DNA of 64,000 bases from Kribbella flavida DSM 17836 (GTDB lineage Bacteria > Actinomycetota > Actinomycetes > Propionibacteriales > Kribbellaceae), in the NCBI RefSeq assembly GCF_000024345.1, contig NC_013729.1, forward strand, positions 6,510,001-6,574,000, written 5' to 3'. Under the pieces are notes generated by a model that did not search any database, was not told where the DNA came from, and was given only the letters and a program-made list of their open reading frames with translations. Position numbers and translations under genes: made by a program. Shown here one piece after another: positions 1-64,000 of this stretch (the stretch's first letter is position 1; each line of letters starts with the position of its first letter).

Positions 1-772
1 GGAAGACGGAGTCGACCAGCCGGCCCTGGTTGACCAGCCGGCCCTGCTCGTCGGACTCCAGCCAGTGCACCGGCGCCACGTCGACGTCGAGGCCGAACGC
101 CTTGCCGCGGTCGATGAACGGGTCCAGCAGCTTGAGGATCGCCGGGATGTTGTCGCTGCCCGGGTAGTCCCCCTCGGTCCGCAGCACCAGCGTCAGCCGG
201 CTGCCCGGTTCCAGCTCGAGCAGGTCGACGATCGCCCGGTACCGCTGGTCGACCGGCGACGGCGGCGCGTCCACCAGTACCAGCTCGTCGAGCCCGTGGC
301 TGCGGAACATCTCCAGGAACCGGGTCGACACGCCCTCGGTGTCCCAGACGCAGCCGACCTCGCTGCCGATGTTGAACTCGACGAACTTCGGGATCCCGTC
401 GCTGATCAGCACGTCCGGCCGGCCGGACTGGATCAGGTGCTCGCCGAGCACCTCGTCGTCGTCCAGGTACTCGATCAGGCCGTCCGGAGTACCGAGCAGT
501 TTCCGCAGCTCCCCGGCGGTCGTTGCCCGGCGCAACGCGGTCTGCAGGACCAGCTCCAGCAGCCGGTCCATCACCCGGCCCAGCTCGTCGTACCGGCCGC
601 GGTCGATCAGCACCGGCCGCAGCGGCCGCCAGGACCGGTTGAAGGTGAGCACCCGGTCGAACACCCGCCGCCAGTCCTCGTGCCCGGCCGCGACCACCTT
701 CTCCCGGGTCGCCGCCGGCAGTTCCTGCCAGGCGTCGAAAGGGCGGCCACGCCAGTCGTAGCTCAGGTCCAT
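1..772 (-). CDS. ATP-grasp ligase-like protein, second copy (partial, runs off left edge)
   Basis: The first 257 residues are visible; the C-terminal half with the expected ATP-grasp core lies outside the window. The ATG at 772 overlaps the stop of the preceding gene by 10 bases, so translation is probably coupled. The visible part aligns along its length with its neighbour at 763..2121: both have a GH-x-x-W start region, a W-x-PLR motif, a TAGEL-R segment, a VE-N segment before a G-D-x-D/E-GV stretch, and a T-EGDYPG or TAGGGYPG segment before the next domain. It is therefore a tandem paralog of a putative carboxylate-amine or carboxylate-thiol ligase. The function is inferred from the paralog; the substrate is unknown. 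Confidence 0.75.
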   Translation of the reverse strand, partial: MDLSYDWRGRPFDAWQELPAATREKVVAAGHEDWRRVFDRVLTFNRSWRPLRPVLIDRGRYDELGRVMDRLLELVLQTALRRATTAGELRKLLGTPDGLIEYLDDDEVLGEHLIQSGRPDVLISDGIPKFVEFNIGSEVGCVWDTEGVSTRFLEMFRSHGLDELVLVDAPPSPVDQRYRAIVDLLELEPGSRLTLVLRTEGDYPGSDNIPAILKLLDPFIDRGKAFGLDVDVAPVHWLESDEQGRLVNQGRLVDSVF

Positions 773-2121
773 CGCTTCAGCTCCGTTTCGTCCACGAGCA
801 GCAGGCCGCCGGTCAGCGCACCCTGGGTCAGGTTCACCACGCCGCCCGCACCCGGCGGCGAGAAGCGGGTGAAAACACCCGCGGGGATCCGGTCGAACAG
901 GTAGGTCGACACGCAGTACGAGACCTCGGCCTCGACGACCTCGCCGGTCGCCGGTGCGAGGAACTGCATGGTCAGCGGGTCGGCCTCGATCAGCTCCTGG
1001 AGGATGTGCGGCCCGGTCGCCGCGTCCAGCGCGGCCAGCCAGTCCTCGGTGGAGGTGAGCGGTCCGATGAAGACGCCGTGCCCGCCGTAGTCGTCGGTCG
1101 GCTTGAGCACCAGCCGTTCGCGGTCGTCGATCGCCCGCTGCCGCAGCCGCGGGCCATAGACCCAGGTCCGCGGGATGTGCGCCCGGACGACGTCGGCGTC
1201 CTCGGCCGGCAGGTTGTCCAGGTCCTCCCAGAGCCAGGCGAAGATCGTCTTGTTGCTGAGCAGCCACACCGCGCTCGGCAGGTACATCCGGAACGTCCCG
1301 GCCGCGTGCGCCGCCCGGACCGCCGCCATCCCGGGACTGTCCGCGACGTACGGCGGAACGAACATCCGCCAGACGGCATCCAGCGTCCGGTCGCCGGCTG
1401 TGAGCCGCCCGTCGGCGTCCTGCTCGATCCACTCGACAGGGTGCACCACCAGGTCCACGCCGAGCTCGCGACCGCGGTCGGCGAACGGGCGCAGCCGGTT
1501 GATCAGGTAGTTCGGCCGGTCCGCGCCCGGGTAGCCGCCACCGGCGGTGAACAGCATCCCGGTCACCTTGCCCGGGCCGACGTCGGCCCGGATCGCGTCG
1601 AAGCGTGCGTCGATCGCCGACGGCGGAGCGGCCGCCCGCAGGTCGGCGAACATGCGCTCCTCGCGGTACACCTCCATCCACCGCTTGATCACGCCGTCCG
1701 CGTCCAGCACCCCGCCGAGCGCGCTCTCCACGTTGCACTCAACCATCCGCGGGACTCCGCCTTCCAGCAGCAGGTCCGAACGGATCGCGTTGATCAGCCG
1801 CCCGGTCAGCGGCTCGCTGTCGTCGAGCAGCTCGATCCGTCCCTCCGGCACCCCGAGCACCTCGCGCAGCTCGCCGGCCGTCCGGGCCCGCCGCCGGCAG
1901 CACTCCAGGACCAGCCGTGCCACCTGCTGGGTGACCCGGTTCATCTCGGCGTACGCCGCGTGCGAGGCGACCGGGGAGCGCAGCGGGATCCAGTTCTGGT
2001 TCTGCAGCGCCACGTCGTCGTACACCTGCTGCCAGTACTTGTGGCCGTAGGCAAGCAGCTTCTCGCGCACCGGTGCGGGCAGGACCGGCCAGAGCTCGGC
2101 CGCGGACGGTCGTTCGGTCAT
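763..2121 (-). CDS. Circularly permuted ATP-grasp ligase-like protein
   Basis: The protein has 452 residues. Its ATG at 2121 forms an ATGA overlap with the stop of the E1 beta gene. The C-terminal half contains LVLKPTDDYGGHGVFIGP, which resembles the nucleotide-binding segment of circularly permuted ATP-grasp enzymes, followed by a HILQELIEADP segment typical of the metal-binding strand. ATP-grasp enzymes activate a carboxylate as an acyl phosphate and couple it to an amine or thiol. As the downstream member of a biosynthetic operon with a paralog right after it, an amide-bond-forming tailoring role is the best guess. The substrate cannot be read from the sequence. The family call is moderately sure and the reaction is inference. 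Confidence 0.75.
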   Translation of the reverse strand: MTERPSAAELWPVLPAPVREKLLAYGHKYWQQVYDDVALQNQNWIPLRSPVASHAAYAEMNRVTQQVARLVLECCRRRARTAGELREVLGVPEGRIELLDDSEPLTGRLINAIRSDLLLEGGVPRMVECNVESALGGVLDADGVIKRWMEVYREERMFADLRAAAPPSAIDARFDAIRADVGPGKVTGMLFTAGGGYPGADRPNYLINRLRPFADRGRELGVDLVVHPVEWIEQDADGRLTAGDRTLDAVWRMFVPPYVADSPGMAAVRAAHAAGTFRMYLPSAVWLLSNKTIFAWLWEDLDNLPAEDADVVRAHIPRTWVYGPRLRQRAIDDRERLVLKPTDDYGGHGVFIGPLTSTEDWLAALDAATGPHILQELIEADPLTMQFLAPATGEVVEAEVSYCVSTYLFDRIPAGVFTRFSPPGAGGVVNLTQGALTGGLLLVDETELKRWT

Positions 2122-3095
2122 CGCTCCCCCTTCAGTACGGCGCGGATCGTGGCCAGCAGCTGGTCCCGGCCCGGCTGCACCGCCCGGTCCAGCGCCAGCG
2201 CGAACGGCAGCACGGCGCCGTCGGGCCGGGTCACGCGGCGAGGCGGCGCGACCAGGTCGAACCGCTCGGCAGCGACCGCCAGAACCTCCGCGGCGAACCC
2301 GCTGGTCCGGTTCGAATCGTCGATCACCACCAGCCGCCGGGTCCTCGCCACCGAGGCGGCCAGTCCGTCCACGTCCAGCGGATAGACCGTGCGCGGGTCG
2401 AACACCTCGATCGAGATGCCCTCCCCGGCCAGCTCGTCGGCGGCCGCCAGCGCATCCTGCAGCAAGTGGCCGAGAGCAACGACTGTCACGTCCGAGCCGT
2501 CCCGGGCGACGCGACCGACCCCCAACGGAACGGGCCCCAGCTGCTCGAAGTCCACGTCGTCGCGGATTCCGAGCGCTCCGGCCGGCGCGAACACCACCAC
2601 CGGGTCGTTCTCCCGGATCGCCGACAGCAGCAGTCCGTAGGCGTCCGCCGGCGTCGCCGGGACGACCGTCTTCACCCCGACGTGCGCGAACAGGCTGTAC
2701 GGGTGGTCCGAGTGCTGCCCGGCCCACCCGGTCCGCGAGCCCGACCCGGGCACGACGTACGTCACCGGCACCGTGCACTGGCCGCCGGTCATCAGGGAGA
2801 ACTTGTGCGCCTGGTTGGCGATCTGCTCGAAGACCAGGAACAGCAGCGACGGGATCTGGAACTCGATCACCGGCCGCAGCCCGGCCAGCGCCGCCCCGGT
2901 CGCGAAGTTGGTGAACGCCTGCTCCGACAGCGGCGTGTCCAGCACCCGCTCCGGGCCGAAGCGGTCGGCCAGCCCCGCGGTCAGGTTCGAGGCGGCCACC
3001 CGGACGTCCTCGCCGAGCACGAACACCGACTCGTCGGCGGCCAACTCGTCGCCGAGCGCCCGGTTCAGCGCCTTCAGGTAGGACAGTTTCGGCAT
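2118..3095 (-). CDS. 2-oxoacid dehydrogenase E1 component, beta subunit
   Basis: The protein has 325 residues, normal for the family, and begins MPKLSYLKALNRAL. It carries the conserved LGEDV segment near residue 35, a DTPLSEQAFTNFATGAALAG segment, and an FDPRTVYPLD region in the C-terminal transketolase domain. With the alpha subunit it forms a thiamine-diphosphate enzyme that decarboxylates a 2-oxo acid. The ATG overlaps the alpha-subunit stop as ATGA, and its own stop overlaps the next ATG the same way. No E2 or E3 gene lies in the cluster. The pair may feed an acyl group to a carrier protein or CoA through housekeeping partners, or act as a simple decarboxylase; that is inference. Confidence 0.92.
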   Translation of the reverse strand: MPKLSYLKALNRALGDELAADESVFVLGEDVRVAASNLTAGLADRFGPERVLDTPLSEQAFTNFATGAALAGLRPVIEFQIPSLLFLVFEQIANQAHKFSLMTGGQCTVPVTYVVPGSGSRTGWAGQHSDHPYSLFAHVGVKTVVPATPADAYGLLLSAIRENDPVVVFAPAGALGIRDDVDFEQLGPVPLGVGRVARDGSDVTVVALGHLLQDALAAADELAGEGISIEVFDPRTVYPLDVDGLAASVARTRRLVVIDDSNRTSGFAAEVLAVAAERFDLVAPPRRVTRPDGAVLPFALALDRAVQPGRDQLLATIRAVLKGER

Positions 3096-4045
3096 CAGCG
3101 CTGCACCTCCGGCGACGCGTAGAGGAACTCGAGAGCGGCAGCCGGGTCGGGATGGGCACTGCCCAGCGCGAACCCGGCCGCCGCGTCGAGCAGGGCCTCG
3201 ATCTCGGCATCCACGGCTGCCCGTAGCTCGGCAGCCAGCCGTGCGCCCTGGATCTCCACTGGGTCCCGCGACCGCCCAGTCGAGAGCTCTTCGGTCGATC
3301 GGTAGTTCAGCCGCGTCCGGTGCTCGAAGGTGTGGTGAGCGTCGAAGCGGTACGTCGTGCACTCCAGGAACGTCGGTCCCCGGCCGGACCGGGCCCGGGC
3401 GACGGCGGCGGACGTTGCTGCCAGCACCTTCTCCGGGTCCTGTCCGTCGACGGTGAAGGCCGGCATCCCGAAGGCCCGGGCCCGGCCGGTGATGCTGCCC
3501 GCGACCGCCGACTGCACCGGCATCGTGGTGGCGTAGCCGTTGTTCTCGCAGACGAACACCACCGGGACCTGCCACAGCGCGGCCAGGTTGAAGGCCTCCA
3601 GCAGCATGCCCTCGTTCATCGCGCCGTCGCCGAAGAAGCTGGCCGCCACCACGTCGCGGCCCTGCCGGCGGTACGCCCAGGCGGCGCCGGTCGCGATGGA
3701 GCCGGCCGCGCCGACGATCGCGTTGGCGCCGAGCACGCCCAGCCCGAAGTCGGCCGCGTGCATGGACCCGCCGCGGCCCTTGTTCAGCCCGCTCTCGCGG
3801 CCCATCAGCTCGGCCAGCATCCGGGCCGGGTCCGCCCCCTTGGCCAGCACGTGCCCGTGGCCGCGGTGGGTGCTGGTGATCACGTCGTCCGGGCGCAGCG
3901 CCGCGCACACCCCGGCCGCGATCGCCTCCTGGCCGACGTACGGGTGGATGCCGCCGACGATCTCACCGGACCGGACGAACCCGATCGCCCGCTCCTCGAA
4001 ACGCCGGATCAACCGCACGGTCCGGTAGAGCTGGTCGGCGGTCAC
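3095..4045 (-). CDS. 2-oxoacid dehydrogenase E1 component, alpha subunit (ThDP-dependent)
   Basis: The protein has 316 residues. The thiamine-diphosphate motif is complete: it starts GDGAMNEGMLLEAFN and ends with the paired Asn of VFVCENN. Further family marks are a THRGHGHVLAKG segment and a GRGGSMH segment. The GTG at 4045 starts 4 bases after the stop of the DUF3050 gene. It works with the beta subunit encoded next. Known family substrates include pyruvate, branched-chain 2-oxo acids and aryl-2-oxo acids; PglB/PglC of phenylglycine pathways are E1-type subunits of this kind. Next to a hydroxymandelate synthase, an arylglyoxylate or arylpyruvate substrate is plausible but unproven. Confidence 0.92.
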   Translation of the reverse strand: MTADQLYRTVRLIRRFEERAIGFVRSGEIVGGIHPYVGQEAIAAGVCAALRPDDVITSTHRGHGHVLAKGADPARMLAELMGRESGLNKGRGGSMHAADFGLGVLGANAIVGAAGSIATGAAWAYRRQGRDVVAASFFGDGAMNEGMLLEAFNLAALWQVPVVFVCENNGYATTMPVQSAVAGSITGRARAFGMPAFTVDGQDPEKVLAATSAAVARARSGRGPTFLECTTYRFDAHHTFEHRTRLNYRSTEELSTGRSRDPVEIQGARLAAELRAAVDAEIEALLDAAAGFALGSAHPDPAAALEFLYASPEVQR

Positions 4046-4049
4046 CAGG

Positions 4050-4847
4050 TCAGCCTTTGATCGCCACGAGAATGGCGTCCCACAGCCGGGCGCGGGCGGC
4101 GAGCGCGGTGTTGATGGTGTCCGCGCACTGCTGCCACTTGGCCTGGTCGTCGCCGCACAGGTCGGCGACCATCTGCATCGCCATCGGGGTGTGGAACTCG
4201 CCGTCCACCTCGATGTGCCGCTCCAGGTAGTCGACGAACGTGTTGAGCTTTCTCGACCGCTCGTTCACCGCGACCACCTGGGTGAACATGTCCGGGATCA
4301 GGTCCTCCCGGCCGAACGCGAAGGCCGCCGCCTGGCAGTGCACCGGCGCGTTCTCGATGATGTCCCAGGTGGTGCCGGCGAAGTCGATCGACGCCTCCGG
4401 TACGCCGGCCGCCCGCAGCGACTCGACCACCGAGCCGCCGTCGCGCAGCAGGCCGATCAGCTGCTCGATCGCCGTCGTGTCCGCGCCGGCTTCCCGCATC
4501 CCGTTCACGTACAGCTCGAAGTGGCTGATGAAGCCCGCCTGGCCGTCGACGACCAGCTCGTCGGACTCCTCGACCATCACGATGTCGTTGATCAGCCGCC
4601 GGCTGCCCGGGTGCGCGGTCGGGATCCACGGCACGGTGACGCAGGTGAGCTCGCGCTGCAGCGACTTCAGCAGCGACATGAAGTCCCAGACCGCGAAGAC
4701 GTGGTGCTCCATGAAGGTGACCAGCGACTCGTGCGTGTCCAGGTTCGCGTAGAGCGGGTGCTGGACGACCTTGTCGCGGGCGTCGCCGACGGCCTTCTCC
4801 AGCTGCTCGATGCCCGGGTGGGTCTGACCCCAGTCGTAGCGTGACAT
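4050..4847 (-). CDS. DUF3050 family protein, heme-oxygenase-like fold (putative diiron oxygenase)
   Basis: The protein has 265 residues and matches the DUF3050 pattern: [19 protein letters not shown] near residue 47, a HFELY segment, an [16 protein letters not shown] segment, and [13 protein letters not shown] near the C-terminus. The E-x2-H and E-x2-H type pairs suit the metal sites of heme-oxygenase-like diiron oxidases and oxygenases, a fold used for N-oxygenation and C-C cleavage in several natural-product pathways. The ATG at 4847 has a strong GAAGGAGA ribosome site and starts 12 bases after the PhyH-like gene. Fold assignment is fairly sure; diiron chemistry and substrate are inferred. 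Confidence 0.8.
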
Positions 4848-4859
4848 GACGATCTCCTT

Positions 4860-5768
4860 CTAGCGATCGGCCCAGAGCGTCGGGCAGAAGTCGGGGTCGG
4901 CGTAGTCGGGCCGCCCGTCGGGGGTCCGGCGGACCACCGCGTCGTGGTTGTACGCCGCGAGCGTGCCGTCGGACAGCGGGAACTCCCGGTAGGCGTTGCC
5001 ACCGTCCTGCAGGTGCAGCGAGATCGCGCGGCGCGGTCGGTCGCTGACGTTGGCGCCGGAGCCGTGGTACGTCCGGCAGTGGTGGAAGTTCAGGTGCCCG
5101 CGCGGGATCGTGATCGGCACCTTGACCACCTCGACGCCGTTGTGCCGCGCGTTCTCGGTGAGCATCTGCTCCAGCTGCGACCGGTCCCGCTCGGCGAAGT
5201 GCCGGACCACGGTGTCGTCGCTGCCGATCTCCTGCCAGCGGTGGCTGCCGTCGACCATCGTGATCGTGCCCATCTCCGGCGGGCAGTCGTGGAACGGGAT
5301 GAACGCGGTCAGCATCCGCTCCGACGACGAGGACGACCAGTAGTGCTTGTCGAAGTGCCAGGGCACGATGTTCGACGGTTCGCCGGAGATCGGCGGCTTG
5401 TAGATCAGCGTGGACTGGAAGATCCGGATCTCGTCCACCTGCGCCAGCCGGGCCGCGACCGCGCCGATCAGCGGCTTGCGCAGGATCTTCGCCAGGCCGT
5501 CGTGCTCGTAGTGCACGTAGTCGTTGTGCCGCTGCACGTCGCCCTTGGACGGGTCCCAGTAGGCCAGCTTCGGCGGCCGGACCGGCAACGTGCGGTCACG
5601 CTCGCCGGCGTAGTACCGCTCACTGGCGTTGACCAGCTCGTCGGTCTCGTCGTCGGTCAGCAGCTTCTTCGACAGGTACCAGCCGTGCTCGGCGTAGAAC
5701 GCCACGTCCTCGTCGGACGGCAGCAGCTCGATCTCTTCCTCGGACAGGCGGAACTCCAGAGCACTCAC
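4860..5768 (-). CDS. Phytanoyl-CoA dioxygenase (PhyH) family Fe(II)/2-oxoglutarate oxygenase
   Basis: The protein has 302 residues. The iron facial triad is visible as H-x-D in VPWHFDKHYW near residue 140 and a distal His in CRTYHGSGAN. An Arg that would hold 2-oxoglutarate follows in DRPRRAISLHL. A GSHRW segment between them is typical of the family. Such enzymes hydroxylate unactivated carbons or catalyse related oxidations using O2 and 2-oxoglutarate. The GTG at 5768 overlaps the preceding stop as GTGA. In this operon it is a tailoring oxygenase; the substrate is unknown. Confidence 0.85.
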   Translation of the reverse strand: MSALEFRLSEEEIELLPSDEDVAFYAEHGWYLSKKLLTDDETDELVNASERYYAGERDRTLPVRPPKLAYWDPSKGDVQRHNDYVHYEHDGLAKILRKPLIGAVAARLAQVDEIRIFQSTLIYKPPISGEPSNIVPWHFDKHYWSSSSSERMLTAFIPFHDCPPEMGTITMVDGSHRWQEIGSDDTVVRHFAERDRSQLEQMLTENARHNGVEVVKVPITIPRGHLNFHHCRTYHGSGANVSDRPRRAISLHLQDGGNAYREFPLSDGTLAAYNHDAVVRRTPDGRPDYADPDFCPTLWADR

Positions 5769-6841
5769 AGCTCGACCCCTTGCAGCTCGCGCTCCTTGGC
5801 CTCGTACAGGGCCTTGATGTTGCCGCTGCCGAACGTCATCGCGCCGCGCCGCTCGATGATCTCCAGGAACAGCGTCCGGCGGACGTGCATCGACTCGGTG
5901 AAGATCTGCAGCAGCTGGCCCCAGTGGTCCCGGTCGACCAGGATGCCGAGCTTCTGCAGGTCCTCGATCGGCGTCTCCACCTCGCCGACCCGCTCCGGCA
6001 GCGCCTGGTAGTACGCGGCCGGCGTACCGAGGAAGTTCACCCCGCGCCCGGCCAGCGTGCCGACCGCCTCGACGATGTCGCTGGTGCGCAGCGCGATGTG
6101 CTGCACGCCGGCGCCCGCGTGCCAGCTGAGGAAGTCGTCGATCTGCCCCGGGCGGCGGTTCGGGTCCGGCTCGATCAAGGTGAACGTCACGTGCTTGGAC
6201 GGGCTCTGCACGACCGTCGACTCCATGCCCTGACCGGCCACCTCGATGTACTCGTCGAAGATCGGCAGGAAGCCGAAGACGTTCTCGTAGAAGTCGACCG
6301 TCGGCTTCAGCTGTCCCGACGGCACGCAGATCGCCAGGTGGTCGATCTCGCTGAACAGCTTCTCGTCCGGCCCGCCGGCCGGCTCGGTGATCTGGAACGC
6401 GCCGGGCAGGAACTCCCGCCGCGGCCCGTGCCGCTCGACCAGCCGGTGGATCACGTCCCCGAAGCCGGCGACCTCGGCGACCACCACCGTGGTCTCCTGC
6501 TCGTCGCTGTACGTCGTGGGCTCGGCGACCGACACCGCGCCGCGGCCCATCAGCTCGGTGTAGGCGACGGAGGCGTTGTCCACCTCCAGCCCGACCACCG
6601 CGACGCCGTCGCCGTGCCGCTGCACGTACTCGGCGGCCGGGTGGTCCGCCGCCAGTCCGGACGTCAGCACGATCTGTACCGCGCTCTCCCGCAGCAGCAG
6701 CGACCGCTGGTCCGTCAGGCCCGTCTCCGGTCCCCCCTGACCGTGCACCTGCAAGCCGAAAGCGTGTCCCAGGTAGAACGCCGCCTGCCGTGCGTCGCCC
6801 ACGTACATCTCCACGTGGTCGATCCCGTAGATCTCCATCAC
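5765..6841 (-). CDS. 4-hydroxymandelate synthase-type dioxygenase (HPPD superfamily)
   Basis: The protein has 358 residues and two vicinal-oxygen-chelate halves. Predicted iron ligands are His168 (EIDHLAI), His248 (GVQHIAL) and Glu327 (FLEIIER). HPPD enzymes have Phe in a GNFKALFE helix; this protein has Ile342 in GNIKALYE, the change known to separate hydroxymandelate synthase from homogentisate-forming HPPD. Other segments also resemble HMS of glycopeptide clusters, for example HGDGVA and STVVQS. HMS turns 4-hydroxyphenylpyruvate into 4-hydroxymandelate. The GTG at 6841 is preferred to ATG 6838 because it gives the GTGA overlap seen throughout the operon. No hydroxymandelate oxidase or hydroxyphenylglycine aminotransferase is in view, so the fate of the product is open. 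Confidence 0.87.
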   Translation of the reverse strand: MMEIYGIDHVEMYVGDARQAAFYLGHAFGLQVHGQGGPETGLTDQRSLLLRESAVQIVLTSGLAADHPAAEYVQRHGDGVAVVGLEVDNASVAYTELMGRGAVSVAEPTTYSDEQETTVVVAEVAGFGDVIHRLVERHGPRREFLPGAFQITEPAGGPDEKLFSEIDHLAICVPSGQLKPTVDFYENVFGFLPIFDEYIEVAGQGMESTVVQSPSKHVTFTLIEPDPNRRPGQIDDFLSWHAGAGVQHIALRTSDIVEAVGTLAGRGVNFLGTPAAYYQALPERVGEVETPIEDLQKLGILVDRDHWGQLLQIFTESMHVRRTLFLEIIERRGAMTFGSGNIKALYEAKERELQGVEL

Positions 6842-8106
6842 CAGGCCATCCCCTCAGTTGTTGTCTCTGTGGCCGGCGTGCTCGCCGGTCCGAACAGCAG
6901 GCTCACGTTCTGGCCGCCGAAGCCGAAGGAGTTCGACAGCGCGTACTCCGGCCGCAGCTCGCGCGGCTCCTTCCGGACCAGGTCCAGCGGGCAGGCCGGG
7001 TCCGGGTCGTCGAGGTTGTACGTCGGCGGCAGTACTCCGCGGGACACCGCCAGCGCGCTCGCGGCCGCCTCCACCACCCCGGAGGTCCCGAGCATGTGAC
7101 CGGTCAGCGCCTTGGTGGAGCTGACCGCCGGGACGGCCTCGCCGAACGCCAGGCCGATCGCGACCGACTCCGCGACGTCACCGAGCTTCGTACTCGTCCC
7201 GTGCGCGTTCACGTAGCCGACCTGCGCCGGTACGACGCCCGCGTTCGCGAACGCCTTGCGCATGCAGTCGGCCGCACCGGTTCCGTCGGGCCGGGGCGCG
7301 GTCGGGTGGTGCGCGTCGGCGTTGACGCCGTAGCCCGCCACGTCGGCGTACCCGCGGGCCCTTCGGGCGGTCGCGTGCTCGGCGCTCTCCAGGACCAGCA
7401 GCGCCGCCCCTTCGGAGAGCACGAAGCCGTTCCGGCGCAGGTCGAACGGCCTGCTCGCGGCCGTCGGGTCGTCCCAGCCGCGGGCCAGCGCCCGGGCGTT
7501 GCCGAACGTCTCCGCGAAGGTCGGAAACAGCGGGGCCTCGCTGGCCCCGCACAGCACGACATCGGCTTCGCCCGCGCGGATCAGCCGGACGGCGTCGGCG
7601 ATCGCCTGGGCGCCGGAAGCGCACGCCGTACCGACCGAGGAGGTGTAGCCGCGCAGGCCGAACCGGATCGCGACCCGGGCGGCCGGCATGTTCGGCAGGA
7701 TCCCGGTCAGCAGGTACGGGCTGACCGCGGCCCGGCCCCGCGCGGCCCGCGCCAGCACCTGGCTCTCCAGCGTGGCCATGCCGCCGACGCCGCCGATGAT
7801 CACGCCGATCCGGTCCGGGTCGACGTTCTCGCCGACCACCAGGCCGGCGTCGGCCAGCGCGTCCTCGGCGGTCAGCTGGGCCAGGATCACGGTCCTGTCC
7901 ATCACCTTGCCGTCCGGGCCACTGGCGATCTTGCCCGGGTCGACCGGGGGCAAGAACCCAGCCAGCTCGACCGACTCCGCGACCGGGTGCCCCGCCGGCG
8001 GCCGGCCGATTCCCGACCGTCCGTGCAGCAACGCGTCGAACACGTCGTCGACTCCCCGGCCGACCGGCGTGAGCAGGCCCATCCCGGTGATGGTCACGGC
8101 CGTCAC
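6838..8106 (-). CDS. Beta-ketoacyl-ACP synthase, FabF type, with intact catalytic triad
   Basis: The protein has 422 residues, close to FabF length. The catalytic residues are all present: Cys162 in GTACASG, His302 in VNAHGTST and His337 in KALTGH. It should catalyse decarboxylative Claisen condensation between an acyl primer and malonyl-ACP. It is the only fully canonical ketosynthase in the cluster and probably works with the two ACPs encoded upstream. The GTG start gives a GTGA overlap with the ligase gene. A housekeeping fatty-acid role is unlikely, because the usual fabD/fabH neighbours are absent and the gene is embedded in a biosynthetic operon. Confidence 0.9.
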   Translation of the reverse strand: MTAVTITGMGLLTPVGRGVDDVFDALLHGRSGIGRPPAGHPVAESVELAGFLPPVDPGKIASGPDGKVMDRTVILAQLTAEDALADAGLVVGENVDPDRIGVIIGGVGGMATLESQVLARAARGRAAVSPYLLTGILPNMPAARVAIRFGLRGYTSSVGTACASGAQAIADAVRLIRAGEADVVLCGASEAPLFPTFAETFGNARALARGWDDPTAASRPFDLRRNGFVLSEGAALLVLESAEHATARRARGYADVAGYGVNADAHHPTAPRPDGTGAADCMRKAFANAGVVPAQVGYVNAHGTSTKLGDVAESVAIGLAFGEAVPAVSSTKALTGHMLGTSGVVEAAASALAVSRGVLPPTYNLDDPDPACPLDLVRKEPRELRPEYALSNSFGFGGQNVSLLFGPASTPATETTTEGMAW

Positions 8107-9731
8107 GACGACACCCCCGCGAGCCGGTCCTGCCGCAGCGCGACCTTGCGCACCTTGCCGGTCACCGTCACCGGTACGTCGTCCTGCCCGATCACGGCGA
8201 TCCGCCGGATCGTCGCGGCCACCTCGGCCCCGACCGCCTGGTGGATCCGGTCCGTGCGGTCCAGCGCCGGATCAGCGTCCGGGGCGAGCTCCAGCAGGAC
8301 GTCGGTCAGGTAGCTGCCGTTGTCCGGCACCACGATCACCGTGCAGTCGAGCACCTCCGGAAGCGCCGCCAGGATGCGCTCCTCCGACAACGAGGTGTAC
8401 AGCTGCGGCCCCTCGAAACCGGCCACCGCGTCCGGCACCCGGTCCAGGTGGAAGTAGTGCCCGCTCTCGTCGCGGTGCACCAGGTCACCGGTCAGGAACC
8501 ACCCGTTCAGCCGGAACCGGAACGTGTTCACCGAGTCGTTCCAGTAGCCCGGCGACACGCTCGGCGAGCGGAACCCGAGCAAGCCCGGCCGGCCCGGCGG
8601 CAGCTCGTTGCCGTCAGCATCGAGCACGGCGGCTTCGGCGAACTGGTACGGCTTGCCGATGCAGCGTCCGTAGTGCTCGGTGTCCGGCGTGTGCGTGATG
8701 TGGAAGCCGTTGTGGCCCATCTCGCTGGAGCCGAGGCCGTCGATGAAGTGCGAGCCCGGCACCGTGACCCGGCCGTCCCGGGTGACGGTCTCCCGGGAGC
8801 CGGCTGCGACCAGCTTGCGGATGTGCGGCTCGTGCGCGCAGTCGCCGGTGTTGAACCACAGCCGCACCGACTCCACGGCGTACCGGCTGAGGTCGGCGCG
8901 GGCCAGCCCGGCCCAGGTGACCGCGAAGCCGTAGACACCGTGCGGTTTCCACCGCTCGATCGCGGCCAGCACGTCCGACGCGTCCTGGCTGGACAGCAGC
9001 AGCATCTCGGCCCGGTTGCCGAGCACCTGGTTGACCATCAGGATCGTCGCGGTGTGCGGGATCGGCAGCGCGTTCAGGATCCTGTCGGTGCCCTGCGCCT
9101 GCGGCATCGTCAGCAGGTGCTTGAGCGCGGCGTACAGGGTGGTGTGGGTGTGCAGCACCGCCTTCGGTACGCCGGTCGTGCCACTGGTGTGGGTGATCAC
9201 GACGGGGTCGTCGCGGTGATGCCGGTAGTGCTCGGGCGCCCGTCCGGGATTGCCGGTGCCGAGCTCCTTCGGCTCACCGAGGATCGGTGCCCCGTGCAAC
9301 GAATCCGGCTGGTCCGACTGGCCGGCCAGCAGCTCGCGGTGCGCGGCGTCGGCGAGGATGGCGTCGACGCGCAGCCGGCGGATGTACTCCGACGCGATCG
9401 CCGGGGCCATCTTGCCGTTCAGCAGGGCGGGAATCGCGCCGACCCGGGTCAGGGCCAGGAAGCTCAGCACGATGTCGGCCGCGTCCGTGGCCCAGATCGC
9501 CACCACGTTCCGCCGGCCGATTCCCCGCGCGTGCAGCCACGCTGTCCGGGCCTGGACGCGCTCGTCCAGCTCGCCGAGGGTGAGCGGGTGCTCGGCGGCG
9601 AACTGGTCGACGGCCGTGTCGAAGGTCAGACCCGGCCCGTCCAGGTCGGCGCCGTGCGCGATCACCGTGGCCAGTACGTTGCCGGTCCCGACGGACGGGT
9701 CCGCGGCCAGCTGTGCCCTCAGGCTTCTCAC
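8103..9731 (-). CDS. AMP-forming acyl/aryl ligase (ANL superfamily), copy 1
   Basis: The protein has 542 residues if started at GTG 9731, which gives a GTGA overlap with the preceding stop; an in-frame upstream extension is ignored because it would run into that gene. ANL motifs are present: ITHTSGTTGVPKAVLHTH (phosphate loop), DGLGSSEMGHN, GWFLTGD, and a C-terminal VTGKVRKVALR with the catalytic Lys. It should adenylate a carboxylic acid and pass it to CoA or to a carrier protein. Being inside the ketosynthase operon, it may load the starter unit. The acid is not deducible by eye. Confidence 0.9.
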   Translation of the reverse strand: MRSLRAQLAADPSVGTGNVLATVIAHGADLDGPGLTFDTAVDQFAAEHPLTLGELDERVQARTAWLHARGIGRRNVVAIWATDAADIVLSFLALTRVGAIPALLNGKMAPAIASEYIRRLRVDAILADAAHRELLAGQSDQPDSLHGAPILGEPKELGTGNPGRAPEHYRHHRDDPVVITHTSGTTGVPKAVLHTHTTLYAALKHLLTMPQAQGTDRILNALPIPHTATILMVNQVLGNRAEMLLLSSQDASDVLAAIERWKPHGVYGFAVTWAGLARADLSRYAVESVRLWFNTGDCAHEPHIRKLVAAGSRETVTRDGRVTVPGSHFIDGLGSSEMGHNGFHITHTPDTEHYGRCIGKPYQFAEAAVLDADGNELPPGRPGLLGFRSPSVSPGYWNDSVNTFRFRLNGWFLTGDLVHRDESGHYFHLDRVPDAVAGFEGPQLYTSLSEERILAALPEVLDCTVIVVPDNGSYLTDVLLELAPDADPALDRTDRIHQAVGAEVAATIRRIAVIGQDDVPVTVTGKVRKVALRQDRLAGVSS

Positions 9732-10237
9732 AGTTGTTCTCCCCCACTCACCAACAGGGCGACTGCGGTGTCGCCGGTGGTTGCTTGTTCGACCAGGACG
9801 ACCAGGACCTGGTCGGCCTCGCCGTCGGCCAGCAGCAGCGCGGCCTCGTCCAGGCCGGCCCGGTGCGCGTCGATCGACGGGCTGACGCAGACCACCGGAC
9901 CGCGCAGGCCCCACCGCGCCGCGACGTGACCGGCGACGGCGTTGGGCACCGACTGGAAGAAGTAGAGCGGTCCGATCCGCTTGCTATCGGCAACCGCCTC
10001 GCGGACGTGGGTGGCGCTGGCCAGGTCACCGGTGCGGCTGACCAGGACCAGCGCGGTCCGCTCCATTGGCGCGGTCCGGGCGAAGCACCGATCGGCGACG
10101 ACCGCCACCAGCGGGCTGAACGAGGACCCGACGAAGCCGGGCAGCTGCGGCGGACCTGCCACCGCGTCGTCGCCCGGCTGCGGCCAGTGACTGGCAGTGA
10201 CCACGACCGGGTCCGGGAGTCCGGGCGTCGAGATCAT
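9728..10237 (-). CDS. Free-standing beta-ketoacyl synthase-like N-terminal domain, no catalytic Cys
   Basis: This 169-residue protein matches the short ketoacyl-synthase-like domain found in some polyene-type clusters (Ketoacyl-synt_2 type). It has FFQSVPNAVAGHVAARWGL and then a hydrophobic AD-x-VL strand equivalent to the one after the nucleophile elbow. Where an active ketosynthase has TAC-x-S-G, this protein reads VSPSID, so the nucleophile is missing. The C-terminal half with the two His residues is absent. Its start and stop both overlap neighbours by 4 bases (ATGA, GTGA), so it is not a decayed gene end. It may be a structural or chain-length partner; that is inference. Confidence 0.75.
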   Translation of the reverse strand: MISTPGLPDPVVVTASHWPQPGDDAVAGPPQLPGFVGSSFSPLVAVVADRCFARTAPMERTALVLVSRTGDLASATHVREAVADSKRIGPLYFFQSVPNAVAGHVAARWGLRGPVVCVSPSIDAHRAGLDEAALLLADGEADQVLVVLVEQATTGDTAVALLVSGGEQL

Positions 10238-11316
10238 CCCGCACGCACCAGCAGAGCCGTGTTGGCGCCGCCGAAGGCAGCGTTCAGCGTCAGCCCGTAC
10301 GCCGTACCCGCCGGCCGCGGGGCGTCGGCGATGACGTCCAGCGGGCAGTCCGGATCGGGCGTGGTGAAACCGGCGTTGACCGGAAGCTTGCCTTCCCGCA
10401 GAGCCTGCACGGTCAGCACCAGCTCCAGCAGGCCGGAGGCTTCCAGCGCGTGCCCGTGCACCGCCTTGGTGGAACTGACCGGCACGTCGCTCGCGAAGAC
10501 CCGGCGGATCGCAGCCGCTTCCGAGGCGTCGCTGAAGCCGGTGCCGGTCGCGTTGGCGTTGATGTAGCCGACCACCTCCGGCGGCAGGCCGGCCTTGTCC
10601 AGGGCCGACTCGATCGCGGTCGCGAGCCCGCGACCCGCGGGATCGGGGCGGCACGGATGGTACGCGTCGCCGGCCCGACCCCAGCCCGCGACCTCGGCGA
10701 TGCCTTCGCCGGCCTGCAGAACCACCGCGACCACCCCGTCGCCGAGCAGCAGGCCGCGCCGATCCCTGCTGAACGGGCGGACCACCCCGTCGTCCGCGAG
10801 GGCGCGACCGGCGTCGAACAACGCGAACTGGTCGGACTCCACCAAGTAGCCGGCGGCAACGATGATGCGGTCGGCGGCGCCTCGGCTGATCAGTGCGGTG
10901 GCGTCGGCGACCGCCGTACTGGCTGAGACGCAGGCGCTCGTGTAGATGCGGGCGGCACGGGTGGCCAAGGCGCGGGCCTCGCACCGGCCGTGGACCGCGA
11001 GCAGCAACGGTGTGGTCGCCCGCTGCCCCGGCGTCAGGCCGGCGTCCGCGCAGGCGGTGGTGACGGCGTCGAGCAGTTCCTGCTCGAGCGAACGAGCGCT
11101 GTTGGCCGTCGCAGCCTTCGTCACCCTGCGCTGCGCAGTGTCGAAGCGCCGGACCTCGGTGAAGGCGGCTGCGCCGGTCAGCGCCGCCGCCAGCTGAGCC
11201 TCGGGCCCCCGACCGAGCGCGCTCAGCACCGACATCCCGGTGACAGCGACCGGACGCCGTACGGCGACGCGTGGCCGGCCGACGGACTGTGCCTGGTGCG
11301 AGGTTAGGTCAGACAT
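10234..11316 (-). CDS. Ketosynthase-like protein with Cys-Asn-His site
   Basis: The protein has 360 residues, about 50 shorter than FabF because the region before the nucleophile elbow is reduced. Cys129 is kept (TSACVSAS) and His289 is kept in the KAVHGH motif, but the first catalytic His is replaced by Asn255 in the segment YINANATGTG, where YVNAHGTGT is usual. Loss of this His should impair malonyl decarboxylation, so it may be an acyl transfer partner, a chain-length-factor analogue, or an altered condensing enzyme. The ATG at 11316 overlaps the end of the ACP gene by 8 bases. Confidence 0.85.
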   Translation of the reverse strand: MSDLTSHQAQSVGRPRVAVRRPVAVTGMSVLSALGRGPEAQLAAALTGAAAFTEVRRFDTAQRRVTKAATANSARSLEQELLDAVTTACADAGLTPGQRATTPLLLAVHGRCEARALATRAARIYTSACVSASTAVADATALISRGAADRIIVAAGYLVESDQFALFDAGRALADDGVVRPFSRDRRGLLLGDGVVAVVLQAGEGIAEVAGWGRAGDAYHPCRPDPAGRGLATAIESALDKAGLPPEVVGYINANATGTGFSDASEAAAIRRVFASDVPVSSTKAVHGHALEASGLLELVLTVQALREGKLPVNAGFTTPDPDCPLDVIADAPRPAGTAYGLTLNAAFGGANTALLVRAG

Positions 11317-11557
11317 GGCTGGTCAGGACTTCCGCGAGCACGGCGACGGCGTCGTCGATGGTCCGGATCCGCTCCAGCTGGTCGTCGGTCAGCTCGATGC
11401 CGTACCGCTGCTCGACCTGGTGGACCAGCCAGGCCAGTTCCATCGAGTCGATCCGCTCGCTACCGGCCGGACGTTCGCCGAGTCCGGCCAGCCAGTCGGC
11501 GATCTCCGCTCTGCCCGGCGGGGGCAGAGCGGACGAAGGCGGGGAGAAGGAGGTCAT
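11309..11557 (-). CDS. Acyl carrier protein, copy 2
   Basis: The protein has 82 residues. The phosphopantetheine site is Ser38 in RIDSMELAWLV, followed by VEQRYGIELTDDQ, which fits helix II-III of carrier proteins. The N-terminus is Pro/Ser rich. The ATG at 11557 overlaps the stop of the first ACP as ATGA. It would carry an acyl or aryl thioester on the arm added by the adjacent transferase. Its sequence differs clearly from the first ACP, so the two probably receive different units. Confidence 0.88.
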   Translation of the reverse strand: MTSFSPPSSALPPPGRAEIADWLAGLGERPAGSERIDSMELAWLVHQVEQRYGIELTDDQLERIRTIDDAVAVLAEVLTSHV

Positions 11558-11811
11558 CAGACCTGCTGCGCGACCCGGCCGGCCACCTCGGCGGTGAACT
11601 CGCCGACGGTCATCAGGGCCAGCTGCTCGGACTCGTCGTCGGAGAACCGCACGCCGAACCGGTCCTCCACCCGCACCGACAGGTCGGCCAGCGCCAGCGA
11701 CTCCAGGTCCACCCCGGCCGGGCCGAGCGTGGTCTGGTCGTCGACGCCCTCGACGTCGTAGTTCATGTCCTGCAGCTGCGCGAGCACGAACGCGCGAACC
11801 TCGTCCCTCAT
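11557..11811 (-). CDS. Acyl carrier protein, copy 1 (first gene of main operon)
   Basis: The protein has 84 residues. The carrier site is Ser38 in GVDLESLALADLSVRVED, a DLES-type site resembling ACPs of aryl-polyene and type II systems. A GAAGG ribosome site precedes the ATG at 11811. The divergent phosphopantetheinyl transferase may begin only 17 bases away, leaving almost no space for a promoter. It heads a chain of overlapping genes that reaches the left edge of the window. Confidence 0.9.
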   Translation of the reverse strand: MRDEVRAFVLAQLQDMNYDVEGVDDQTTLGPAGVDLESLALADLSVRVEDRFGVRFSDDESEQLALMTVGEFTAEVAGRVAQQV

Positions 11812-11828
11812 CGGGATACCTTCTTTCT

Positions 11829-12554
11829 GTGGATGAACGTCCGGGGCCCGGTCCGGAACCCGTGCACGTCTGGGTGACACCAACCGGCGACGAGCCGCGA
11901 TCCGCCGCCCACCGCCTGCTCGAACAACTCGGCAGTTCGCTGCTGGGCACTCCGGCTGCCCTTCGTCACGCAACCACCGGCCGCCCGACCCTGAACGGGC
12001 TGTCCGTGAGCCTCAGCCACGCCCGGACCTCCGGCGACGAGCAAAGCGCCGCAGGCGCCGGAGCTGTCGGCACCGAGCGACGCGCCGCGAGCGGCGTGCA
12101 CGGGCTGGTTGCGGTCGCCGCCTCGGTGGCCGGGCCGGTGGGAGTGGATCTGGAGGTGCGGCGTGCGTTCGCGGTGACCGGGATGGCGCGGCGGTGGTTC
12201 GATCCCGCCGAGGCGGCGCTGGTCGAAGCCGCCGACGACCCGGTCGAAACCTTCCTGCTGCTCTGGACCGCCAAGGAGGCGGTCGGCAAAGCCCTCGGCC
12301 GCGGCCTGCGCTCCAACGGCCTCGGCCGCCGGATGCCGGCCCTGACCACCGGAAAGGGCACCCTGCACGCCCACGCGGTTCCGTCCGAGGACCAGCTTGT
12401 GGTGGTTCACGTGCCTCTGCGGTGCGATGCGGTCCTGGCGCTCGCCTGCCCGCGCGGTGTGCGAGAGATCGTGCTGACCGAACATCACGGGGCCGCCTTG
12501 CGCAGCACCGTCAGGTCGCGCACAAGCTTCCCGGTCGTTGTCCTCGGCAACTGA
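11829..12554 (+). CDS. 4'-phosphopantetheinyl transferase, Sfp type
   Basis: The protein has up to 241 residues. The metal- and CoA-binding motifs are present: VGVDLEVRR near residue 95 and WTAKEAVGKALGRGL near 155, with a WF between them. It should activate the two cluster ACPs by transferring phosphopantetheine from CoA to Ser38. The first in-frame GTG (11829) has no clear ribosome site; GTG at 11862 or 11874 would also leave the VHVWVTPTG segment intact or nearly so, so the start is uncertain. The 3' end overlaps the convergent ligase gene by 70 bases. Confidence 0.88.
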   Translation: MDERPGPGPEPVHVWVTPTGDEPRSAAHRLLEQLGSSLLGTPAALRHATTGRPTLNGLSVSLSHARTSGDEQSAAGAGAVGTERRAASGVHGLVAVAASVAGPVGVDLEVRRAFAVTGMARRWFDPAEAALVEAADDPVETFLLLWTAKEAVGKALGRGLRSNGLGRRMPALTTGKGTLHAHAVPSEDQLVVVHVPLRCDAVLALACPRGVREIVLTEHHGAALRSTVRSRTSFPVVVLGN

Positions 12555-13885
12555 CCGAGCACCCGCAGCGTCCGCGGCCGCTTGTACGACGCCAGCAGCT
12601 GCGCCAGTTCGGCCTCCAGCGCTGGCACCCCGCGCGGCGCGTTCAGCTGCACGTACGCCGTGATCGCGCCGTCGAACACGACCACCGCCGCCTCGACTCC
12701 GCGCAACGTCCCGAGCGTGTACTCGACCTCGGTCAGGTCCACCTTCAACCCACCGACCGACACTTGCGAGTCCAGCCGCCCGCGGATCGACACCAGCCCG
12801 GTCTCCGGGTCGATCACCCCGGCGTCCTTGGTCCGCAACCAGCCGTCGGACCAGCGCGCCGGGTCCGACAGCCCGAGGTACGGCGACTCCGGCCGCCGGA
12901 TCTGCAGCTCGCCGTCGACCGCCCGGATCTCGATCCCGGGCGCCGGCCGGATCGCCGGCCGGTGCGCGCCGTGCAGGTCGGTCCCGATCACCCCGACCTC
13001 GGTCATTCCGTACATGTTGCCCAGCGGTACGCCGTACTTGGTCTCGAACGCGTGCGCCACCGACGCCGGCACCAGCTCGCCACCGGTCGTCATCCGCTTG
13101 AACTGGGGCAGCTTCGGCGGCTCGGTCACCGAGGCCAGCAAGCCGATGTGGAACGGCACCCCGAGCACCGTCGCCGGGCTGGAGCCGCTCGCGATCGCCT
13201 GCACGATCGCGTCCCCGGTGAGCCGGGCCGGCGGAACCAGCTGGACGCCCGCGTGCAGTCCGTACAGCAACCCGCCGACCAGGCCGAGCACGTGCACCAT
13301 CGACGGCAGCAGCACGATCCGCTCGCCCCGCTCCGGTACGCCGTCCAGCTGCGTGTAGCGCAGGACCTCCTCGATCAGGTCCTCGGCGGTCCGGCCGATC
13401 ACCTTCGACGGCCCGGTCGATCCCGAGCTGAGCTGCACCACAGCGTGCGCCGTACCGGCCGGGTGGCCGCAGTAGCTGGCCACGTCGGCGTCGACGTCGA
13501 CGAACGTGCGCAACCCCGAGGCGACCGGCCGCTGCGGCGACACGACGACCTGCGGCACCAGCCGCTCGATCGCCCGCCGGACCTCGTAGTCGGTCAGCCG
13601 ATGGTCCAGCAGGATCGCCTGCCCGCCACTGCGCCAAACCGCCAGCAAATAGGTCACGAAAGCCATTGACGGAGGTAACCGCAATGCGGCGGCTCCACCC
13701 GCCCGCAAACCGGATTCCGCCAACTCCGCCTGCCGGTCCCGCACCAGTCGCCGCAGCATTCCACGGTCCACCGGAGTGGGTAACGAAAAGCAGATGTCAC
13801 TGGTGGGTCCGGCCAGCAGCACATCATCGACCCATTGGGCACCCACGGTGGTTCCGGGCACCACGACAGCACCGTCCATGGTCAT
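12485..13885 (-). CDS. AMP-forming ligase (ANL superfamily), copy 2
   Basis: The protein has 466 residues, shorter than typical acyl-CoA synthetases. Motifs visible are VVQLSSGSTGPSKVIGRT, MYGMTEVGV, DGWLRTKDAGV, GRLDSQVSVGGLKVD and a C-terminal LPRTTTGKLVRD with the catalytic Lys. The hinge and GLKVD region are intact, so activity is expected. The ATG at 13885 has a GGAG ribosome site. It resembles stand-alone ligases that load carrier proteins. The gene lies apart from the main operon, on the same strand, with the phosphopantetheinyl transferase between them in the opposite direction. Confidence 0.88.
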   Translation of the reverse strand: MTMDGAVVVPGTTVGAQWVDDVLLAGPTSDICFSLPTPVDRGMLRRLVRDRQAELAESGLRAGGAAALRLPPSMAFVTYLLAVWRSGGQAILLDHRLTDYEVRRAIERLVPQVVVSPQRPVASGLRTFVDVDADVASYCGHPAGTAHAVVQLSSGSTGPSKVIGRTAEDLIEEVLRYTQLDGVPERGERIVLLPSMVHVLGLVGGLLYGLHAGVQLVPPARLTGDAIVQAIASGSSPATVLGVPFHIGLLASVTEPPKLPQFKRMTTGGELVPASVAHAFETKYGVPLGNMYGMTEVGVIGTDLHGAHRPAIRPAPGIEIRAVDGELQIRRPESPYLGLSDPARWSDGWLRTKDAGVIDPETGLVSIRGRLDSQVSVGGLKVDLTEVEYTLGTLRGVEAAVVVFDGAITAYVQLNAPRGVPALEAELAQLLASYKRPRTLRVLGQLPRTTTGKLVRDLTVLRKAAP

Positions 13886-14155
13886 CCGAGCTCCGAGATT
13901 CGCCTTGAACACAAAGGATTCGAAGCACCAGCACCCCCACCAAGGCCTGGCGATGACGCAGACGATACGACACGACGCACCGCGTGCGCTACGGACCGAA
14001 AGTGATGGTCCCACTACCCTTCGCGTTGTGTTCCGGACCGCTTTTCTTTTGCCCTCGCATCAGCGATGCTGCTGCATTTCAAAAAGCCCAGAACTCAAAC
14101 GCTCCATCACTCCACAAACCACTCGAACCCAGCTCGAAGGTTAGGAAATAAACGA
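13886..14155. other. AT-richer intergenic stretch upstream of the second ligase
   Basis: No gene is supported here. The stretch is visibly richer in A and T than its neighbours, with runs such as CTTTTCTTTTGCC and TTTCAAAAAGCCC, and holds a small GCATC-AGC-GATGC dyad. It should contain the promoter of the minus-strand ligase, but no convincing -35/-10 pair was found. A plus-strand open frame crossing it has no family features. Confidence 0.5.
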
Positions 14156-14185
14156 GTGCGGGCTCCCCCGCAGGGGAACCCGCAC
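14156..14185 (-). terminator. Rho-independent-type terminator after the tandem GNAT gene
   Basis: A hairpin with arms GTGCGGG and CCCGCAC plus TCCCC/GGGGA around a CGCA loop, with one mismatch, lies 51 bases past the GNAT stop. On the minus strand it is followed by a T-rich CGTTTATTTCC run. This fits an intrinsic terminator separating the acetyltransferase from the biosynthetic cluster. Confidence 0.7.
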
Positions 14186-14236
14186 GTTGTCAAATCTCCG
14201 TTTGAACCTGTTTTCCACCAAGAATTTCTCCCCCGA

Positions 14237-15355
14237 TCACCCCCGCCGCTGCCACTCCTCGTGGCGTTCGACCGGGTGGAAGCCGAGGCGCGCGTTGACG
14301 GCGTTCATGGCGGTGTTCTGCTCGCCGTTCCAGGTGTGCACGACCAGGGGCTCGCGGTGGACCCGCTGCAGTTCGAGGTGGTTGCGGGCTTTCAGAGCCA
14401 GGCCGAGGCGGTGGCCGCGGTGCGGGGGCGACACCAGCGTGCCCCACTGGAACGCCTTGCCCGGGTCGTGCTCACCGACGTACAACTCGGTGTTGCCGGC
14501 CAGCGTGCCGTCCGGAGCGACCGCGACGGTGATCCAGCCGTGCCGCCCCTGGGCCCGGCTCTGCTCCTCCACGGACCGGACGCGGGCGGCGTCCCAGCGC
14601 TCGGCCTCGACCTCCAGCTCCCCCTGCGGAGCCTCCAGCGCGAACGTGGCCTGCAGCGCCGCGTACGCGTCCACCAGCTCGTCCGGGCACCGGTCCTGCC
14701 AGCTGCGCAGCTGGTAGCCCTGATGGCGCTCGGCGGCCTCGGCACACAGCTTCTCCAGGAACGCGTCCTCCAAGGGCAGCTCGAGCACCCGGTGCACCTC
14801 GTGGTTCGCCGGCGAGAACCCCAACGCCGCCGCAAACCCCTCCCCCGCCGTCCGCCCGCCACTCCCAGCCCGCACGCCGTCCCCCGCCCCATCCCGCCAA
14901 GTGCTGGGTTCTCCCCCCGAATACCCGCCGGTGAACCCAGCACTTGGCGGGTTCTCCTCCGAAATGGCGGGGGTGGGGAGGGGGATGTCGAGTTGGGTGA
15001 CGAGGGTGGTGCGGGCGTGGTGGGCGGCGCGCTCGTCGAGCAGGCGGGCCAGCGCCCGGCCGTAACCCTGCCGGCGGGCGTCCTGCCGTACGGCGATGGT
15101 GGTCGTCAGCTGGGAGGTGTTGTCGGTGAGCGGGAGCTCCAGGAAGAGCGTTCCGGCGATCTGCCCGGCGTCGTCACGGACAGCCCAGATCTCCTTGGCC
15201 CAGTACGCGCTCGGGCGCACCAGCCCGACCCGCATCTCCTCGCGGGTCCAGGTCACCGCGAACGGCCGGCCGTCGTCGAGCGCCGGCCGGTAGACGTCGT
15301 ACCAGGCGTTGTAGGACTCGGTGTCGTGCGGGTCGACGCGTTTCGGAGTGCTCAT
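14237..15355 (-). CDS. Tandem-GNAT acetyltransferase with inserted palindrome
   Basis: The protein has 372 residues and two GNAT domains. The first has RQDARRQGYGRALARLLDE (acetyl-CoA loop R/Q-x2-G-x-G/A) near residue 95; the second has SPPHRGHRLGLALKARN near residue 312 and ends NAVNARLGFHP. A low-complexity Gly/Pro/Ser insert of roughly 45 residues interrupts the first domain between its last strands. It is encoded by a perfect 19-base inverted repeat and flanking DNA at about 14870-14985. The reading frame stays open through it. The substrate is unknown. Confidence 0.85.
   Translation of the reverse strand: MSTPKRVDPHDTESYNAWYDVYRPALDDGRPFAVTWTREEMRVGLVRPSAYWAKEIWAVRDDAGQIAGTLFLELPLTDNTSQLTTTIAVRQDARRQGYGRALARLLDERAAHHARTTLVTQLDIPLPTPAISEENPPSAGFTGGYSGGEPSTWRDGAGDGVRAGSGGRTAGEGFAAALGFSPANHEVHRVLELPLEDAFLEKLCAEAAERHQGYQLRSWQDRCPDELVDAYAALQATFALEAPQGELEVEAERWDAARVRSVEEQSRAQGRHGWITVAVAPDGTLAGNTELYVGEHDPGKAFQWGTLVSPPHRGHRLGLALKARNHLELQRVHREPLVVHTWNGEQNTAMNAVNARLGFHPVERHEEWQRRG
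14893..14951. repeat. Perfect 19-base inverted repeat inside a coding region
   Basis: Arms 14893-14911 (CCCGCCAAGTGCTGGGTTC) and 14933-14951 are exact reverse complements around a 21-base loop. A GGGTTCTCC direct repeat follows each arm. The element lies in frame within the first acetyltransferase domain and codes for a Pro/Ser/Gly-rich loop. It looks like a mobile palindromic unit (REP or MITE style), but only this copy is in the window. Confidence 0.8.
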
Positions 15356-15404
15356 CGGGCCACTGTAGGGAGCAGCGCGCCGACCGCTCCAGCCCTTTAC
15401 CGCC

Positions 15405-16298
15405 TCAGGCGGGGGCGCCGAGCTTGCCCAGCGCGACCGCGACCCGGCCGTCGGCCTCGGCCAGTGCCTCCCGGGCGGCGCTGACCGGGCTGCCGGTCAG
15501 CAGGTGCACCAGAGCCGGCTTGAGCTCGCCGTCGGAGTCGGCCAGCGCGGCGGCGCAGGCGTCCGCGTCGGCGCCGGTGGCCTCGGCCAGGATCCGCAGC
15601 ATCCGGCCGCGCAGCTTGTTGTTGGTGGCAACCATGTCGACCATCAGGTTCGACCAGGTCCGGCCGAGCTTGATCATCAGCGTGGTGGAGAACGCGTTCA
15701 GGATCATCTTCTGCGCGGTGCCGGCCTTCAGCCGGGTGGACCCCGCGATGACCTCCGGCCCGGTGTCCGCGGCGATCAGCACGTCGGCCAGGGGCGCGAG
15801 CGGGGCGTCCGGGTTCGAGGTGACCAGCGCCGTGGTGGCGCCGACCGACCGGGCCTGCCGCAACGCGCCCGCCACGTACGGCGTACTGCCGGAGGCGGCC
15901 AGACCGATCACCACGTCCAGCCCGGTGACGGCGGCCGCGTCGGCCGCGCCGCCTTCCTCGGAGTCCTCCACGTTCTCGACCGCGCGCAGCAGCGCGGGCA
16001 TGCCGCCGGCGTGGTGCGCGACCACCAGGTCGTCCGGCGCGTGGAACGTCGGCAGCAGCTCGGCGGCGTCCAGCACCGCCAGCCGGCCGGACGTGCCGGC
16101 CCCGAAGTAGTGGACCCGGCCCCCGTTCCGGACGGCGTCCACGGCGGCATCCACGATCCGGGCCAGCTCCGGCACGACGGCACCGACCGCGCCCGCGACC
16201 CGGGCGTCCTCCGCGTTGACCATCCGGAGGATCTCGAGGGTGCCCACCGCATCGATCGCGAGCGTCCGGGGGTTGCGCTGCTCCGTGGGTGTGATCAC
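15405..16298 (-). CDS. murQ: N-acetylmuramic acid 6-phosphate etherase
   Basis: The protein has 297 residues, typical for MurQ, with one SIS domain. HYFGAGTSGRLAVLDAAE near residue 64 and the GLAASGSTPYV segment form the sugar-phosphate site; KAGTAQKMILNAFST is another MurQ signature. It cleaves the lactyl ether of MurNAc-6-phosphate to give GlcNAc-6-phosphate and D-lactate in cell-wall recycling. The start is GTG 16298, 31 bases after the regulator gene. It is the last gene of the salvage operon. A CCGCC-TCA-GGCGG hairpin straddles its stop codon. Confidence 0.96.
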   Translation of the reverse strand: MITPTEQRNPRTLAIDAVGTLEILRMVNAEDARVAGAVGAVVPELARIVDAAVDAVRNGGRVHYFGAGTSGRLAVLDAAELLPTFHAPDDLVVAHHAGGMPALLRAVENVEDSEEGGAADAAAVTGLDVVIGLAASGSTPYVAGALRQARSVGATTALVTSNPDAPLAPLADVLIAADTGPEVIAGSTRLKAGTAQKMILNAFSTTLMIKLGRTWSNLMVDMVATNNKLRGRMLRILAEATGADADACAAALADSDGELKPALVHLLTGSPVSAAREALAEADGRVAVALGKLGAPA

Positions 16299-16329
16299 GC
16301 TACGATGTTAGTTTTCTACTGAACATTTT

Positions 16330-17232
16330 TCAATTCTGTTGATCGTTGACAGAACTCTTCATCCGATGCCCGCGGACCGCGCTGGCGGTTTCCTCGAGTG
16401 CCTTGCGGGCGTCCGGCAGCACCGACTGGGCCACTCCGATGAACAGGCAGTCGATCACCATCAGCTGCGCGATCCGGCTGGACATCGCGCCGGACCGGTA
16501 CGTCGTCTCGCGGGCGGCGGTGGTCAGCACCAGGTCCGCGGCGTGCGCGAGCGGCGAGCGCGGGAAGTTCGTCACCGCGACCGTGGTGGCACCGTGCCGG
16601 GCCGCCTCCTCCAGCGCCTCGATCACCTCGACGGTGGTGCCGGTGTGCGAGATCCCGATCGCGACGTCGCCGTCGCCGAGCAGGGCCGCGCTGGTCAGCG
16701 CCACGTGCACGTCGGACCACGCGAACGCGACCCGGCGGATCCGGTGCAGCTTCTGCTGCAGGTCGAGCGCCACGAAGGCGCTCGCCCCGGAGCCGTACAG
16801 GTCGACGCGCGGCGCCTTGGCGACCGCGTCGACGACCTGGGCCAGCGTGTCCACGTCGAGCTGCTGGGCGGTCTCGCGGACCGCCCGCTCGTCGGCGAAG
16901 GCGACTTTGCCGACCACGTCGGCCAGCGAGTCGTCCGGCTCGATGTCACCCCCGACCTCGGGTCGGACGTTCTCCTGCGCCGACTGGGCCGCCAGTTGCA
17001 GGCGGAGCTGCGGATAGCCCGGGACGCCGACCTGCTTGCAGAACCGGATGACCGTGGTCTCCGAGGTGGACGCCACCTCGGCCAGTTCGGAGATCGTCAT
17101 CGCCGCCACTCCGCCCGGGTCCGCGAGGACCGCGTTCGCCACCCGCTGCTCGGCCGGGGCCAGCGCGGGCATCACCGCGCGGACCCGGACCAGCAGCGGC
17201 CCCGTGGGTTCTGGAGAGGTCATCGAAGTCAT
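16330..17232 (-). CDS. RpiR/MurR family transcriptional regulator
   Basis: The protein has 300 residues when started at ATG 17232; a 19-residue upstream extension is rejected as it adds no domain residues. It has an N-terminal RpiR helix-turn-helix (TISELAEVASTSETTVIRFC, residues about 45-65) and a C-terminal SIS domain with YGSGASAFVALDLQQKL and SHTGTTVEVIEAL. It probably senses MurNAc-6-phosphate or GlcNAc-6-phosphate and controls the operon it sits in. A palindrome of the RpiR type lies before the first operon gene (24787-24799). Confidence 0.92.
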   Translation of the reverse strand: MTSMTSPEPTGPLLVRVRAVMPALAPAEQRVANAVLADPGGVAAMTISELAEVASTSETTVIRFCKQVGVPGYPQLRLQLAAQSAQENVRPEVGGDIEPDDSLADVVGKVAFADERAVRETAQQLDVDTLAQVVDAVAKAPRVDLYGSGASAFVALDLQQKLHRIRRVAFAWSDVHVALTSAALLGDGDVAIGISHTGTTVEVIEALEEAARHGATTVAVTNFPRSPLAHAADLVLTTAARETTYRSGAMSSRIAQLMVIDCLFIGVAQSVLPDARKALEETASAVRGHRMKSSVNDQQN

Positions 17233-17267
17233 GACGCCACGGTACGGCGAATGAGCACCGAGCGGGG

Positions 17268-18995
17268 TCACCGACGCGAAAGTCTCCAACCTGACGCGGT
17301 GAAGGCTTCCGGACTGCGTTCGCCGTTGAAGATCACCTGGTGGCCGTCGGTGATCTTCACCCCGTCCACGAACACCCCCCGGCCCTGGTAGAGCGCGTCG
17401 GAGGCGTACCGCCAGCGGATCGTCTGGTCACCGCCGGCCAGGTCGGCCGACGCCTGGTGCCAGTGCCGGTCGCCGGACCCGCTGATCGTGCCGTCGGTGT
17501 CGACCACCGATCCCCGGTCCACCAGCGAGAACGGGACCTTCGTCCAGGTGACCCCGTCGGTCGAGGACTCCAGGTACAGCAGGTCGGTGTCCTCGGTGTC
17601 GACGAACAGGTCGAAGGCCAGCTTCGCCCCGCCCGCGGGAGCCGCGACCGGCAGCGCGAGCGTCGACGTACTGGCGTCGGTGGTGCCCGAGAACCAGGCG
17701 TCCTTGCCGTGCCGCGGCGCAACGCCGAGCGACAGCGCCAGCCCCTGCGCAACCGCCCGCCGGGCCGGGTTGTTGCTGCCCCAGTTACGGCTCGGGTGCA
17801 CCCGGTTGGTGAGCAGGATCGCGAACGAGCGGGAGTCGAAGTCGATCACCAGCGACGTGCCGGTGTACCCGGTGTGCCCGGCCGTGCGCGGCCCGGACAG
17901 CCCGGCCATGTACCAGCGCTGGTTCAGCTCGAAGCCGAGCCCGTGGTCGTTGCCCGGGAACGCCTGGGTGAAGTTGGTGATCATCGCGGTGACGGAGCTT
18001 TCCTTGAGGATCCGGGCGTGCCGGTAGCTGCCGCCGTTCAGGAAGGCCTGCGCCAGCACGGCCAGGTCGTCCGCGGTGCTGAACACCCCGGCGTGCCCGG
18101 CGACACCGTCGAGCGACCAGGCGTTCTCGTCGTGCACCGAACCCCAGACCATGCCGCGGGCCGGCGCGCTCTGGAACTCCGTGGCCGCGATCCGCGCCTT
18201 CTTCCTCGGGTCCGGGTTGTAGCCGGTGTCGCGCATCTGCAGCGGCTTGGTGATGCCGTCGGCCACCAACTTGTCCAGCGTCTTGCCGCTGACCCGGTGG
18301 GCGACCTCGCCGAGCGCGATCAGGTTGAGGTCGGAGTACAGGTACCGCGTACCGGCCGGGCTGGTCGGCTTCGCGGTCAGCGCCATCCGCAGCCGCAAGG
18401 CCGGAGTCGGCTGGCCGCTCCACAACGGCAGCCAGGACGGCAGGCCGGTGGTGTGGGTGAGCGCCTGCCGGACGGTGATCGCCGCCTTGCCGTTCTCGGC
18501 GAACTCCGGCACGTACGTCGCGATCGGGGCGTCGAGGTCGACCCGGCCCTTCTCGACCTGCTGTATCACCACGATCGAGGTGAACAGCTTCGACACCGAC
18601 GCCAGGTCGAAGATGGTGTCGGTACGCATCGGGATCTGCTGGTCGGCCGGCAGCTCGGTGCCGGCGCCGTCGGCGTACTTCACCGCCAGCCCGGTCGCCT
18701 CCCGGGTGACCACCTTGCCGTCGTGACCGAGCAGCGTGACGGCTCCGGCGTACAGCGGCTTGGCGGTGCCGTTGGGCCTGGTCCAGCCCTCGACCTGGGC
18801 GAGCGCGGCGTCGATCGGCGCGGGGTCGAGGCCTGCCTTGGCCGGGGTCGTGTCGCGCAGCAGGGTGTTCTTCGAGGCGTAGCCCTCGAAGGGGCGGTCG
18901 AAGCGTCCGGCGGTTCGGTTGCTGTCAGCAACTGCAGGGGTAGCCATGGTGAGGATCAGGGTAGCGACCGCCGCGGTCGCTGCCGCTCGCCTCAT
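17268..18995 (-). CDS. Secreted serine beta-lactamase-fold hydrolase with C-terminal beta-sandwich domain
   Basis: The protein has 575 residues and a signal peptide (residues 1-22, cleavage after PAVA). The penicillin-binding/beta-lactamase class C domain has the SVSKLFT nucleophile motif, YSDLN as the Tyr motif and HTGYTG in place of KTG. About 150 C-terminal residues form a separate, probably beta-rich, module (from about 435, with ESSTDGVTWTKVP). The ATG overlaps the namZ stop as ATGA. Relatives next to NagZ/NamZ in Bacillus (YbbE) suggest a cell-wall peptidase or esterase rather than drug resistance. Confidence 0.88.
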   Translation of the reverse strand: MRRAAATAAVATLILTMATPAVADSNRTAGRFDRPFEGYASKNTLLRDTTPAKAGLDPAPIDAALAQVEGWTRPNGTAKPLYAGAVTLLGHDGKVVTREATGLAVKYADGAGTELPADQQIPMRTDTIFDLASVSKLFTSIVVIQQVEKGRVDLDAPIATYVPEFAENGKAAITVRQALTHTTGLPSWLPLWSGQPTPALRLRMALTAKPTSPAGTRYLYSDLNLIALGEVAHRVSGKTLDKLVADGITKPLQMRDTGYNPDPRKKARIAATEFQSAPARGMVWGSVHDENAWSLDGVAGHAGVFSTADDLAVLAQAFLNGGSYRHARILKESSVTAMITNFTQAFPGNDHGLGFELNQRWYMAGLSGPRTAGHTGYTGTSLVIDFDSRSFAILLTNRVHPSRNWGSNNPARRAVAQGLALSLGVAPRHGKDAWFSGTTDASTSTLALPVAAPAGGAKLAFDLFVDTEDTDLLYLESSTDGVTWTKVPFSLVDRGSVVDTDGTISGSGDRHWHQASADLAGGDQTIRWRYASDALYQGRGVFVDGVKITDGHQVIFNGERSPEAFTASGWRLSRR

Positions 18996-20284
18996 CGGTT
19001 GCCGCCCTTGTAGAGCAGGTACTGGGCCCGGCGCGCGTTCCACGCGGCGACGTCCGGCTGCCAGGCCGCGACGATCTGCTCGGCCGACGCCCCGGCGGTG
19101 AACATCGTCCGGAACCGGTCCGAGCCGGTCAGCAGGTCGATCCACCGGCCGGGCGGGTTCTCCGCCCGCCAGGCGAAGTCCGGGTACAGCCGCTTGGCCT
19201 CGATCATCATGTGGGTGGCCGCCAGGATCGGCTCGACGCGTTCGGGATCGGTGATGTGCACCTGGACGCCACCGCACAGCTTGTTGGCGTTCTTGCTGAT
19301 CAACGGGTTGAAGTAGGCCTCGCGGAACTCGATGCCCGGCACGTTCTTGGTCCGCAGCGCCTCGGCCCAGCGGTAGTCGACGTACGGCGCGCCGATCAGC
19401 TCGAACGGCCGGGTGGTGCCGCGGCCCTCGGACATGTTGGTCGCCTCGAACAGGCAGGTGCCGGGGTAGAGCAGGGCGGTGTCGGGCGTCGGCATGTTCG
19501 GGCTCGGCAGCACCCAGGGCAGGCCGGTCTCGGCGAACAGCTGGTCGCGCTTCCAGCCCTCGACCTCGATCACCTGGAGGTCCTGCACCACGGGGCCGCC
19601 GGTGTCGAGCGCCAGGTACTCGGCGTTGAAGAGCCGGGCCAGCTCGCCGACCGTCATGCCGTGCTGCTGGATGATCTCCTCCTTGCCCACGCCGGAGGTG
19701 TACCCGGGCAGCATCATCGTGCCGTCGGCCGAGCCGCCGACCGGGTTCGGCCGGTCCAGCACGACGAACTTCAGGCCGCTCTTCGCGGCCGCCACCATCG
19801 CCTCGTACATCGACCAGATGTAGGTGTAGAACCGGACCCCGACGTCCTGGATGTCGAAGACCACCGTCTCCACGCCGGCCTTGGCGTAGATGGTCTGCAG
19901 CTTGGCCGCGTTCGCGCCGTACGCGTCGTACACCATGATCCCGGTCCGCTTGTCGACGTGGTCGCCTTCGGCGCTGCCGGCCTGCGCGCTGCCGCGGAAC
20001 CCGTGCTCGGGACCGAACGCAGCGACGACGTTGACCTTGCCGGAGGCGTGCATGGCGTCGACGATGTGGCTCAGGTCGTTCAGGATGCCGGTCGGGTTGC
20101 TGTACACCCCGACCCGCTGGCCGGCCAGCGGGTCCCAGCCGGAGTCGGCCAGGACCTGCGCGCCGGTCCGCACCTTGCGCTTCTTCGCCGGGTCAGGGGT
20201 GGCCTGGGCGGCGGTGGCCCCGAGCAGCGGCGCGGCGCCGACGGCACCTGCGCCGGCCAGGAAACTACGACGTCCTACGGTCAT
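18992..20284 (-). CDS. namZ: Exo-beta-N-acetylmuramidase NamZ (DUF1343), Tat-exported
   Basis: The protein has 430 residues. The N-terminus GRRSFLAGAGAVGAAPLLG is a Tat signal. Hallmark segments of DUF1343 are GPEHGFRG near residue 92, FDIQDVGVRFYTYIWSM, DRPNPVGG and PSPNMPTPDTALLYPG. NamZ (B. subtilis YbbC) releases MurNAc from the non-reducing end of peptidoglycan glycans and works with NagZ. The start overlaps the preceding stop as ATGA. The Gly-Glu-His in the EHGFRG region fits the proposed active site. Confidence 0.93.
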   Translation of the reverse strand: MTVGRRSFLAGAGAVGAAPLLGATAAQATPDPAKKRKVRTGAQVLADSGWDPLAGQRVGVYSNPTGILNDLSHIVDAMHASGKVNVVAAFGPEHGFRGSAQAGSAEGDHVDKRTGIMVYDAYGANAAKLQTIYAKAGVETVVFDIQDVGVRFYTYIWSMYEAMVAAAKSGLKFVVLDRPNPVGGSADGTMMLPGYTSGVGKEEIIQQHGMTVGELARLFNAEYLALDTGGPVVQDLQVIEVEGWKRDQLFAETGLPWVLPSPNMPTPDTALLYPGTCLFEATNMSEGRGTTRPFELIGAPYVDYRWAEALRTKNVPGIEFREAYFNPLISKNANKLCGGVQVHITDPERVEPILAATHMMIEAKRLYPDFAWRAENPPGRWIDLLTGSDRFRTMFTAGASAEQIVAAWQPDVAAWNARRAQYLLYKGGNR

Positions 20285-21162
20285 GGGTGGACCTCCGATC
20301 CACGGGCGAGCGCCAGGTCGGCCACGACGGGCCGGTGATCGCTCGCGGCAAGAAGAGCAGGGGAAGCCGGTACTTCGGCGCGGAGGACTCCGACGCCGTC
20401 GGACACGGTGATGTAGTCGATGCGTTTGACCGGCGTCGCCGCCGGATAGGTCAACGGGTTGCCCGTGGTGATCGGCGCCGCGGTCCAGGCGTCGGTCATC
20501 GCAGGCCAGAGCCGGGCCAGCTCGGCCGCCTGCGGTTCGGCGTTGAGGTCACCGACCAGGACCTGGTTGGCCCCCGCCGGGTCGTCGGCCAGGATCTTCA
20601 GCGTCTCGTCCACCTCGGTCCGCCGCAGCGACGGGTCGGCCCGGTAGTCCAGGTGGGTGACGTAGAAGTGCAGGCGGGCACCCTTGGCCTGGACGACCGC
20701 CTCCAGGAAGCCCGGCATCGGCGTCGGGCCGGCACCGGGATCCTGGGTCGACAGCCGGGTCAGGTTGTGGTTCTGCACCTCGAGGATCGGCGCCTTCGAC
20801 AGCACCGCGAGCCCGTACTGCCGCCGGGGCTCACCGGCCCGCAGCGGGTCGAAGTCGTAGATCGGGGCGAAGCCGGCGCGCATCCCGAGCCGCTGCGCGA
20901 GCTCGGACACCAGGTCACGCCACTGCGAGCGCTCGCTCCAGTGCACGTCGACCTCTTGCAGGCCGATCACGTCGGCGTCCAGTGCCCGCAGCGTGGTCTC
21001 GGTCCGGTCCAGGTCGAACACGTTGTCGTGCCCGGCGCCGGCGTGGATGTTGTACGTCGCCACCCGCAGCGGCACCGGCGGAGCGTTGCCGTCGGCAACT
21101 GCCGGGGTGACTCCGGTCAGCAGGGTGAGCGCGGCGACCAGGACCGCCAGTTTCCTCACCAT
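20281..21162 (-). CDS. Secreted endonuclease/exonuclease/phosphatase (EEP) family protein, copy 1
   Basis: The protein has 293 residues with a signal peptide ending near residue 23 (PAVADG). EEP metal-site motifs are visible: TYNIHAG, IGLQEVDVHWSERSQW, HLDYRAD, GDLNAEP and the C-terminal SDHRPVVADL. Such enzymes hydrolyse phosphodiesters of nucleic acids, phospholipids or sugar phosphates. It lies between nagZ and namZ genes with overlapping starts, so it is part of the cell-wall salvage operon, yet no role there is known. ATG 21162 is chosen; GTG 21159 would give a GTGA overlap instead. Confidence 0.88.
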   Translation of the reverse strand: MVRKLAVLVAALTLLTGVTPAVADGNAPPVPLRVATYNIHAGAGHDNVFDLDRTETTLRALDADVIGLQEVDVHWSERSQWRDLVSELAQRLGMRAGFAPIYDFDPLRAGEPRRQYGLAVLSKAPILEVQNHNLTRLSTQDPGAGPTPMPGFLEAVVQAKGARLHFYVTHLDYRADPSLRRTEVDETLKILADDPAGANQVLVGDLNAEPQAAELARLWPAMTDAWTAAPITTGNPLTYPAATPVKRIDYITVSDGVGVLRAEVPASPALLAASDHRPVVADLALARGSEVHP

Positions 21163-22955
21163 GTCAGCCCGTGCCCGAACGGATAGAGCTTCGTCGCCGG
21201 CGACCCGGCGACCGGGACGTCGACCGGCAGCTTGCCGGCCGGCTTGAGCTCGCCGTACAGCACCTTGGCGAGCGACTCCATCGACACGTCGGCGTACGAG
21301 TAGGTGGCCAGGTACGTCGGCGCGGCGGTGAAGTAGGCGATGTCGTACGGGTCGCGCACGGCGACCACGATCACCGGCTTGCCGGTCGCGAGCAGGTCCT
21401 TGACCAGCTTCTGCTGCTTGCCCTGCTTGTCGGTGACCGCGGTGTCCCAGGCCTTCATGGTCAGGACGACGGTCAGGTCGTTGGCGCGCGCAGCCGCGAC
21501 CGCACCGGCGATCGCGGTGTCCGACGGCGTCGCACCGGTCTGTCGCACGGTCGTCGTGGCACCGCGCGCGGTCAACCGGTTGGCGAGTGTCTGGGTGGTG
21601 GACACGCCGTACCCGGTCACCAGCACCTTGCGCGGACCAGCACTCAGCGGCAGCAGACCCGCCTCGTTCTTCACCACTGTCGTGGTCCGGTCGGCGATGC
21701 GTTGCGCGGCCGCGTAGTGCTCGGGCGTTCCGACCACCGACGGCACGGCCGCGACGTCGACCATCGGGTCGGCGACGACACCGTTGAGGTGCTTCAGCCG
21801 CAGGACCCGGTAGACGCTCTGGTCGAGCCGCTTCTCGGTGATCCGGCCGGACCGGACCGCCGCCAGCACGGCGTTGTAGGCGACGTCCATCGCCGGCGAC
21901 ATCAGCAACTGGTCGCAGCCGGCTTCGAGCGCGCGCACCGCCACCTCGGCGTCGCCGTACTTCTGCCGGACGCCGGCCATCGCGAGCGAGTCGGTGATCA
22001 CCACGCCGTCGTAACCGAGCTGTTCGCGCAGGATGCCGGTCAGAATCGGCTTGCTCAGCGTGGCGGGCTCGCCGGACGGATCCAGCGACGGCACCACGAT
22101 GTGCGCGGTCATGATCGAGTCGATCCCGGCCTCGATCGCGGCCTCGAACGGCGGCGCGTCGATCGTGTTCCACTGCTCGCGGGTGTGGTTGATCGTCGGC
22201 AGCGACGTGTGGCTGTCGTCGACGGTGTCACCGTGCCCCGGGAAGTGCTTCGCGCACGAGGCGATGCCGCCGCCGCCCTCCAGCCCGGTCACCTGGGCCG
22301 CGGTCAGGTCGGCGACCAGCGTGGGGTCGGACGAGAACGAACGCACCCCGATCACCGGGTTGAGCGCGTTCACGTTGACGTCGGCCACCGGCGCGTAGGC
22401 CTGGTTGACGCCCACCGCCCGCAGCTCCGCCCCGGCGATCGCCGCGGCCTCCCGGGCGTCGGCCGTACTGCGGCCCGCCCCGAGCGCCATCGCGCCCGGG
22501 AACTGGGTGGCCGGCGGACCGACCCGGAACACGACGCCGTGCTCCTGGTCGGTGCTGATCAGCAGCGGGACCGAGACCTTGTCACCGACGGCGAGCGAGG
22601 CCTGCTGCAGCCCGTTCGACAGCGCGGCGATCTGCGGCGGGTTGGCGACCGAGTCGGTCCAGGCGAAGTAGATGACGCCGCCCAGCTTGTACTTGGCCAC
22701 CACCTCCGCCGGCGTCGCGACGCCGTACGCCGTGACGTTGCGCCGGTCGGCGGTCTGCGCGGTGGCGCCGTAGGCGTAGGTGACGAAAAGCTGGCCGACC
22801 TTCTCCTCCAGCGTCATCCGCGCCAGCGTCGCGGTGGCCCAGCCGTGGGCACGGCCAGGGTTCGAGGCGGCGGCGACACCGGGCCGGAGCCCGGCCGCAC
22901 CGGCAACAGCCGCTGCAGCCAGGCCCAGGACGGTACGCCGGGTCGGACGGCTCAC
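21156..22955 (-). CDS. nagZ: Secreted beta-N-acetylglucosaminidase, GH3 NagZ type, copy 1 (Tat signal)
   Basis: The protein has 599 residues. A twin-arginine signal (PTRRTVLGLAAAAVAG) precedes the GH3 domain. KHFPGHGDTVDDSHTSLP near residue 260 holds the Asp-x-His acid/base dyad typical of NagZ, and VVITDSLAM holds the nucleophile Asp. About 200 C-terminal residues form the second, Rossmann-like domain seen in long Bacillus-type NagZ. It should remove GlcNAc from muropeptide glycans outside the membrane. The GTG start overlaps the stop of its upstream paralog as GTGA. Confidence 0.93.
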   Translation of the reverse strand: MSRPTRRTVLGLAAAAVAGAAGLRPGVAAASNPGRAHGWATATLARMTLEEKVGQLFVTYAYGATAQTADRRNVTAYGVATPAEVVAKYKLGGVIYFAWTDSVANPPQIAALSNGLQQASLAVGDKVSVPLLISTDQEHGVVFRVGPPATQFPGAMALGAGRSTADAREAAAIAGAELRAVGVNQAYAPVADVNVNALNPVIGVRSFSSDPTLVADLTAAQVTGLEGGGGIASCAKHFPGHGDTVDDSHTSLPTINHTREQWNTIDAPPFEAAIEAGIDSIMTAHIVVPSLDPSGEPATLSKPILTGILREQLGYDGVVITDSLAMAGVRQKYGDAEVAVRALEAGCDQLLMSPAMDVAYNAVLAAVRSGRITEKRLDQSVYRVLRLKHLNGVVADPMVDVAAVPSVVGTPEHYAAAQRIADRTTTVVKNEAGLLPLSAGPRKVLVTGYGVSTTQTLANRLTARGATTTVRQTGATPSDTAIAGAVAAARANDLTVVLTMKAWDTAVTDKQGKQQKLVKDLLATGKPVIVVAVRDPYDIAYFTAAPTYLATYSYADVSMESLAKVLYGELKPAGKLPVDVPVAGSPATKLYPFGHGLTW

Positions 22956-24772
22956 CAGGACAACCCGTGGCCGAACGGGTACAGCGCAGTGGCCGGCTGA
23001 CCCGCGACCGGGATGTCGACCGGGAGCTTGCCGGCCGGCGCGATCTCGCCGTACAGGACCTTGGTCAGCGACTCCATCGAGACCGCCTGGTAGCCGTAGG
23101 TGGCCACGTAGGTCGGCGCCTGGTCGAAGTAGGCGATGTCGTACGGGTCGCGGACGGCGACGACGATCACGGTCTTGCCGGTGGCGAGCAGGTCCTTGAC
23201 CAGCTTCTGCTGCTTGGCCAGCTTGTCGGTGACCCTGGTGTCCCAGGCCTTCTGGGTCAGCACGACCGTGACGTCGTTGGCCTGCGCCTTGGCGACCGCG
23301 TCGGCGATCGCGGCGTCGGTCGGTGCCGCGCCGGTCTGCGCGACGGTCGTGGTCGCGCCTCGCTTGGTGAGGCTGTTGGCCAGCGCCTGGGTGGTGTTGA
23401 CGCCCCAGCCGGTGACGAGCACCTTGCGGGCCTGGTTGCTGAGCGGCAGCGTGTTCGCGTTGTTCTTGACCAGGGTGATGCTCTTGTCGACGATGCGCTG
23501 CGCCGTGGCCAGGTGGTCCGGCGTACCGACCGTGGTGGCGACCTTGGCCGGGTCGACGAACGGGTGGAACAGCACGCCCTTCTTCAGCTTCAGCAGCAGG
23601 ATGCGCATCAGGCTCTCGTCGATCCGGCGCTCGCTGATCCGGCCCGACTTCACCGCGTCCACGACGGCCCGGAACTGCACGTCCGGCGCGGGCGGCAGCA
23701 GCAGCTGGTCGACGCCGGCCTCGATCGCGCGGACCGCCACCTCGGCGTCGCCGTACTTGGCCCGGACCGCCGCCATCTCCAGCGCGTCGGTGATGATCAG
23801 GCCCTTGAAGCCGAGCTCCTTGCGCAGCACACCGGTCATGATCGGCTTGCTCAGCGTGGCCGGGTCACCGGACGGGTCCAGCGACGGGATCACGATGTGG
23901 GCGGTCATGATCGAGTCGATGCCGGCCTTGATCGCGGCCTTGAACGGCGGCGCGTCGATCGTGTTCCACTGCTCGCGGGTGTGGTTGATCGTCGGCAGCG
24001 ACGTGTGGCTGTCGTCGACGGTGTCACCGTGGCCCGGGAAGTGCTTCGCGGTGGCGATGATGCCGGCGTCCTTCTGGTAGCCCTGCACCTGCGCGACCGT
24101 CAGGTCCGACACCAGCTGCGGGTCCGACGAGAAGGAGCGGACGCCGATCACCGGGTTGAGCGCGTTCACGTTGACGTCGGCGACCGGGGCGTAGTCCTGC
24201 CGGATGCCCATCGCCTTCAGCTCGCGCCCGGTGATGCCGGCCGCGGTCCGGGCGTCGGCCGTACTACGGGCCGCGCCGTGCGCCATGTTGCCGCCGAACT
24301 GGGTGGCGGGCGGCCCGATCCGGACCACGACGCCCTGCTCCTGGTCGGTGGCGATCGTCATCGGCACCCGGATGCCGGTGCTGGTGGCCACCGTCTGCAG
24401 CTGGTTGGAGTACGTCGCCAGCTGGGTCGGGTTCTGCACGTTGTCGCGGGCGTTGAAGTAGATCCAGCCGCCCGGCTTGTACTTCGCGACCACCTCGGCC
24501 GGCGTCGCGACGCCGTACAGGTTGGTGTTGCGCTGGTCGGGCTTGTGCGCGTCCGGCCCGTAGCCGAACAGCACGAACATCTGCCCGATCTTCTCCTCCA
24601 GCGACATGCCCTTCATCGCGGTGGCGACCTGCTGCAGTGACGTGATCGGCGGCTGGCCCTTCGGTTCGGGCGGTGGCGCGGCGACCGCGGCGGCCGGGAC
24701 CAGCGCGGCCACGGTGGCGACAGCGGTCGCAGAGGCGAGAGTGGTGAGAACAGAGCGGCGCAACGCGGACAT
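22952..24772 (-). CDS. nagZ: Secreted beta-N-acetylglucosaminidase, GH3 NagZ type, copy 2 (Sec signal, first operon gene)
   Basis: The protein has 606 residues from ATG 24772, which has a GAGGGG ribosome site; a longer frame with 21 extra residues is rejected. The signal peptide is of Sec type (RRSVLTTLASATAVATVAAL, cleavage near AVAA). It keeps the same dyad motif KHFPGHGDTVDDSHTSLP and nucleophile segment LIITDALEM. It is collinear with the next gene over the whole length, so this is a tandem duplication with different export routes. It is the first gene of the salvage operon. Confidence 0.93.
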   Translation of the reverse strand: MSALRRSVLTTLASATAVATVAALVPAAAVAAPPPEPKGQPPITSLQQVATAMKGMSLEEKIGQMFVLFGYGPDAHKPDQRNTNLYGVATPAEVVAKYKPGGWIYFNARDNVQNPTQLATYSNQLQTVATSTGIRVPMTIATDQEQGVVVRIGPPATQFGGNMAHGAARSTADARTAAGITGRELKAMGIRQDYAPVADVNVNALNPVIGVRSFSSDPQLVSDLTVAQVQGYQKDAGIIATAKHFPGHGDTVDDSHTSLPTINHTREQWNTIDAPPFKAAIKAGIDSIMTAHIVIPSLDPSGDPATLSKPIMTGVLRKELGFKGLIITDALEMAAVRAKYGDAEVAVRAIEAGVDQLLLPPAPDVQFRAVVDAVKSGRISERRIDESLMRILLLKLKKGVLFHPFVDPAKVATTVGTPDHLATAQRIVDKSITLVKNNANTLPLSNQARKVLVTGWGVNTTQALANSLTKRGATTTVAQTGAAPTDAAIADAVAKAQANDVTVVLTQKAWDTRVTDKLAKQQKLVKDLLATGKTVIVVAVRDPYDIAYFDQAPTYVATYGYQAVSMESLTKVLYGEIAPAGKLPVDIPVAGQPATALYPFGHGLSW

Positions 24773-24786
24773 GACCGACCCCTCAG

Positions 24787-24799
24787 GTAATTGAATTAC
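24787..24799. promoter_or_regulatory. RpiR-type operator palindrome before the nagZ operon
   Basis: The sequence GTAATTGAATTAC is a perfect 6-1-6 inverted repeat, and the base after it extends the match to the TGTAATTnAATTACA pattern known for the RpiR-family regulator HexR. It lies between the predicted promoter and the ribosome site of the first gene, an ideal roadblock position for the RpiR/MurR regulator encoded at 16330..17232. Confidence 0.7.
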
Positions 24800-24819
24800 A
24801 ACGTTCCCCCTGGACGCGA

Positions 24820-24848
24820 AAGTTACCCACGCCACAGATCAGGGTCAA
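24820..24848 (-). promoter_or_regulatory. Sigma-70-type promoter of the peptidoglycan-salvage operon
   Basis: On the minus strand, TTGACC (24843-24848) and TAACTT (24820-24825) are separated by exactly 17 bases. Transcription should start near 24813, giving a leader of about 40 bases that includes the palindrome at 24787. Confidence 0.65.
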
Positions 24849-24930
24849 GAGGAAACGGACACCTCATCCAACACGCCGCTCCGGCCGGCGACAACAGACC
24901 GCGCTCCATCAACCGCTTGATCACGGCCGT

Positions 24931-24970
24931 CGTCCGGGCAGCTCGGGGCATCCCGGGGCAGCTTGGGGCA
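24931..24970. repeat. Four-unit 10-base tandem repeat
   Basis: Four consecutive 10-base units share the consensus NYCGGGGCAG: gtccgggcag, ctcggggcat, cccggggcag, cttggggcag. They lie just past the stop of the DUF4345 gene and upstream of the salvage-operon promoter. Function unknown; it may be a slippage product or protein site. Confidence 0.65.
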
Positions 24971-24980
24971 GTTCGGCTCG

Positions 24981-25394
24981 TCACGGGGTGATGGCTTTGT
25001 GGTGCCACCACAGGAGTGCGGGGACGACGGTGAGTTCGACGGCCAGGGCGCCCACGTAGGCCGGGTGGGGCCAGTCGGTGAGCAGGATCGACAGGAGGCG
25101 GGTGAGGCCGCCGACGATCCCGAGGGCGAGAACGGCTCGGGTGGCGAGGGCTCGTTCGACGGGGCGGCGCAGGGACCACAGCAGGAGGAGACCGGCGGCG
25201 AACCAGTAGAGGTTGGCGAAACGGAACTCGCTGTCGACGGTCGGAGTCACCGGCGCACCGCCCGGAAGGTGGGCGGGGCCGGCGAAGATCCCGAAGAGGC
25301 CGGTGACCAGCGGTACGACGGCGATGGCGATCAGGCTCGCGCGGAGGGGCTTCGAGACAGTGCTGCGGACAGGGGAAGTCGCGGTGCCGGTCAT
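24981..25394 (-). CDS. DUF4345-like small membrane protein
   Basis: The protein has 137 residues with four likely membrane spans (about 20-40, 62-80, 87-107 and 112-130) and resembles DUF4345. A conserved-looking segment is DSEFRFANLYWFAAGL. Its function is unknown. It has its own ATG at 25394 and is separated from both neighbours by intergenic DNA with a hairpin upstream and tandem repeats downstream, so it is probably monocistronic. Confidence 0.75.
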   Translation of the reverse strand: MTGTATSPVRSTVSKPLRASLIAIAVVPLVTGLFGIFAGPAHLPGGAPVTPTVDSEFRFANLYWFAAGLLLLWSLRRPVERALATRAVLALGIVGGLTRLLSILLTDWPHPAYVGALAVELTVVPALLWWHHKAITP

Positions 25395-25445
25395 GCCTGC
25401 ATCATCGTTGCCGGCGGGGGCCAGGAGGTCGACGACGTTCGTGAT

Positions 25446-25467
25446 CCGTCACACCCTCCCGTGACGG
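25446..25467. repeat. Inverted repeat upstream of the DUF4345 gene
   Basis: CCGTCAC and GTGACGG are perfect 7-base arms around an 8-base loop, in the 109-base gap between two minus-strand genes. It could end transcription of the EEP gene or bind a regulator; no T-run follows on the minus strand. Confidence 0.45.
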
Positions 25468-25503
25468 CGTCACCCCTCCGCCAGGTCCGGCGCTGACTCG
25501 AGG

Positions 25504-26313
25504 TCACAGTTCGAAGGTCGCGACGACCGGGAGGTGGTCGGCGGCGTGGGTGATGGGGGTGCGGGCGGACTTGGCGCGGAAGTCCGTGGAGTGCAGGACG
25601 TAGTCGATCCGTCGAAGTGGCAGGACGGCGGGGTTGGTCAAGCCGAGGCCGAAGCCGACCTCGGGCCAGGTGTCCTTCAGGACCGTGGTGAGGTGCTTGA
25701 TCTCCGGCGCGGTCGGCACGGCGTTGAGGTCGCCGGTGAGCAAGGTCGGTGTGGTGGAACCGGCGAGCAGCTGGACGATCCGCTGCGACTGCTCGACGCG
25801 CTCGGCGGAGGTCAGCTTGGACAGGTGGGTGGTGGCGAAGCGCACGTCCCGGCCGGCGACGTCGATGGTGGCGACGGCCAGACCGCGTTGCTCGCTGCCG
25901 GCGTGCAGCGGCAGCAAGGTGTTGCTGAAGCTCGTGATCGGGTAGCGGGACAGGATCGCGGTGCCGTACTGGCGGCGCGGCTCGCCGGGCACGAGCGGAT
26001 CGAGGTCGAGGTTGGCGGCGAACCGGTACTCCATGCCGAGCCGGGTGGCCAGCCAGGCGGCCTGGTTCTGCCAGTTGCTGCGTTCGCTCCAGTGCACGTC
26101 GACCTCTTGCAGACCGACCACCGCGGCGCCGGACTGGGCGATCACGGTCGCGATCCGCTCCAGGTTCAGGACACCGTCGACGCCTTGGGCGTGGTGGATG
26201 TTGTAAGTCATCACCGGCACCGTGGTGACCGCACGCGGCTGAGCGACGGCCGCGACCGGGGCCAGCACCAGCAGAGCGGCGACAGCGGCGAACAGGCGGG
26301 AAAGTCGAGGCAT
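25504..26313 (-). CDS. Secreted EEP family protein, copy 2
   Basis: The protein has 269 residues from ATG 26313 with a signal peptide (LFAAVAALLVLAPVAAVAQ). It is clearly paralogous to the EEP protein at 20281..21162: both share LQEVDVHWSERS, a Y-F-DP-L-GEPRRQYG segment and a C-terminal DH-PVVA. Metal-site residues TYNIHHA, GDLNAVP and ADHLPVVATF are present. It is predicted to be a secreted phosphodiesterase with unknown substrate. A longer upstream start at 26421 is rejected because it precedes the signal peptide. Confidence 0.85.
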   Translation of the reverse strand: MPRLSRLFAAVAALLVLAPVAAVAQPRAVTTVPVMTYNIHHAQGVDGVLNLERIATVIAQSGAAVVGLQEVDVHWSERSNWQNQAAWLATRLGMEYRFAANLDLDPLVPGEPRRQYGTAILSRYPITSFSNTLLPLHAGSEQRGLAVATIDVAGRDVRFATTHLSKLTSAERVEQSQRIVQLLAGSTTPTLLTGDLNAVPTAPEIKHLTTVLKDTWPEVGFGLGLTNPAVLPLRRIDYVLHSTDFRAKSARTPITHAADHLPVVATFEL

Positions 26314-26410
26314 GAGCCAGACAGAACCACGCCGTCGGCTCACCGAGCCAACGTTTGCTCGCTCGTCGAAACCATCGCGCCGGCCGGGGCCGCCGGTGGA
26401 GACAGCGAAG

Positions 26411-26439
26411 TCCCCTGGCACCGCGCAGGCGCCAGGGAA
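26411..26439 (-). terminator. Hairpin after glmM
   Basis: Arms TCCCCTGGC and GCCAGGGAA pair over about 9 positions with one wobble around an 11-base loop, 10 bases past the glmM stop. No clear T-run follows, so it is a likely but not certain terminator of rplM-rpsI-glmM. Confidence 0.5.
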
Positions 26440-26448
26440 CTTCGGCAG

Positions 26449-27795
<1,347 letters not shown>

Positions 27796-27802
27796 CAGGT
27801 GA

Positions 27803-28324
27803 TCAGCGCTTGCTGTACTGCGGAGCCTTACGGGCCTTCTTGAGACCGGCCTTCTTGCGCTCCTTGATCCGCGCGTCGCGGCTGAGCAGACCGGCCTTCT
27901 TCAGCCCCGGACGGTTCGCCTCCTCGTCGGCGGCGTTCAGGCAGCGGGCGATGCCGAGCTGCAGCGCACCGGCCTGGCCGGTGATGCCGCCGCCGTTGAT
28001 CCGGGCGATCACGTCGTAGGAGCCCTCGAGCCCGGCCACGACGAACGGCTCGTTCACGTGCTGCTGGTGCACCTTGTTCGGGAAGTACACGTCGATCGGC
28101 TTGCCGTTGACGGTGATGTTGCCCGTCCCCGGAACCAGGCGGACGCGGGCGACGGCCTCCTTGCGGCGACCGGTCGCGCCGGCCGGGTTGATCACCGCGA
28201 CGCGGCCGGACTCGGCGCGCTGCTCCGGGCTCGGGTTCGTCTCGGAGGTGTAGGCGACCGGGCCCTCGCTGTCGATGGGGACCTCAGGGTCGAACTCGGC
28301 GGTCTCGGTGGTGATGTCGCTCAC
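27803..28324 (-). CDS. rpsI: 30S ribosomal protein S9
   Basis: The protein has 173 residues because of an acidic extension of about 45 residues before the conserved core ([15 protein letters not shown]). The C-terminus ends in the characteristic [12 protein letters not shown] tail that reaches the P-site tRNA. The start is GTG 28324. It is encoded 35 bases after rplM and 7 bases before glmM. Confidence 0.97.
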
Positions 28325-28359
28325 GCTGGAAATCCTCGTTTACCTGGCTCGTCGATCGC

Positions 28360-28803
28360 TTACTGGGCGATCTGGGTGATCTCGAACGTCTTCGGCTGCT
28401 GGGCCGCGTGCGGGTGCTCCGGACCGGCGTACACCTTCAGCTTGGTCAGCAGCTTCCGGCTCAGCCGGTTCTTCGGCAGCATGCCCCAGACGGCCTTCTC
28501 GACGACCTTGCGCGGGTCCTTGGCGAGCAGCTCGCCGACCGGCGTGCTGGTCAGACCACCCGGGTAGCCGGAGTGACGGTAGGCCAGCTTGTCGGTCCGC
28601 TTGTTGCCGGACAGCGCGACCTTGGACGCGTTGACGACGACGACGAAGTCTCCACCGTCCACGTGCGGGGCGAACGTCGGCTTGTGCTTGCCGCGCAGAA
28701 GAGTGGCGATCTGGACGGCGAGCCGACCGAGCGTGACGTCGGTGGCGTCGATCACATGCCACTCACGAGTGACGTCAGCAGGCTTCGGGCTGTACGTGCG
28801 CAC
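28360..28803 (-). CDS. rplM: 50S ribosomal protein L13
   Basis: The protein has 147 residues from GTG 28803, giving the canonical start [20 protein letters not shown]. An in-frame ATG at 28836 would add 11 residues that are not conserved and is rejected. The core motifs LRGKHKPTF and [13 protein letters not shown] are present. It is the first gene of rplM-rpsI-glmM with a strong promoter 98 bases upstream. Confidence 0.97.
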
Positions 28804-28900
28804 GGTCGTTGACCTTCGTTTCTCAGAGGTTGACAAAACTGGAGCGTCGGCGAGCGGTTCACCGTGACCGGTGTTGACCTGGAACGCACAACAGCAGCCC

Positions 28901-28930
28901 AGAATACCGGCGCGGACACGTCGGGGTCAA
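28901..28930 (-). promoter_or_regulatory. Promoter of rplM-rpsI-glmM
   Basis: On the minus strand TTGACC (28925-28930) and TATTCT (28901-28906) are 18 bases apart. It sits back to back with the citrate synthase promoter, with about 30 bases between the two -35 boxes. Confidence 0.7.
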
Positions 28931-28960
28931 AGTGAGCGTGACCGACCGGGGGACCCCGGC

Positions 28961-28989
28961 TTGGAACCGAACTCCGACCGCACTAGTTT
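28961..28989 (+). promoter_or_regulatory. Promoter of citrate synthase gene
   Basis: TTGGAA (28961-28966) and TAGTTT (28984-28989) are separated by 17 bases. This would give a leader of about 85 bases before GTG 29081. Confidence 0.6.
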
Positions 28990-29080
28990 AGCGGTGAAGA
29001 TTGAAGTCCGAACCGCGTCCCGCCGGCTGACGATAACCCTCACTCACCGGGCGATGACGCCAGCTTCCGAAGAGGGCATT

Positions 29081-30367
29081 GTGACCGAACAGTCGCTCAC
29101 CGTCCGGGACAACCGGACCGGCAAGGACTACGACCTTGCCATCACCGACGGCACCATCCGCGCCGCCGATCTCAAGCAGATCAGCGCCTCCGACGGAGAC
29201 GGGGGGCTGGCCACCTACGACCCCGGCTTCGTCAACACCGCCTCCACCCGCTCGGCCGTCACTTTCATCGACGGCGACCAGGGCATTCTCGAGTACCGCG
29301 GCTACCCGATCGAGCAGCTGGCCGAGCAGTCGAACTACCTCGAGGTCGCCTACCTGCTGATCAACGGCAGCCTGCCGAACAAGACCGAGTACGAGGCCTG
29401 GGCGCACGACGTGACCTATCACACGTTCGTGCACGAGAACCTGAAGACCTTCATGCAGGGCTTCCGGTACGACGCGCACCCGATGGGCATGCTGCTGGCC
29501 TCGGTCGGCGCGCTGTCCACCTTCTACCCCGAGTCGCGCAACATCTTCGACGAGGAGTCGCGGGCGCTGCAGATCCGCCGGCTGATCGCCAAGATGCCGA
29601 CGCTCGGCGCGTTCGCGTTCCGGCACGCGCAGGGCAAGCCCTACGTGTACCCGGACAACGAGCTCAGCTACGCGGCGAACTTCCTGTCGATGCTGTTCAA
29701 GATGAGCGAGCCCAAGTACGCCGCCGACGACCGGCTGGTCCGGGCGCTGGAGATCCTGTTCATCCTGCACGCCGACCACGAGCAGAACGCCTCCACCAAC
29801 GCGGTCCGGGCGATCGGCTCGACCCAGGTCGACCCGTACAGCGCGGTCACCGGTGGCATCGCAGCCCTCTACGGCCCGCTGCACGGCGGCGCCAACGAGG
29901 CGGTGCTGAAGATGCTGCGCCGGATCGGCACGCTGGACAACATCCCGTCGTTCATCGAGGGCGTGAAGAACGGCGAAGAGCGGCTGATGGGCTTCGGCCA
30001 CCGGGTCTACAAGAACTACGACCCGCGGGCCAAGATCATCAAGAAGGCCGCCGACGACGTGTTCGAGGTGACCGGGATCAACCCGTTGCTGAAGATCGCC
30101 GTCGAGCTGGAGAAGATCGCGCTGGAGGACGAGTACTTCGTCTCCCGCAAGCTCTACCCGAACGTCGACTTCTACTCCGGCCTGATCTACGAGGCCCTGC
30201 AGTTCCCGCCGGAGATGTTCACCGTGCTGTTCGCCATCCCGCGCACCTCGGGCTGGCTGGCGCAGTGGCTGGAAATGCTCGGCGACGGCGACCAGAAGAT
30301 CGCCCGCCCGAAGCAGATCTACACCGGCGGCCGCGGCATCGACTACGTGCCGATGGGCGACCGCTGA
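29081..30367 (+). CDS. gltA: Citrate synthase
   Basis: The protein has 428 residues from GTG 29081, which has a GAGG ribosome site 6 bases away; the frame stays open back to 28871 but the extra residues are not conserved. Conserved motifs are YRGYPIEQLAEQSNY, the His of ILHADHEQNAS, the PLHGGANEAVL His, and MGFGHRVYKNYDPRA with a later Asp in YPNVDFYSG. It condenses oxaloacetate and acetyl-CoA at entry to the TCA cycle. Length and motifs are those of the hexameric type II enzyme. Confidence 0.97.
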   Translation: MTEQSLTVRDNRTGKDYDLAITDGTIRAADLKQISASDGDGGLATYDPGFVNTASTRSAVTFIDGDQGILEYRGYPIEQLAEQSNYLEVAYLLINGSLPNKTEYEAWAHDVTYHTFVHENLKTFMQGFRYDAHPMGMLLASVGALSTFYPESRNIFDEESRALQIRRLIAKMPTLGAFAFRHAQGKPYVYPDNELSYAANFLSMLFKMSEPKYAADDRLVRALEILFILHADHEQNASTNAVRAIGSTQVDPYSAVTGGIAALYGPLHGGANEAVLKMLRRIGTLDNIPSFIEGVKNGEERLMGFGHRVYKNYDPRAKIIKKAADDVFEVTGINPLLKIAVELEKIALEDEYFVSRKLYPNVDFYSGLIYEALQFPPEMFTVLFAIPRTSGWLAQWLEMLGDGDQKIARPKQIYTGGRGIDYVPMGDR

Positions 30368-30382
30368 CCCCACGCACCACCC

Positions 30383-30420
30383 GCGAAGGCCCTCTCGAGC
30401 TGACTCGAGAGGGCCTTCGC
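30383..30420 (+). terminator. Strong intrinsic-type hairpin after gltA
   Basis: Arms GCGAAGGCCCTCTCGAG (30383-30399) and its exact reverse complement (30404-30420) form a 17-base perfect stem with a CTGA loop, 15 bases past the stop. No long T-run follows, as is common for actinobacterial terminators. Confidence 0.85.
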
Positions 30421-30498
30421 CCGTTCCGGGCCTGACCCGCCAGGCCTACGGGACACCCTGACCGGTACGCCGTACGCCGGTCCGCCCGGTACGCCGGG

Positions 30499-30516
30499 CT
30501 ACCTCCGCGGAGGTAG
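30499..30516. promoter_or_regulatory. Perfect 18-base palindrome upstream of the DoxX-like gene
   Basis: CTACCTCCGCGGAGGTAG has no mismatch and no spacer. It lies 86 bases before the start codon of the DoxX-like gene, a position suited to an operator for a dimeric repressor. The cognate regulator is not identified; the nearest regulator gene is the TetR at 31730. Confidence 0.6.
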
Positions 30517-30601
30517 TCCCGGTGCCGCCACCGGCCCGACGCGCGGCAGGGGTGGTTTTCGCGACGCTGTGGTGGACATCGACCACGACAGGAGAACCAC
30601 C

Positions 30602-31081
30602 ATGAATTCCCTGCTGCAAAAGGACTTTGCGTCGGCCGGCGCGACCCGCCTCACCGGCTGGCTCGGCCGTCACAGCGTCGACATCCTCCGGATCAGCCTC
30701 GGGCTGGTCTTCCTCGGCTTCGGCCTGCTGAAGTTCTTCCCCGGCGCGAGTCCGGCCGAAGGGCTGGTGATGCGCACGCTCGACACCCTCACGCTCGGCG
30801 TGGTCAGCGGCCAGACCGCCGTCGTGCTGACCGCGGTGATGGAGTGCTTCATCGGGCTCACGCTGCTCACCGGCCGGTTCCTGCGAACGGGACTGCTGGT
30901 GCTGGGGATGGCACTGGTGGGCATCATGTCGCCGCTGGTGCTGTTCTTCGGCGACCTGTTCCCGGGCACGCCGACGCTGGAGGCGCAGTACGTGCTGAAG
31001 GACATCGTCCTGGCTGCCGCCGGCCTGGTGATCGCCGCGAAGGCGCTGGCCGCCGCACCCCTGCAAGGCCTGCGGGGTTGA
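30602..31081 (+). CDS. DoxX-like integral membrane protein
   Basis: The protein has 159 residues from ATG 30602, which has an AGGAG ribosome site 7 bases away. Four hydrophobic spans are visible (about 33-52, 72-92, 99-120 and 128-150). RISLGLVFLGFGLLKFFPGA near residue 28 and the following GL-T segment resemble DoxX/DUF417-type proteins. Members of this group are linked to redox or detoxification, but no function can be stated. A palindrome upstream hints at regulation. Confidence 0.75.
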   Translation: MNSLLQKDFASAGATRLTGWLGRHSVDILRISLGLVFLGFGLLKFFPGASPAEGLVMRTLDTLTLGVVSGQTAVVLTAVMECFIGLTLLTGRFLRTGLLVLGMALVGIMSPLVLFFGDLFPGTPTLEAQYVLKDIVLAAAGLVIAAKALAAAPLQGLRG

Positions 31082-31090
31082 GCACTTGGG

Positions 31091-31130
31091 ACGGCCCCGG
31101 CCCGGCATGGTTGCCGCGGACCGGGGCCGT
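31091..31130. terminator. Bidirectional hairpin between convergent genes
   Basis: ACGGCCCCGG (31091-31100) and CCGGGGCCGT (31121-31130) are exact 10-base complements with a 20-base loop, in the 65-base gap between the convergent DoxX-like and SnoaL-like genes. It could serve both directions. Confidence 0.7.
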
Positions 31131-31146
31131 ACTGCGCTGCTGCGGA

Positions 31147-31602
31147 CTACGACGCCGCGGCACCATCGAGCGGTTCCCGGGCTGCGGCGAAGAGCTGCTC
31201 GAGGGTGCCACGGGCCCGCGCCATCGCGATGTGATCGATGTAGTCGCGGGATTCCACGATCATCCCGTCCCGGACCCGCAGGACGAACACGCACGGCGCC
31301 CGGAACGGCGTACCGGTGGCGATCACCGTGCCGGCGTACTCGAACTCGGCGACGATCACCTCCGGGTCGGCGGTTTGGTGGATCCGGATGTTCTGGGGCC
31401 GGAAGCGGATCGCCTCGGCGACCCGTGGACCGGTACCGCCGAAGTGCGCACGCAGCGCGTCCCGGCTGAGCAGCGGGCGGTCACCGCCCGGGGCCATCGG
31501 ATGACGGACGTCGGTCTGCTCGGCGTAGAGCCCGGGCAGGGCGGCGAAGTCGCGGTCCGCGACCCCGTGGACCAGGCGCAGGAAGACCTCACTGGGTGTC
31601 AC
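31147..31602 (-). CDS. SnoaL-like / NTF2-fold protein
   Basis: The protein has 151 residues from GTG 31602 with an AGAGG ribosome site. VFLRLVHGVADRDFAALPGLY at the N-terminus, the LLSRDALRAHFGG segment and RDGMIVESRDYIDHIAMAR at the end fit the SnoaL-like cone fold of NTF2 proteins, often small isomerases, hydrolases or carriers. It is transcribed divergently from a TetR gene across a strong palindrome, so it is probably the repressor's target. The substrate is unknown. Confidence 0.8.
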   Translation of the reverse strand: MTPSEVFLRLVHGVADRDFAALPGLYAEQTDVRHPMAPGGDRPLLSRDALRAHFGGTGPRVAEAIRFRPQNIRIHQTADPEVIVAEFEYAGTVIATGTPFRAPCVFVLRVRDGMIVESRDYIDHIAMARARGTLEQLFAAAREPLDGAAAS

Positions 31603-31624
31603 GTGCTTCCTCTCGTCAGCGCGA

Positions 31625-31670
31625 TAAGCGAAGTTGCCACTCCGAATATATGGAGTAGTGACTTCGCTTA
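31625..31670. promoter_or_regulatory. Nested inverted repeat, TetR operator candidate
   Basis: Outer arms TAAGCGAAGT (31625-31634) and ACTTCGCTTA (31661-31670), and inner arms ACTCC (31639-31643) and GGAGT (31652-31656), share one dyad centre at 31647.5. It lies between the divergent SnoaL-like and TetR genes, as expected for an autoregulated operator. Confidence 0.75.
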
Positions 31671-31729
31671 CAACCGATCGGTGGTCCGCGGCGTCTTCTA
31701 CGCTGTGCGGGACGAAGGAGGGTGGCCGG

Positions 31730-32284
31730 GTGCGAGCTGACGCGCGGGACAACCGGGAGCGGATCCTGGCCGCGGCCGAGGAAGTGTTCGGGCGGTCGCC
31801 GGCCGCCTCCACCGACGACGTCGCGAAGCTGGCCGGCGTCGGGATCGCCACCGTGTTCCGGCACTTCCCGACCAAGCTGGAGCTGCTGGAGGCCGTGCTC
31901 ACCGTGCGGCTGGAGCGGCTCCGCGACCAGGCCCGGGAACTGGTCGGCAGCGGCGATCCGAGGACGGCGTTCTTCGCGTTCTTCGCGCAGGTGGTCGGTG
32001 AGGCGGCGTCGAAGCTGGCGATCGCCGACGCGCTCGCCGCGGCCGGTGCCGCCGTCGGTGAGGAGGCCTACAAGGCCGGAGCCGGGCTGCGCGAGGCCTT
32101 CGGCGAGCTGCTGACCCAGGCCCAACGCGCCGGCGTCGTACGCCAGGACGCGGACCAGCCCGAGGTGTACGCGCTGCTCGTCAGCGCATCCCGGGGAGCA
32201 ACGGCTCTCGGACTGGCTCCCGACGTCCGCGACCGCATGCTGAACCTCCTGTACGACGGACTGCGGCCTGGGCGTACTCCGTGA
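31730..32284 (+). CDS. TetR family transcriptional regulator
   Basis: The protein has 184 residues from GTG 31730, chosen for its GGAGGG ribosome site; an upstream in-frame ATG at 31634 falls inside the operator and is rejected. The helix-turn-helix is TDDVAKLAGVGIATVFRHFP (about residues 28-47). The C-terminal ligand domain is Ala-rich. It most likely represses the divergent SnoaL-like gene and itself. Its stop overlaps the GTG of the next gene as GTGA, so the GH18-like and GNAT genes may be co-transcribed. Confidence 0.9.
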   Translation: MRADARDNRERILAAAEEVFGRSPAASTDDVAKLAGVGIATVFRHFPTKLELLEAVLTVRLERLRDQARELVGSGDPRTAFFAFFAQVVGEAASKLAIADALAAAGAAVGEEAYKAGAGLREAFGELLTQAQRAGVVRQDADQPEVYALLVSASRGATALGLAPDVRDRMLNLLYDGLRPGRTP

Positions 32285-33312
32285 GGCGTCGCTGGCAGAG
32301 CTGGTCCCGCCGACGCCGCGTGGTCGTCGTACTGCTGCTGGTCTTCGCGCTGCTCGTCCCTCTACCGCTCGGCGCGTACGCGGTCTCGCTGCGCATCCAC
32401 TACGCCGGCGATCCCGCGTCCACAGCGCAGACGCGCAACCAGGACGCGCTCTGGCTCGGTCACGCCTGGGTCGACGGCCGCAAGACCGCCGCAGACGTCA
32501 CCGCACTCGCGGAGCGACTCTCCGGTACCGGCATCCGCGACCTCTACGTGCACGCCGGGCCGCTGGAGCACGACGGCACCCTGCCGCTGGCCGAGGTGTC
32601 GCCGAAAGCCCGCTGGTTCACCGACGCGATGAGCAAGGCCGCTCCCGGCGTACGGGTGCAGGCCTGGCTCGGCGATCTGGTCCTGCCGGCCAAGAACCCG
32701 GGCATGGACCTGGACAGCCAGGCGGTCCGGGACCAGGTGACCGCGTCGTCGGCGGCTGTGCTGGACCAGGGGTTCGACGGCATCCACTTCGACTTCGAGC
32801 CGGTGCACTCGGGGTCGAAGGGCTTCCTGGCGGTGCTGGACCAGGTCCACGCGCTCACCACTGGGCGCGGCGTACCGCTGTCGGTCGCGGCGGCGCAGAT
32901 CGACCCGCTGTTCAAGCTGAACGCCCTGCCGCTGGCCATCGCCGGCGAAGGCAAGTGGTGGTCGCAGGAGTACTTCGGTCAGGTCGCCCGGCGGGTGGAG
33001 CAGATCGCGGTCATGTCCTACGACACCGCGATGCCGCTGGAGTCCCTGTACGGCGGGTACGTCGCCCAGCAGACCAAGCTGGCGCTGGAGGTGACACCGG
33101 ACCACGTGGACCTGCTGATGGGCCTCCCGGCGTACTGGGAGAGCAATCCGAGTCACTGGGGGCACGCTGAGACCGTCGAGGCCGCTGTCCGTGGCGCACG
33201 CCTCGGTCTCGGCGACTCCTCGCGGCAGAACTTCGGCCTGGCCCTGTACGTCGACTTCACCGCGACCGACGAGCACTGGACCGCGTACCGCAACGCATGG
33301 GTGAGGAAATGA
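32281..33312 (+). CDS. GH18-like TIM-barrel glycosidase family protein, membrane-anchored
   Basis: The protein has 343 residues. An Arg-rich start and one hydrophobic span (residues 14-35) indicate a membrane anchor or uncleaved signal. The GH18 barrel is suggested by DQGFDGIHFDFEPVHSG near residue 165 and IAVMSYDTAMP near 243. The canonical D-x-x-D-x-D-x-E signature reads DGIHFDFE: the first acidic residue of the inner DxDxE is His, while the last Asp and the catalytic Glu remain. It may be an altered chitinase-like hydrolase or a binding protein. It is coupled to TetR by GTGA and to the GNAT by ATGA. Confidence 0.78.
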   Translation: MRRRWQSWSRRRRVVVVLLLVFALLVPLPLGAYAVSLRIHYAGDPASTAQTRNQDALWLGHAWVDGRKTAADVTALAERLSGTGIRDLYVHAGPLEHDGTLPLAEVSPKARWFTDAMSKAAPGVRVQAWLGDLVLPAKNPGMDLDSQAVRDQVTASSAAVLDQGFDGIHFDFEPVHSGSKGFLAVLDQVHALTTGRGVPLSVAAAQIDPLFKLNALPLAIAGEGKWWSQEYFGQVARRVEQIAVMSYDTAMPLESLYGGYVAQQTKLALEVTPDHVDLLMGLPAYWESNPSHWGHAETVEAAVRGARLGLGDSSRQNFGLALYVDFTATDEHWTAYRNAWVRK

Positions 33313-33854
33313 GCACTTTGACCTTCCGGCGCGTGACCCGCGACGACTTCCCGCTGCTGGCCCAATGGCTGGCCAACCCGCACGTCGAGCGCTGGTGGAA
33401 CCACGAGACCGACCCGGCTGCTGTCGAGCGGGACTTCGGGGCGAGCGCCGACGGACGCGAGCCGTCCGAGGACTTCCTGCTGCTGGTGGACGAGCAGCCG
33501 GCCGGGCTGATCCAGCGGAGCCGGCTGACCGACTACCCCGAAGAGCTGGAGACTTTCGCCGAGCTGACCGACGTACCGGACGGCGCGGTGATCGTGGACT
33601 ACTTCATCGGCGCCACGGAGCACACCGGCCAGGGTCTGGGGACGGCGATGATCGCCGCCATGGTCGCGAAGATCTGGACGGAGCTGCCGGCGACGCCGGC
33701 GGTACTGGCCGCGGTGGTCGCCGCCAACCGGAACTCCTGGCGGGCCCTCGAACGCGCCGGCTTCCGCCGCGTCGCCGAAGGGCCGATGGAGCCGGACAAC
33801 CCGGTCGACGACCCGCTGCACTACGTCTACCGCCTCGACCGCCCCGCCGCCTGA
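33309..33854 (+). CDS. GNAT acetyltransferase, aminoglycoside 6'-N-acetyltransferase-like
   Basis: The protein has 181 residues from ATG 33309, which overlaps the previous stop as ATGA and has a GAGG ribosome site; an earlier ATG at 33297 is possible but would overlap further. LAQWLANPHVERWWNHE at the start, YFIGATEHTGQGLGTAMIAAM (acetyl-CoA loop) and NRNSWRALERAGFRRVAEGP at the end resemble the AAC(6')/Acetyltransf_8 group. That group also includes siderophore and amine acetylases, so resistance is not implied. Confidence 0.85.
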   Translation: MSTLTFRRVTRDDFPLLAQWLANPHVERWWNHETDPAAVERDFGASADGREPSEDFLLLVDEQPAGLIQRSRLTDYPEELETFAELTDVPDGAVIVDYFIGATEHTGQGLGTAMIAAMVAKIWTELPATPAVLAAVVAANRNSWRALERAGFRRVAEGPMEPDNPVDDPLHYVYRLDRPAA

Positions 33855-33897
33855 ACAGGCACGGCGAGACGGTCGCGTTCGGCTGTGCGCCCGGAGC

Positions 33898-35580
33898 TCA
33901 GCGGGCGCGCTCGACCCGGCCCTCGTCCCACACCGGTTCGTCGGACTCGTAGACCGAGCCGTCGGAGCCGAAGACCAGGTAACGGTCGAAGTCGCGGGCG
34001 AACCAGCGGTCGTGGGTGACCGCGAGAACCGTTCCGTCGAAGGCGTCGAGGCCCTCCTCCAGCGCCTCGGCCGACTCCACGTCGAGGTTGTCGGTCGGCT
34101 CGTCCAGCAGCAGCAGAGTCGCCCCGGACAGCTCCAGCAGCAGGATCTGGAACCGTGCCTGCTGACCACCGGACAGAACGTCGAAGGTCTGCTCGGCGGC
34201 GTGCGCGAGCTCGTACCGGTCGAGCTTGCGGGAGGCCAGTTCGCGGCCCATCCCGTCGCGGTGCTCGTCGCCGCGGTGCAGGATCTCCAGCAGCGTCCGT
34301 CCGGCCAGCTCCGGGTGCTCGTGCGTCTGCGCGAACCAGCCCGGCCGGACCCGCGCGCCCAGCTTCGCCGTCCCGGTGTGGGCGACCGACGGAATCACGA
34401 TCTCGCCGACCGGCTGGTGCTCGACGTCGGGGTCGGAGCCGCCGTTGGCCAGCAGCCGCAGGAAGTGTGACTTGCCCGAACCGTTCGAGCCGAGCACAGC
34501 CACGCGTTCGCCGTACCAGACCTCCAGGTCGAACGGCTTCATCAGACCGGTCAGCTCCAGGCCGGTGCAGACGACCGCCCGCTTGCCCGTCCGGCCGCCG
34601 GTGAGCCGCATGCTGACCTTCTGCTCGCGCGGGATCGCCTCCGGTGGGCCGGCCTCCTCGAACTTGCGCAGCCGGGTCTGCGAGGCCCGGTAGCGCGACG
34701 CCATGTCGGAGTTGTACGCCGCCTTCTGCTTGTACATCAGCATCTGCGCGCGCAGCTTGGCGTGCTCGTCGTCCCAGACCTTGCGCAGCAGCTCGAAGCG
34801 CTCGAACCGGTGCTTGCGCGCCGCGTGGTAGGTCTTGAAACCGCCACCGTGGGTCCAGGCGGTGTTGCCGGCGGCACCGAGCTCGACGGTGACGATCCGG
34901 GTCGCGGTGTTGGCCAGCAGCTCGCGGTCGTGACTGATGTAGAGCACGGTCTTCTGCGTCGCGTTGAGCTCCTGCTCGAGCCAGCGCTTGCCCGGCACGT
35001 CCAGGTAGTTGTCCGGCTCGTCCAGCATCAGCACCTCGTCCGGACCGCGCAGCAGCGCCTCCAGCACGAGCCGCTTCTGCTCACCGCCCGACAGCGTCTT
35101 CACCTCCCGCCAGCGGCACCGGTCGAACGGCATGCCGAGCGCTGCCGTCGTACAGACGTCCCAGAGCACCTCGGCGTCGTACCCGCCGACCTCGCCCCAG
35201 TCGGAGACCGCCTGGGCGTAGCGCAGCTGGGTCTTCTCGTCGTCGGCCTCCATCATCGCCAGCTCGGCCTTGTCCAGCTTGGCCGCGGCGGCCTGGATCG
35301 GCTCCGGCGCGACGCTGAGCAGCAGGTCGCGCACGGTCGAGGAGTCCCGCACGGAGCCGACGAACTGCCGCATCACGCCCAGTCCGCCGGACCGCGAGAT
35401 GCTGCCGCTGTGCGGTTTCAGGTCACCCGCGATGATCCTGGTCAGCGTCGTCTTGCCGGACCCGTTGGCCCCGACCAGCGCCACCTTCGCGCCGTCGCCG
35501 ACCCGGAACGTGATGTCGTCCAGCAGCACCCGCCCGTCCGGCAGCTCGAACCCGATCCCCGCCACGTCCACATGACCCAT
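33898..35580 (-). CDS. ABC-F family ATP-binding protein
   Basis: The protein has 560 residues with two ATPase domains and no membrane span. Walker A motifs are GANGSGKTTLT and GSNGSGKSHFL; signatures are LSGGEQKRLVLE and LSGGQQARFQIL. The Walker B extensions read DEPDNYLD and DEPTDNLD instead of the usual DEPTNHLD. A charged linker (KLRAQMLMYKQKAAYNSDMA) connects the domains. ABC-F proteins act on the ribosome in translation or antibiotic protection. The changed motifs suggest a distinct subfamily. Confidence 0.9.
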   Translation of the reverse strand: MGHVDVAGIGFELPDGRVLLDDITFRVGDGAKVALVGANGSGKTTLTRIIAGDLKPHSGSISRSGGLGVMRQFVGSVRDSSTVRDLLLSVAPEPIQAAAAKLDKAELAMMEADDEKTQLRYAQAVSDWGEVGGYDAEVLWDVCTTAALGMPFDRCRWREVKTLSGGEQKRLVLEALLRGPDEVLMLDEPDNYLDVPGKRWLEQELNATQKTVLYISHDRELLANTATRIVTVELGAAGNTAWTHGGGFKTYHAARKHRFERFELLRKVWDDEHAKLRAQMLMYKQKAAYNSDMASRYRASQTRLRKFEEAGPPEAIPREQKVSMRLTGGRTGKRAVVCTGLELTGLMKPFDLEVWYGERVAVLGSNGSGKSHFLRLLANGGSDPDVEHQPVGEIVIPSVAHTGTAKLGARVRPGWFAQTHEHPELAGRTLLEILHRGDEHRDGMGRELASRKLDRYELAHAAEQTFDVLSGGQQARFQILLLELSGATLLLLDEPTDNLDVESAEALEEGLDAFDGTVLAVTHDRWFARDFDRYLVFGSDGSVYESDEPVWDEGRVERAR

Positions 35581-35628
35581 GCGCCCAGTGTGACCGGCCC
35601 GCCCGGGTGGCCGCGAACGGTTATCCCC

Positions 35629-36366
35629 TCACCACCCCTTCAGGTGGTCGAGGTAGACACCGCCGGTGGGGCGGAGCGAGCCGGTCAGGAAAAGCTGGAG
35701 CGGGGCGGCGTACAGGCCGTACGTCCTGGTGCCGGTGAGGAAGCCGGCGGTGGCACAGCCGTCGTACTGGACCCAGACCTCGCGCGGGCCCTGCCGGGTG
35801 TCGAAGCGGAGCACGATCGCCTCGGTCGGACGAGCCCGCTCGGGCGTGCACTTGAACACCGGAAGGTCCGGGTTGCGTTCCGGCAGCACCTTGATGGCGT
35901 CGACGACTCGCTGGGCCGTCGTGGCGTCGAACACTCCAGCGCCCAGCAGCGTCGTGGCACCGGGCGTCAGCCGGTAGCGGCAGGCCAGCAGGCCGGACAC
36001 CGGGGTCTCCAGGTCGAGCCCGGCGCTCGGCGACGGGGCAAGGTCACCACTGAGGATCGGGTGCTGCTCTGCGCAGCTGCCTCCGGGCGAGCTCTCCGGA
36101 TTCTCCCGGCCCGCGCTGGAGTCCGCCGCGCTGCCGCTGGTGGCAGTGTCGACCGGTGAACCATCGCCGATCGCGCTCCACACTCCCCCGATGGCCACCG
36201 CGACCACCATCGCCGCGGACCCACCGAACACGGCCTGCCGCCGGCGCCGGACCCGGCGGCGTGCCTCTGCCGCGAGGCCCCGGTCTCGCAGCTCCCGGAC
36301 GCCGTCCGCCATGGTCTGGAACGCGTCGGCCAGCGTGGGGCCGAGTTCCTCTTCCTGGTCAGGCAT
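35629..36366 (-). CDS. Single-span membrane protein paired with a SigE-type sigma factor
   Basis: The protein has 245 residues: a cytoplasmic N-terminus of about 46 residues ending in an RRRVRRRRQ cluster, one membrane span (about 49-66), then a Ser/Gly-rich linker and an extracytoplasmic domain. Two Cys (in SCAEQ and LLACRY) and two later Cys (FKCTPE, YDGCATA) could form disulfides. Its ATG overlaps the sigma gene stop by 8 bases. By position it may sense signals or hold the sigma factor, but no anti-sigma zinc motif is seen. Confidence 0.7.
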   Translation of the reverse strand: MPDQEEELGPTLADAFQTMADGVRELRDRGLAAEARRRVRRRRQAVFGGSAAMVVAVAIGGVWSAIGDGSPVDTATSGSAADSSAGRENPESSPGGSCAEQHPILSGDLAPSPSAGLDLETPVSGLLACRYRLTPGATTLLGAGVFDATTAQRVVDAIKVLPERNPDLPVFKCTPERARPTEAIVLRFDTRQGPREVWVQYDGCATAGFLTGTRTYGLYAAPLQLFLTGSLRPTGGVYLDHLKGW

Positions 36367-36892
36367 CCTCGGCTCCTTCCTTGGCCAGCGTGTTCTTCAG
36401 GACCGCCAGGGCCCGGTGGACGTGCGATCTGGCCGTCGCCTCGGCGCAGTGCAGCAGGGCGCCGATCTCGGCGTACGACAGGTCCTCGTAGAACCGGAGC
36501 ACCACCGCTGCCCGCTGGCGGTCCGGCAGCGTCTTGCAGAGCTCCCAGACGGCCTCGGCGTCGGCACGGTCCGCCGCACCGTCCGGTGCGGCGGCGGCCG
36601 TCCGGGTGGGCTCGGCGGTCGGCGCCTCCCGGCGGCGGAACCGGCGCCACCACGAGATGTGCGCGTTGACCACCATCCGCTTCACGTACGCCTCCGGGTC
36701 GTCGGCCCGGCTGACCCGGGCCCAGCGCGCGCAGGCCGTCGTCAGGGCGTCCTGGACCGCGTCCTCGGCCAGCGTGACGTCGCCGGTCAGGACGTAGGCG
36801 AACCGCAGCAGCGCGTCGGCGCGTTCGCTGACGAACAGCTCGAAGTCGAGCGGACCGCTGCCGGTCTGCATCGGGGCCAAGGCTGCCTCCAT
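36359..36892 (-). CDS. ECF RNA polymerase sigma factor, SigE family
   Basis: The protein has 177 residues. Region 2 is visible in RADALLRFAYVLTGDVTLAEDAVQDAL and region 4 in LPDRQRAAVVLRFYEDLSYAEIGALLHCAEATARSHVHRAL (only partly quoted here as separate motifs LPDRQRA and ATARSHVHRAL). The SWWRRFRRRE segment is typical of the actinobacterial SigE group. It starts 4 bases after the methyltransferase stop, and its stop overlaps the membrane partner. It should direct transcription of an unknown stress regulon. Confidence 0.92.
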   Translation of the reverse strand: MEAALAPMQTGSGPLDFELFVSERADALLRFAYVLTGDVTLAEDAVQDALTTACARWARVSRADDPEAYVKRMVVNAHISWWRRFRRREAPTAEPTRTAAAAPDGAADRADAEAVWELCKTLPDRQRAAVVLRFYEDLSYAEIGALLHCAEATARSHVHRALAVLKNTLAKEGAEDA

Positions 36893-36896
36893 ACCC

Positions 36897-37517
36897 TCAG
36901 GACGGCGATCCGCCCGGGTTCGTTGCAGTCGCCCGCAGGATCCGGAAACCCTTGGCGCTGGCCACCCGGTCGCACGGATAGCCCTGCTCGGTCAGCCAGC
37001 GCTGCAGGGAGTCGCCGCCCAGGTTCTTGCCGACCACCAGCCAGGCCGTACCGCCGGGCTTCAACCTGGACAGCCAGCGCAGCAGCATCTTGTGCAGTTC
37101 GGGCTTGCCGATGTGGATCGCCGGGTTCGACCAGATCTCGTCGAACCGGACATCGTCCGGGACGTCGTCGGGCAGCGCCGGATGGACCCGATCGCCGACG
37201 CCCGCCGCGGCCGCGTTGATCGCGGTCAGTTCCAGCGCGCGGTTGTTCACGTCGACGGCCCAGACGACGGCGTCGGGGTTCTCGACCGCCAGGCCGCAGG
37301 CGATCGGCCCGTAGCCGGCACCGAGGTCCAGCACCACCTTGCGCCCGGGCGTCGGCCGGACCTCGCGCAGCAGCACCGCCGTACCGATGTCCAGGCGGTC
37401 GCGGGAGAAGACGCCGCTCGCGGTGGTGAACTCGTAGTCGCGGTCCCAGATCCGCGCCTGCACGGTACGGCGTACGTCGGCCGAGGCCGGGTCCGCGGAG
37501 AAGAAGTGGTCAGCCAC
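36897..37517 (-). CDS. Class I SAM-dependent methyltransferase, RsmC/MTS type
   Basis: The protein has 206 residues. The SAM motif [16 protein letters not shown] and the acidic [13 protein letters not shown] strand end are clear. The catalytic motif, usually NPP-[YF/I], reads SNPAIHIGK. Such MTS-domain enzymes methylate guanine N2 of rRNA or protein Gln, and the neighbourhood of truA supports RNA as target. The GTG at 37517 overlaps the truA stop by 8 bases. The Pro to Ala change makes the exact reaction uncertain. Confidence 0.85.
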
Positions 37518-38322
37518 GGCGGTGCACCTCGCCCCGGACCTGCCGGGCCAGCAGAGCCCGCGCGGCCAGGTCCTCGTCCGCGGGGTAGCGCACTTCCTCC
37601 AGGGTCAGCCCGTGCGCCGGCAGCACGGCGACGGCGGAGTCCCGCATCTTGCCGGCCAGGACCGCGGCAGGCCAGTCGACGTCCCGCCGCCCGTCACCGA
37701 CCGGGATCAGCGCGCCGACCAGGGCACGGACCATCGAGTGGCAGAAGGCGTCGGCGATCACGGTGCCGTCCAGCAGACCGGGACCGACGCGGACCCACGA
37801 GTACTCCAGCAGGGCGCGGACCGTGCTCGCCCCTTCGCGCTTCTTGCAGAACGCCGCGAAGTCGTGCTCCCCCAGCAACTGGGCGGCGGCCGCGTTCATC
37901 CGGTCCACGTCCAGCGGGCGGACGACCCGCAGCACCTCCCGGCGGCGCAGCGGATCCCAGCCGACCGCGTCGTCGCAGAGCCGGTAGACGTAGCGCCGGG
38001 CCAGCGCGGAGAACCTGGCGTCGAACCCGTCGGCCGCCTCCGCCACCGCTGTGACGGCCACATCATCAGGCAGTACGCCGTTGAGCCGGCGCAGCAGGTC
38101 CCTGCCCGTGACGGGGACGTCCAGGTCGACGTGGGTCACCTGGCCGCGGGCGTGCACGCCGGTGTCGGTCCGGCCCGCGCAGGTGACCGCCGGGCGGTCC
38201 GGGAGGCGCAGTACGGTGCCCAGCGCTTCCTCCAGGGCCCCCTGCACGGTCCTGAGGCCGTCCTGACGGGCCCAGCCGTGGAATTCGGTCCCGTCGTACC
38301 TCAGGTCTATCCGCCAGCGCAC
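37510..38322 (-). CDS. truA: tRNA pseudouridine(38-40) synthase
   Basis: The protein has 270 residues from GTG 38322. It begins [20 protein letters not shown] and contains the catalytic Asp in [15 protein letters not shown] near residue 53; RRYVYRL and [14 protein letters not shown] are further TruA marks. It isomerises uridines 38-40 in the tRNA anticodon arm. It follows rplQ after a hairpin and is coupled to the methyltransferase, so truA, methyltransferase, sigma factor and membrane protein may form one unit. Confidence 0.96.
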
Positions 38323-38338
38323 AGGGCAATCTAACGCA

Positions 38339-38377
38339 GCAGCGCCCCGCCACCCGAAAGAGGTGGCGGGGCGCTGC
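38339..38377 (-). terminator. Hairpin between rplQ and truA
   Basis: A 16-base perfect stem (38339-38354 with 38362-38377; core AGCGCCCCGCCACC) with a 7-base loop lies 12 bases past the rplQ stop. It should end or attenuate the alpha ribosomal operon before truA. Confidence 0.8.
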
Positions 38378-38389
38378 GGAGCAAAGGTG

Positions 38390-39082
38390 TTACTTGTCCT
38401 CGGTCTCGCCGGCCTTGGTGAAGCCGGCGGCCGTGGCCGCGTCCTCGGTGGAGAACCAGACCTCGGCCTCGGTCTGCTCGTACCACGGCGAGTCGGGGGT
38501 GTGGTACTTCATCGAGTTCTCGTTGCCCTTGATGTCGAAGCCCTCCGGCGCGGAGCCGTCGGCGGTCGGGGCGGCGGAGCCCTCGTACTTGCCCGCGACG
38601 ACGTCCTGGACGGCCTCGTCCTTGACCTCGTCGGTGGCCTCGGCGGCCGGCGCGTCGTCGGCCGCGGCCGCCTTCTTCGCCGGGGCCTTCTTGGCCGGAG
38701 CCTTCTTCGCGGCCGGCGCGTCGGCCAGCGCCTCGACCAGCTCGATCTTCACCATCGGGGCGTTGTCGCCCTTGCGCGGGCCGAGCTTGATGATCCGGGT
38801 GTAGCCGCCCGAACGGTCGGCGTACCGCTCGCCGATCTCGGTGAAGAGCACGTGCACGACGCTCTTGTCCCGGATCCGCTTCATCACCTGGCGGCGGGAG
38901 TTCAGGTCACCGCGCTTGGCCTTGGTGATCATCGACTCCGCCAGCGGCTGCAGGCGCTTGGCCTTGGCCGCGGTGGTGGTGATCGCGCCGTGCTCGAACA
39001 GCGACGTCGCGAGGTTGCTGAGCATCAGCTTCTCGTGCGCCGGGCTGCCGCCGAGGCGAGAACCCTTGGTAGGGGTAGGCAT
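38390..39082 (-). CDS. rplQ: 50S ribosomal protein L17 with C-terminal extra domain
   Basis: The first 120 residues are L17 ([35 protein letters not shown]). The protein continues to 230 residues: an Ala/Lys-rich linker ([19 protein letters not shown]), then about 50 residues with [20 protein letters not shown] and [19 protein letters not shown]. This end resembles a small module found alone or at protein ends in actinobacteria (called sunset domain in some annotations). It is the last gene of the infA-rpmJ-rpsM-rpsK-rpsD-rpoA-rplQ unit. Confidence 0.95.
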
Positions 39083-39152
39083 TGTCCAACTCCAGAAATC
39101 TCAGGCCCGGGTGCGGACCTTGGGGAAATCGGGCCGTAGGGCCGTCGAAAGG

Positions 39153-40178
39153 TCAGTACTGCTCGGTCTCGGCGAAACTCTCGTCCTCGTCCTCGGCGTC
39201 GTCGCCGTAGGCCTCGGCGGCGGCACGCAGGTCGAAGCCAGGAGGCGAGTCCTTCAGCGACAGGCCCATCTCGGCCAGCTTCAGCTTGACCTCGTCGATC
39301 GACTTGGAGCCGAAGTTGCGGATGTCCAGCAGGTCCTGCTCGCTGCGCGAGATCAGCTCACCCACGGTGTGGATGCCCTCGCGCTTGAGGCAGTTGTAGG
39401 ACCGGACGGTCAGCTGCAGGTCCTCGACCGGCAGGGCCAGGTCGGCCGCCATCTGCTCGTCGACCGGCGACGGGCCGATGTCGATGCCCTCGGCCTCGAC
39501 GTTCAGCTCGCGGGCCAGGCCGAACAGCTCGACCAGCGTCTTGCCGGCCGACGCGACGGCGTCGCGGGGCAGCATCGACGGCTTGGTCTCGACGTCGACG
39601 ACCAGCCGGTCGAAGTCCGTGCGCTGCTCGACACGGGTCGCCTCGACCTTGTAGGTGACCTTGAGGACCGGCGAGTAGATCGAGTCGACCGGCATCCGGC
39701 CGATCTCGGCGTCGGCGGACTTGTTCTGGATCGCGGACACGTAGCCGCGGCCCCGCTCGACGACCAGCTCCATCTCGAGCCGGCCCTTCTCGTTCAGGGT
39801 GGCGATCTTCAGGTCCGGGTTGTGCACCTCGACACCGGCCGGCGGCGCGATGTCGGCGGCGGTGACGTCACCGGGGCCCTGCTTGCGCAGGTACATGGTG
39901 ACCGGCTCGTCGTGCTCGGAGGAGACGACCAGGTCCTTGAGGTTCAGGATCAGCTGGGTGGCGTCCTCCTTGACCCCGGCGACCGTCGAGAACTCGTGCA
40001 GCACGCCGTCGACCTTGATGCTGGTCACGGCGGCGCCCGGGATGGACGACAGCAGGGTACGGCGGATGGAGTTGCCGAGGGTGTAGCCGAAGCCCGGCTC
40101 GAGCGGCTCGATCACGAACCGCGAGCGGTGCTCGCCGACGACCTCTTCGGTCAGGGTGGGGCGCTGCGCGATAAGCAC
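39153..40178 (-). CDS. rpoA: RNA polymerase alpha subunit
   Basis: The protein has 341 residues from GTG 40178. The N-terminal domain has [20 protein letters not shown] for assembly with beta; the C-terminal domain has [18 protein letters not shown], the helix-hairpin-helix that binds DNA and regulators. The tail is acidic ([14 protein letters not shown]). It lies between rpsD and rplQ as usual. Confidence 0.98.
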
Positions 40179-40281
40179 TGTTTTCTTCCTTCTTCGATTT
40201 CGCGACGACCACTATTTGAGGTCGCGAGGCGAAGAACGACCGATCCCGCCGGCGGCGCGGACGCCGCCGGCGGGAGCCGGA

Positions 40282-40890
40282 TCAGTTCTTCGAGTAGAGC
40301 TCGACGATCAGGTGCTCGGCGACCTGGGTGTCGATCTGTGCCCGGGTGGGCAGCTGGTGCACGAGGATCCGCAGCCGCTCCGGCAGGGCCTCGAGCCACG
40401 CCGGCACGACCCGCTCGGAGTGGGTCTCCCGCGCGATGATGAACGGCGTCATCTCGGCCGACTTCGGCCGGACGTCGATCACGTCGTGGGCCGCGACCCG
40501 GTACGACGGGATGTTCACCTTGATGCCGTTCACGGTGAAGTGGCCGTGCACGACGAGCTGACGCGCCTGACGACGGGTCCGGGCCAGACCGGCGCGGTAC
40601 ACGACGTTGTCGAGGCGGGACTCCAGAATGATCAGCAGGTTGTCACCGGTCTTACCCGGACGCCGCGAGGCCTCCTTGTAGTACAGGCTGAACTGCTTCT
40701 CCAGCACGCCGTAGGCGTAGCGGGCCTTCTGCTTCTCACGGAGCTGGAGCAGGTACTCGCTCTCCTTGGGACGGCCGCGGCCGTGCATACCCGGCGGGTA
40801 CGGACGACGCTCGAACGCCTTGTCGCCACCGACGAGGTCGACCCCGAGACGGCGCGACTTCTTGGTCATGGGTCCGGTGTAACGGGCCAT
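40282..40890 (-). CDS. rpsD: 30S ribosomal protein S4
   Basis: The protein has 202 residues and begins MARYTGPMTKKSRRLGVDL. The S4 RNA-binding domain appears as SRLDNVVYRAGLARTRRQAR. The Cys-free N-terminus indicates the non-zinc form. It initiates 30S assembly. It starts 24 bases after rpsK. Confidence 0.98.
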   Translation of the reverse strand: MARYTGPMTKKSRRLGVDLVGGDKAFERRPYPPGMHGRGRPKESEYLLQLREKQKARYAYGVLEKQFSLYYKEASRRPGKTGDNLLIILESRLDNVVYRAGLARTRRQARQLVVHGHFTVNGIKVNIPSYRVAAHDVIDVRPKSAEMTPFIIARETHSERVVPAWLEALPERLRILVHQLPTRAQIDTQVAEHLIVELYSKN

Positions 40891-40914
40891 TTTCGCTGCC
40901 TACCTTTCTCTGGG

Positions 40915-41322
40915 TCAGACCCGGCGCCGCTTGGGCGGGCGGCAACCGTTGTGGGCGGTCGGGGTGACGTCCTGGATGGTGCCGACCTCGAGGCCGACCG
41001 CACCCAGCGAACGGATCGCGGTCTCCCGGCCGGAGCCGGGACCCTTGACGAACACGTCGATCTTGCGCATGCCGTGCTCCATCGCCCGCCGGCCGGCGGC
41101 CTCGGCGGCCATCTGCGCGGCGAACGGGGTGGACTTGCGCGAACCCTTGAAGCCGACGGTGCCCGCGGAAGCCCACGAGATGACCGCGCCGGTCGGGTCG
41201 GTGATCGTCACGATCGTGTTGTTGAACGTGCTCTTGATGTGCGCGTGGCCGGCGGCCACGTTCTTCTTCTCCTTGCGGCGCACCTTCTTCGCGCCGGCCG
41301 CTGTGCGGCTCTTGGGAGGCAT
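40915..41322 (-). CDS. rpsK: 30S ribosomal protein S11
   Basis: The protein has 135 residues. The core [19 protein letters not shown] and the C-terminal [15 protein letters not shown] are conserved S11 segments. It forms the platform that holds the Shine-Dalgarno helix. It lies 44 bases after rpsM. Confidence 0.98.
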
Positions 41323-41366
41323 AAGTCAGTTACTCCTGGAAAGGTCGAGGCTGCGAGTCATCCGGG

Positions 41367-41738
41367 TCACTTCTTCTTCTTGCCGGCGATCGCCTTGCGA
41401 CGACCCTTGCGGCTGCGGGCGTTGGTCCGCGTGCGCTGACCACGCACCGGCAGGCCGCTGCGGTGCCGGCGACCCTGGTACGACCCGATCTCGATCTTGC
41501 GGCGGATGTCCGCGGTCACCTCGCGACGGAGGTCACCTTCGATCTTGTAGTTGCCTTCGATCCAGTCCCGGAGCTTCACCAGCTCCTCGTCGCCCAGCTC
41601 GTGGACGCGCTTGTCACCGGAGATGCCGGTGGCTTCGAGCGTCTTCAGGGCGCGAGTACGTCCTACACCGAAGATGTAGGTGAGTGCGACCTCGATGCGC
41701 TTGTCGCGCGGCAGGTCGACCCCTACGAGGCGTGCCAT
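41367..41738 (-). CDS. rpsM: 30S ribosomal protein S13
   Basis: The protein has 123 residues, beginning [19 protein letters not shown], with GIGRTRA-type segment [15 protein letters not shown] and the tail [17 protein letters not shown]. It contacts tRNA and the 50S subunit. It starts 187 bases after rpmJ, a longer gap than usual, in which no gene was found. Confidence 0.98.
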
Positions 41739-41925
41739 GTGGCGGTGTTCCTTTCGTCGGCAGAGGTGTGGTGGCGCGCCGCGTCCTTGCCCGCCTCGGT
41801 GAGTCGTTGTGCTTCACCGGCAAGGCCCCGGCCTCTGTTCCGGGGGCGACGTCCGGCGAGGTGCTGGTGCCGGACGAGCGTGCGCGCTGTGGTGCGACAG
41901 TGCCGTGTCGCGAGGTAGGGCTGGA

Positions 41926-42039
41926 TCAGCCCTGCCGCTGCTTGTGCCGCGGGTTCTCGCAGATCACCATGACCCGGCCGTGGCGGCGGATCACCTTGCA
42001 CTTGTCGCAGATCTTCTTGACGCTCGGATTGACCTTCAT
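41926..42039 (-). CDS. rpmJ: 50S ribosomal protein L36
   Basis: The protein has only 37 residues: [17 protein letters not shown] and then [20 protein letters not shown]. The zinc ligands are the Cys pair in CDKC, the Cys of VICEN and the following His of PRHK, so this is the zinc-binding (C+) form. It lies 30 bases after infA. Confidence 0.96.
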
Positions 42040-42069
42040 CGAGCTTCTTTCTTCGACAGGTGGTGGTGG

Positions 42070-42291
42070 TTACTTGTACCGGTAGACGATGCGACCCCGG
42101 GTGAGGTCGTACGGCGACAGCTCCACGACGACCCGGTCCTCGGGGAGGATCCGGATGTAGTGCTGCCTCATCTTGCCGCTGATGTGCGCGAGCACCTTGT
42201 GCCCGTTGGACAGCTCAACACGGAACATCGCGTTCGGCAGGGCCTCCACGATGGTGCCCTCGAGTTCGATGACTCCCTCTTTTTTGGGCAT
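42070..42291 (-). CDS. infA: Translation initiation factor IF-1
   Basis: The protein has 73 residues: [19 protein letters not shown], then [16 protein letters not shown] and the C-terminal [13 protein letters not shown]. It is an S1/OB-fold factor that occupies the A site during initiation. It is the first gene of the infA-rpmJ-rpsM-rpsK-rpsD-rpoA-rplQ unit. The start ATG 42291 is preferred over upstream in-frame codons, which add unconserved residues. Confidence 0.98.
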
Positions 42292-42504
42292 GTCCTCGCA
42301 CTTCTGTAGACGACGTACTGAATGGTTGATGGTGCAGGCTCGCCACACACCCCCGGCCGAACGCCACCCTCCCGACGAACGCACGAAACCGTGCTCGTCG
42401 AGCAGCCGCGGGCAGCACAACCAGAGGCTACAAAGAGCCAAGGAAAGAGTGTACGCCACCTACCGCCGGGAAACCCAATCGGCTCCCGGACGGCCGGCCT
42501 GGAC

Positions 42505-42537
42505 ACTTACCTTTTGGTGAGTACCCCACTTTATAAT
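42505..42537 (+). promoter_or_regulatory. Operator-promoter region before the imine-reductase-like gene
   Basis: ACTTACC-TTTT-GGTGAGT (42505-42522) is an inverted repeat with one mismatch, and a perfect TATAAT -10 box follows at 42532-42537, 44 bases before the start codon. The dyad overlaps the -35 region, so a repressor could block the promoter. The TTACCTTTTGGTRA core resembles sites seen near HxlR-type regulators; this is recalled similarity, not proof. The rest of the 42292-42580 gap should also hold the infA promoter on the other strand. Confidence 0.6.
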
Positions 42538-42580
42538 CCGTACTTGTCGGCCCTGAAGCGCCCGGGCCAGGCTGGACGGC

Positions 42581-43444
42581 ATGAAGACACCAGTCACCGT
42601 TCTCGGCCTCGGCGCGATGGGCGCCGCCCTCGCCCGGGCCTTCGCCGCCGCCGGCCACCCGACCACCGTCTGGAACCGGACCCCGGGCCGGGCCCCCGAC
42701 CTCACCGACGTGACCCGCGCGAAGAGCATCGGCGACGCGATCGCGGCCAGCCCGCTCGTTGTCGTTTGCCTGCTCACCAACGACACGGTGCACGACACCC
42801 TGGAACCCATCGCACCGGAACTCGCCGGCCGCTCCGTGGTGAACCTCACCAACGGCACCCCCGAGCAGGCCCGCCGGATGGCCGACTGGGCCGCGCAACA
42901 GGGCGTGGACTACCTCGACGGCGGGATCATGGCCGTGCCGGACATGATCGGCGGACCGGCCGCGTTCATCCTCTACAGCGGCTCCCCCGTCGCCTTCGAG
43001 AAGTACCAGCCGGCCCTCGCCGTCCTGGCCCGTCCGCTGTTCGTCGGCAGCGACGCGGGACTGGCGGCCCTGCAGGACCTGTCGCTGCTGACCGGGATGT
43101 ACGGCATGTTCGCCGGCGTCACGCACGCGCTCGCACTGGTGTCGAGCGAGAAGGTCTCCCCCACCGCGTTCACCCAGGACCTGCTGGTCCCCTGGCTCAC
43201 CGCCATGCTCGGCACGGTCCAGCAGATCGCCAAGGATCTCGAGTACGGCGCGGAGCCGGGAGCCGCCGGCTCGAACCTCGCGATGCAGGCGGCCGCTTTC
43301 GGCAACCTCATCGACGCCTCCCGGGGCCAGGGAGTCGACCCCGGGCTGCTGACACCGATGGGTGACCTGCTCAAGCGCGCGGTCGAGCAGGGGCACGGCG
43401 ACGAGGACCTGGCCGCCCTCGTCCGCCTGCTGTCCGAGCGCTGA
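42581..43444 (+). CDS. NAD(P)-binding imine reductase-like / 6-phosphogluconate dehydrogenase-like oxidoreductase
   Basis: The protein has 287 residues. A Rossmann motif VLGLGAMGAALARAFAAAGH opens the NADP domain, and TVWNRTPGR indicates NADPH preference. The GGIMAVPDMIGGP segment matches imine reductases rather than hydroxyisobutyrate dehydrogenases. The C-terminal helical domain should form the dimer site. It may reduce cyclic imines or related C=N bonds. It is the only plus-strand gene in the ribosomal super-cluster, with its own promoter. Confidence 0.87.
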   Translation: MKTPVTVLGLGAMGAALARAFAAAGHPTTVWNRTPGRAPDLTDVTRAKSIGDAIAASPLVVVCLLTNDTVHDTLEPIAPELAGRSVVNLTNGTPEQARRMADWAAQQGVDYLDGGIMAVPDMIGGPAAFILYSGSPVAFEKYQPALAVLARPLFVGSDAGLAALQDLSLLTGMYGMFAGVTHALALVSSEKVSPTAFTQDLLVPWLTAMLGTVQQIAKDLEYGAEPGAAGSNLAMQAAAFGNLIDASRGQGVDPGLLTPMGDLLKRAVEQGHGDEDLAALVRLLSER

Positions 43445-43472
43445 ACCACCTTGCGCTGAAGGGCGGAGCCGG

Positions 43473-44285
43473 TCAGGAGTGGTGGGTGGCGGCCCACTGC
43501 TCCCCGGCCTGCCAAACCCGTTCCGGCATCAGGTCGAGCAGGTCGCAGGCCGCGTCCAGGTGGGCCAGCGCGGTGCCGGAGTCGCGGTAGGCCGGCAGGA
43601 TCGCGACGAACCGCCGCCCTTCGCAGCTGAAGCCGAACGGCGGCACCTTGGCGAGCACGTCGACGGCCCGCCGGTTCAGCACCTCCAGCGCCAGGTCCTC
43701 GCGGCCGTTGAACAGGCAGTACTTCTCGCTGAGCCCGGTCACCGTCAGCTTCAGCGGCACCAGACTGGCTGCCGCGACCGGGGCCAGCGAAGTGGGCAGC
43801 AGCTGCAGCGGGGGCAGCGGCCGGTCCACCTCCAGGTCCAGGAAGTCGAAGCCCAGCTGCCGGTGCCGCACCTTGTGCCGGAACCGGCCGGTGAGCAGCT
43901 CGCGGCCCCGGTGCCGGCCGGTGGTGACGTCGTACACCTCGGCCGCCGGGTCCACGTCGAACGGCGGGAACGGCCAGCGGTCGACCAGGTCGGGATCACC
44001 GGCGCTGAACTGCCAGCCGAGCTGCCGGACCGCGTCGCTCCAGGCCCGGCGCTGCCGCCCTTCGGCGATCCGGAACCCGGCGGTCAGCGCGACCAGCACC
44101 AGGAACCACGCGAGGACCAGCCAGCCCACCCAGCGCGGCTCCACCAGCAGGCCCACGACGACCAGCGGAACCGCGACCAGGAACCAGAGCACGTAGACCA
44201 GCGCCGACCCCTGGCGCAGCTGCCACGCCCAGTCCGGGCGCAGCCGGGGGCCGGGCACGTGGCCGCCGGCGGGGGTCGCGCTCAC
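43473..44285 (-). CDS. Uncharacterised two-span membrane protein
   Basis: The protein has 270 residues from GTG 44285, which overlaps the previous stop as GTGA. Two membrane spans lie near residues 30-50 and 54-75; the rest is soluble and contains FDFLDLEVDRPLPPLQLLP and a Trp-rich end. No family was recognised. It is coupled to the DUF1707 gene, so the two products may form a membrane complex. It ends convergently with the oxidoreductase gene. Confidence 0.75.
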   Translation of the reverse strand: MSATPAGGHVPGPRLRPDWAWQLRQGSALVYVLWFLVAVPLVVVGLLVEPRWVGWLVLAWFLVLVALTAGFRIAEGRQRRAWSDAVRQLGWQFSAGDPDLVDRWPFPPFDVDPAAEVYDVTTGRHRGRELLTGRFRHKVRHRQLGFDFLDLEVDRPLPPLQLLPTSLAPVAAASLVPLKLTVTGLSEKYCLFNGREDLALEVLNRRAVDVLAKVPPFGFSCEGRRFVAILPAYRDSGTALAHLDAACDLLDLMPERVWQAGEQWAATHHS

Positions 44286-44737
44286 CGCCGCTTTCCGAGG
44301 TTGCTGAACGCGAAGAGCGCCCACGGGATCAGCAGCCAGACCGGCCAGAACGCCGGCCAGTCGCCGCCGTTGCCCAGGCCGATGACGAACCAGATCACCA
44401 CGTTCAGCAGCACCACGCCGGTGAAACCGCCGGTCAGGTGCTGCAGCGCCTTGTTCTGCGGCTGGTTCGGCTTCTTCCGCTCCGGGAAGGTGCCGGGCTC
44501 AGGGGCCGGCTTGACGTTCTCCACCATGGCGGGCGTCTGGTACGTCCGCACCGGCGGCAGGTCACGCACCAGCGGCTCCAGCTCGCCGTAGGTCTGCGCG
44601 CCGTACAGCCGGTCGAGCCGGGCGGTGAACTCGGGCTGGTCCAGCCGGCCGTCCGCGAACGCGTCCCGCAGTCGCCCGGCGATCTTGTCGCGGTCGGCCT
44701 CGGTGAAACGCTGGTGTGGCTGGTACGGACTGGGCAT
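44282..44737 (-). CDS. DUF1707 domain membrane protein
   Basis: The protein has 151 residues. The N-terminal DUF1707 module is plain: DRDKIAGRLRDAFADGRLDQ and EFTARLDRLYGAQTYGELEPL. It is followed by a Pro/Lys linker and two C-terminal spans (about 105-122 and 127-144; WPAFWPVWLLIPWALFAF). The role of DUF1707 is unknown. The gene lies 92 bases after map and may be read through from the spc operon. Confidence 0.88.
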   Translation of the reverse strand: MPSPYQPHQRFTEADRDKIAGRLRDAFADGRLDQPEFTARLDRLYGAQTYGELEPLVRDLPPVRTYQTPAMVENVKPAPEPGTFPERKKPNQPQNKALQHLTGGFTGVVLLNVVIWFVIGLGNGGDWPAFWPVWLLIPWALFAFSNLGKRR

Positions 44738-44829
44738 GTCTCAAGTGTGCCTCAGCCCGGGCCTGAGCGGCGTCCCCCGAGGGGTGGACCCCGGCCTTCA
44801 CCGGGCCACCGACGGTCCGGCGGTGCGGC

Positions 44830-45654
44830 TCAGTCGGCCAGCGGGCCGAAGGTGACGCCGAGCTCGGCGAGCTTGGCCTCGCCGCCGTCCAGCGCGGTCA
44901 GGATCCACGGACCCTGCGGGGTCAGCGTGAACGTGTGCTCGGTGTGCGCGGCAGCCGACCCGTCGTCGGTGACCACGGTCCAGTCGTCCTCGAGCGTGTG
45001 GTTGTCCTGCTTGCCCAGCGTCAGCATCGGCTCGACCGCGAGCGCCAGCCCCTCGACCAGCTTGGGTCCCTTGCCGGGACGGCCGAAGTTCGGCACGTTC
45101 GGCGGCTGGTGCATCGCCGACCCGATGCCGTGCCCGACGAAGTCCTCGACGATCCCGTACGACGAGTTGGCTCGCACGTGCGCCTCGACCGCGGCCGAGA
45201 TGTCGGTCAGCCGGCCACCCAGCTTCGCGGCCGCGAAGCCGCGCCACATCGACTCCTCGCAGATCCGGGCCAGCTCCAGCAGCTCGGGCGCGACGTCGCC
45301 GACGCCGACCGTGATCGCGGCGTCGCCGTGCCAGCCGTCGACAATCGCGCCGCAGTCGATCGAGATCAGGTCGCCGTCGGCCAGCACCCGGTCACCGGGG
45401 ATGCCGTGCACGATCTCGTCGTTGACCGACGCGCAGATCGAGCCGGTGAAGCCGTGGTAGCCCTTGAACGACGGCGTCGCGCCGGCGGACCGGATGTGGT
45501 CCTCGGCGATCGCGTCCAGCTCGCCGGTGCTGACGCCGGCCTTCACCTCGCCGCGCAGCAGCTCCAGCGTGCGGCCGACCACCAGGCCGGCCTTGCGCAT
45601 GGCCAGGATCTGCTCGCGGGTCTTGATCTCGATCCCGCGGTCCTTGAAGATCAT
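44830..45654 (-). CDS. map: Methionine aminopeptidase, type I
   Basis: The protein has 274 residues. Metal ligands are visible in ISIDCGAIVDGWHGDAAIT (two Asp), VGHGIGSAMHQPP (His), AVEPML (Glu) and a C-terminal HTEHTFTL (Glu). It removes the initiator Met from nascent proteins. It follows adk as in most bacteria, but a hairpin in the 96-base gap may reduce transcription. Confidence 0.97.
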   Translation of the reverse strand: MIFKDRGIEIKTREQILAMRKAGLVVGRTLELLRGEVKAGVSTGELDAIAEDHIRSAGATPSFKGYHGFTGSICASVNDEIVHGIPGDRVLADGDLISIDCGAIVDGWHGDAAITVGVGDVAPELLELARICEESMWRGFAAAKLGGRLTDISAAVEAHVRANSSYGIVEDFVGHGIGSAMHQPPNVPNFGRPGKGPKLVEGLALAVEPMLTLGKQDNHTLEDDWTVVTDDGSAAAHTEHTFTLTPQGPWILTALDGGEAKLAELGVTFGPLAD

Positions 45655-45689
45655 CGGCTCCGTACTCCGGCTCGCCGGCCGGCGGTCGC

Positions 45690-45720
45690 GCCGGGCGGGA
45701 CAATGGCTGGCCCGCCCGGC
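45690..45720 (-). terminator. Hairpin between adk and map
   Basis: GCCGGGCGGG (45690-45699) and CCCGCCCGGC (45711-45720) are exact complements with an 11-base loop. It may attenuate transcription between adk and map or stabilise the adk transcript end. Confidence 0.6.
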
Positions 45721-45750
45721 ACCCCGGAGGGCACCGGACGGGCCGGGAAA

Positions 45751-46323
45751 CTACTCGGTGACGGTCTTCAGCGCCGCGAGAACCCGCTCGCTGACCTCGT
45801 CGATCTCGCCGACGCCGTCCACCTCGACCAGCAGGCCACGCTGCGCGTACACCTGCAGCAGCGGCTTGGTCTCTGCGGTGTAGACGTCCTGCCGGTGCCG
45901 GATGACCTCTTCGGAGTCGTCGGACCGGCCGTCGATCTTGGCCCGCCGCAGCATCCGGTCCACCAGCACGTCGGTGTCGGCGACCAGCGCCACCACCGCG
46001 TCCAGCTTGTGCCCGTGCTCGGCGAGCAGGTCGTCCAGCGTGCCGACCTGCGGCAGGGTCCGGGGGTAGCCGTCCAGCAGGAAGCCGGCTCCGGCGTCCG
46101 CCTCGGACAGCCGGTCCCGGACCATCGCGTTGGTGACCTCGTCGGGGACGTAGTTGCCCGCGTCCATGTACCGCTTCGCCTCGAGACCCAGCTCCGTCTC
46201 GTCTTTCACGTTCTGCCGGAAGATGTCGCCGGTGGAGACCGCGGGGATGCCGAGCCGCTCCGCAAGCACCTTTGCCTGCGTGCCCTTGCCCGCCCCGGGC
46301 GGACCCATCAGCAACATTCTCAT
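45751..46323 (-). CDS. adk: Adenylate kinase
   Basis: The protein has 190 residues, the short form without a full LID insertion, as in other actinobacteria. It begins [20 protein letters not shown] (P-loop) and has AMP-site and LID segments SAGDIFR-like [20 protein letters not shown] and [14 protein letters not shown]. It balances ATP, ADP and AMP. The ATG overlaps the secY stop as ATGA. Confidence 0.98.
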
Positions 46324-47624
46324 CAGCGCAGGAACCCTTCGTAGTTACGCTGCTGCAGCTGACTCTCGATCTGCTTCACCGTGTCCAGACCGACGCCGAC
46401 CATGATCAGGATCGACGTTCCACCGAACGGGAAGTTCTGGCTGGCGTTCAAGAGCACCAGCGCGATCAGCGGGATCATCGAGACGATCGCCAGGTAGATC
46501 GCGCCCGGCAGCGTGATGCGGGACAGGACGTAGGACAGGTACTCCTCGGTCGGCCGGCCCGCCCGGATGCCCGGGATGAAGCCGCCGTACTTCTTCATGT
46601 TGTCTGCAACTTCCTTCGGGTTGAAGGTAATCGAGACGTAGAAGTACGTGAAGAAGATGATCAGCGCGACGTACGTCACCATGTAGATCCAGTGGTCGCC
46701 CCGGACCAGGTTCGCCTGGATCCACTGGGCCCACTTCTCCTCCTGGCGGAACTGGCTGACCAGCACCGGGAGGTACATCAGGCTGGAGGCGAAGATGACC
46801 GGGATCACACCGGCCTGGTTCACCTTCAGCGGGATGTAGGTCGACGTGCCGCCGAACATCTTCCGGCCGACCATGCGCTTGGCGTACTGCACCGGGATCC
46901 GGCGCTGCGCCTGCTCGATGAAGATCACCGCGGCCACGATGACCAGACCGATCGCGATCACGACCAGGAACGTGCCGACGCCGCGGTCCTTGCGGATCGC
47001 CCACAGCTGGGTCGGGAAGGTGGCGACGATCTGGGTGAAGATCAGGATCGACATGCCGTTGCCGACGCCGCGGTCGGTGATCAGCTCACCGAGCCACATC
47101 ACGACGCCGGTGCCGGCGGTCATGGTGAGCACCATCACGACGACCGGGAACACCTTGTCGCTGTGCAGCAGCGGCAGGTCACAGCCCTGGAACAGCCGGC
47201 CGGGGGTCCGGGCGAGCGCGACGAACGCGGTCGCCTGCAGGATCGCCAGGCCGACGGTCAGGAACCGGGTGTACTGGGTGATCTTGCCCTGGCCCGCCTG
47301 GCCTTCCTTCTTCAGCGACTCCAGCCGCGGGATGACCACGGTGAGCAGCTGCAGGATGATGCTGGCGGTGATGTACGGCATGATGCCGAGCGCGAAGATC
47401 GCGAGCTGCAGCAGCGCGCCGCCGGAGAACAGGTTGATCAGGTTGTAGAGGTTGGCATTGGCCCCCGTCTGGGACTGCCGCAGACAGACGTCCAGCGACT
47501 GGACGTTGACGCCAGGCGCCGGAACGACCGAGCCGATCCGGAAGATCACGACGATGAAGAGCACGAACAAGATCTTCCGGCGCAGGTCCGGAGTCTTGAA
47601 CGCGTTGGCAAAGGCGCCTAACAC
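46323..47624 (-). CDS. secY: Preprotein translocase subunit SecY
   Basis: The protein has 433 residues from GTG 47624 ([17 protein letters not shown]), with a GGGAGGA ribosome site; a 17-residue upstream extension is rejected. Ten membrane spans are apparent, with family segments [15 protein letters not shown] (plug region follows) and [13 protein letters not shown]. It forms the protein-conducting channel with SecE and SecG. The second codon is TTA, a rare Leu codon in this GC-rich genome. It starts 131 bases after rplO and may have its own promoter. Confidence 0.97.
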
Positions 47625-47696
47625 CCTGTCCTCCCACAAGTTTCCCTTGCCCCGGGCAGGGCAGGGGCCTAGCAAAGCAGCTGGGCAAAAGACGAA

Positions 47697-47752
47697 CCAG
47701 GGCTCGCCCGAACTCAGCGCAGACTATCAGCGCTGGCTCGCACGAGCCCTGG
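47697..47752. repeat. Inverted repeat in the rplO-secY gap
   Basis: CCAGGGCTCG (47697-47706) and CGAGCCCTGG (47743-47752) are exact 10-base arms around 36 bases that include CAGCGC/GCGCTG pairs and, on the minus strand, a TAGTCT that could be a -10 box. It may terminate part of the spc operon transcript or form the secY leader. Confidence 0.55.
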
Positions 47753-47755
47753 CAC

Positions 47756-48196
47756 TCACACCTCGGTGGTGGTTCCTCCGGCCGCCTGGATCTTCTCCTT
47801 GGCGGACTTCGAGAACTTGTGCGCCGAAACCTGCAGTGCCACGGTCAGTTCGCCGTCACCCAGCACCTTCACCGGCTGACTGGCCCGGACCGCTCCCTTG
47901 GCGACGAGCTCGGCCACGCCGACCTCACCACCCTCGGGGAACAGCTGACCGAGCTTGTCCAGGTTAACGACCTGGAACTCGACTCGGTTCCTGCTCTTGA
48001 AGCCCTTGAGCTTCGGCAGCCGCATGTGCAGCGGCATCTGGCCACCCTCGAACCACTCGGGGATGTTGTTGCGGGCCTGCGACCCCTTGGTACCGCGGCC
48101 GGCAGTCTTGCCCTTGCTGCCTTCACCACGACCCACCCGGGTCTTGGCGGTCTTGGCGCCAGGCGCCGGACGCAGGTGATGAACCTTCAGCGCCAT
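47756..48196 (-). CDS. rplO: 50S ribosomal protein L15
   Basis: The protein has 146 residues, starting [20 protein letters not shown], with the Gly-rich [23 protein letters not shown]-binding segment (quoted only to its 20-residue limit). It follows rpmD by one base and is the last ribosomal gene before secY. Confidence 0.97.
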
Positions 48197-48197
48197 G

Positions 48198-48380
48198 TCA
48201 GTCGACCTCCTCGACGGTGATGAGGTGGCGAACCGTGCGGACCATGCCGCGGATCTCCGGACGGTCGTCGTGAACGGCGACGTCGCCGATCCGCTTCACG
48301 CCCAGGGTCCGCAGGGTGTCGCGCTGGTTCTGCTTGCCACCGATGCCGGAACGGGTCTGGGTCACCTTCAGGCGAGCCAT
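48198..48380 (-). CDS. rpmD: 50S ribosomal protein L30
   Basis: The protein has 60 residues: [19 protein letters not shown], then [20 protein letters not shown] and a C-terminal [11 protein letters not shown]. The ATG overlaps the rpsE stop as ATGA. It is followed almost directly by rplO, the standard S5-L30-L15 order. Confidence 0.97.
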
Positions 48381-48979
48381 CAGGAAGCCACCTCCGCCCG
48401 CGCCTTCAGCAGCGCCGCCGGGGCGACGTGCTCCACCGGCAGGCCACGACGCGCGGCCACCGCCTCCGGGGTCTCCAGGCTGCGCAGCGCCTCGACGGTG
48501 GCGTGCACCACGTTGATGGCGTTGGACGAACCCAGCGACTTGCTGAGGATGTCGTGGATCCCGGCGCACTCCAGTACCGCACGCGCCGAACCACCCGCGA
48601 TCACACCGGTACCAGGAGCAGCCGGGCGCAGCATGACCACGCCGGCCGCCTTCTCGCCCTGGACCGGGTGCGGGATGGTGCCCTGGATCCTCGGCACCTT
48701 GAAGAACGCCTTCTTGGCCTCCTCGACGCCCTTGGCGATCGCCGCGGGCACCTCCTTGGCCTTGCCGTAACCCACACCGACGGTGCCGTCACCGTCGCCG
48801 ACGACCACGAGGGCGGTGAAGCTGAAGCGACGACCACCCTTCACGACCTTGGCGACCCGGTTGATGGCAACCACGCGCTCGATGTAGGCGGTCTTGTCAG
48901 CTGCCTGACCGCGACCACCGTCGCGGCCACGGCGCTCACCACCGGCGCCGCCTCCGCGACGCTGCTGGCCTCCGCTCAT
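48380..48979 (-). CDS. rpsE: 30S ribosomal protein S5
   Basis: The protein has 199 residues. A Gly/Arg-rich N-terminus ([19 protein letters not shown]) precedes the S5 domain with [20 protein letters not shown] and [19 protein letters not shown]. It supports decoding accuracy. The RG-rich start resembles nucleic-acid-binding tails. Confidence 0.97.
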
Positions 48980-49010
48980 TTCGAACTACCTTCTTCCCTT
49001 GTCGCCGTCA

Positions 49011-49394
49011 TCAGAAGCCGAGCCCGCCCTCGCGGGCGGCGTCGGCCAGTGCCGCGATGCGGCCGTGGTACTTGTTCCCGGCCCGGTCGAACACGACCGA
49101 GTCGATACCGGCGGCCTTGGCACGGTCGGCGAGCAGGCCGCCCACCGTCTTGGCCTTGTCGGTCTTGTTCGCTTCCGCGCCGCGCAGGTCCGCCTCCATC
49201 GTGGAGGCCGACACCAGCGTCACGCCGGCCACGTCGTCGATGACCTGAGCGAACAGGTGCTTCGACGACTTGGTGACCACCAGGCGCGGCCGGTCGGCCG
49301 TGCCGTTGACCTTCTTGCGGACCCGGATCTGGCGACGCAGCCGGGAGGCCGTCTTCTTCGCCGCGTGCTTGTTGTGACGCAGTCCGATCGCCAT
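49011..49394 (-). CDS. rplR: 50S ribosomal protein L18
   Basis: The protein has 127 residues, with a basic N-terminus ([20 protein letters not shown]) and the L18 core [20 protein letters not shown]; it ends [17 protein letters not shown]. It binds 5S rRNA together with L5. It starts 2 bases after rplF. Confidence 0.97.
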
Positions 49395-49396
49395 GG

Positions 49397-49939
49397 TTAC
49401 TTACCAGCCTTTCCGACCTTGCGGCGGACCTGCTCGCCCGCGTACCGCACGCCCTTGCCCTTGTACGGCTCGGGCTTGCGCAGCTTGCGGATGTTCGCGG
49501 CGACCTCACCGACGGACTGCTTGTCGATTCCCTGCACCGAGAACTTGGTCGGCGACTCCACCGCGAAGGTGATGCCTTCCGGCGCGTCCACCGTGATGGT
49601 GTGGCTGTAGCCCAGCGAGAACTCCAGCTGGGTCGGGCCCTTGGCCAGGACCCGGTAGCCGACGCCGACGATCTCGAGCTTCTTCTCGTAGCCGTCCGTC
49701 ACGCCGGTCACCAGGTTGGCGAGCAGCGTCCGGGACAGGCCGTGCAGTTCCTTGCTCTTGCGCTGGTCGTCCGGGCGGACGACGGCGATCGTGCCGTCCT
49801 CGTCCCGGTTGACCACGATGGGCTCCGCAACAACGTGCGAGAGCTGACCCTTGGGACCCTTCACGGTGACCGTCTGGCCGTCGATCGTGACGTCGACGCC
49901 GGACGGGACCGTGATCGGGAGCTTACCGATGCGAGACAT
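49397..49939 (-). CDS. rplF: 50S ribosomal protein L6
   Basis: The protein has 180 residues, [20 protein letters not shown] at the start and [20 protein letters not shown] at the end, both classic L6 segments near the sarcin-ricin loop. It starts 27 bases after rpsH. Confidence 0.98.
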
Positions 49940-49966
49940 GAATGTGGTCCTCCTTCCGGTTCTTCG

Positions 49967-50374
49967 TCACCAGACGTAGGCGAGGACTTCCCCGCCAACG
50001 CCCTTGTTCTTGGCCTGTCGGTCGGTCAGCAGTCCCTGCGACGTCGAGATGATCGCGACGCCGAGGCCACCGAGCACCTTCGGCAGGTTCGTCGACTTCG
50101 CGTACACGCGCAGCCCGGGCTTGCTGATCCGGCGCACGCCCGCGATGGAGCGCTCCCGGCTCGGCCCGAACTTGAGGTCGACGATCAGGGTCTTGCCGAC
50201 GGTGCCCTCCTTGGGCTCCTCCACCTTGTAGGAGGAGATGTAGCCCTCCTGCTGGAGGATGTCGGCGATGCCCTGCTTGATCTTGCTGTACGGCATCGAG
50301 GTCGACTCGTGGTACGCCTGGTTGGCGTTGCGCAGACGCGTCAGCATGTCTGCGATCGGGTCGGTCATCGTCAT
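49967..50374 (-). CDS. rpsH: 30S ribosomal protein S8
   Basis: The protein has 135 residues: [20 protein letters not shown] at the start and [20 protein letters not shown] at the end. It binds helix 21 of 16S rRNA and often represses the spc operon in other bacteria. The 94-base gap to rpsZ upstream holds no gene. Confidence 0.98.
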
Positions 50375-50468
50375 GGCCTGGGGCCTCTTTCCCGCCGTGG
50401 TTTCGCCGGCCGGCGACCTACGGTGACTAGATGGTGGGTGGAGAAAAGTGCGGTGCTGAACAGGTCGG

Positions 50469-50654
50469 TCACCAGCTGGACTTGGTCACGCCGGGCAGCT
50501 CGCCCCGGTGCGCCATCTCCCGCAGGCAGATCCGGCACAGGCCGAACTTGCGGAAGACCGCCTTCGGCCGGCCGCACCGCTGGCAGCGCGTGTAACCGCG
50601 CACCGCGAACTTGGGCTTCCGGGCCTGCTTGACCTTGAGTGCTGTCTTCGCCAC
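50469..50654 (-). CDS. rpsZ: 30S ribosomal protein S14, zinc-binding type Z
   Basis: The protein has 61 residues from GTG 50654. The four zinc Cys are in [11 protein letters not shown] and [10 protein letters not shown]. This short type is the constitutive zinc form; zinc-starved actinobacteria use a longer Cys-free paralog encoded elsewhere. It follows rplE by one base. Confidence 0.97.
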
Positions 50655-50655
50655 G

Positions 50656-51228
50656 TCAGTTCTCCTTGAACGGGAAGCCGAGCTGCCGCAGCAGCGCCCG
50701 CCCCTCGTCGTCGTTCTTGGCGCTGGTCACCACGGTGATGTCCATGCCCCGGACCCGGTCGATCCGGTCCTGGTTGATCTCGTGGAACATCACCTGCTCG
50801 GTCAGGCCGAAGGTGTAGTTCCCGTTGCCGTCGAACTGCTTCGGCGACAGACCGCGGAAGTCGCGGATCCGGGGCAGCGCGAGCGCCAGCAGCCGGTCCA
50901 GGAACTCCCACATCCGGTCGCCGCGCAGGGTCACGTGCGCGCCGATCGGCATGCCCTCGCGCAGCTTGAACTGCGCGATCGACTTGCGGGCCTTGGTCAC
51001 CTGGGGCTTCTGCCCGGTGATCGCGGCCAGGTCCTTGATCGCGCCGTCGATCAGCTTCGAGTCACGCGCCGCCTCGCCGACACCCATGTTCACCACGATC
51101 TTGATGAGCCCGGGCACCTGCATGACGTTCTCGAACTGGAACTGCTCCTGCAGCTGGCCGACGATCTCTTCGCGGTACTTGGTCTTCAGCCGGGGCTGTG
51201 TCTTCGCCTCGGTCACTGCGGTGGTCAT
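50656..51228 (-). CDS. rplE: 50S ribosomal protein L5
   Basis: The protein has 190 residues. Segments [20 protein letters not shown] and [12 protein letters not shown]-like [20 protein letters not shown] identify L5, which binds 5S rRNA and the P-site tRNA. The ATG overlaps the rplX stop as ATGA. Confidence 0.98.
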
Positions 51229-51635
51229 CAGATCTCCTCGCCGGTACGCCGCGCGATCCGGACGCTCCGGTAACCGGTGTACGTCGAACCGTCGGGGCGC
51301 CGCTTCTGCACCTCGACGCGGTTGTACCCGACGCGGGTGGTCACCTTCTGCTTCTTGCCGTCCTTCTCGACCTCGACCAGCAGCATCACGTTGGAGACGT
51401 GGATCGGTGCCTCCTGGGTGACGATGCCGCCCGTGGTGCCGCCGCGCTGGGCCTGCTGCACCTTGGTGTGCTTCTTGACCCGGTTCACGCCTTCGACGAC
51501 GACGAGCTCCGCGTCGGGCTGTACCGAGATGATCTTGCCCTCGAGGCCCTTGGACTTGCCGGTGATCACGCGAACGAGATCACCCTTCTTCACGTGCAGC
51601 TTGCGCTGCGACTTGTTGGCTGCCTGGTCTGCCAT
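51228..51635 (-). CDS. rplX: 50S ribosomal protein L24
   Basis: The protein has 135 residues with an N-terminal extension before the KOW motif [40 protein letters not shown] is the second conserved part. It helps to start 50S assembly. It follows rplN by 2 bases. Confidence 0.97.
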
Positions 51636-51637
51636 GG

Positions 51638-52006
51638 TCAGAGCACCTCCGGAGCGAGCGAGATGATCTTCATGAAGCGCTTCTCGCGCAGCTCCCGGCC
51701 GACCGGCCCGAAGATGCGGGTGCCGCGCGGCTCGCCGTCGGCCTTGAGGATGACGGCGGCGTTCTCGTCGAACCGGATGTAGGAGCCGTCCGGACGCCGG
51801 CGCTCCTTCACGGTCCGCACGACGACCGCCTTGACGACGTCACCCTTCTTCACACCACCACCCGGGATCGCGTCCTTGACGGTGGCGACGATCGTGTCGC
51901 CGACACCGGCGTAGCGCCGACCGGAGCCACCGAGCACGCGGATGCAAAGGATCTCCTTCGCACCCGTGTTGTCGGCGACCTTCAGTCGCGACTCCTGCTG
52001 GATCAT
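51638..52006 (-). CDS. rplN: 50S ribosomal protein L14
   Basis: The protein has 122 residues: [20 protein letters not shown] at the start and [20 protein letters not shown] at the end. It sits at the subunit interface. It is separated from rpsQ by 106 bases, the largest gap within the S10-spc array, so it probably heads the spc operon. Confidence 0.98.
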
Positions 52007-52112
52007 CTGTTGATCTCCTGGTTGTCTCGCTGGTTCTCACTCACGTGAGCCTTGCGGAACGAATGATTTCGATTGGGTACAGCTGGGCGTGACCGAGACC
52101 TCGTGGCCGGGC
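52007..52112. promoter_or_regulatory. Gap between S10 and spc operons
   Basis: This 106-base gap divides rpsQ from rplN. It holds a perfect CTCACGTGAG palindrome around 52037-52046 and an AT-richer ATGATTTCGATTGGGT segment. It is a likely site for a promoter or processing point of the spc operon, but no firm -35/-10 pair was found. Confidence 0.4.
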
Positions 52113-52409
52113 CTACTTGGCCTTCTCGAGGATCTCGACGATGCGCCACCGCTTGGTGGCCGACAGCGGCCGGGTCTCCATCAGGAGGACGCGGTCGCCG
52201 ATGCCGGCGGCGTTCTGCTCGTCGTGCGCCTTGAGCTTGCTGGTACGGCGGATGACCTTGCCGTACAGCTTGTGCTTGACCCGGTCCTCGACCTCGACGG
52301 TGACGGTCTTGTCCATCTTGTCGCTCAGCACCAGACCCTCACGGGTCTTGCGGCGGCCTCGCGCCTGGGTCGTGCTCACGGTCTCGTCCTTTGCTACGTT
52401 CTCGGTCAT
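52113..52409 (-). CDS. rpsQ: 30S ribosomal protein S17
   Basis: The protein has 98 residues with a short N-terminal extension; the core reads [20 protein letters not shown] and ends [19 protein letters not shown]. It binds the 5' domain of 16S rRNA. The ATG overlaps the rpmC stop by 4 bases. Confidence 0.97.
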
Positions 52410-52699
52410 GCCTTGCTCCCAGCCTTCTCGCTGTCGTCCGCGGTCTCCTCGGCCTCTACCTCAGCCTCGGTGGCGGCCGGCGCGTCCACCTCTTCGGTGA
52501 TGCCGAGCGCGCGCTCGGTCAGCACCGTGTAGATGCGAGCGATGTCCTTCCGGACGGCGCGCAGCCGGCCGTGGGACTCCAGCTGACCCGTGGCAGCCTG
52601 GAACCGGAGGTTGAACAGCTCCTCCTTGGCGTTACCGAGCTTCTCCAGAAGCTCGTCCTTTCCGAGGTTCCGCAGTTCGGCGGCGGTCAGGGTAGCCAT
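52406..52699 (-). CDS. rpmC: 50S ribosomal protein L29 with acidic tail
   Basis: The protein has 97 residues. The first 70 are L29 ([39 protein letters not shown]); about 30 more residues are acidic ([20 protein letters not shown]). L29 lies at the exit tunnel, so the tail could affect chaperone or translocon docking. The start and stop overlap its neighbours. Confidence 0.97.
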
Positions 52700-53118
52700 C
52701 AGTTCTCACCTGCCTCTCGGGAGATGAAGCGGCACTTCATCGGCAACTTGTGGATCGCGCGGCGCATGGCCTCGCGAGCGATGTCCTCGGGCACGCCCGA
52801 GAGCTCGAACATGACCCGGCCGGCCTTCACGTTGGCGATCCACCACTCCGGCGAACCCTTACCGGAACCCATCCGGGTCTCGGCCGGCTTCTTGGTCAGC
52901 GGGCGGTCCGGGTAGATGTTGATCCAGACCTTTCCGCCACGCTTGATGTGCCGGGTCATCGCGATACGAGCGGACTCGATCTGCCGGTTGGTGACGTAGT
53001 GGCTCTCCAGCGCCTGGATGCCGAAGTCACCGAAGGCCAGCGTGGTCCCACCCTTGGCAGCGCCGGAGCGCTTCGGGTGGTGCTGCTTGCGGTGCTTGAC
53101 CTTGCGGGGGATGAGCAT
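52699..53118 (-). CDS. rplP: 50S ribosomal protein L16
   Basis: The protein has 139 residues, beginning [20 protein letters not shown] and containing the conserved [20 protein letters not shown] and [17 protein letters not shown]. It stabilises the A-site tRNA region. It follows rpsC by 3 bases. Confidence 0.98.
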
Positions 53119-53121
53119 GGT

Positions 53122-53967
53122 TCAGCTCTCCGTTCCGGTCGTCTCGGCGGGCTTGTCGGCTGCCGGCGCGGTCGCGGCCTCGGCCTTGGGGGCCTCGGTG
53201 CGGGCGTTGTCCCGGCGGTCGTCGCGACGGCCACCACGGTCACCGCGCTCACCACCGCGGCCACCGCGGTCGTCCCGGCGGGCCGGACGGCGCTGCTGCG
53301 TCGCGGCGCGGGCCGCGGCCTGCGCCTCGCGCTCGGCCCGGGAGCCGGCGACGTCGCCCTTGTAGATCCAGACCTTCACGCCGATCCGGCCGAAGGTCGT
53401 ACGGGCCTCGTAGAAGCCGTAGTCCACGTCCGCGCGCAGCGTGTGCAGCGGCACCCGGCCCTCGCGGTAGAACTCCGAGCGCGACATCTCCGCGCCACCG
53501 AGCCGGCCGGAGCACTGGATCCGGATGCCCAGGGCGCCGCCACGCATGGTGGTCTGCATCGCCTTGCGCATCGCGCGGCGGAACGCCACGCGGCCGGACA
53601 GCTGCTCGGCCACGCCCTGGGCGACCAGCTGCGCGTCGACCTCGGCGTTCTTGACCTCGAGGATGTTCAGCTGCACCTGCTTGCCGGTGAGCTCCTCGAG
53701 GCTGCCCCGGATCCGGTCCGCCTCGGCGCCACGGCGACCGATGACGATGCCCGGACGGGCGGTGTGGATGTCGACCCGGACCCGGTCACGGGTGCGCTCG
53801 ATCTCCACGCGGGAGATGCCGGCGCGCTCCATGCCCTTGCTCAGCAGACGGCGGATCTTGACGTCCTCGCCGACGTAGTCCTTGTACAGCTTGTCGGCGT
53901 ACCAGCGGCTCTTGTGGTCCGTGCTGATACCGAGGCGGAACCCGTGCGGGTTTACCTTCTGGCCCAC
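53122..53967 (-). CDS. rpsC: 30S ribosomal protein S3 with long Arg/Gly/Asp tail
   Basis: The protein has 281 residues from GTG 53967. The first 215 are S3, with [14 protein letters not shown] and the KH motif [17 protein letters not shown]. The remaining tail is rich in R, G and D ([20 protein letters not shown]) and then Ala/Glu-rich. S3 sits at the mRNA entry site, so an RGG-type tail might contact mRNA. Confidence 0.97.
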
Positions 53968-54425
53968 TAGCGGGTCCTGCCCTTCTTGTCAGCGGCCTTC
54001 TTGCCGTCGGCCTTCTTGGCTGGCTCCTCGTCGGCACGCGGGCCCACGACCACGGTGATGTGGCTGGTCCGCTTGTCGATCCGGGTGGCGCGGCCCTGCG
54101 CACGGGGGCGGTGACGCTTCAGCGTCGGGCCCTCGTCCACGTAGGCCTTCACCACGACCAGGTCGGCCCGGCTCAGGTGCTCGGTGCCCTCGGCGTTCGC
54201 CGCGGCGCTGTCGACGACCTTGTACACGGTCGCGGCAGCGGCCTGCGGGGCGAACTTCAGAGTGGCGAGTGCGTCGTCGACGCCCATGCCGCGCACCAGG
54301 TCGACCACGCGGCGCGCCTTCATCGGCGTCACGCGGACGAAGCGCGCGACCGCGAAGGCCCCGGGCTCGTCGCCCAGCAGGCTCTCGCGACGGGCACTGA
54401 CGGCCCTACGCTCTTGAACGCTCAT
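53967..54425 (-). CDS. rplV: 50S ribosomal protein L22 with basic/acidic C-terminal extension
   Basis: The protein has 152 residues. The core is [20 protein letters not shown] and [20 protein letters not shown]; about 25 extra C-terminal residues are Lys/Asp/Ala rich ([20 protein letters not shown]). It lines the exit tunnel and helps set macrolide sensitivity. Its TAG stop shares one base with the rpsC start. Confidence 0.97.
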
Positions 54426-54478
54426 GATGTTCGAATCTCTCCGTAGGTTTCTGCTCTGCGCTTCGTCGTCGACCGAGG

Positions 54479-54760
54479 TCAGCGACGCCGTGCCTTGCGG
54501 TCGTCCTTCTCGTGACCCTTGAACGTCCGGGTCGGAGCGAACTCGCCGAGCTTGTGCCCGACCATCGCGTCCGTCACGAACACCGGCACGTGCTTACGGC
54601 CGTCGTGCACCGCGAGCGTGTGGCCGATCATGTCCGGCACGATCATCGATCGGCGGGACCAGGTCTTGATGACGTTCTTGGTGCCCTTCTCGTTCTGCAC
54701 CTCCACCTTCTTCATCAGGTGGTGGTCGACGAACGGGCCCTTCTTGAGGCTGCGTGGCAT
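54479..54760 (-). CDS. rpsS: 30S ribosomal protein S19
   Basis: The protein has 93 residues: [20 protein letters not shown], then [20 protein letters not shown] and [18 protein letters not shown]. It is located in the 30S head. It starts 15 bases after rplB; the 53-base gap to rplV holds no gene. Confidence 0.98.
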
Positions 54761-54775
54761 CTGTCCGGCTCCCTA

Positions 54776-55609
54776 TCAGCGCTTCTTGCCGGCCTTGCGG
54801 CGCCGGACGATCATGCGGTCGCTTTCCTTGCGGGTGCGGGTCCGGCCCTCCGGCTGGCCCCACGGGGACACCGGGTGACGTCCACCCGAGGTCTTACCCT
54901 CACCACCACCGTGCGGGTGGTCGACCGGGTTCATCGCGACACCACGGACGGTCGGGCGCTTGCCCTTCCAGCGCATCCGGCCCGCCTTGCCCCAGTTGAT
55001 GTTCGACTGCTCGCCGTTGCCGACCTCACCGAGGGTGGCGCGGCAGCGCACGTCGACCATCCGGACCTCGCCCGACGGCATCCGCAGGGTGGCCATCCGG
55101 CCTTCCTTCGCGACCAGCTGGATGCTGGAACCGGCGGAGCGGGCCATCTTGGCGCCACCGCCCGGCCGCAGCTCGACCGCGTGGACCGTGGAACCGACCG
55201 GGATGTTGCGCAGCGGCAGGTTGTTGCCCACCTTGATGTCGGCGGCCGGACCGTTCTCGACGATCGTGCCCTGCTTCAGGTTCGACGGGGCGAGGATGTA
55301 GCGCTTCTCGCCGTCGACGTAGTGCAGCAGTGCGATCCGCGCGGTGCGGTTCGGGTCGTACTCGATCTCGGCGACCTTGGCCGGCACGCCGTCCTTGTCG
55401 TACCGCTTGAAGTCGATCAGCCGGTACGCCCGCTTGTGACCGCCACCGTGGTGCCGGGTGGTGATCTTGCCGGAGTTGTTCCGGCCGCCCTTCTTGGGCA
55501 GCGGACGCAGCAGCGACTTCTCGGGCGTCGATCGGGTGAGCTCGACGAAGTCGGCCACGCTCGAGCCACGGCGGCCCGGCGTCGTCGGCTTGTATTTGCG
55601 GATACCCAT
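54776..55609 (-). CDS. rplB: 50S ribosomal protein L2
   Basis: The protein has 277 residues, beginning [20 protein letters not shown]. The conserved His loop near the peptidyl-transferase centre is in [20 protein letters not shown]. It follows rplW with ATG overlapping the TAA stop by one base. Confidence 0.98.
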
Positions 55610-55914
55610 TACGACTGGCCTCCGAAGATGTCGATGCGGTCGTCGCCGGACAGGCTGACGATCGCTCGCTTGGTGTCAGGGCGCTTGCCCCAGCCGGAAC
55701 GGGTCCGACGGCGCTTGCCCTTGCGGTTGATCGTGTTGACGTCCTTGACCCGGACGGAGAACACCTTCTCGACCGCGAGCTTGATCTCGGTCTTGTTGGC
55801 GTCCGGCGCGACCTCGAACGTGTACTTCTGCTCGTCCAGCAGGCCGTAGCTCTTCTCGCTCACGACCGGCCGCAGCAGCACGTCCCGCGGGTCCTTGTTG
55901 ACTCCGTGGCTCAT
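55609..55914 (-). CDS. rplW: 50S ribosomal protein L23
   Basis: The protein has 101 residues from ATG 55914: [20 protein letters not shown] then [20 protein letters not shown]. It forms the docking site for trigger factor and SRP at the exit tunnel. A longer frame from 56052 is a shadow and rejected. The start overlaps the rplD stop as ATGA. Confidence 0.98.
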
Positions 55915-56624
55915 GCTCCCGCCTCCTCGTTCAGCGCAGTCTCCTGCTCGGCTTCGGTCGACGTCGCGACAGCCTTGACGGACTTGCCCTTCGGCGCGCC
56001 GGCGACGAAGCCGTCGAGCGCGGCGCGGGTGAAGACCACCGCGTCGCTGCACAGCACGTCGTAGGCGTTCAGCTGGTCGTACGCGATCAGGTGCACGGTC
56101 GGCACGTTGCGCAGGCTCAGCCAGGTCAGCTCGTCGTCGCGGTCGATGACCACCAGCGCCTTGACCAGGCCGGTGATCTCGGTCAGCGCCTTGACGGCCG
56201 CCTTGGTGGACGGGGTGTCACCGTCGACGAAGTTCTCGACGACGAACACGCGGCCGTCGCGGGCCCGGTCGGACAGCGCACCGCGGAGCGCGGCGGCGAT
56301 CATCTTCTTCGGGGTCCGCTGGCTGTAGTTGCGCGGGGTCGGGCCGTGCACGACGCCACCACCGGTGAACTGCGGCGCCCGGGTCGACCCCTGGCGGGCG
56401 CGGCCGGTGCCCTTCTGGCGGTACGGCTTGGCGCCACCGCCGGAGACCTCACCGCGGGACTTCACCTTGTGCGTGCCCTGGCGGGCGGCGGCCAGCTGGG
56501 CCACCACGACCTGGTGGATCAACGGAATGTTGACCTGGACGTCGAACAGCTCGGCGGGGAGCTCGGCAGAGCCCTTCTTGCTCACCTTGTCGCCCTTGAC
56601 GACGACTACGTCGACGGTGCTCAC
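55911..56624 (-). CDS. rplD: 50S ribosomal protein L4
   Basis: The protein has 237 residues from GTG 56624, which overlaps the rplC stop as [24 protein letters not shown] and [20 protein letters not shown] form the tunnel loop. An Ala/Glu-rich C-terminal tail ([17 protein letters not shown]) is extra. In other bacteria L4 regulates its own operon. Confidence 0.97.
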
Positions 56625-57277
56625 TTGCTGGCTCCCTTCGCGGCGTTGCGGATCAGCACGAGGCCGCCCTTGGGACCGGGAACCGCACCCTTGATCAGGA
56701 TCAGGCCGCGCTCGGCGTCGATCGCGTGCACCTTCACGTTCTGCGTGGTGACCTGCTCGTTGCCCATCCGGCCGGCCATCCGGAGGCCCTTGAAGACCCG
56801 TCCGGGGGTGGCGCAACCGCCGATGGAGCCCGGCGACCGGTGCTTCTTGTGCACACCGTGGGTGGCGCGCAGACCGTGGAAGCCGTGCCGCTTCATCACA
56901 CCGGCGAAGCCCTTGCCCTTGCTGGTGGCGGAGACGTCGACGACCTCGCCGGCCGCGAAGGCCTCGGCCTTGATCTCCTGGCCGAGCGTGTACTCGCTCG
57001 CGTCGGCGGTGCGCAGCTCCAGCAGGTGCCGGCGCGGGGTCACACCGGCCTTCTCGAAGTGGCCGCGCAGGGGCTTGGTCACCTTGCGCGGGTCGATGTC
57101 GCCGAACGCGATCTGGACGCCGTCGTAGCCGTGGCTGGCCGAGGTGCGAACCTCGGTCACCACGCACGGACCGGCCTGGATCACGGTGACGGGAACGACT
57201 CGGTTGTTCTCGTCCCAGGTCTGGGTCATGCCGAGCTTGGTGCCCAGCAGCCCTCGCGTGTTCTTCTGATTGCTCAT
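56621..57277 (-). CDS. rplC: 50S ribosomal protein L3
   Basis: The protein has 218 residues: [40 protein letters not shown] and the [20 protein letters not shown] segment. A conserved Gln/Thr loop reaches the peptidyl-transferase centre. It lies 14 bases after rpsJ. Confidence 0.98.
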
Positions 57278-57291
57278 AGGTCTGCGTTCCC

Positions 57292-57600
57292 TCAGAGCTT
57301 GATCTCGATGTCGACACCGGCCGGGAGGTCGAGCCGCATCAGCGAGTCGACGGTCTTCGGCGTGGGGTCGATGATGTCGATGAGCCGCTTGTGGGTGCGC
57401 ATCTCGAAGTGCTCGCGGCTGTCCTTGTACTTGTGCGGCGAGCGGATGACGCAGAACACGTTCTTTTCCGTCGGCAACGGCACCGGGCCAGCAACCTTCG
57501 CACCAGTACGCGTCACCGTGTCGACAATCTTGCGCGCCGAGCTGTCGATGACCTCGTGGTCGTAGGCCTTCAGCCGGATGCGGATCTTCTGTCCCGCCAT
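57292..57600 (-). CDS. rpsJ: 30S ribosomal protein S10 / Nus factor E
   Basis: The protein has 102 residues from ATG 57600: [20 protein letters not shown] and then [20 protein letters not shown]. It serves the ribosome and antitermination. It is the first gene of the S10 operon. A 28-base element shared with the rpsL leader lies 41 bases upstream. Confidence 0.98.
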
Positions 57601-57640
57601 CGCTTCGCTTCGTCCTTCTCTATCGTCTTCGTTTGTTGCT

Positions 57641-57668
57641 CCGACCCCCGAGGTCGGGTGTGTCGCGT
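57641..57668 (-). promoter_or_regulatory. rpsJ leader element, shared with rpsL
   Basis: This 28-base segment differs at only two positions from 62302-62329 and lies at the same distance (about 41 bases) from the start codon. Read on the minus strand it is ACGCGACACACCCGAC, two variable bases, then CGGGGGTCGG, where CCGAC and GTCGG can pair as a short stem. It looks like a conserved cis-element of ribosomal leaders. Confidence 0.7.
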
Positions 57669-57831
57669 CCGGGGCACATACGTGCGCCAGCAGCAACTCT
57701 TCGATCCTGGGATGGTGATCGGGGCCCGGTCTCGGACCGGAACCTCGGCATGGTCTCCGGTCCGGCGCACCAGCCAGACCGGAAAACGGTCCTGGGGCGC
57801 GCCCCGGCGGCCTCGCCTGAGCAACCTGAAT

Positions 57832-57862
57832 ATTGTGCCAGAGATCGGCATCGGAATGCCAA
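57832..57862 (-). promoter_or_regulatory. Possible S10-operon promoter
   Basis: On the minus strand TTGGCA (57857-57862) and CACAAT (57832-57837) are 19 bases apart, slightly long. The -35 lies inside an imperfect dyad (GATTGGCAT / ATGCCGATC). The remaining 57669-57831 stretch is a GC-rich leader without a gene. Confidence 0.4.
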
Positions 57863-57919
57863 TCGGGTGGCTCCACGCCGGATCCGGTGCCTCAGGGGCG
57901 CCGGACCTGGCGCAAAGCA

Positions 57920-57960
57920 GAGGTCCGCGGGGGCTCAGAGAGCGAGCCCTCGCGGACCTC
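57920..57960 (-). terminator. Terminator of the str operon after tuf
   Basis: Arms 57920-57936 and 57944-57960 (GAGGTCCGCGGGGGCTC with its complement) pair over 17 bases with one mismatch and a 7-base loop, 6 bases past the tuf stop. This separates the str operon from the S10 operon. Confidence 0.85.
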
Positions 57961-57966
57961 GTGAGA

Positions 57967-59160
<1,194 letters not shown>

Positions 59161-59232
59161 TGGGGCCCTCCTGGAAAATGTTGACTTACGCCGTACGCCG
59201 ACGCGCTGTGGGTGGGTTGGTCCGGGGCGAGA

Positions 59233-61344
<2,112 letters not shown>

Positions 61345-61415
61345 CTCGGTGGTCTACCTCTCGCTTCTGTGGTGCGTAAAAAGGGGTGGGCCTGGGGTCC
61401 TGTTCGGACCCCGGT

Positions 61416-61886
61416 TCACCAGCGGTAGTGGGCGAAAGCCTTGTTGGCTTCGGCCATCTTGTGCGTGTCCTCACGGCGCTTCACCGACGCACCGAGACCG
61501 TTGGACGCGTCCAGGATCTCGTTCATCAGACGCTCGGCCATGGTCTTCTCGCGACGCGCACGGGAGTACGACGTGAGCCAGCGCAGGGCGAGCGTGGTCG
61601 AGCGACCGGGCTTGACCTCGATCGGCACCTGGTAGGTGGCGCCACCGACACGGCGGCTCTTCACCTCGATGCTGGGCTTCACGTTGTCCAGAGCGCGCTT
61701 CAGCGTGATGACCGGGTCGGTGCCGGTCTTCGTCCGGGTGCCCTCGAGGGCCGTGTAGACGATGCTCTGCGCGATCTGCTTCTTGCCGTCCACCAGGATC
61801 TTGGAGATCAACTGGGTGACCAGCGGCGAACTGTAGACCGGGTCGATGATGACCGGCCGCTTCGGGGCGGGACCCTTGCGCGGCAT
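61416..61886 (-). CDS. rpsG: 30S ribosomal protein S7
   Basis: The protein has 156 residues: [20 protein letters not shown], then [20 protein letters not shown] and [11 protein letters not shown] at the end. It organises the 30S head. The ATG shares one base with the rpsL TAA stop. Confidence 0.98.
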
Positions 61887-62260
61887 TAGCTCTTCTCCTT
61901 CTTCGCGCCGTACCGGCTGCGAGCCTGCTTCCGGTTCTTCACACCCTGGGTGTCGAGCGAACCGCGGATGATCTTGTACCGGACACCGGGCAGGTCCTTC
62001 ACACGGCCGCCACGCACGAGCACGATCGAGTGCTCCTGCAGGTTGTGGCCGACACCCGGGATGTAGGCGGTGACCTCGATGCCGCTGGTGAGGCGGACAC
62101 GCGCGACCTTGCGAAGCGCCGAGTTCGGCTTCTTCGGTGTGGTCGTGTAGACGCGCGTGCACACACCACGACGCTGAGGGGAACCCTTCAGGGCCGGCGT
62201 CTTGTTCTTGGACACCTTGTCCTGGCGGCCCTTGCGGACCAGCTGCTGAATGGTGGGCAC
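61886..62260 (-). CDS. rpsL: 30S ribosomal protein S12
   Basis: The protein has 124 residues from GTG 62260 ([20 protein letters not shown]). The decoding loops [19 protein letters not shown] and [20 protein letters not shown] keep the wild-type Lys residues, so no streptomycin-resistance change is visible. It is the first gene of the str operon, with a good promoter at 62450-62478. Confidence 0.98.
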
Positions 62261-62301
62261 CGCGTAGGTCTCTTTCTGTCGTCCGGTCGGTTGCTGCGCG
62301 C

Positions 62302-62329
62302 CCGACCCCCGCAGTCGGGTGTGTCGCGT
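62302..62329 (-). promoter_or_regulatory. rpsL leader element, shared with rpsJ
   Basis: The segment matches 26 of 28 bases of 57641-57668 and lies 42 bases before the rpsL start codon. CCCGAC and GTCGGG can pair around a GC-rich loop on the transcript. Position and conservation suggest co-regulation of the str and S10 operons. Confidence 0.7.
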
Positions 62330-62449
62330 GCGCACGGGTGTACCGGAGCCGTAATCTCTGACTGTCGGCAGATGTCCCGTGCCACGCGCGCTGACCCGTG
62401 GAGCGAGGGGCACGCATGACGGCCCAGGATGACCCGGGCACGATCGTTA

Positions 62450-62478
62450 AGACTAGCGGCTGCCCCAAGCACGGTCAA
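62450..62478 (-). promoter_or_regulatory. Promoter of the str operon (rpsL)
   Basis: On the minus strand TTGACC (62473-62478) and TAGTCT (62450-62455) are separated by exactly 17 bases. This predicts a leader of about 180 bases that contains the shared element at 62302-62329. Confidence 0.7.
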
Positions 62479-62567
62479 AACAGAACACCGTGAGTACGAC
62501 GGGACGCGGCCGCACCGCCAGTCTACCGGACTTGCCGCCGCACTCACGCCACACCGGGCCCGGGCCA

Positions 62568-62642
62568 TCACGAACGTGAATGTGTGATCGCGGTAAATCT
62601 CCGGCCCGGACCGTTGGGGCCGCGCGGCCGCTGCGGCATAGT
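62568..62642 (+). promoter_or_regulatory. Palindrome and weak promoter before the DUF1800 gene
   Basis: TCACGAACGTGA (62568-62579) is a perfect palindrome. Downstream, TTGGGG (62614-62619) and CATAGT (62637-62642) are 17 bases apart and could be the promoter. The assignment is tentative. Confidence 0.35.
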
Positions 62643-62712
62643 CACGCCCATCGGGAGTAACGACTCGATAACGGGGAGCCTGTCGTACCGCGTCACGCTC
62701 GGGAGCACCTTC

Positions 62713-64000
62713 GTGGATCACCCCCCTGTCCCCCGTCCCCCTCGACATCGCGCCGTTGCCAGGTCCGGCCCGCCCGGCCCGCCGCCGGAGGACCCGAAGT
62801 CTCCGGTGACCCGCCGGGCCGCGGTCGGCGCGGTGGCCGGCGTACTGGCTGCCGGCGGAACGGCCGTGGAACTCCTGTCCCGGCCGGACAGCCTCGCGAA
62901 CCGGGTCGCCGCCGCCCCTGGCGCTCCGCTTCGCCCCAGTACGCCGACCAGCCGCGCGGCGGTCGCCCAGCGGCCCGGGCTCGCGGCGCCCGACGACGAC
63001 CGCGACTCCAGCTTCGTCGCCGGTGAGAAGCGTCGGCCCAAGACGACCACGGCCAAGTCCGGCGTCACCCGCGACTACGCCGGATTCGCCCAGGCGGCCA
63101 AGGCCGGGCGCACCGAACCGGGCCTGCTCGTCGCCAAGGCGGGACCGCTCAGCACCGCCCAGGCCCAGCGGCACCTGCTCAACCGGGTCACCTTCGGCCC
63201 TCGGCCGGCCGACGTGGAGAGCCTGCGTGAGCTCGGCGTCGATCGCTGGCTCGCCGCCCAGCTGTCACCGACGGCGAAGGACCCGTCGGGAGACCAGGCC
63301 TGGCGGGCGTTCAAGCTGGCGGGCGCCGACCCGGGCACGATCCAGCGCTCGATCACGAAGTACTCGTGGGACGCGATGTTCCAGACCGGCTTCGGCACGC
63401 TGGGCCGGCAGGTGTTCGGCCGCCGGCAGCTGTTCGAGGTCGTCGTGGACGTGTTCGCCAACCACCTGCACGTCGCGACGCCGTCGGACCGCGGCTGGGA
63501 CGTCGCCCCCGGCTACGCGACCGACGTGATCCGCAAGCACGCCTTCGGCCGGTACGCCGACATGCTGAAGGCGGCGATGCGGCACCCGGCGATGCTGCGC
63601 TACCTCGACAACGACGCGTCGACCCGCGAGAGCGTCAACGAGAACCTCGGCCGGGAACTGCTCGAGCTGCACACCGTCGGGGTCTCCTCCGGCTACACCG
63701 AGAAGGACATGCGCAGCAGCGCGTACGTCCTGAGCGGGCGCGGCGCGAACGAGCAGGGCCGGTTCGAGTACAAGCCGGAGCGGCACCGGACCGGCCGGGT
63801 GAAGGTGCTCGACTGGTCCGCCGCGAACACCTCCGGCAAGGACGGTCTGCGGATGGGCGACCGGTACCTCGACTACCTCGCCAAGCACCCGGCCACCGCC
63901 CGGACGATCGCCCGCAAACTGGTGGTCCGCTTCGTCGACGACGTCCCGCCGCCGGCCCTGGTGGCCCGGCTGGCCGACGTCTACCTGCGCAGCGACACCG
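62713..64000 (+). CDS. DUF1800 family protein (partial, runs off right edge)
   Basis: The visible 429 residues start at GTG 62713, which has a GGGAG ribosome site 7 bases away. A TRRAAVGAVAGVLAAGG segment near residue 35 resembles a twin-arginine export signal preceded by a Pro-rich stretch. The DUF1800 part shows QRHLLNRVTFGPRPADVESL, FANHLHVATPSDRGWDVAP, NENLGRELLELHTVGVSSGY and FVDDVPPPALVARLADVY. DUF1800 proteins are often exported and paired with a DUF1501 gene downstream; their function is unknown. Confidence 0.88.
   Translation, partial: MDHPPVPRPPRHRAVARSGPPGPPPEDPKSPVTRRAAVGAVAGVLAAGGTAVELLSRPDSLANRVAAAPGAPLRPSTPTSRAAVAQRPGLAAPDDDRDSSFVAGEKRRPKTTTAKSGVTRDYAGFAQAAKAGRTEPGLLVAKAGPLSTAQAQRHLLNRVTFGPRPADVESLRELGVDRWLAAQLSPTAKDPSGDQAWRAFKLAGADPGTIQRSITKYSWDAMFQTGFGTLGRQVFGRRQLFEVVVDVFANHLHVATPSDRGWDVAPGYATDVIRKHAFGRYADMLKAAMRHPAMLRYLDNDASTRESVNENLGRELLELHTVGVSSGYTEKDMRSSAYVLSGRGANEQGRFEYKPERHRTGRVKVLDWSAANTSGKDGLRMGDRYLDYLAKHPATARTIARKLVVRFVDDVPPPALVARLADVYLRSDT

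Follow-up and report, generated by a model that had tools for sequence, protein, structure and literature searches.

In the window analysed here (64,000 nucleotides of the Kribbella flavida DSM 17836 chromosome, positions 6,510,001 to 6,574,000 of contig NC_013729.1), a ketosynthase designated KS2 carries Cys-Asn-His where ketosynthases of its kind have a Cys-His-His triad. Dozens of related genomes have an altered triad as a fixed trait, which makes KS2 a genuine variant within a known kind of enzyme. The sequences are best read as placing KS2 in a heterodimer of the ava/cma type, in which it forms the ketosynthase subunit and a shortened chain length factor (CLF) is its partner. We regard it as an even call that Cys129 of KS2 accepts an acyl group from one ACP (ACP1) and hands it on, with decarboxylative condensation being left to a canonical ketosynthase (KS1) and the other ACP (ACP2). 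The features on which the argument is built are listed below with their positions in the window.

763 to 2121, minus strand: 452-aa protein at the operon end, without a Pfam match; a paralogue lies just outside the window
about 2118 to 3095, minus strand: E1 beta, and 3095 to 4045, minus strand: E1 alpha, subunits of a thiamine-diphosphate 2-oxoacid dehydrogenase
4050 to 4847, minus strand: DUF3050, haem-oxygenase-like redox protein (Pfam DUF3050, 323.6 bits)
4860 to 5768, minus strand: PhyH-type dioxygenase (Pfam PhyH, 83.1 bits)
5765 to 6841, minus strand: dioxygenase of the HPPD/4-hydroxymandelate synthase family (TIGR01263, 362 bits, cut-off 277; the model does not separate the two activities)
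6838 to 8106, minus strand: KS1, canonical Cys-His-His FabF-like ketosynthase (Cys162, NAHGTST, TGH)
8103 to 9731, minus strand: AMPlig1, ligase resembling AvaA6 (ATP-dependent diazotase); GTGA overlap with the CLF stop
9728 to 10237, minus strand: shortened chain length factor, 169 aa, cyclisation-factor-like; ATGA overlap with the KS2 stop
10234 to 11316, minus strand: KS2, KAS II-fold ketosynthase with Cys129-Asn255-His289 (plus His287), 360 aa, ATG start
10450 to 10458, minus strand: codons of His287-Gly288-His289 (HGH; HGQ in the sister clade)
10552 to 10554, minus strand: Asn255 codon AAC, at the position of the HGTGT His
10930 to 10932, minus strand: Cys129 codon TGC, the nucleophile
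11309 to 11557, minus strand: ACP1 (Pfam PP-binding, 24.4 bits), with the position and W..H signature of a starter-carrying ACP (A3 type)
11557 to 11811, minus strand: ACP2 (Pfam PP-binding, 21.7 bits), in the position of an extender-carrying ACP (A2 type)
11829 to 12554, plus strand: 4'-phosphopantetheinyl transferase (Pfam ACPS, 49.6 bits), start codon uncertain
12485 to 14014, minus strand: AMPlig2 (Pfam AMP-binding, 95 bits), in the position of AvaA1/CmaA1 (aryl-ACP ligase), start codon uncertain

Frame 1 of the plus strand contains internal stops across 10234-11316, and KS2 reads on the minus strand. The original prediction had held that Cys129 and His289 are kept while the first catalytic His is Asn255, and these residues were confirmed in the 360-aa translation, where they lie in the motifs SACVSAS (Cys129), YINANATGTG (Asn255) and VHGHALEAS (His289, codon CAC at 10452-10450). 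The protein had also been described as about 50 residues short before the nucleophile; counted between the N-terminal VTG motif and the nucleophile, this stretch has 103 residues compared with 155 in KS1, which makes it 52 shorter. Medians of this distance among relatives, 116 for 31 loci with a Cys-Asn-His triad (C-N-H) and 125 for 17 with Cys-His-Gln (C-H-Q), are rough, as the regular expression missed loci and returned four implausible values (58-63), and the value of 134 for locus L144 takes as its origin a motif that coincides with the start codon. Pfam recognised in KS2 the two halves of the ketoacyl synthase fold. The AlphaFold model of KS2, built on an alignment of 45 sequences, had a mean pLDDT of 94.7. 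Among the 50 structural matches listed for it, FabF enzymes were the top neighbours (2rjt_A, Z 51.1, rmsd 1.8, 342 residues aligned), the ishigamide ketosynthase 6kxd_A was present (Z 49.0, rmsd 1.8, 338 aligned), and no KAS III entry appeared.

A contig scan gave 79 loci, of which 65 held full-family relatives and 14, containing remote canonical ketosynthases only, were dropped. Residues were counted over 66 proteins (the window KS2 and the 65 relatives). Position 129 is Cys in all 66. Asn occupies position 255 in 45 members (44 AAC and one AAT codon) and His in the other 21. At position 289, 44 members have His and 21 have Gln, and L063 cannot be read there because its contig ends. His255 and Gln289 occur in the same 21 members, which means that exactly one His is missing from every one of the 65 that could be scored. 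A sequencing error at the Asn codon, which the original prediction had named as a way for it to fall, is ruled out by the occurrence of Asn in 45 of 66 members; neither were there close homologues with His and normal condensation, for the close ones have Asn and the distant ones with His255 have lost the other His.

Selection has maintained the protein in this form: dN/dS values of 0.09-0.33 in eight pairs indicate purifying selection, and Cys129, Asp263, Glu266, Lys284 and Phe348-Gly349-Gly350 are invariant in an alignment of 45 ketosynthases, made up of KS2, 34 of its 65 relatives and 10 remote canonical proteins. All family members but the unreadable L063 have His at position 287 (65 of 66). 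Its equivalent in ordinary C-H-H ketosynthases is Thr, Val, Ile, Leu, Tyr, Phe or Ala, and His in L070; given this variability, we treat His287 as just a candidate for a substitute general base.

In a phylum sample of 395 other genomes, one close relative was found (G204, 70% over residues 109-359), and the other 209 matching genomes gave no score above 150 bits, a value that ordinary ketosynthases reach. A search with the AmcG family in 394 genomes of the class matched in 26, with two matches above the cut-off; it also yielded the further relatives L116, L118, L122 and L127. Among the papers listed by searches of a mostly open-access collection, none appeared to describe the KS2 variant or its cluster.

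The original prediction had paired KS2 with the FabF-like KS1. The likely partner is instead the 169-aa CLF, which lies immediately downstream with an ATGA overlap and co-occurs with KS2 relatives wherever the contig extends far enough. This protein matches KS/CLF proteins over their N-terminal part (Pfam Ketoacyl-synt_2, 51.3 bits) and, in the alignment, lacks a Cys where the nucleophile would be. Its model (pLDDT 90.8) matched the ishigamide CLF 6kxd_B (Z 15.3, rmsd 4.0, 166 aligned) and ApeC, 6qsp_B (Z 14.9, rmsd 3.2, 156 aligned). It is 48% identical to the CLF of L144 (224 aa) and 38% identical to that of L145 (227 aa), with bit scores of 102 and 72, respectively, versus 22 for the AmcG-like protein of L114 and no match listed for L115. 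KS2 itself is ruled out as a chain length factor (KS beta) by its nucleophile Cys, present throughout the family.

The gene order AMPlig2-ACP2-ACP1-KS2-CLF-AMPlig1 equals A1-A2-A3-A4-A5-A6 of the ava and cma clusters, the highly reducing type II PKS systems for avenalumic and p-coumaric acid tabulated in PMC10777205. In the same paper, A3-type ACPs are expected to bear the starter and A2-type ACPs the malonyl unit, and Trp38 and His41 of CmaA3 are named as conserved in A3 only. In ACP1, Ser38 is found in 72 of 72 matches, Trp43 in 71 and His46 in 69 (some matches come from overlapping loci), which places the Trp/His pair at Ser+5 and Ser+8 with the spacing of three seen in CmaA3. ACP2 has the Ser in 65 of 65 matches and is without the Trp/His signature; the second ACP of L145 also has the signature. 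AMPlig1 scored 483 bits against NF058622, below the cut-off of 975, with the next best protein of the genome at 38 bits. As a guess, the 452-aa protein at the operon end may be ATP-grasp-like. About 2-13 kb beyond the window start lie its paralogue, an O-methyltransferase, transporters, an AMP-binding protein, two hydrolases, an FMN-dependent oxidase and an aminotransferase.

The ancestry of KS2 was followed in a FastTree tree of 94 sequences, in which the window protein is represented by its closest relative, L006 (86% identical, C-N-H clade). KS2 shares ancestry there with the C-H-H ketosynthases of AHBA/PABA clusters. Outermost are those of two Streptomyces plasmids, L146 (unannotated) and L145 (3,4-AHBA-type cluster; 40% identical to KS2). 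Next inward, joined at a node with support of 0.78, come C-H-H ketosynthases that already have His287, namely L144 (53% identical to KS2), L118 and L116 (pabB nearby). Further inward are L122 (C-N-H) and then the C-H-Q clade of 21 members (support 0.94) and the C-N-H clade of 44 (support 1.0), the latter from Kribbella, Micromonospora, Actinophytocola, L009 (recorded as Streptomyces), a Pseudonocardiales MAG and others. The C-N-H form may have arisen twice, or once with reversion to His in the C-H-Q clade, and the tree fits both. The AmcF-like ketosynthases L114 and L115 are C-H-H in an HMM alignment and group with KS1, apart from KS2, so the truncation of the CLF looks convergent. NCBIfam scores had hinted at an AmcF-AmcG orthologue: 139.6 bits for KS2 against AmcF (cut-off 325), and against AmcG 37.7 bits for a 140-aa stretch and 37.2 bits for the 169-aa CLF (cut-off 80). 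Orthology was ruled out by these cut-offs, by the tree and by the CLF being closer to L145/L144 than to L114/L115.

The loss of His goes together with particular neighbouring genes. An HPPD-type dioxygenase lies near 61 of 65 His-less family loci. Contig ends cut off the remaining four (L041, L063, L067 and L068); their genomes have an orthologue at another site (425-675 bits), adjoining KS1 in the last three, and each of these four genomes has at least one additional, weaker HPPD (229-291 bits). The C-N-H locus L122 (L156) has such a dioxygenase too, whereas none lies near the five C-H-H loci L144, L145, L146, L157 and L158 (20-31 kb each), four of which carry PABA- or 3,4-AHBA-type genes. 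The presence of the dioxygenase with His-less proteins and its absence near C-H-H ones indicate that the His loss accompanies a change of pathway; the association amounts to no more than a few evolutionary events and should not be counted as 65 independent cases.

A set of FMN oxidase, aminotransferase and hydrolase genes was found in the flanks of 11 of 65 loci (L026 of the C-N-H form and ten C-H-Q), many flanks being too short, and also near L122 (L156). An HPPD-family protein, an FMN oxidase and an aminotransferase together lead to hydroxyphenylglycine, and by analogy the set of FMN oxidase, aminotransferase and dioxygenase would make hydroxymandelate or hydroxyphenylglycine. Genes for E1 alpha and beta are near most relatives. 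They were not found near L026, L027, L037, L041 and L050, and for L026 and L050 they were located with KS1 elsewhere in the genome. Short-chain dehydrogenases, possibly ketoreductases, lie near some C-H-Q relatives (L044; L172, 47 bits).

The distribution of KS1 and ACP2 bears directly on what is left for KS2 to do. All 44 C-N-H loci have a KS1 orthologue, 41 of them close by and the others outside the locus but in the same genome, namely L026 (505 bits), L063 (750 bits) and L068 (616 bits). Of the 21 C-H-Q loci, 16 have it close by and two outside the locus, L050 (540 bits, about 16 kb away) and L067 (555 bits, with one internal stop codon). Searches of the genomes of L042, L043 and L046, all C-H-Q, gave no KS1 orthologue; their best matches of 282-293 bits, compared with 505-750 for orthologues, are at the level of second-best KS1 matches in other genomes (L043 and L046 are MAGs, with completeness not given). 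ACP2 stands beside ACP1 and KS2 in 62 of 65 loci and is absent there in L026, L050 and L052 (at a contig end). In the genomes L172/L050 and L173/L026, ACP2, immediately ahead of KS1, forms a separate operon with KS1 and E1 alpha/beta, and AMPlig2-ACP1-KS2-CLF-HPPD-PhyH stay together as the other. The absence of KS1 and ACP2 beside KS2 in L026 and L050 is therefore no sign that KS2 works without an extender ACP. The ACPs thus seem to be divided, ACP1 going with KS2 and ACP2 with KS1. This two-operon split, together with the constancy of KS1 in the C-N-H form, favours a division of labour between KS2-CLF/ACP1 and KS1/ACP2.

We hypothesized that KS2 has become an acyl-transfer enzyme. AMPlig2 would adenylate an acid and load it onto ACP1, as the colinearity with AvaA1/AvaA3 and the W..H signature suggest. 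Cys129, presumably near the KS2-CLF interface, would then receive the acyl group, in keeping with the retained Cys and oxyanion-hole FGG. With Asn for the HGTGT His, decarboxylation of malonyl-ACP would be weak or absent, and the acyl group would be transferred to a downstream acceptor. Any decarboxylative condensation would fall to the canonical KS1 with ACP2, a step suggested by their separate operon with E1 in two genomes. Modular PKS ketosynthases without the HGTGT His are taken as non-elongating KS0 (PMC4661987, PMC5764310), and in the crosslinked FabF structure both His touch the substrate carbonyl (PMC7138838). Our reading would carry KS0 behaviour by analogy from modular type I enzymes to a type II heterodimer. 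Two observations count against it: with His289 kept and His287 added, some decarboxylation may remain, and with KS1 missing in three C-H-Q genomes, the C-H-Q form of KS2 may itself condense. The usual placing of ACP2 beside ACP1 and the short-chain dehydrogenases near some C-H-Q relatives also sit less easily with acyl transfer. Of the acyltransferase-like, chain-length or priming role unlike a standard CLF that was originally predicted, the kept Cys, the lost His and the distinction from a CLF stand, and a putative acyl-transfer or priming role gives the best fit to these data. More tentatively, at somewhat short of an even chance, the decarboxylation dyad was dismantled in two ways (C-N-H and C-H-Q) in step with changes in the pathway around it, converting a chain-elongating KS-CLF into a dedicated acyl-transfer or priming enzyme, a free-standing "type II KS0" acting in tandem with KS1 on a second ACP, for a product made from hydroxymandelate- or hydroxyphenylglycine-type units in Kribbella, Micromonospora and relatives.

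The acyl-transfer reading has to be weighed against a KS2-CLF that is still a decarboxylating condensing enzyme, operating with one His and an Asn or Gln, possibly aided by His287, on acyl-ACP1 and malonyl-ACP2. For the A4 enzymes, which occupy the same operon position, elongation of aryl-ACP by malonyl-ACP has been proposed (PMC10777205). Condensation is also favoured by the Lys, Asp, Glu and FGG kept in KS2, by the Ser kept in both ACPs, by the proximity of ACP2 to ACP1 and by three C-H-Q genomes in which no KS1 orthologue was found. Enzymes of the KAS III/chalcone synthase type (Cys-His-Asn) would be a parallel, working with one His, in the first position, and one Asn, in the second; the order in KS2, Asn255 and then His289, is the reverse. 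The C-N-H clade, though, has lost precisely the HGTGT His whose loss defines KS0, it has a KS1 orthologue at every locus, and ACP2 is able to relocate together with KS1. We consider continued condensation by KS2 a serious possibility, at clearly less than even chances.

The truncated CLF-like partner invites a further comparison with AmcF-AmcG of cispentacin biosynthesis, for which ring closure is proposed (PMC10698177). KS2-CLF could likewise close a ring, or join the acyl group without decarboxylation to a nucleophile such as an amine or an E1 alpha/beta carbanion, and E1 genes are indeed near most relatives. We find this improbable: AmcF-like ketosynthases are C-H-H and branch apart from KS2, alongside KS1, and E1 is missing from the vicinity of five loci, standing with KS1 elsewhere in two of them. 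That KS2 is catalytically dead and acts as a scaffold only, as the missing His and the shortened N-terminal region could suggest, appears highly unlikely in view of the universal Cys, the purifying selection, the invariant active-site residues and the co-occurrence with the CLF.

The gene family also has a wider use. C-H-H, C-H-H with His287, C-N-H and C-H-Q enzymes all occur within one operon framework, so that natural relatives can be compared, and this series allows tests of the role of each His in KAS II-type enzymes and of the conversion of an elongating ketosynthase into a transferase. The gene cluster is common to several rare actinomycete genera, and its product was matched to no known compound.

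Among known systems, ApeO-ApeC (6qsp) and the ishigamide KS-CLF (6kxd) provide precedents for short CLFs (the ApeC chain has 238 residues), although the window CLF is shorter still, and their ketosynthase triads, which we take to be canonical, are unlike that of KS2. With AvaA4/CmaA4-AvaA5/CmaA5 (PMC10777205), the window operon has in common the order of an A1 ligase, two ACPs, KS, CLF and an A6-type ligase, as well as the Trp/His pair of the starter ACP at the same spacing in ACP1, and 3,4-AHBA-type genes accompany the C-H-H relative L145. In contrast to the Cys-His-His triad expected of ava/cma-type ketosynthases, KS2 has Cys129-Asn255-His289, having lost one His and gained His287; the Ava and Cma proteins themselves are compared here by description. 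The window CLF has 169 aa instead of the 224-227 aa in L144/L145, and among its Pfam-annotated genes the operon has the dioxygenase and E1 in place of 3,4-AHBA or ketoreductase genes. With AmcF-AmcG, the common ground is a ketosynthase with a truncated CLF-like partner lacking motifs and an adenylating ligase that loads the starter (PMC10698177). The KS0 domains of type I PKSs resemble KS2 in keeping the Cys while the HGTGT His is replaced, and transacylation is expected of them; KS2 differs from them as a stand-alone 360-aa type II protein with a CLF-like partner, whose sister clade has lost the other His.

In the three Actinophytocola loci L027, L037 and L041, Asn255 of the ketosynthase KS2, which occupies the position of the HGTGT histidine, is kept, but the motif after it has become NANASGA and is one residue shorter in the alignment (a one-residue gap); the HGTGT threonines are thereby lost too. 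Window positions 763-2121, at the end of the operon, and a second locus (L155:14014-15501) encode two related proteins of 450-495 amino acids, neither of which has a Pfam match; a relative was found at the operon end in 37 of the 65 loci with a full-family KS2 relative.

In the Micromonospora locus L014 (25-7236), genes for acetyl-CoA carboxylase, a cyclase and an aromatic type II ketosynthase lie ahead of the KS2 operon, and this ketosynthase is followed by a CLF-like frame with the motif SESAGGLD. This type of frame is present in 28 Micromonospora loci (L014 and 27 others); neither it nor the aromatic-PKS arrangement was seen in the window. The arrangement may represent a hybrid or a neighbouring aromatic PKS.

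The window also contains a neighbouring gene run:

15405-24835, minus strand: putative muropeptide recycling run

It encodes NamZ exo-muramidase, two GH3 enzymes, two SIS-domain proteins (one an RpiR-type regulator) and a beta-lactamase-fold protein carrying an InhA-like MAM domain, a fusion that seems unusual. Overall, the run looks like a muropeptide recycling cluster.

Among the Pfam matches of the cluster containing the ligase AMPlig1 (8103-9731), no nitrous-acid genes of the CreE/CreD type were recognised. The ligase itself matches the model of AvaA6, the ATP-dependent diazotase, with 483 bits, below the cut-off of 975.
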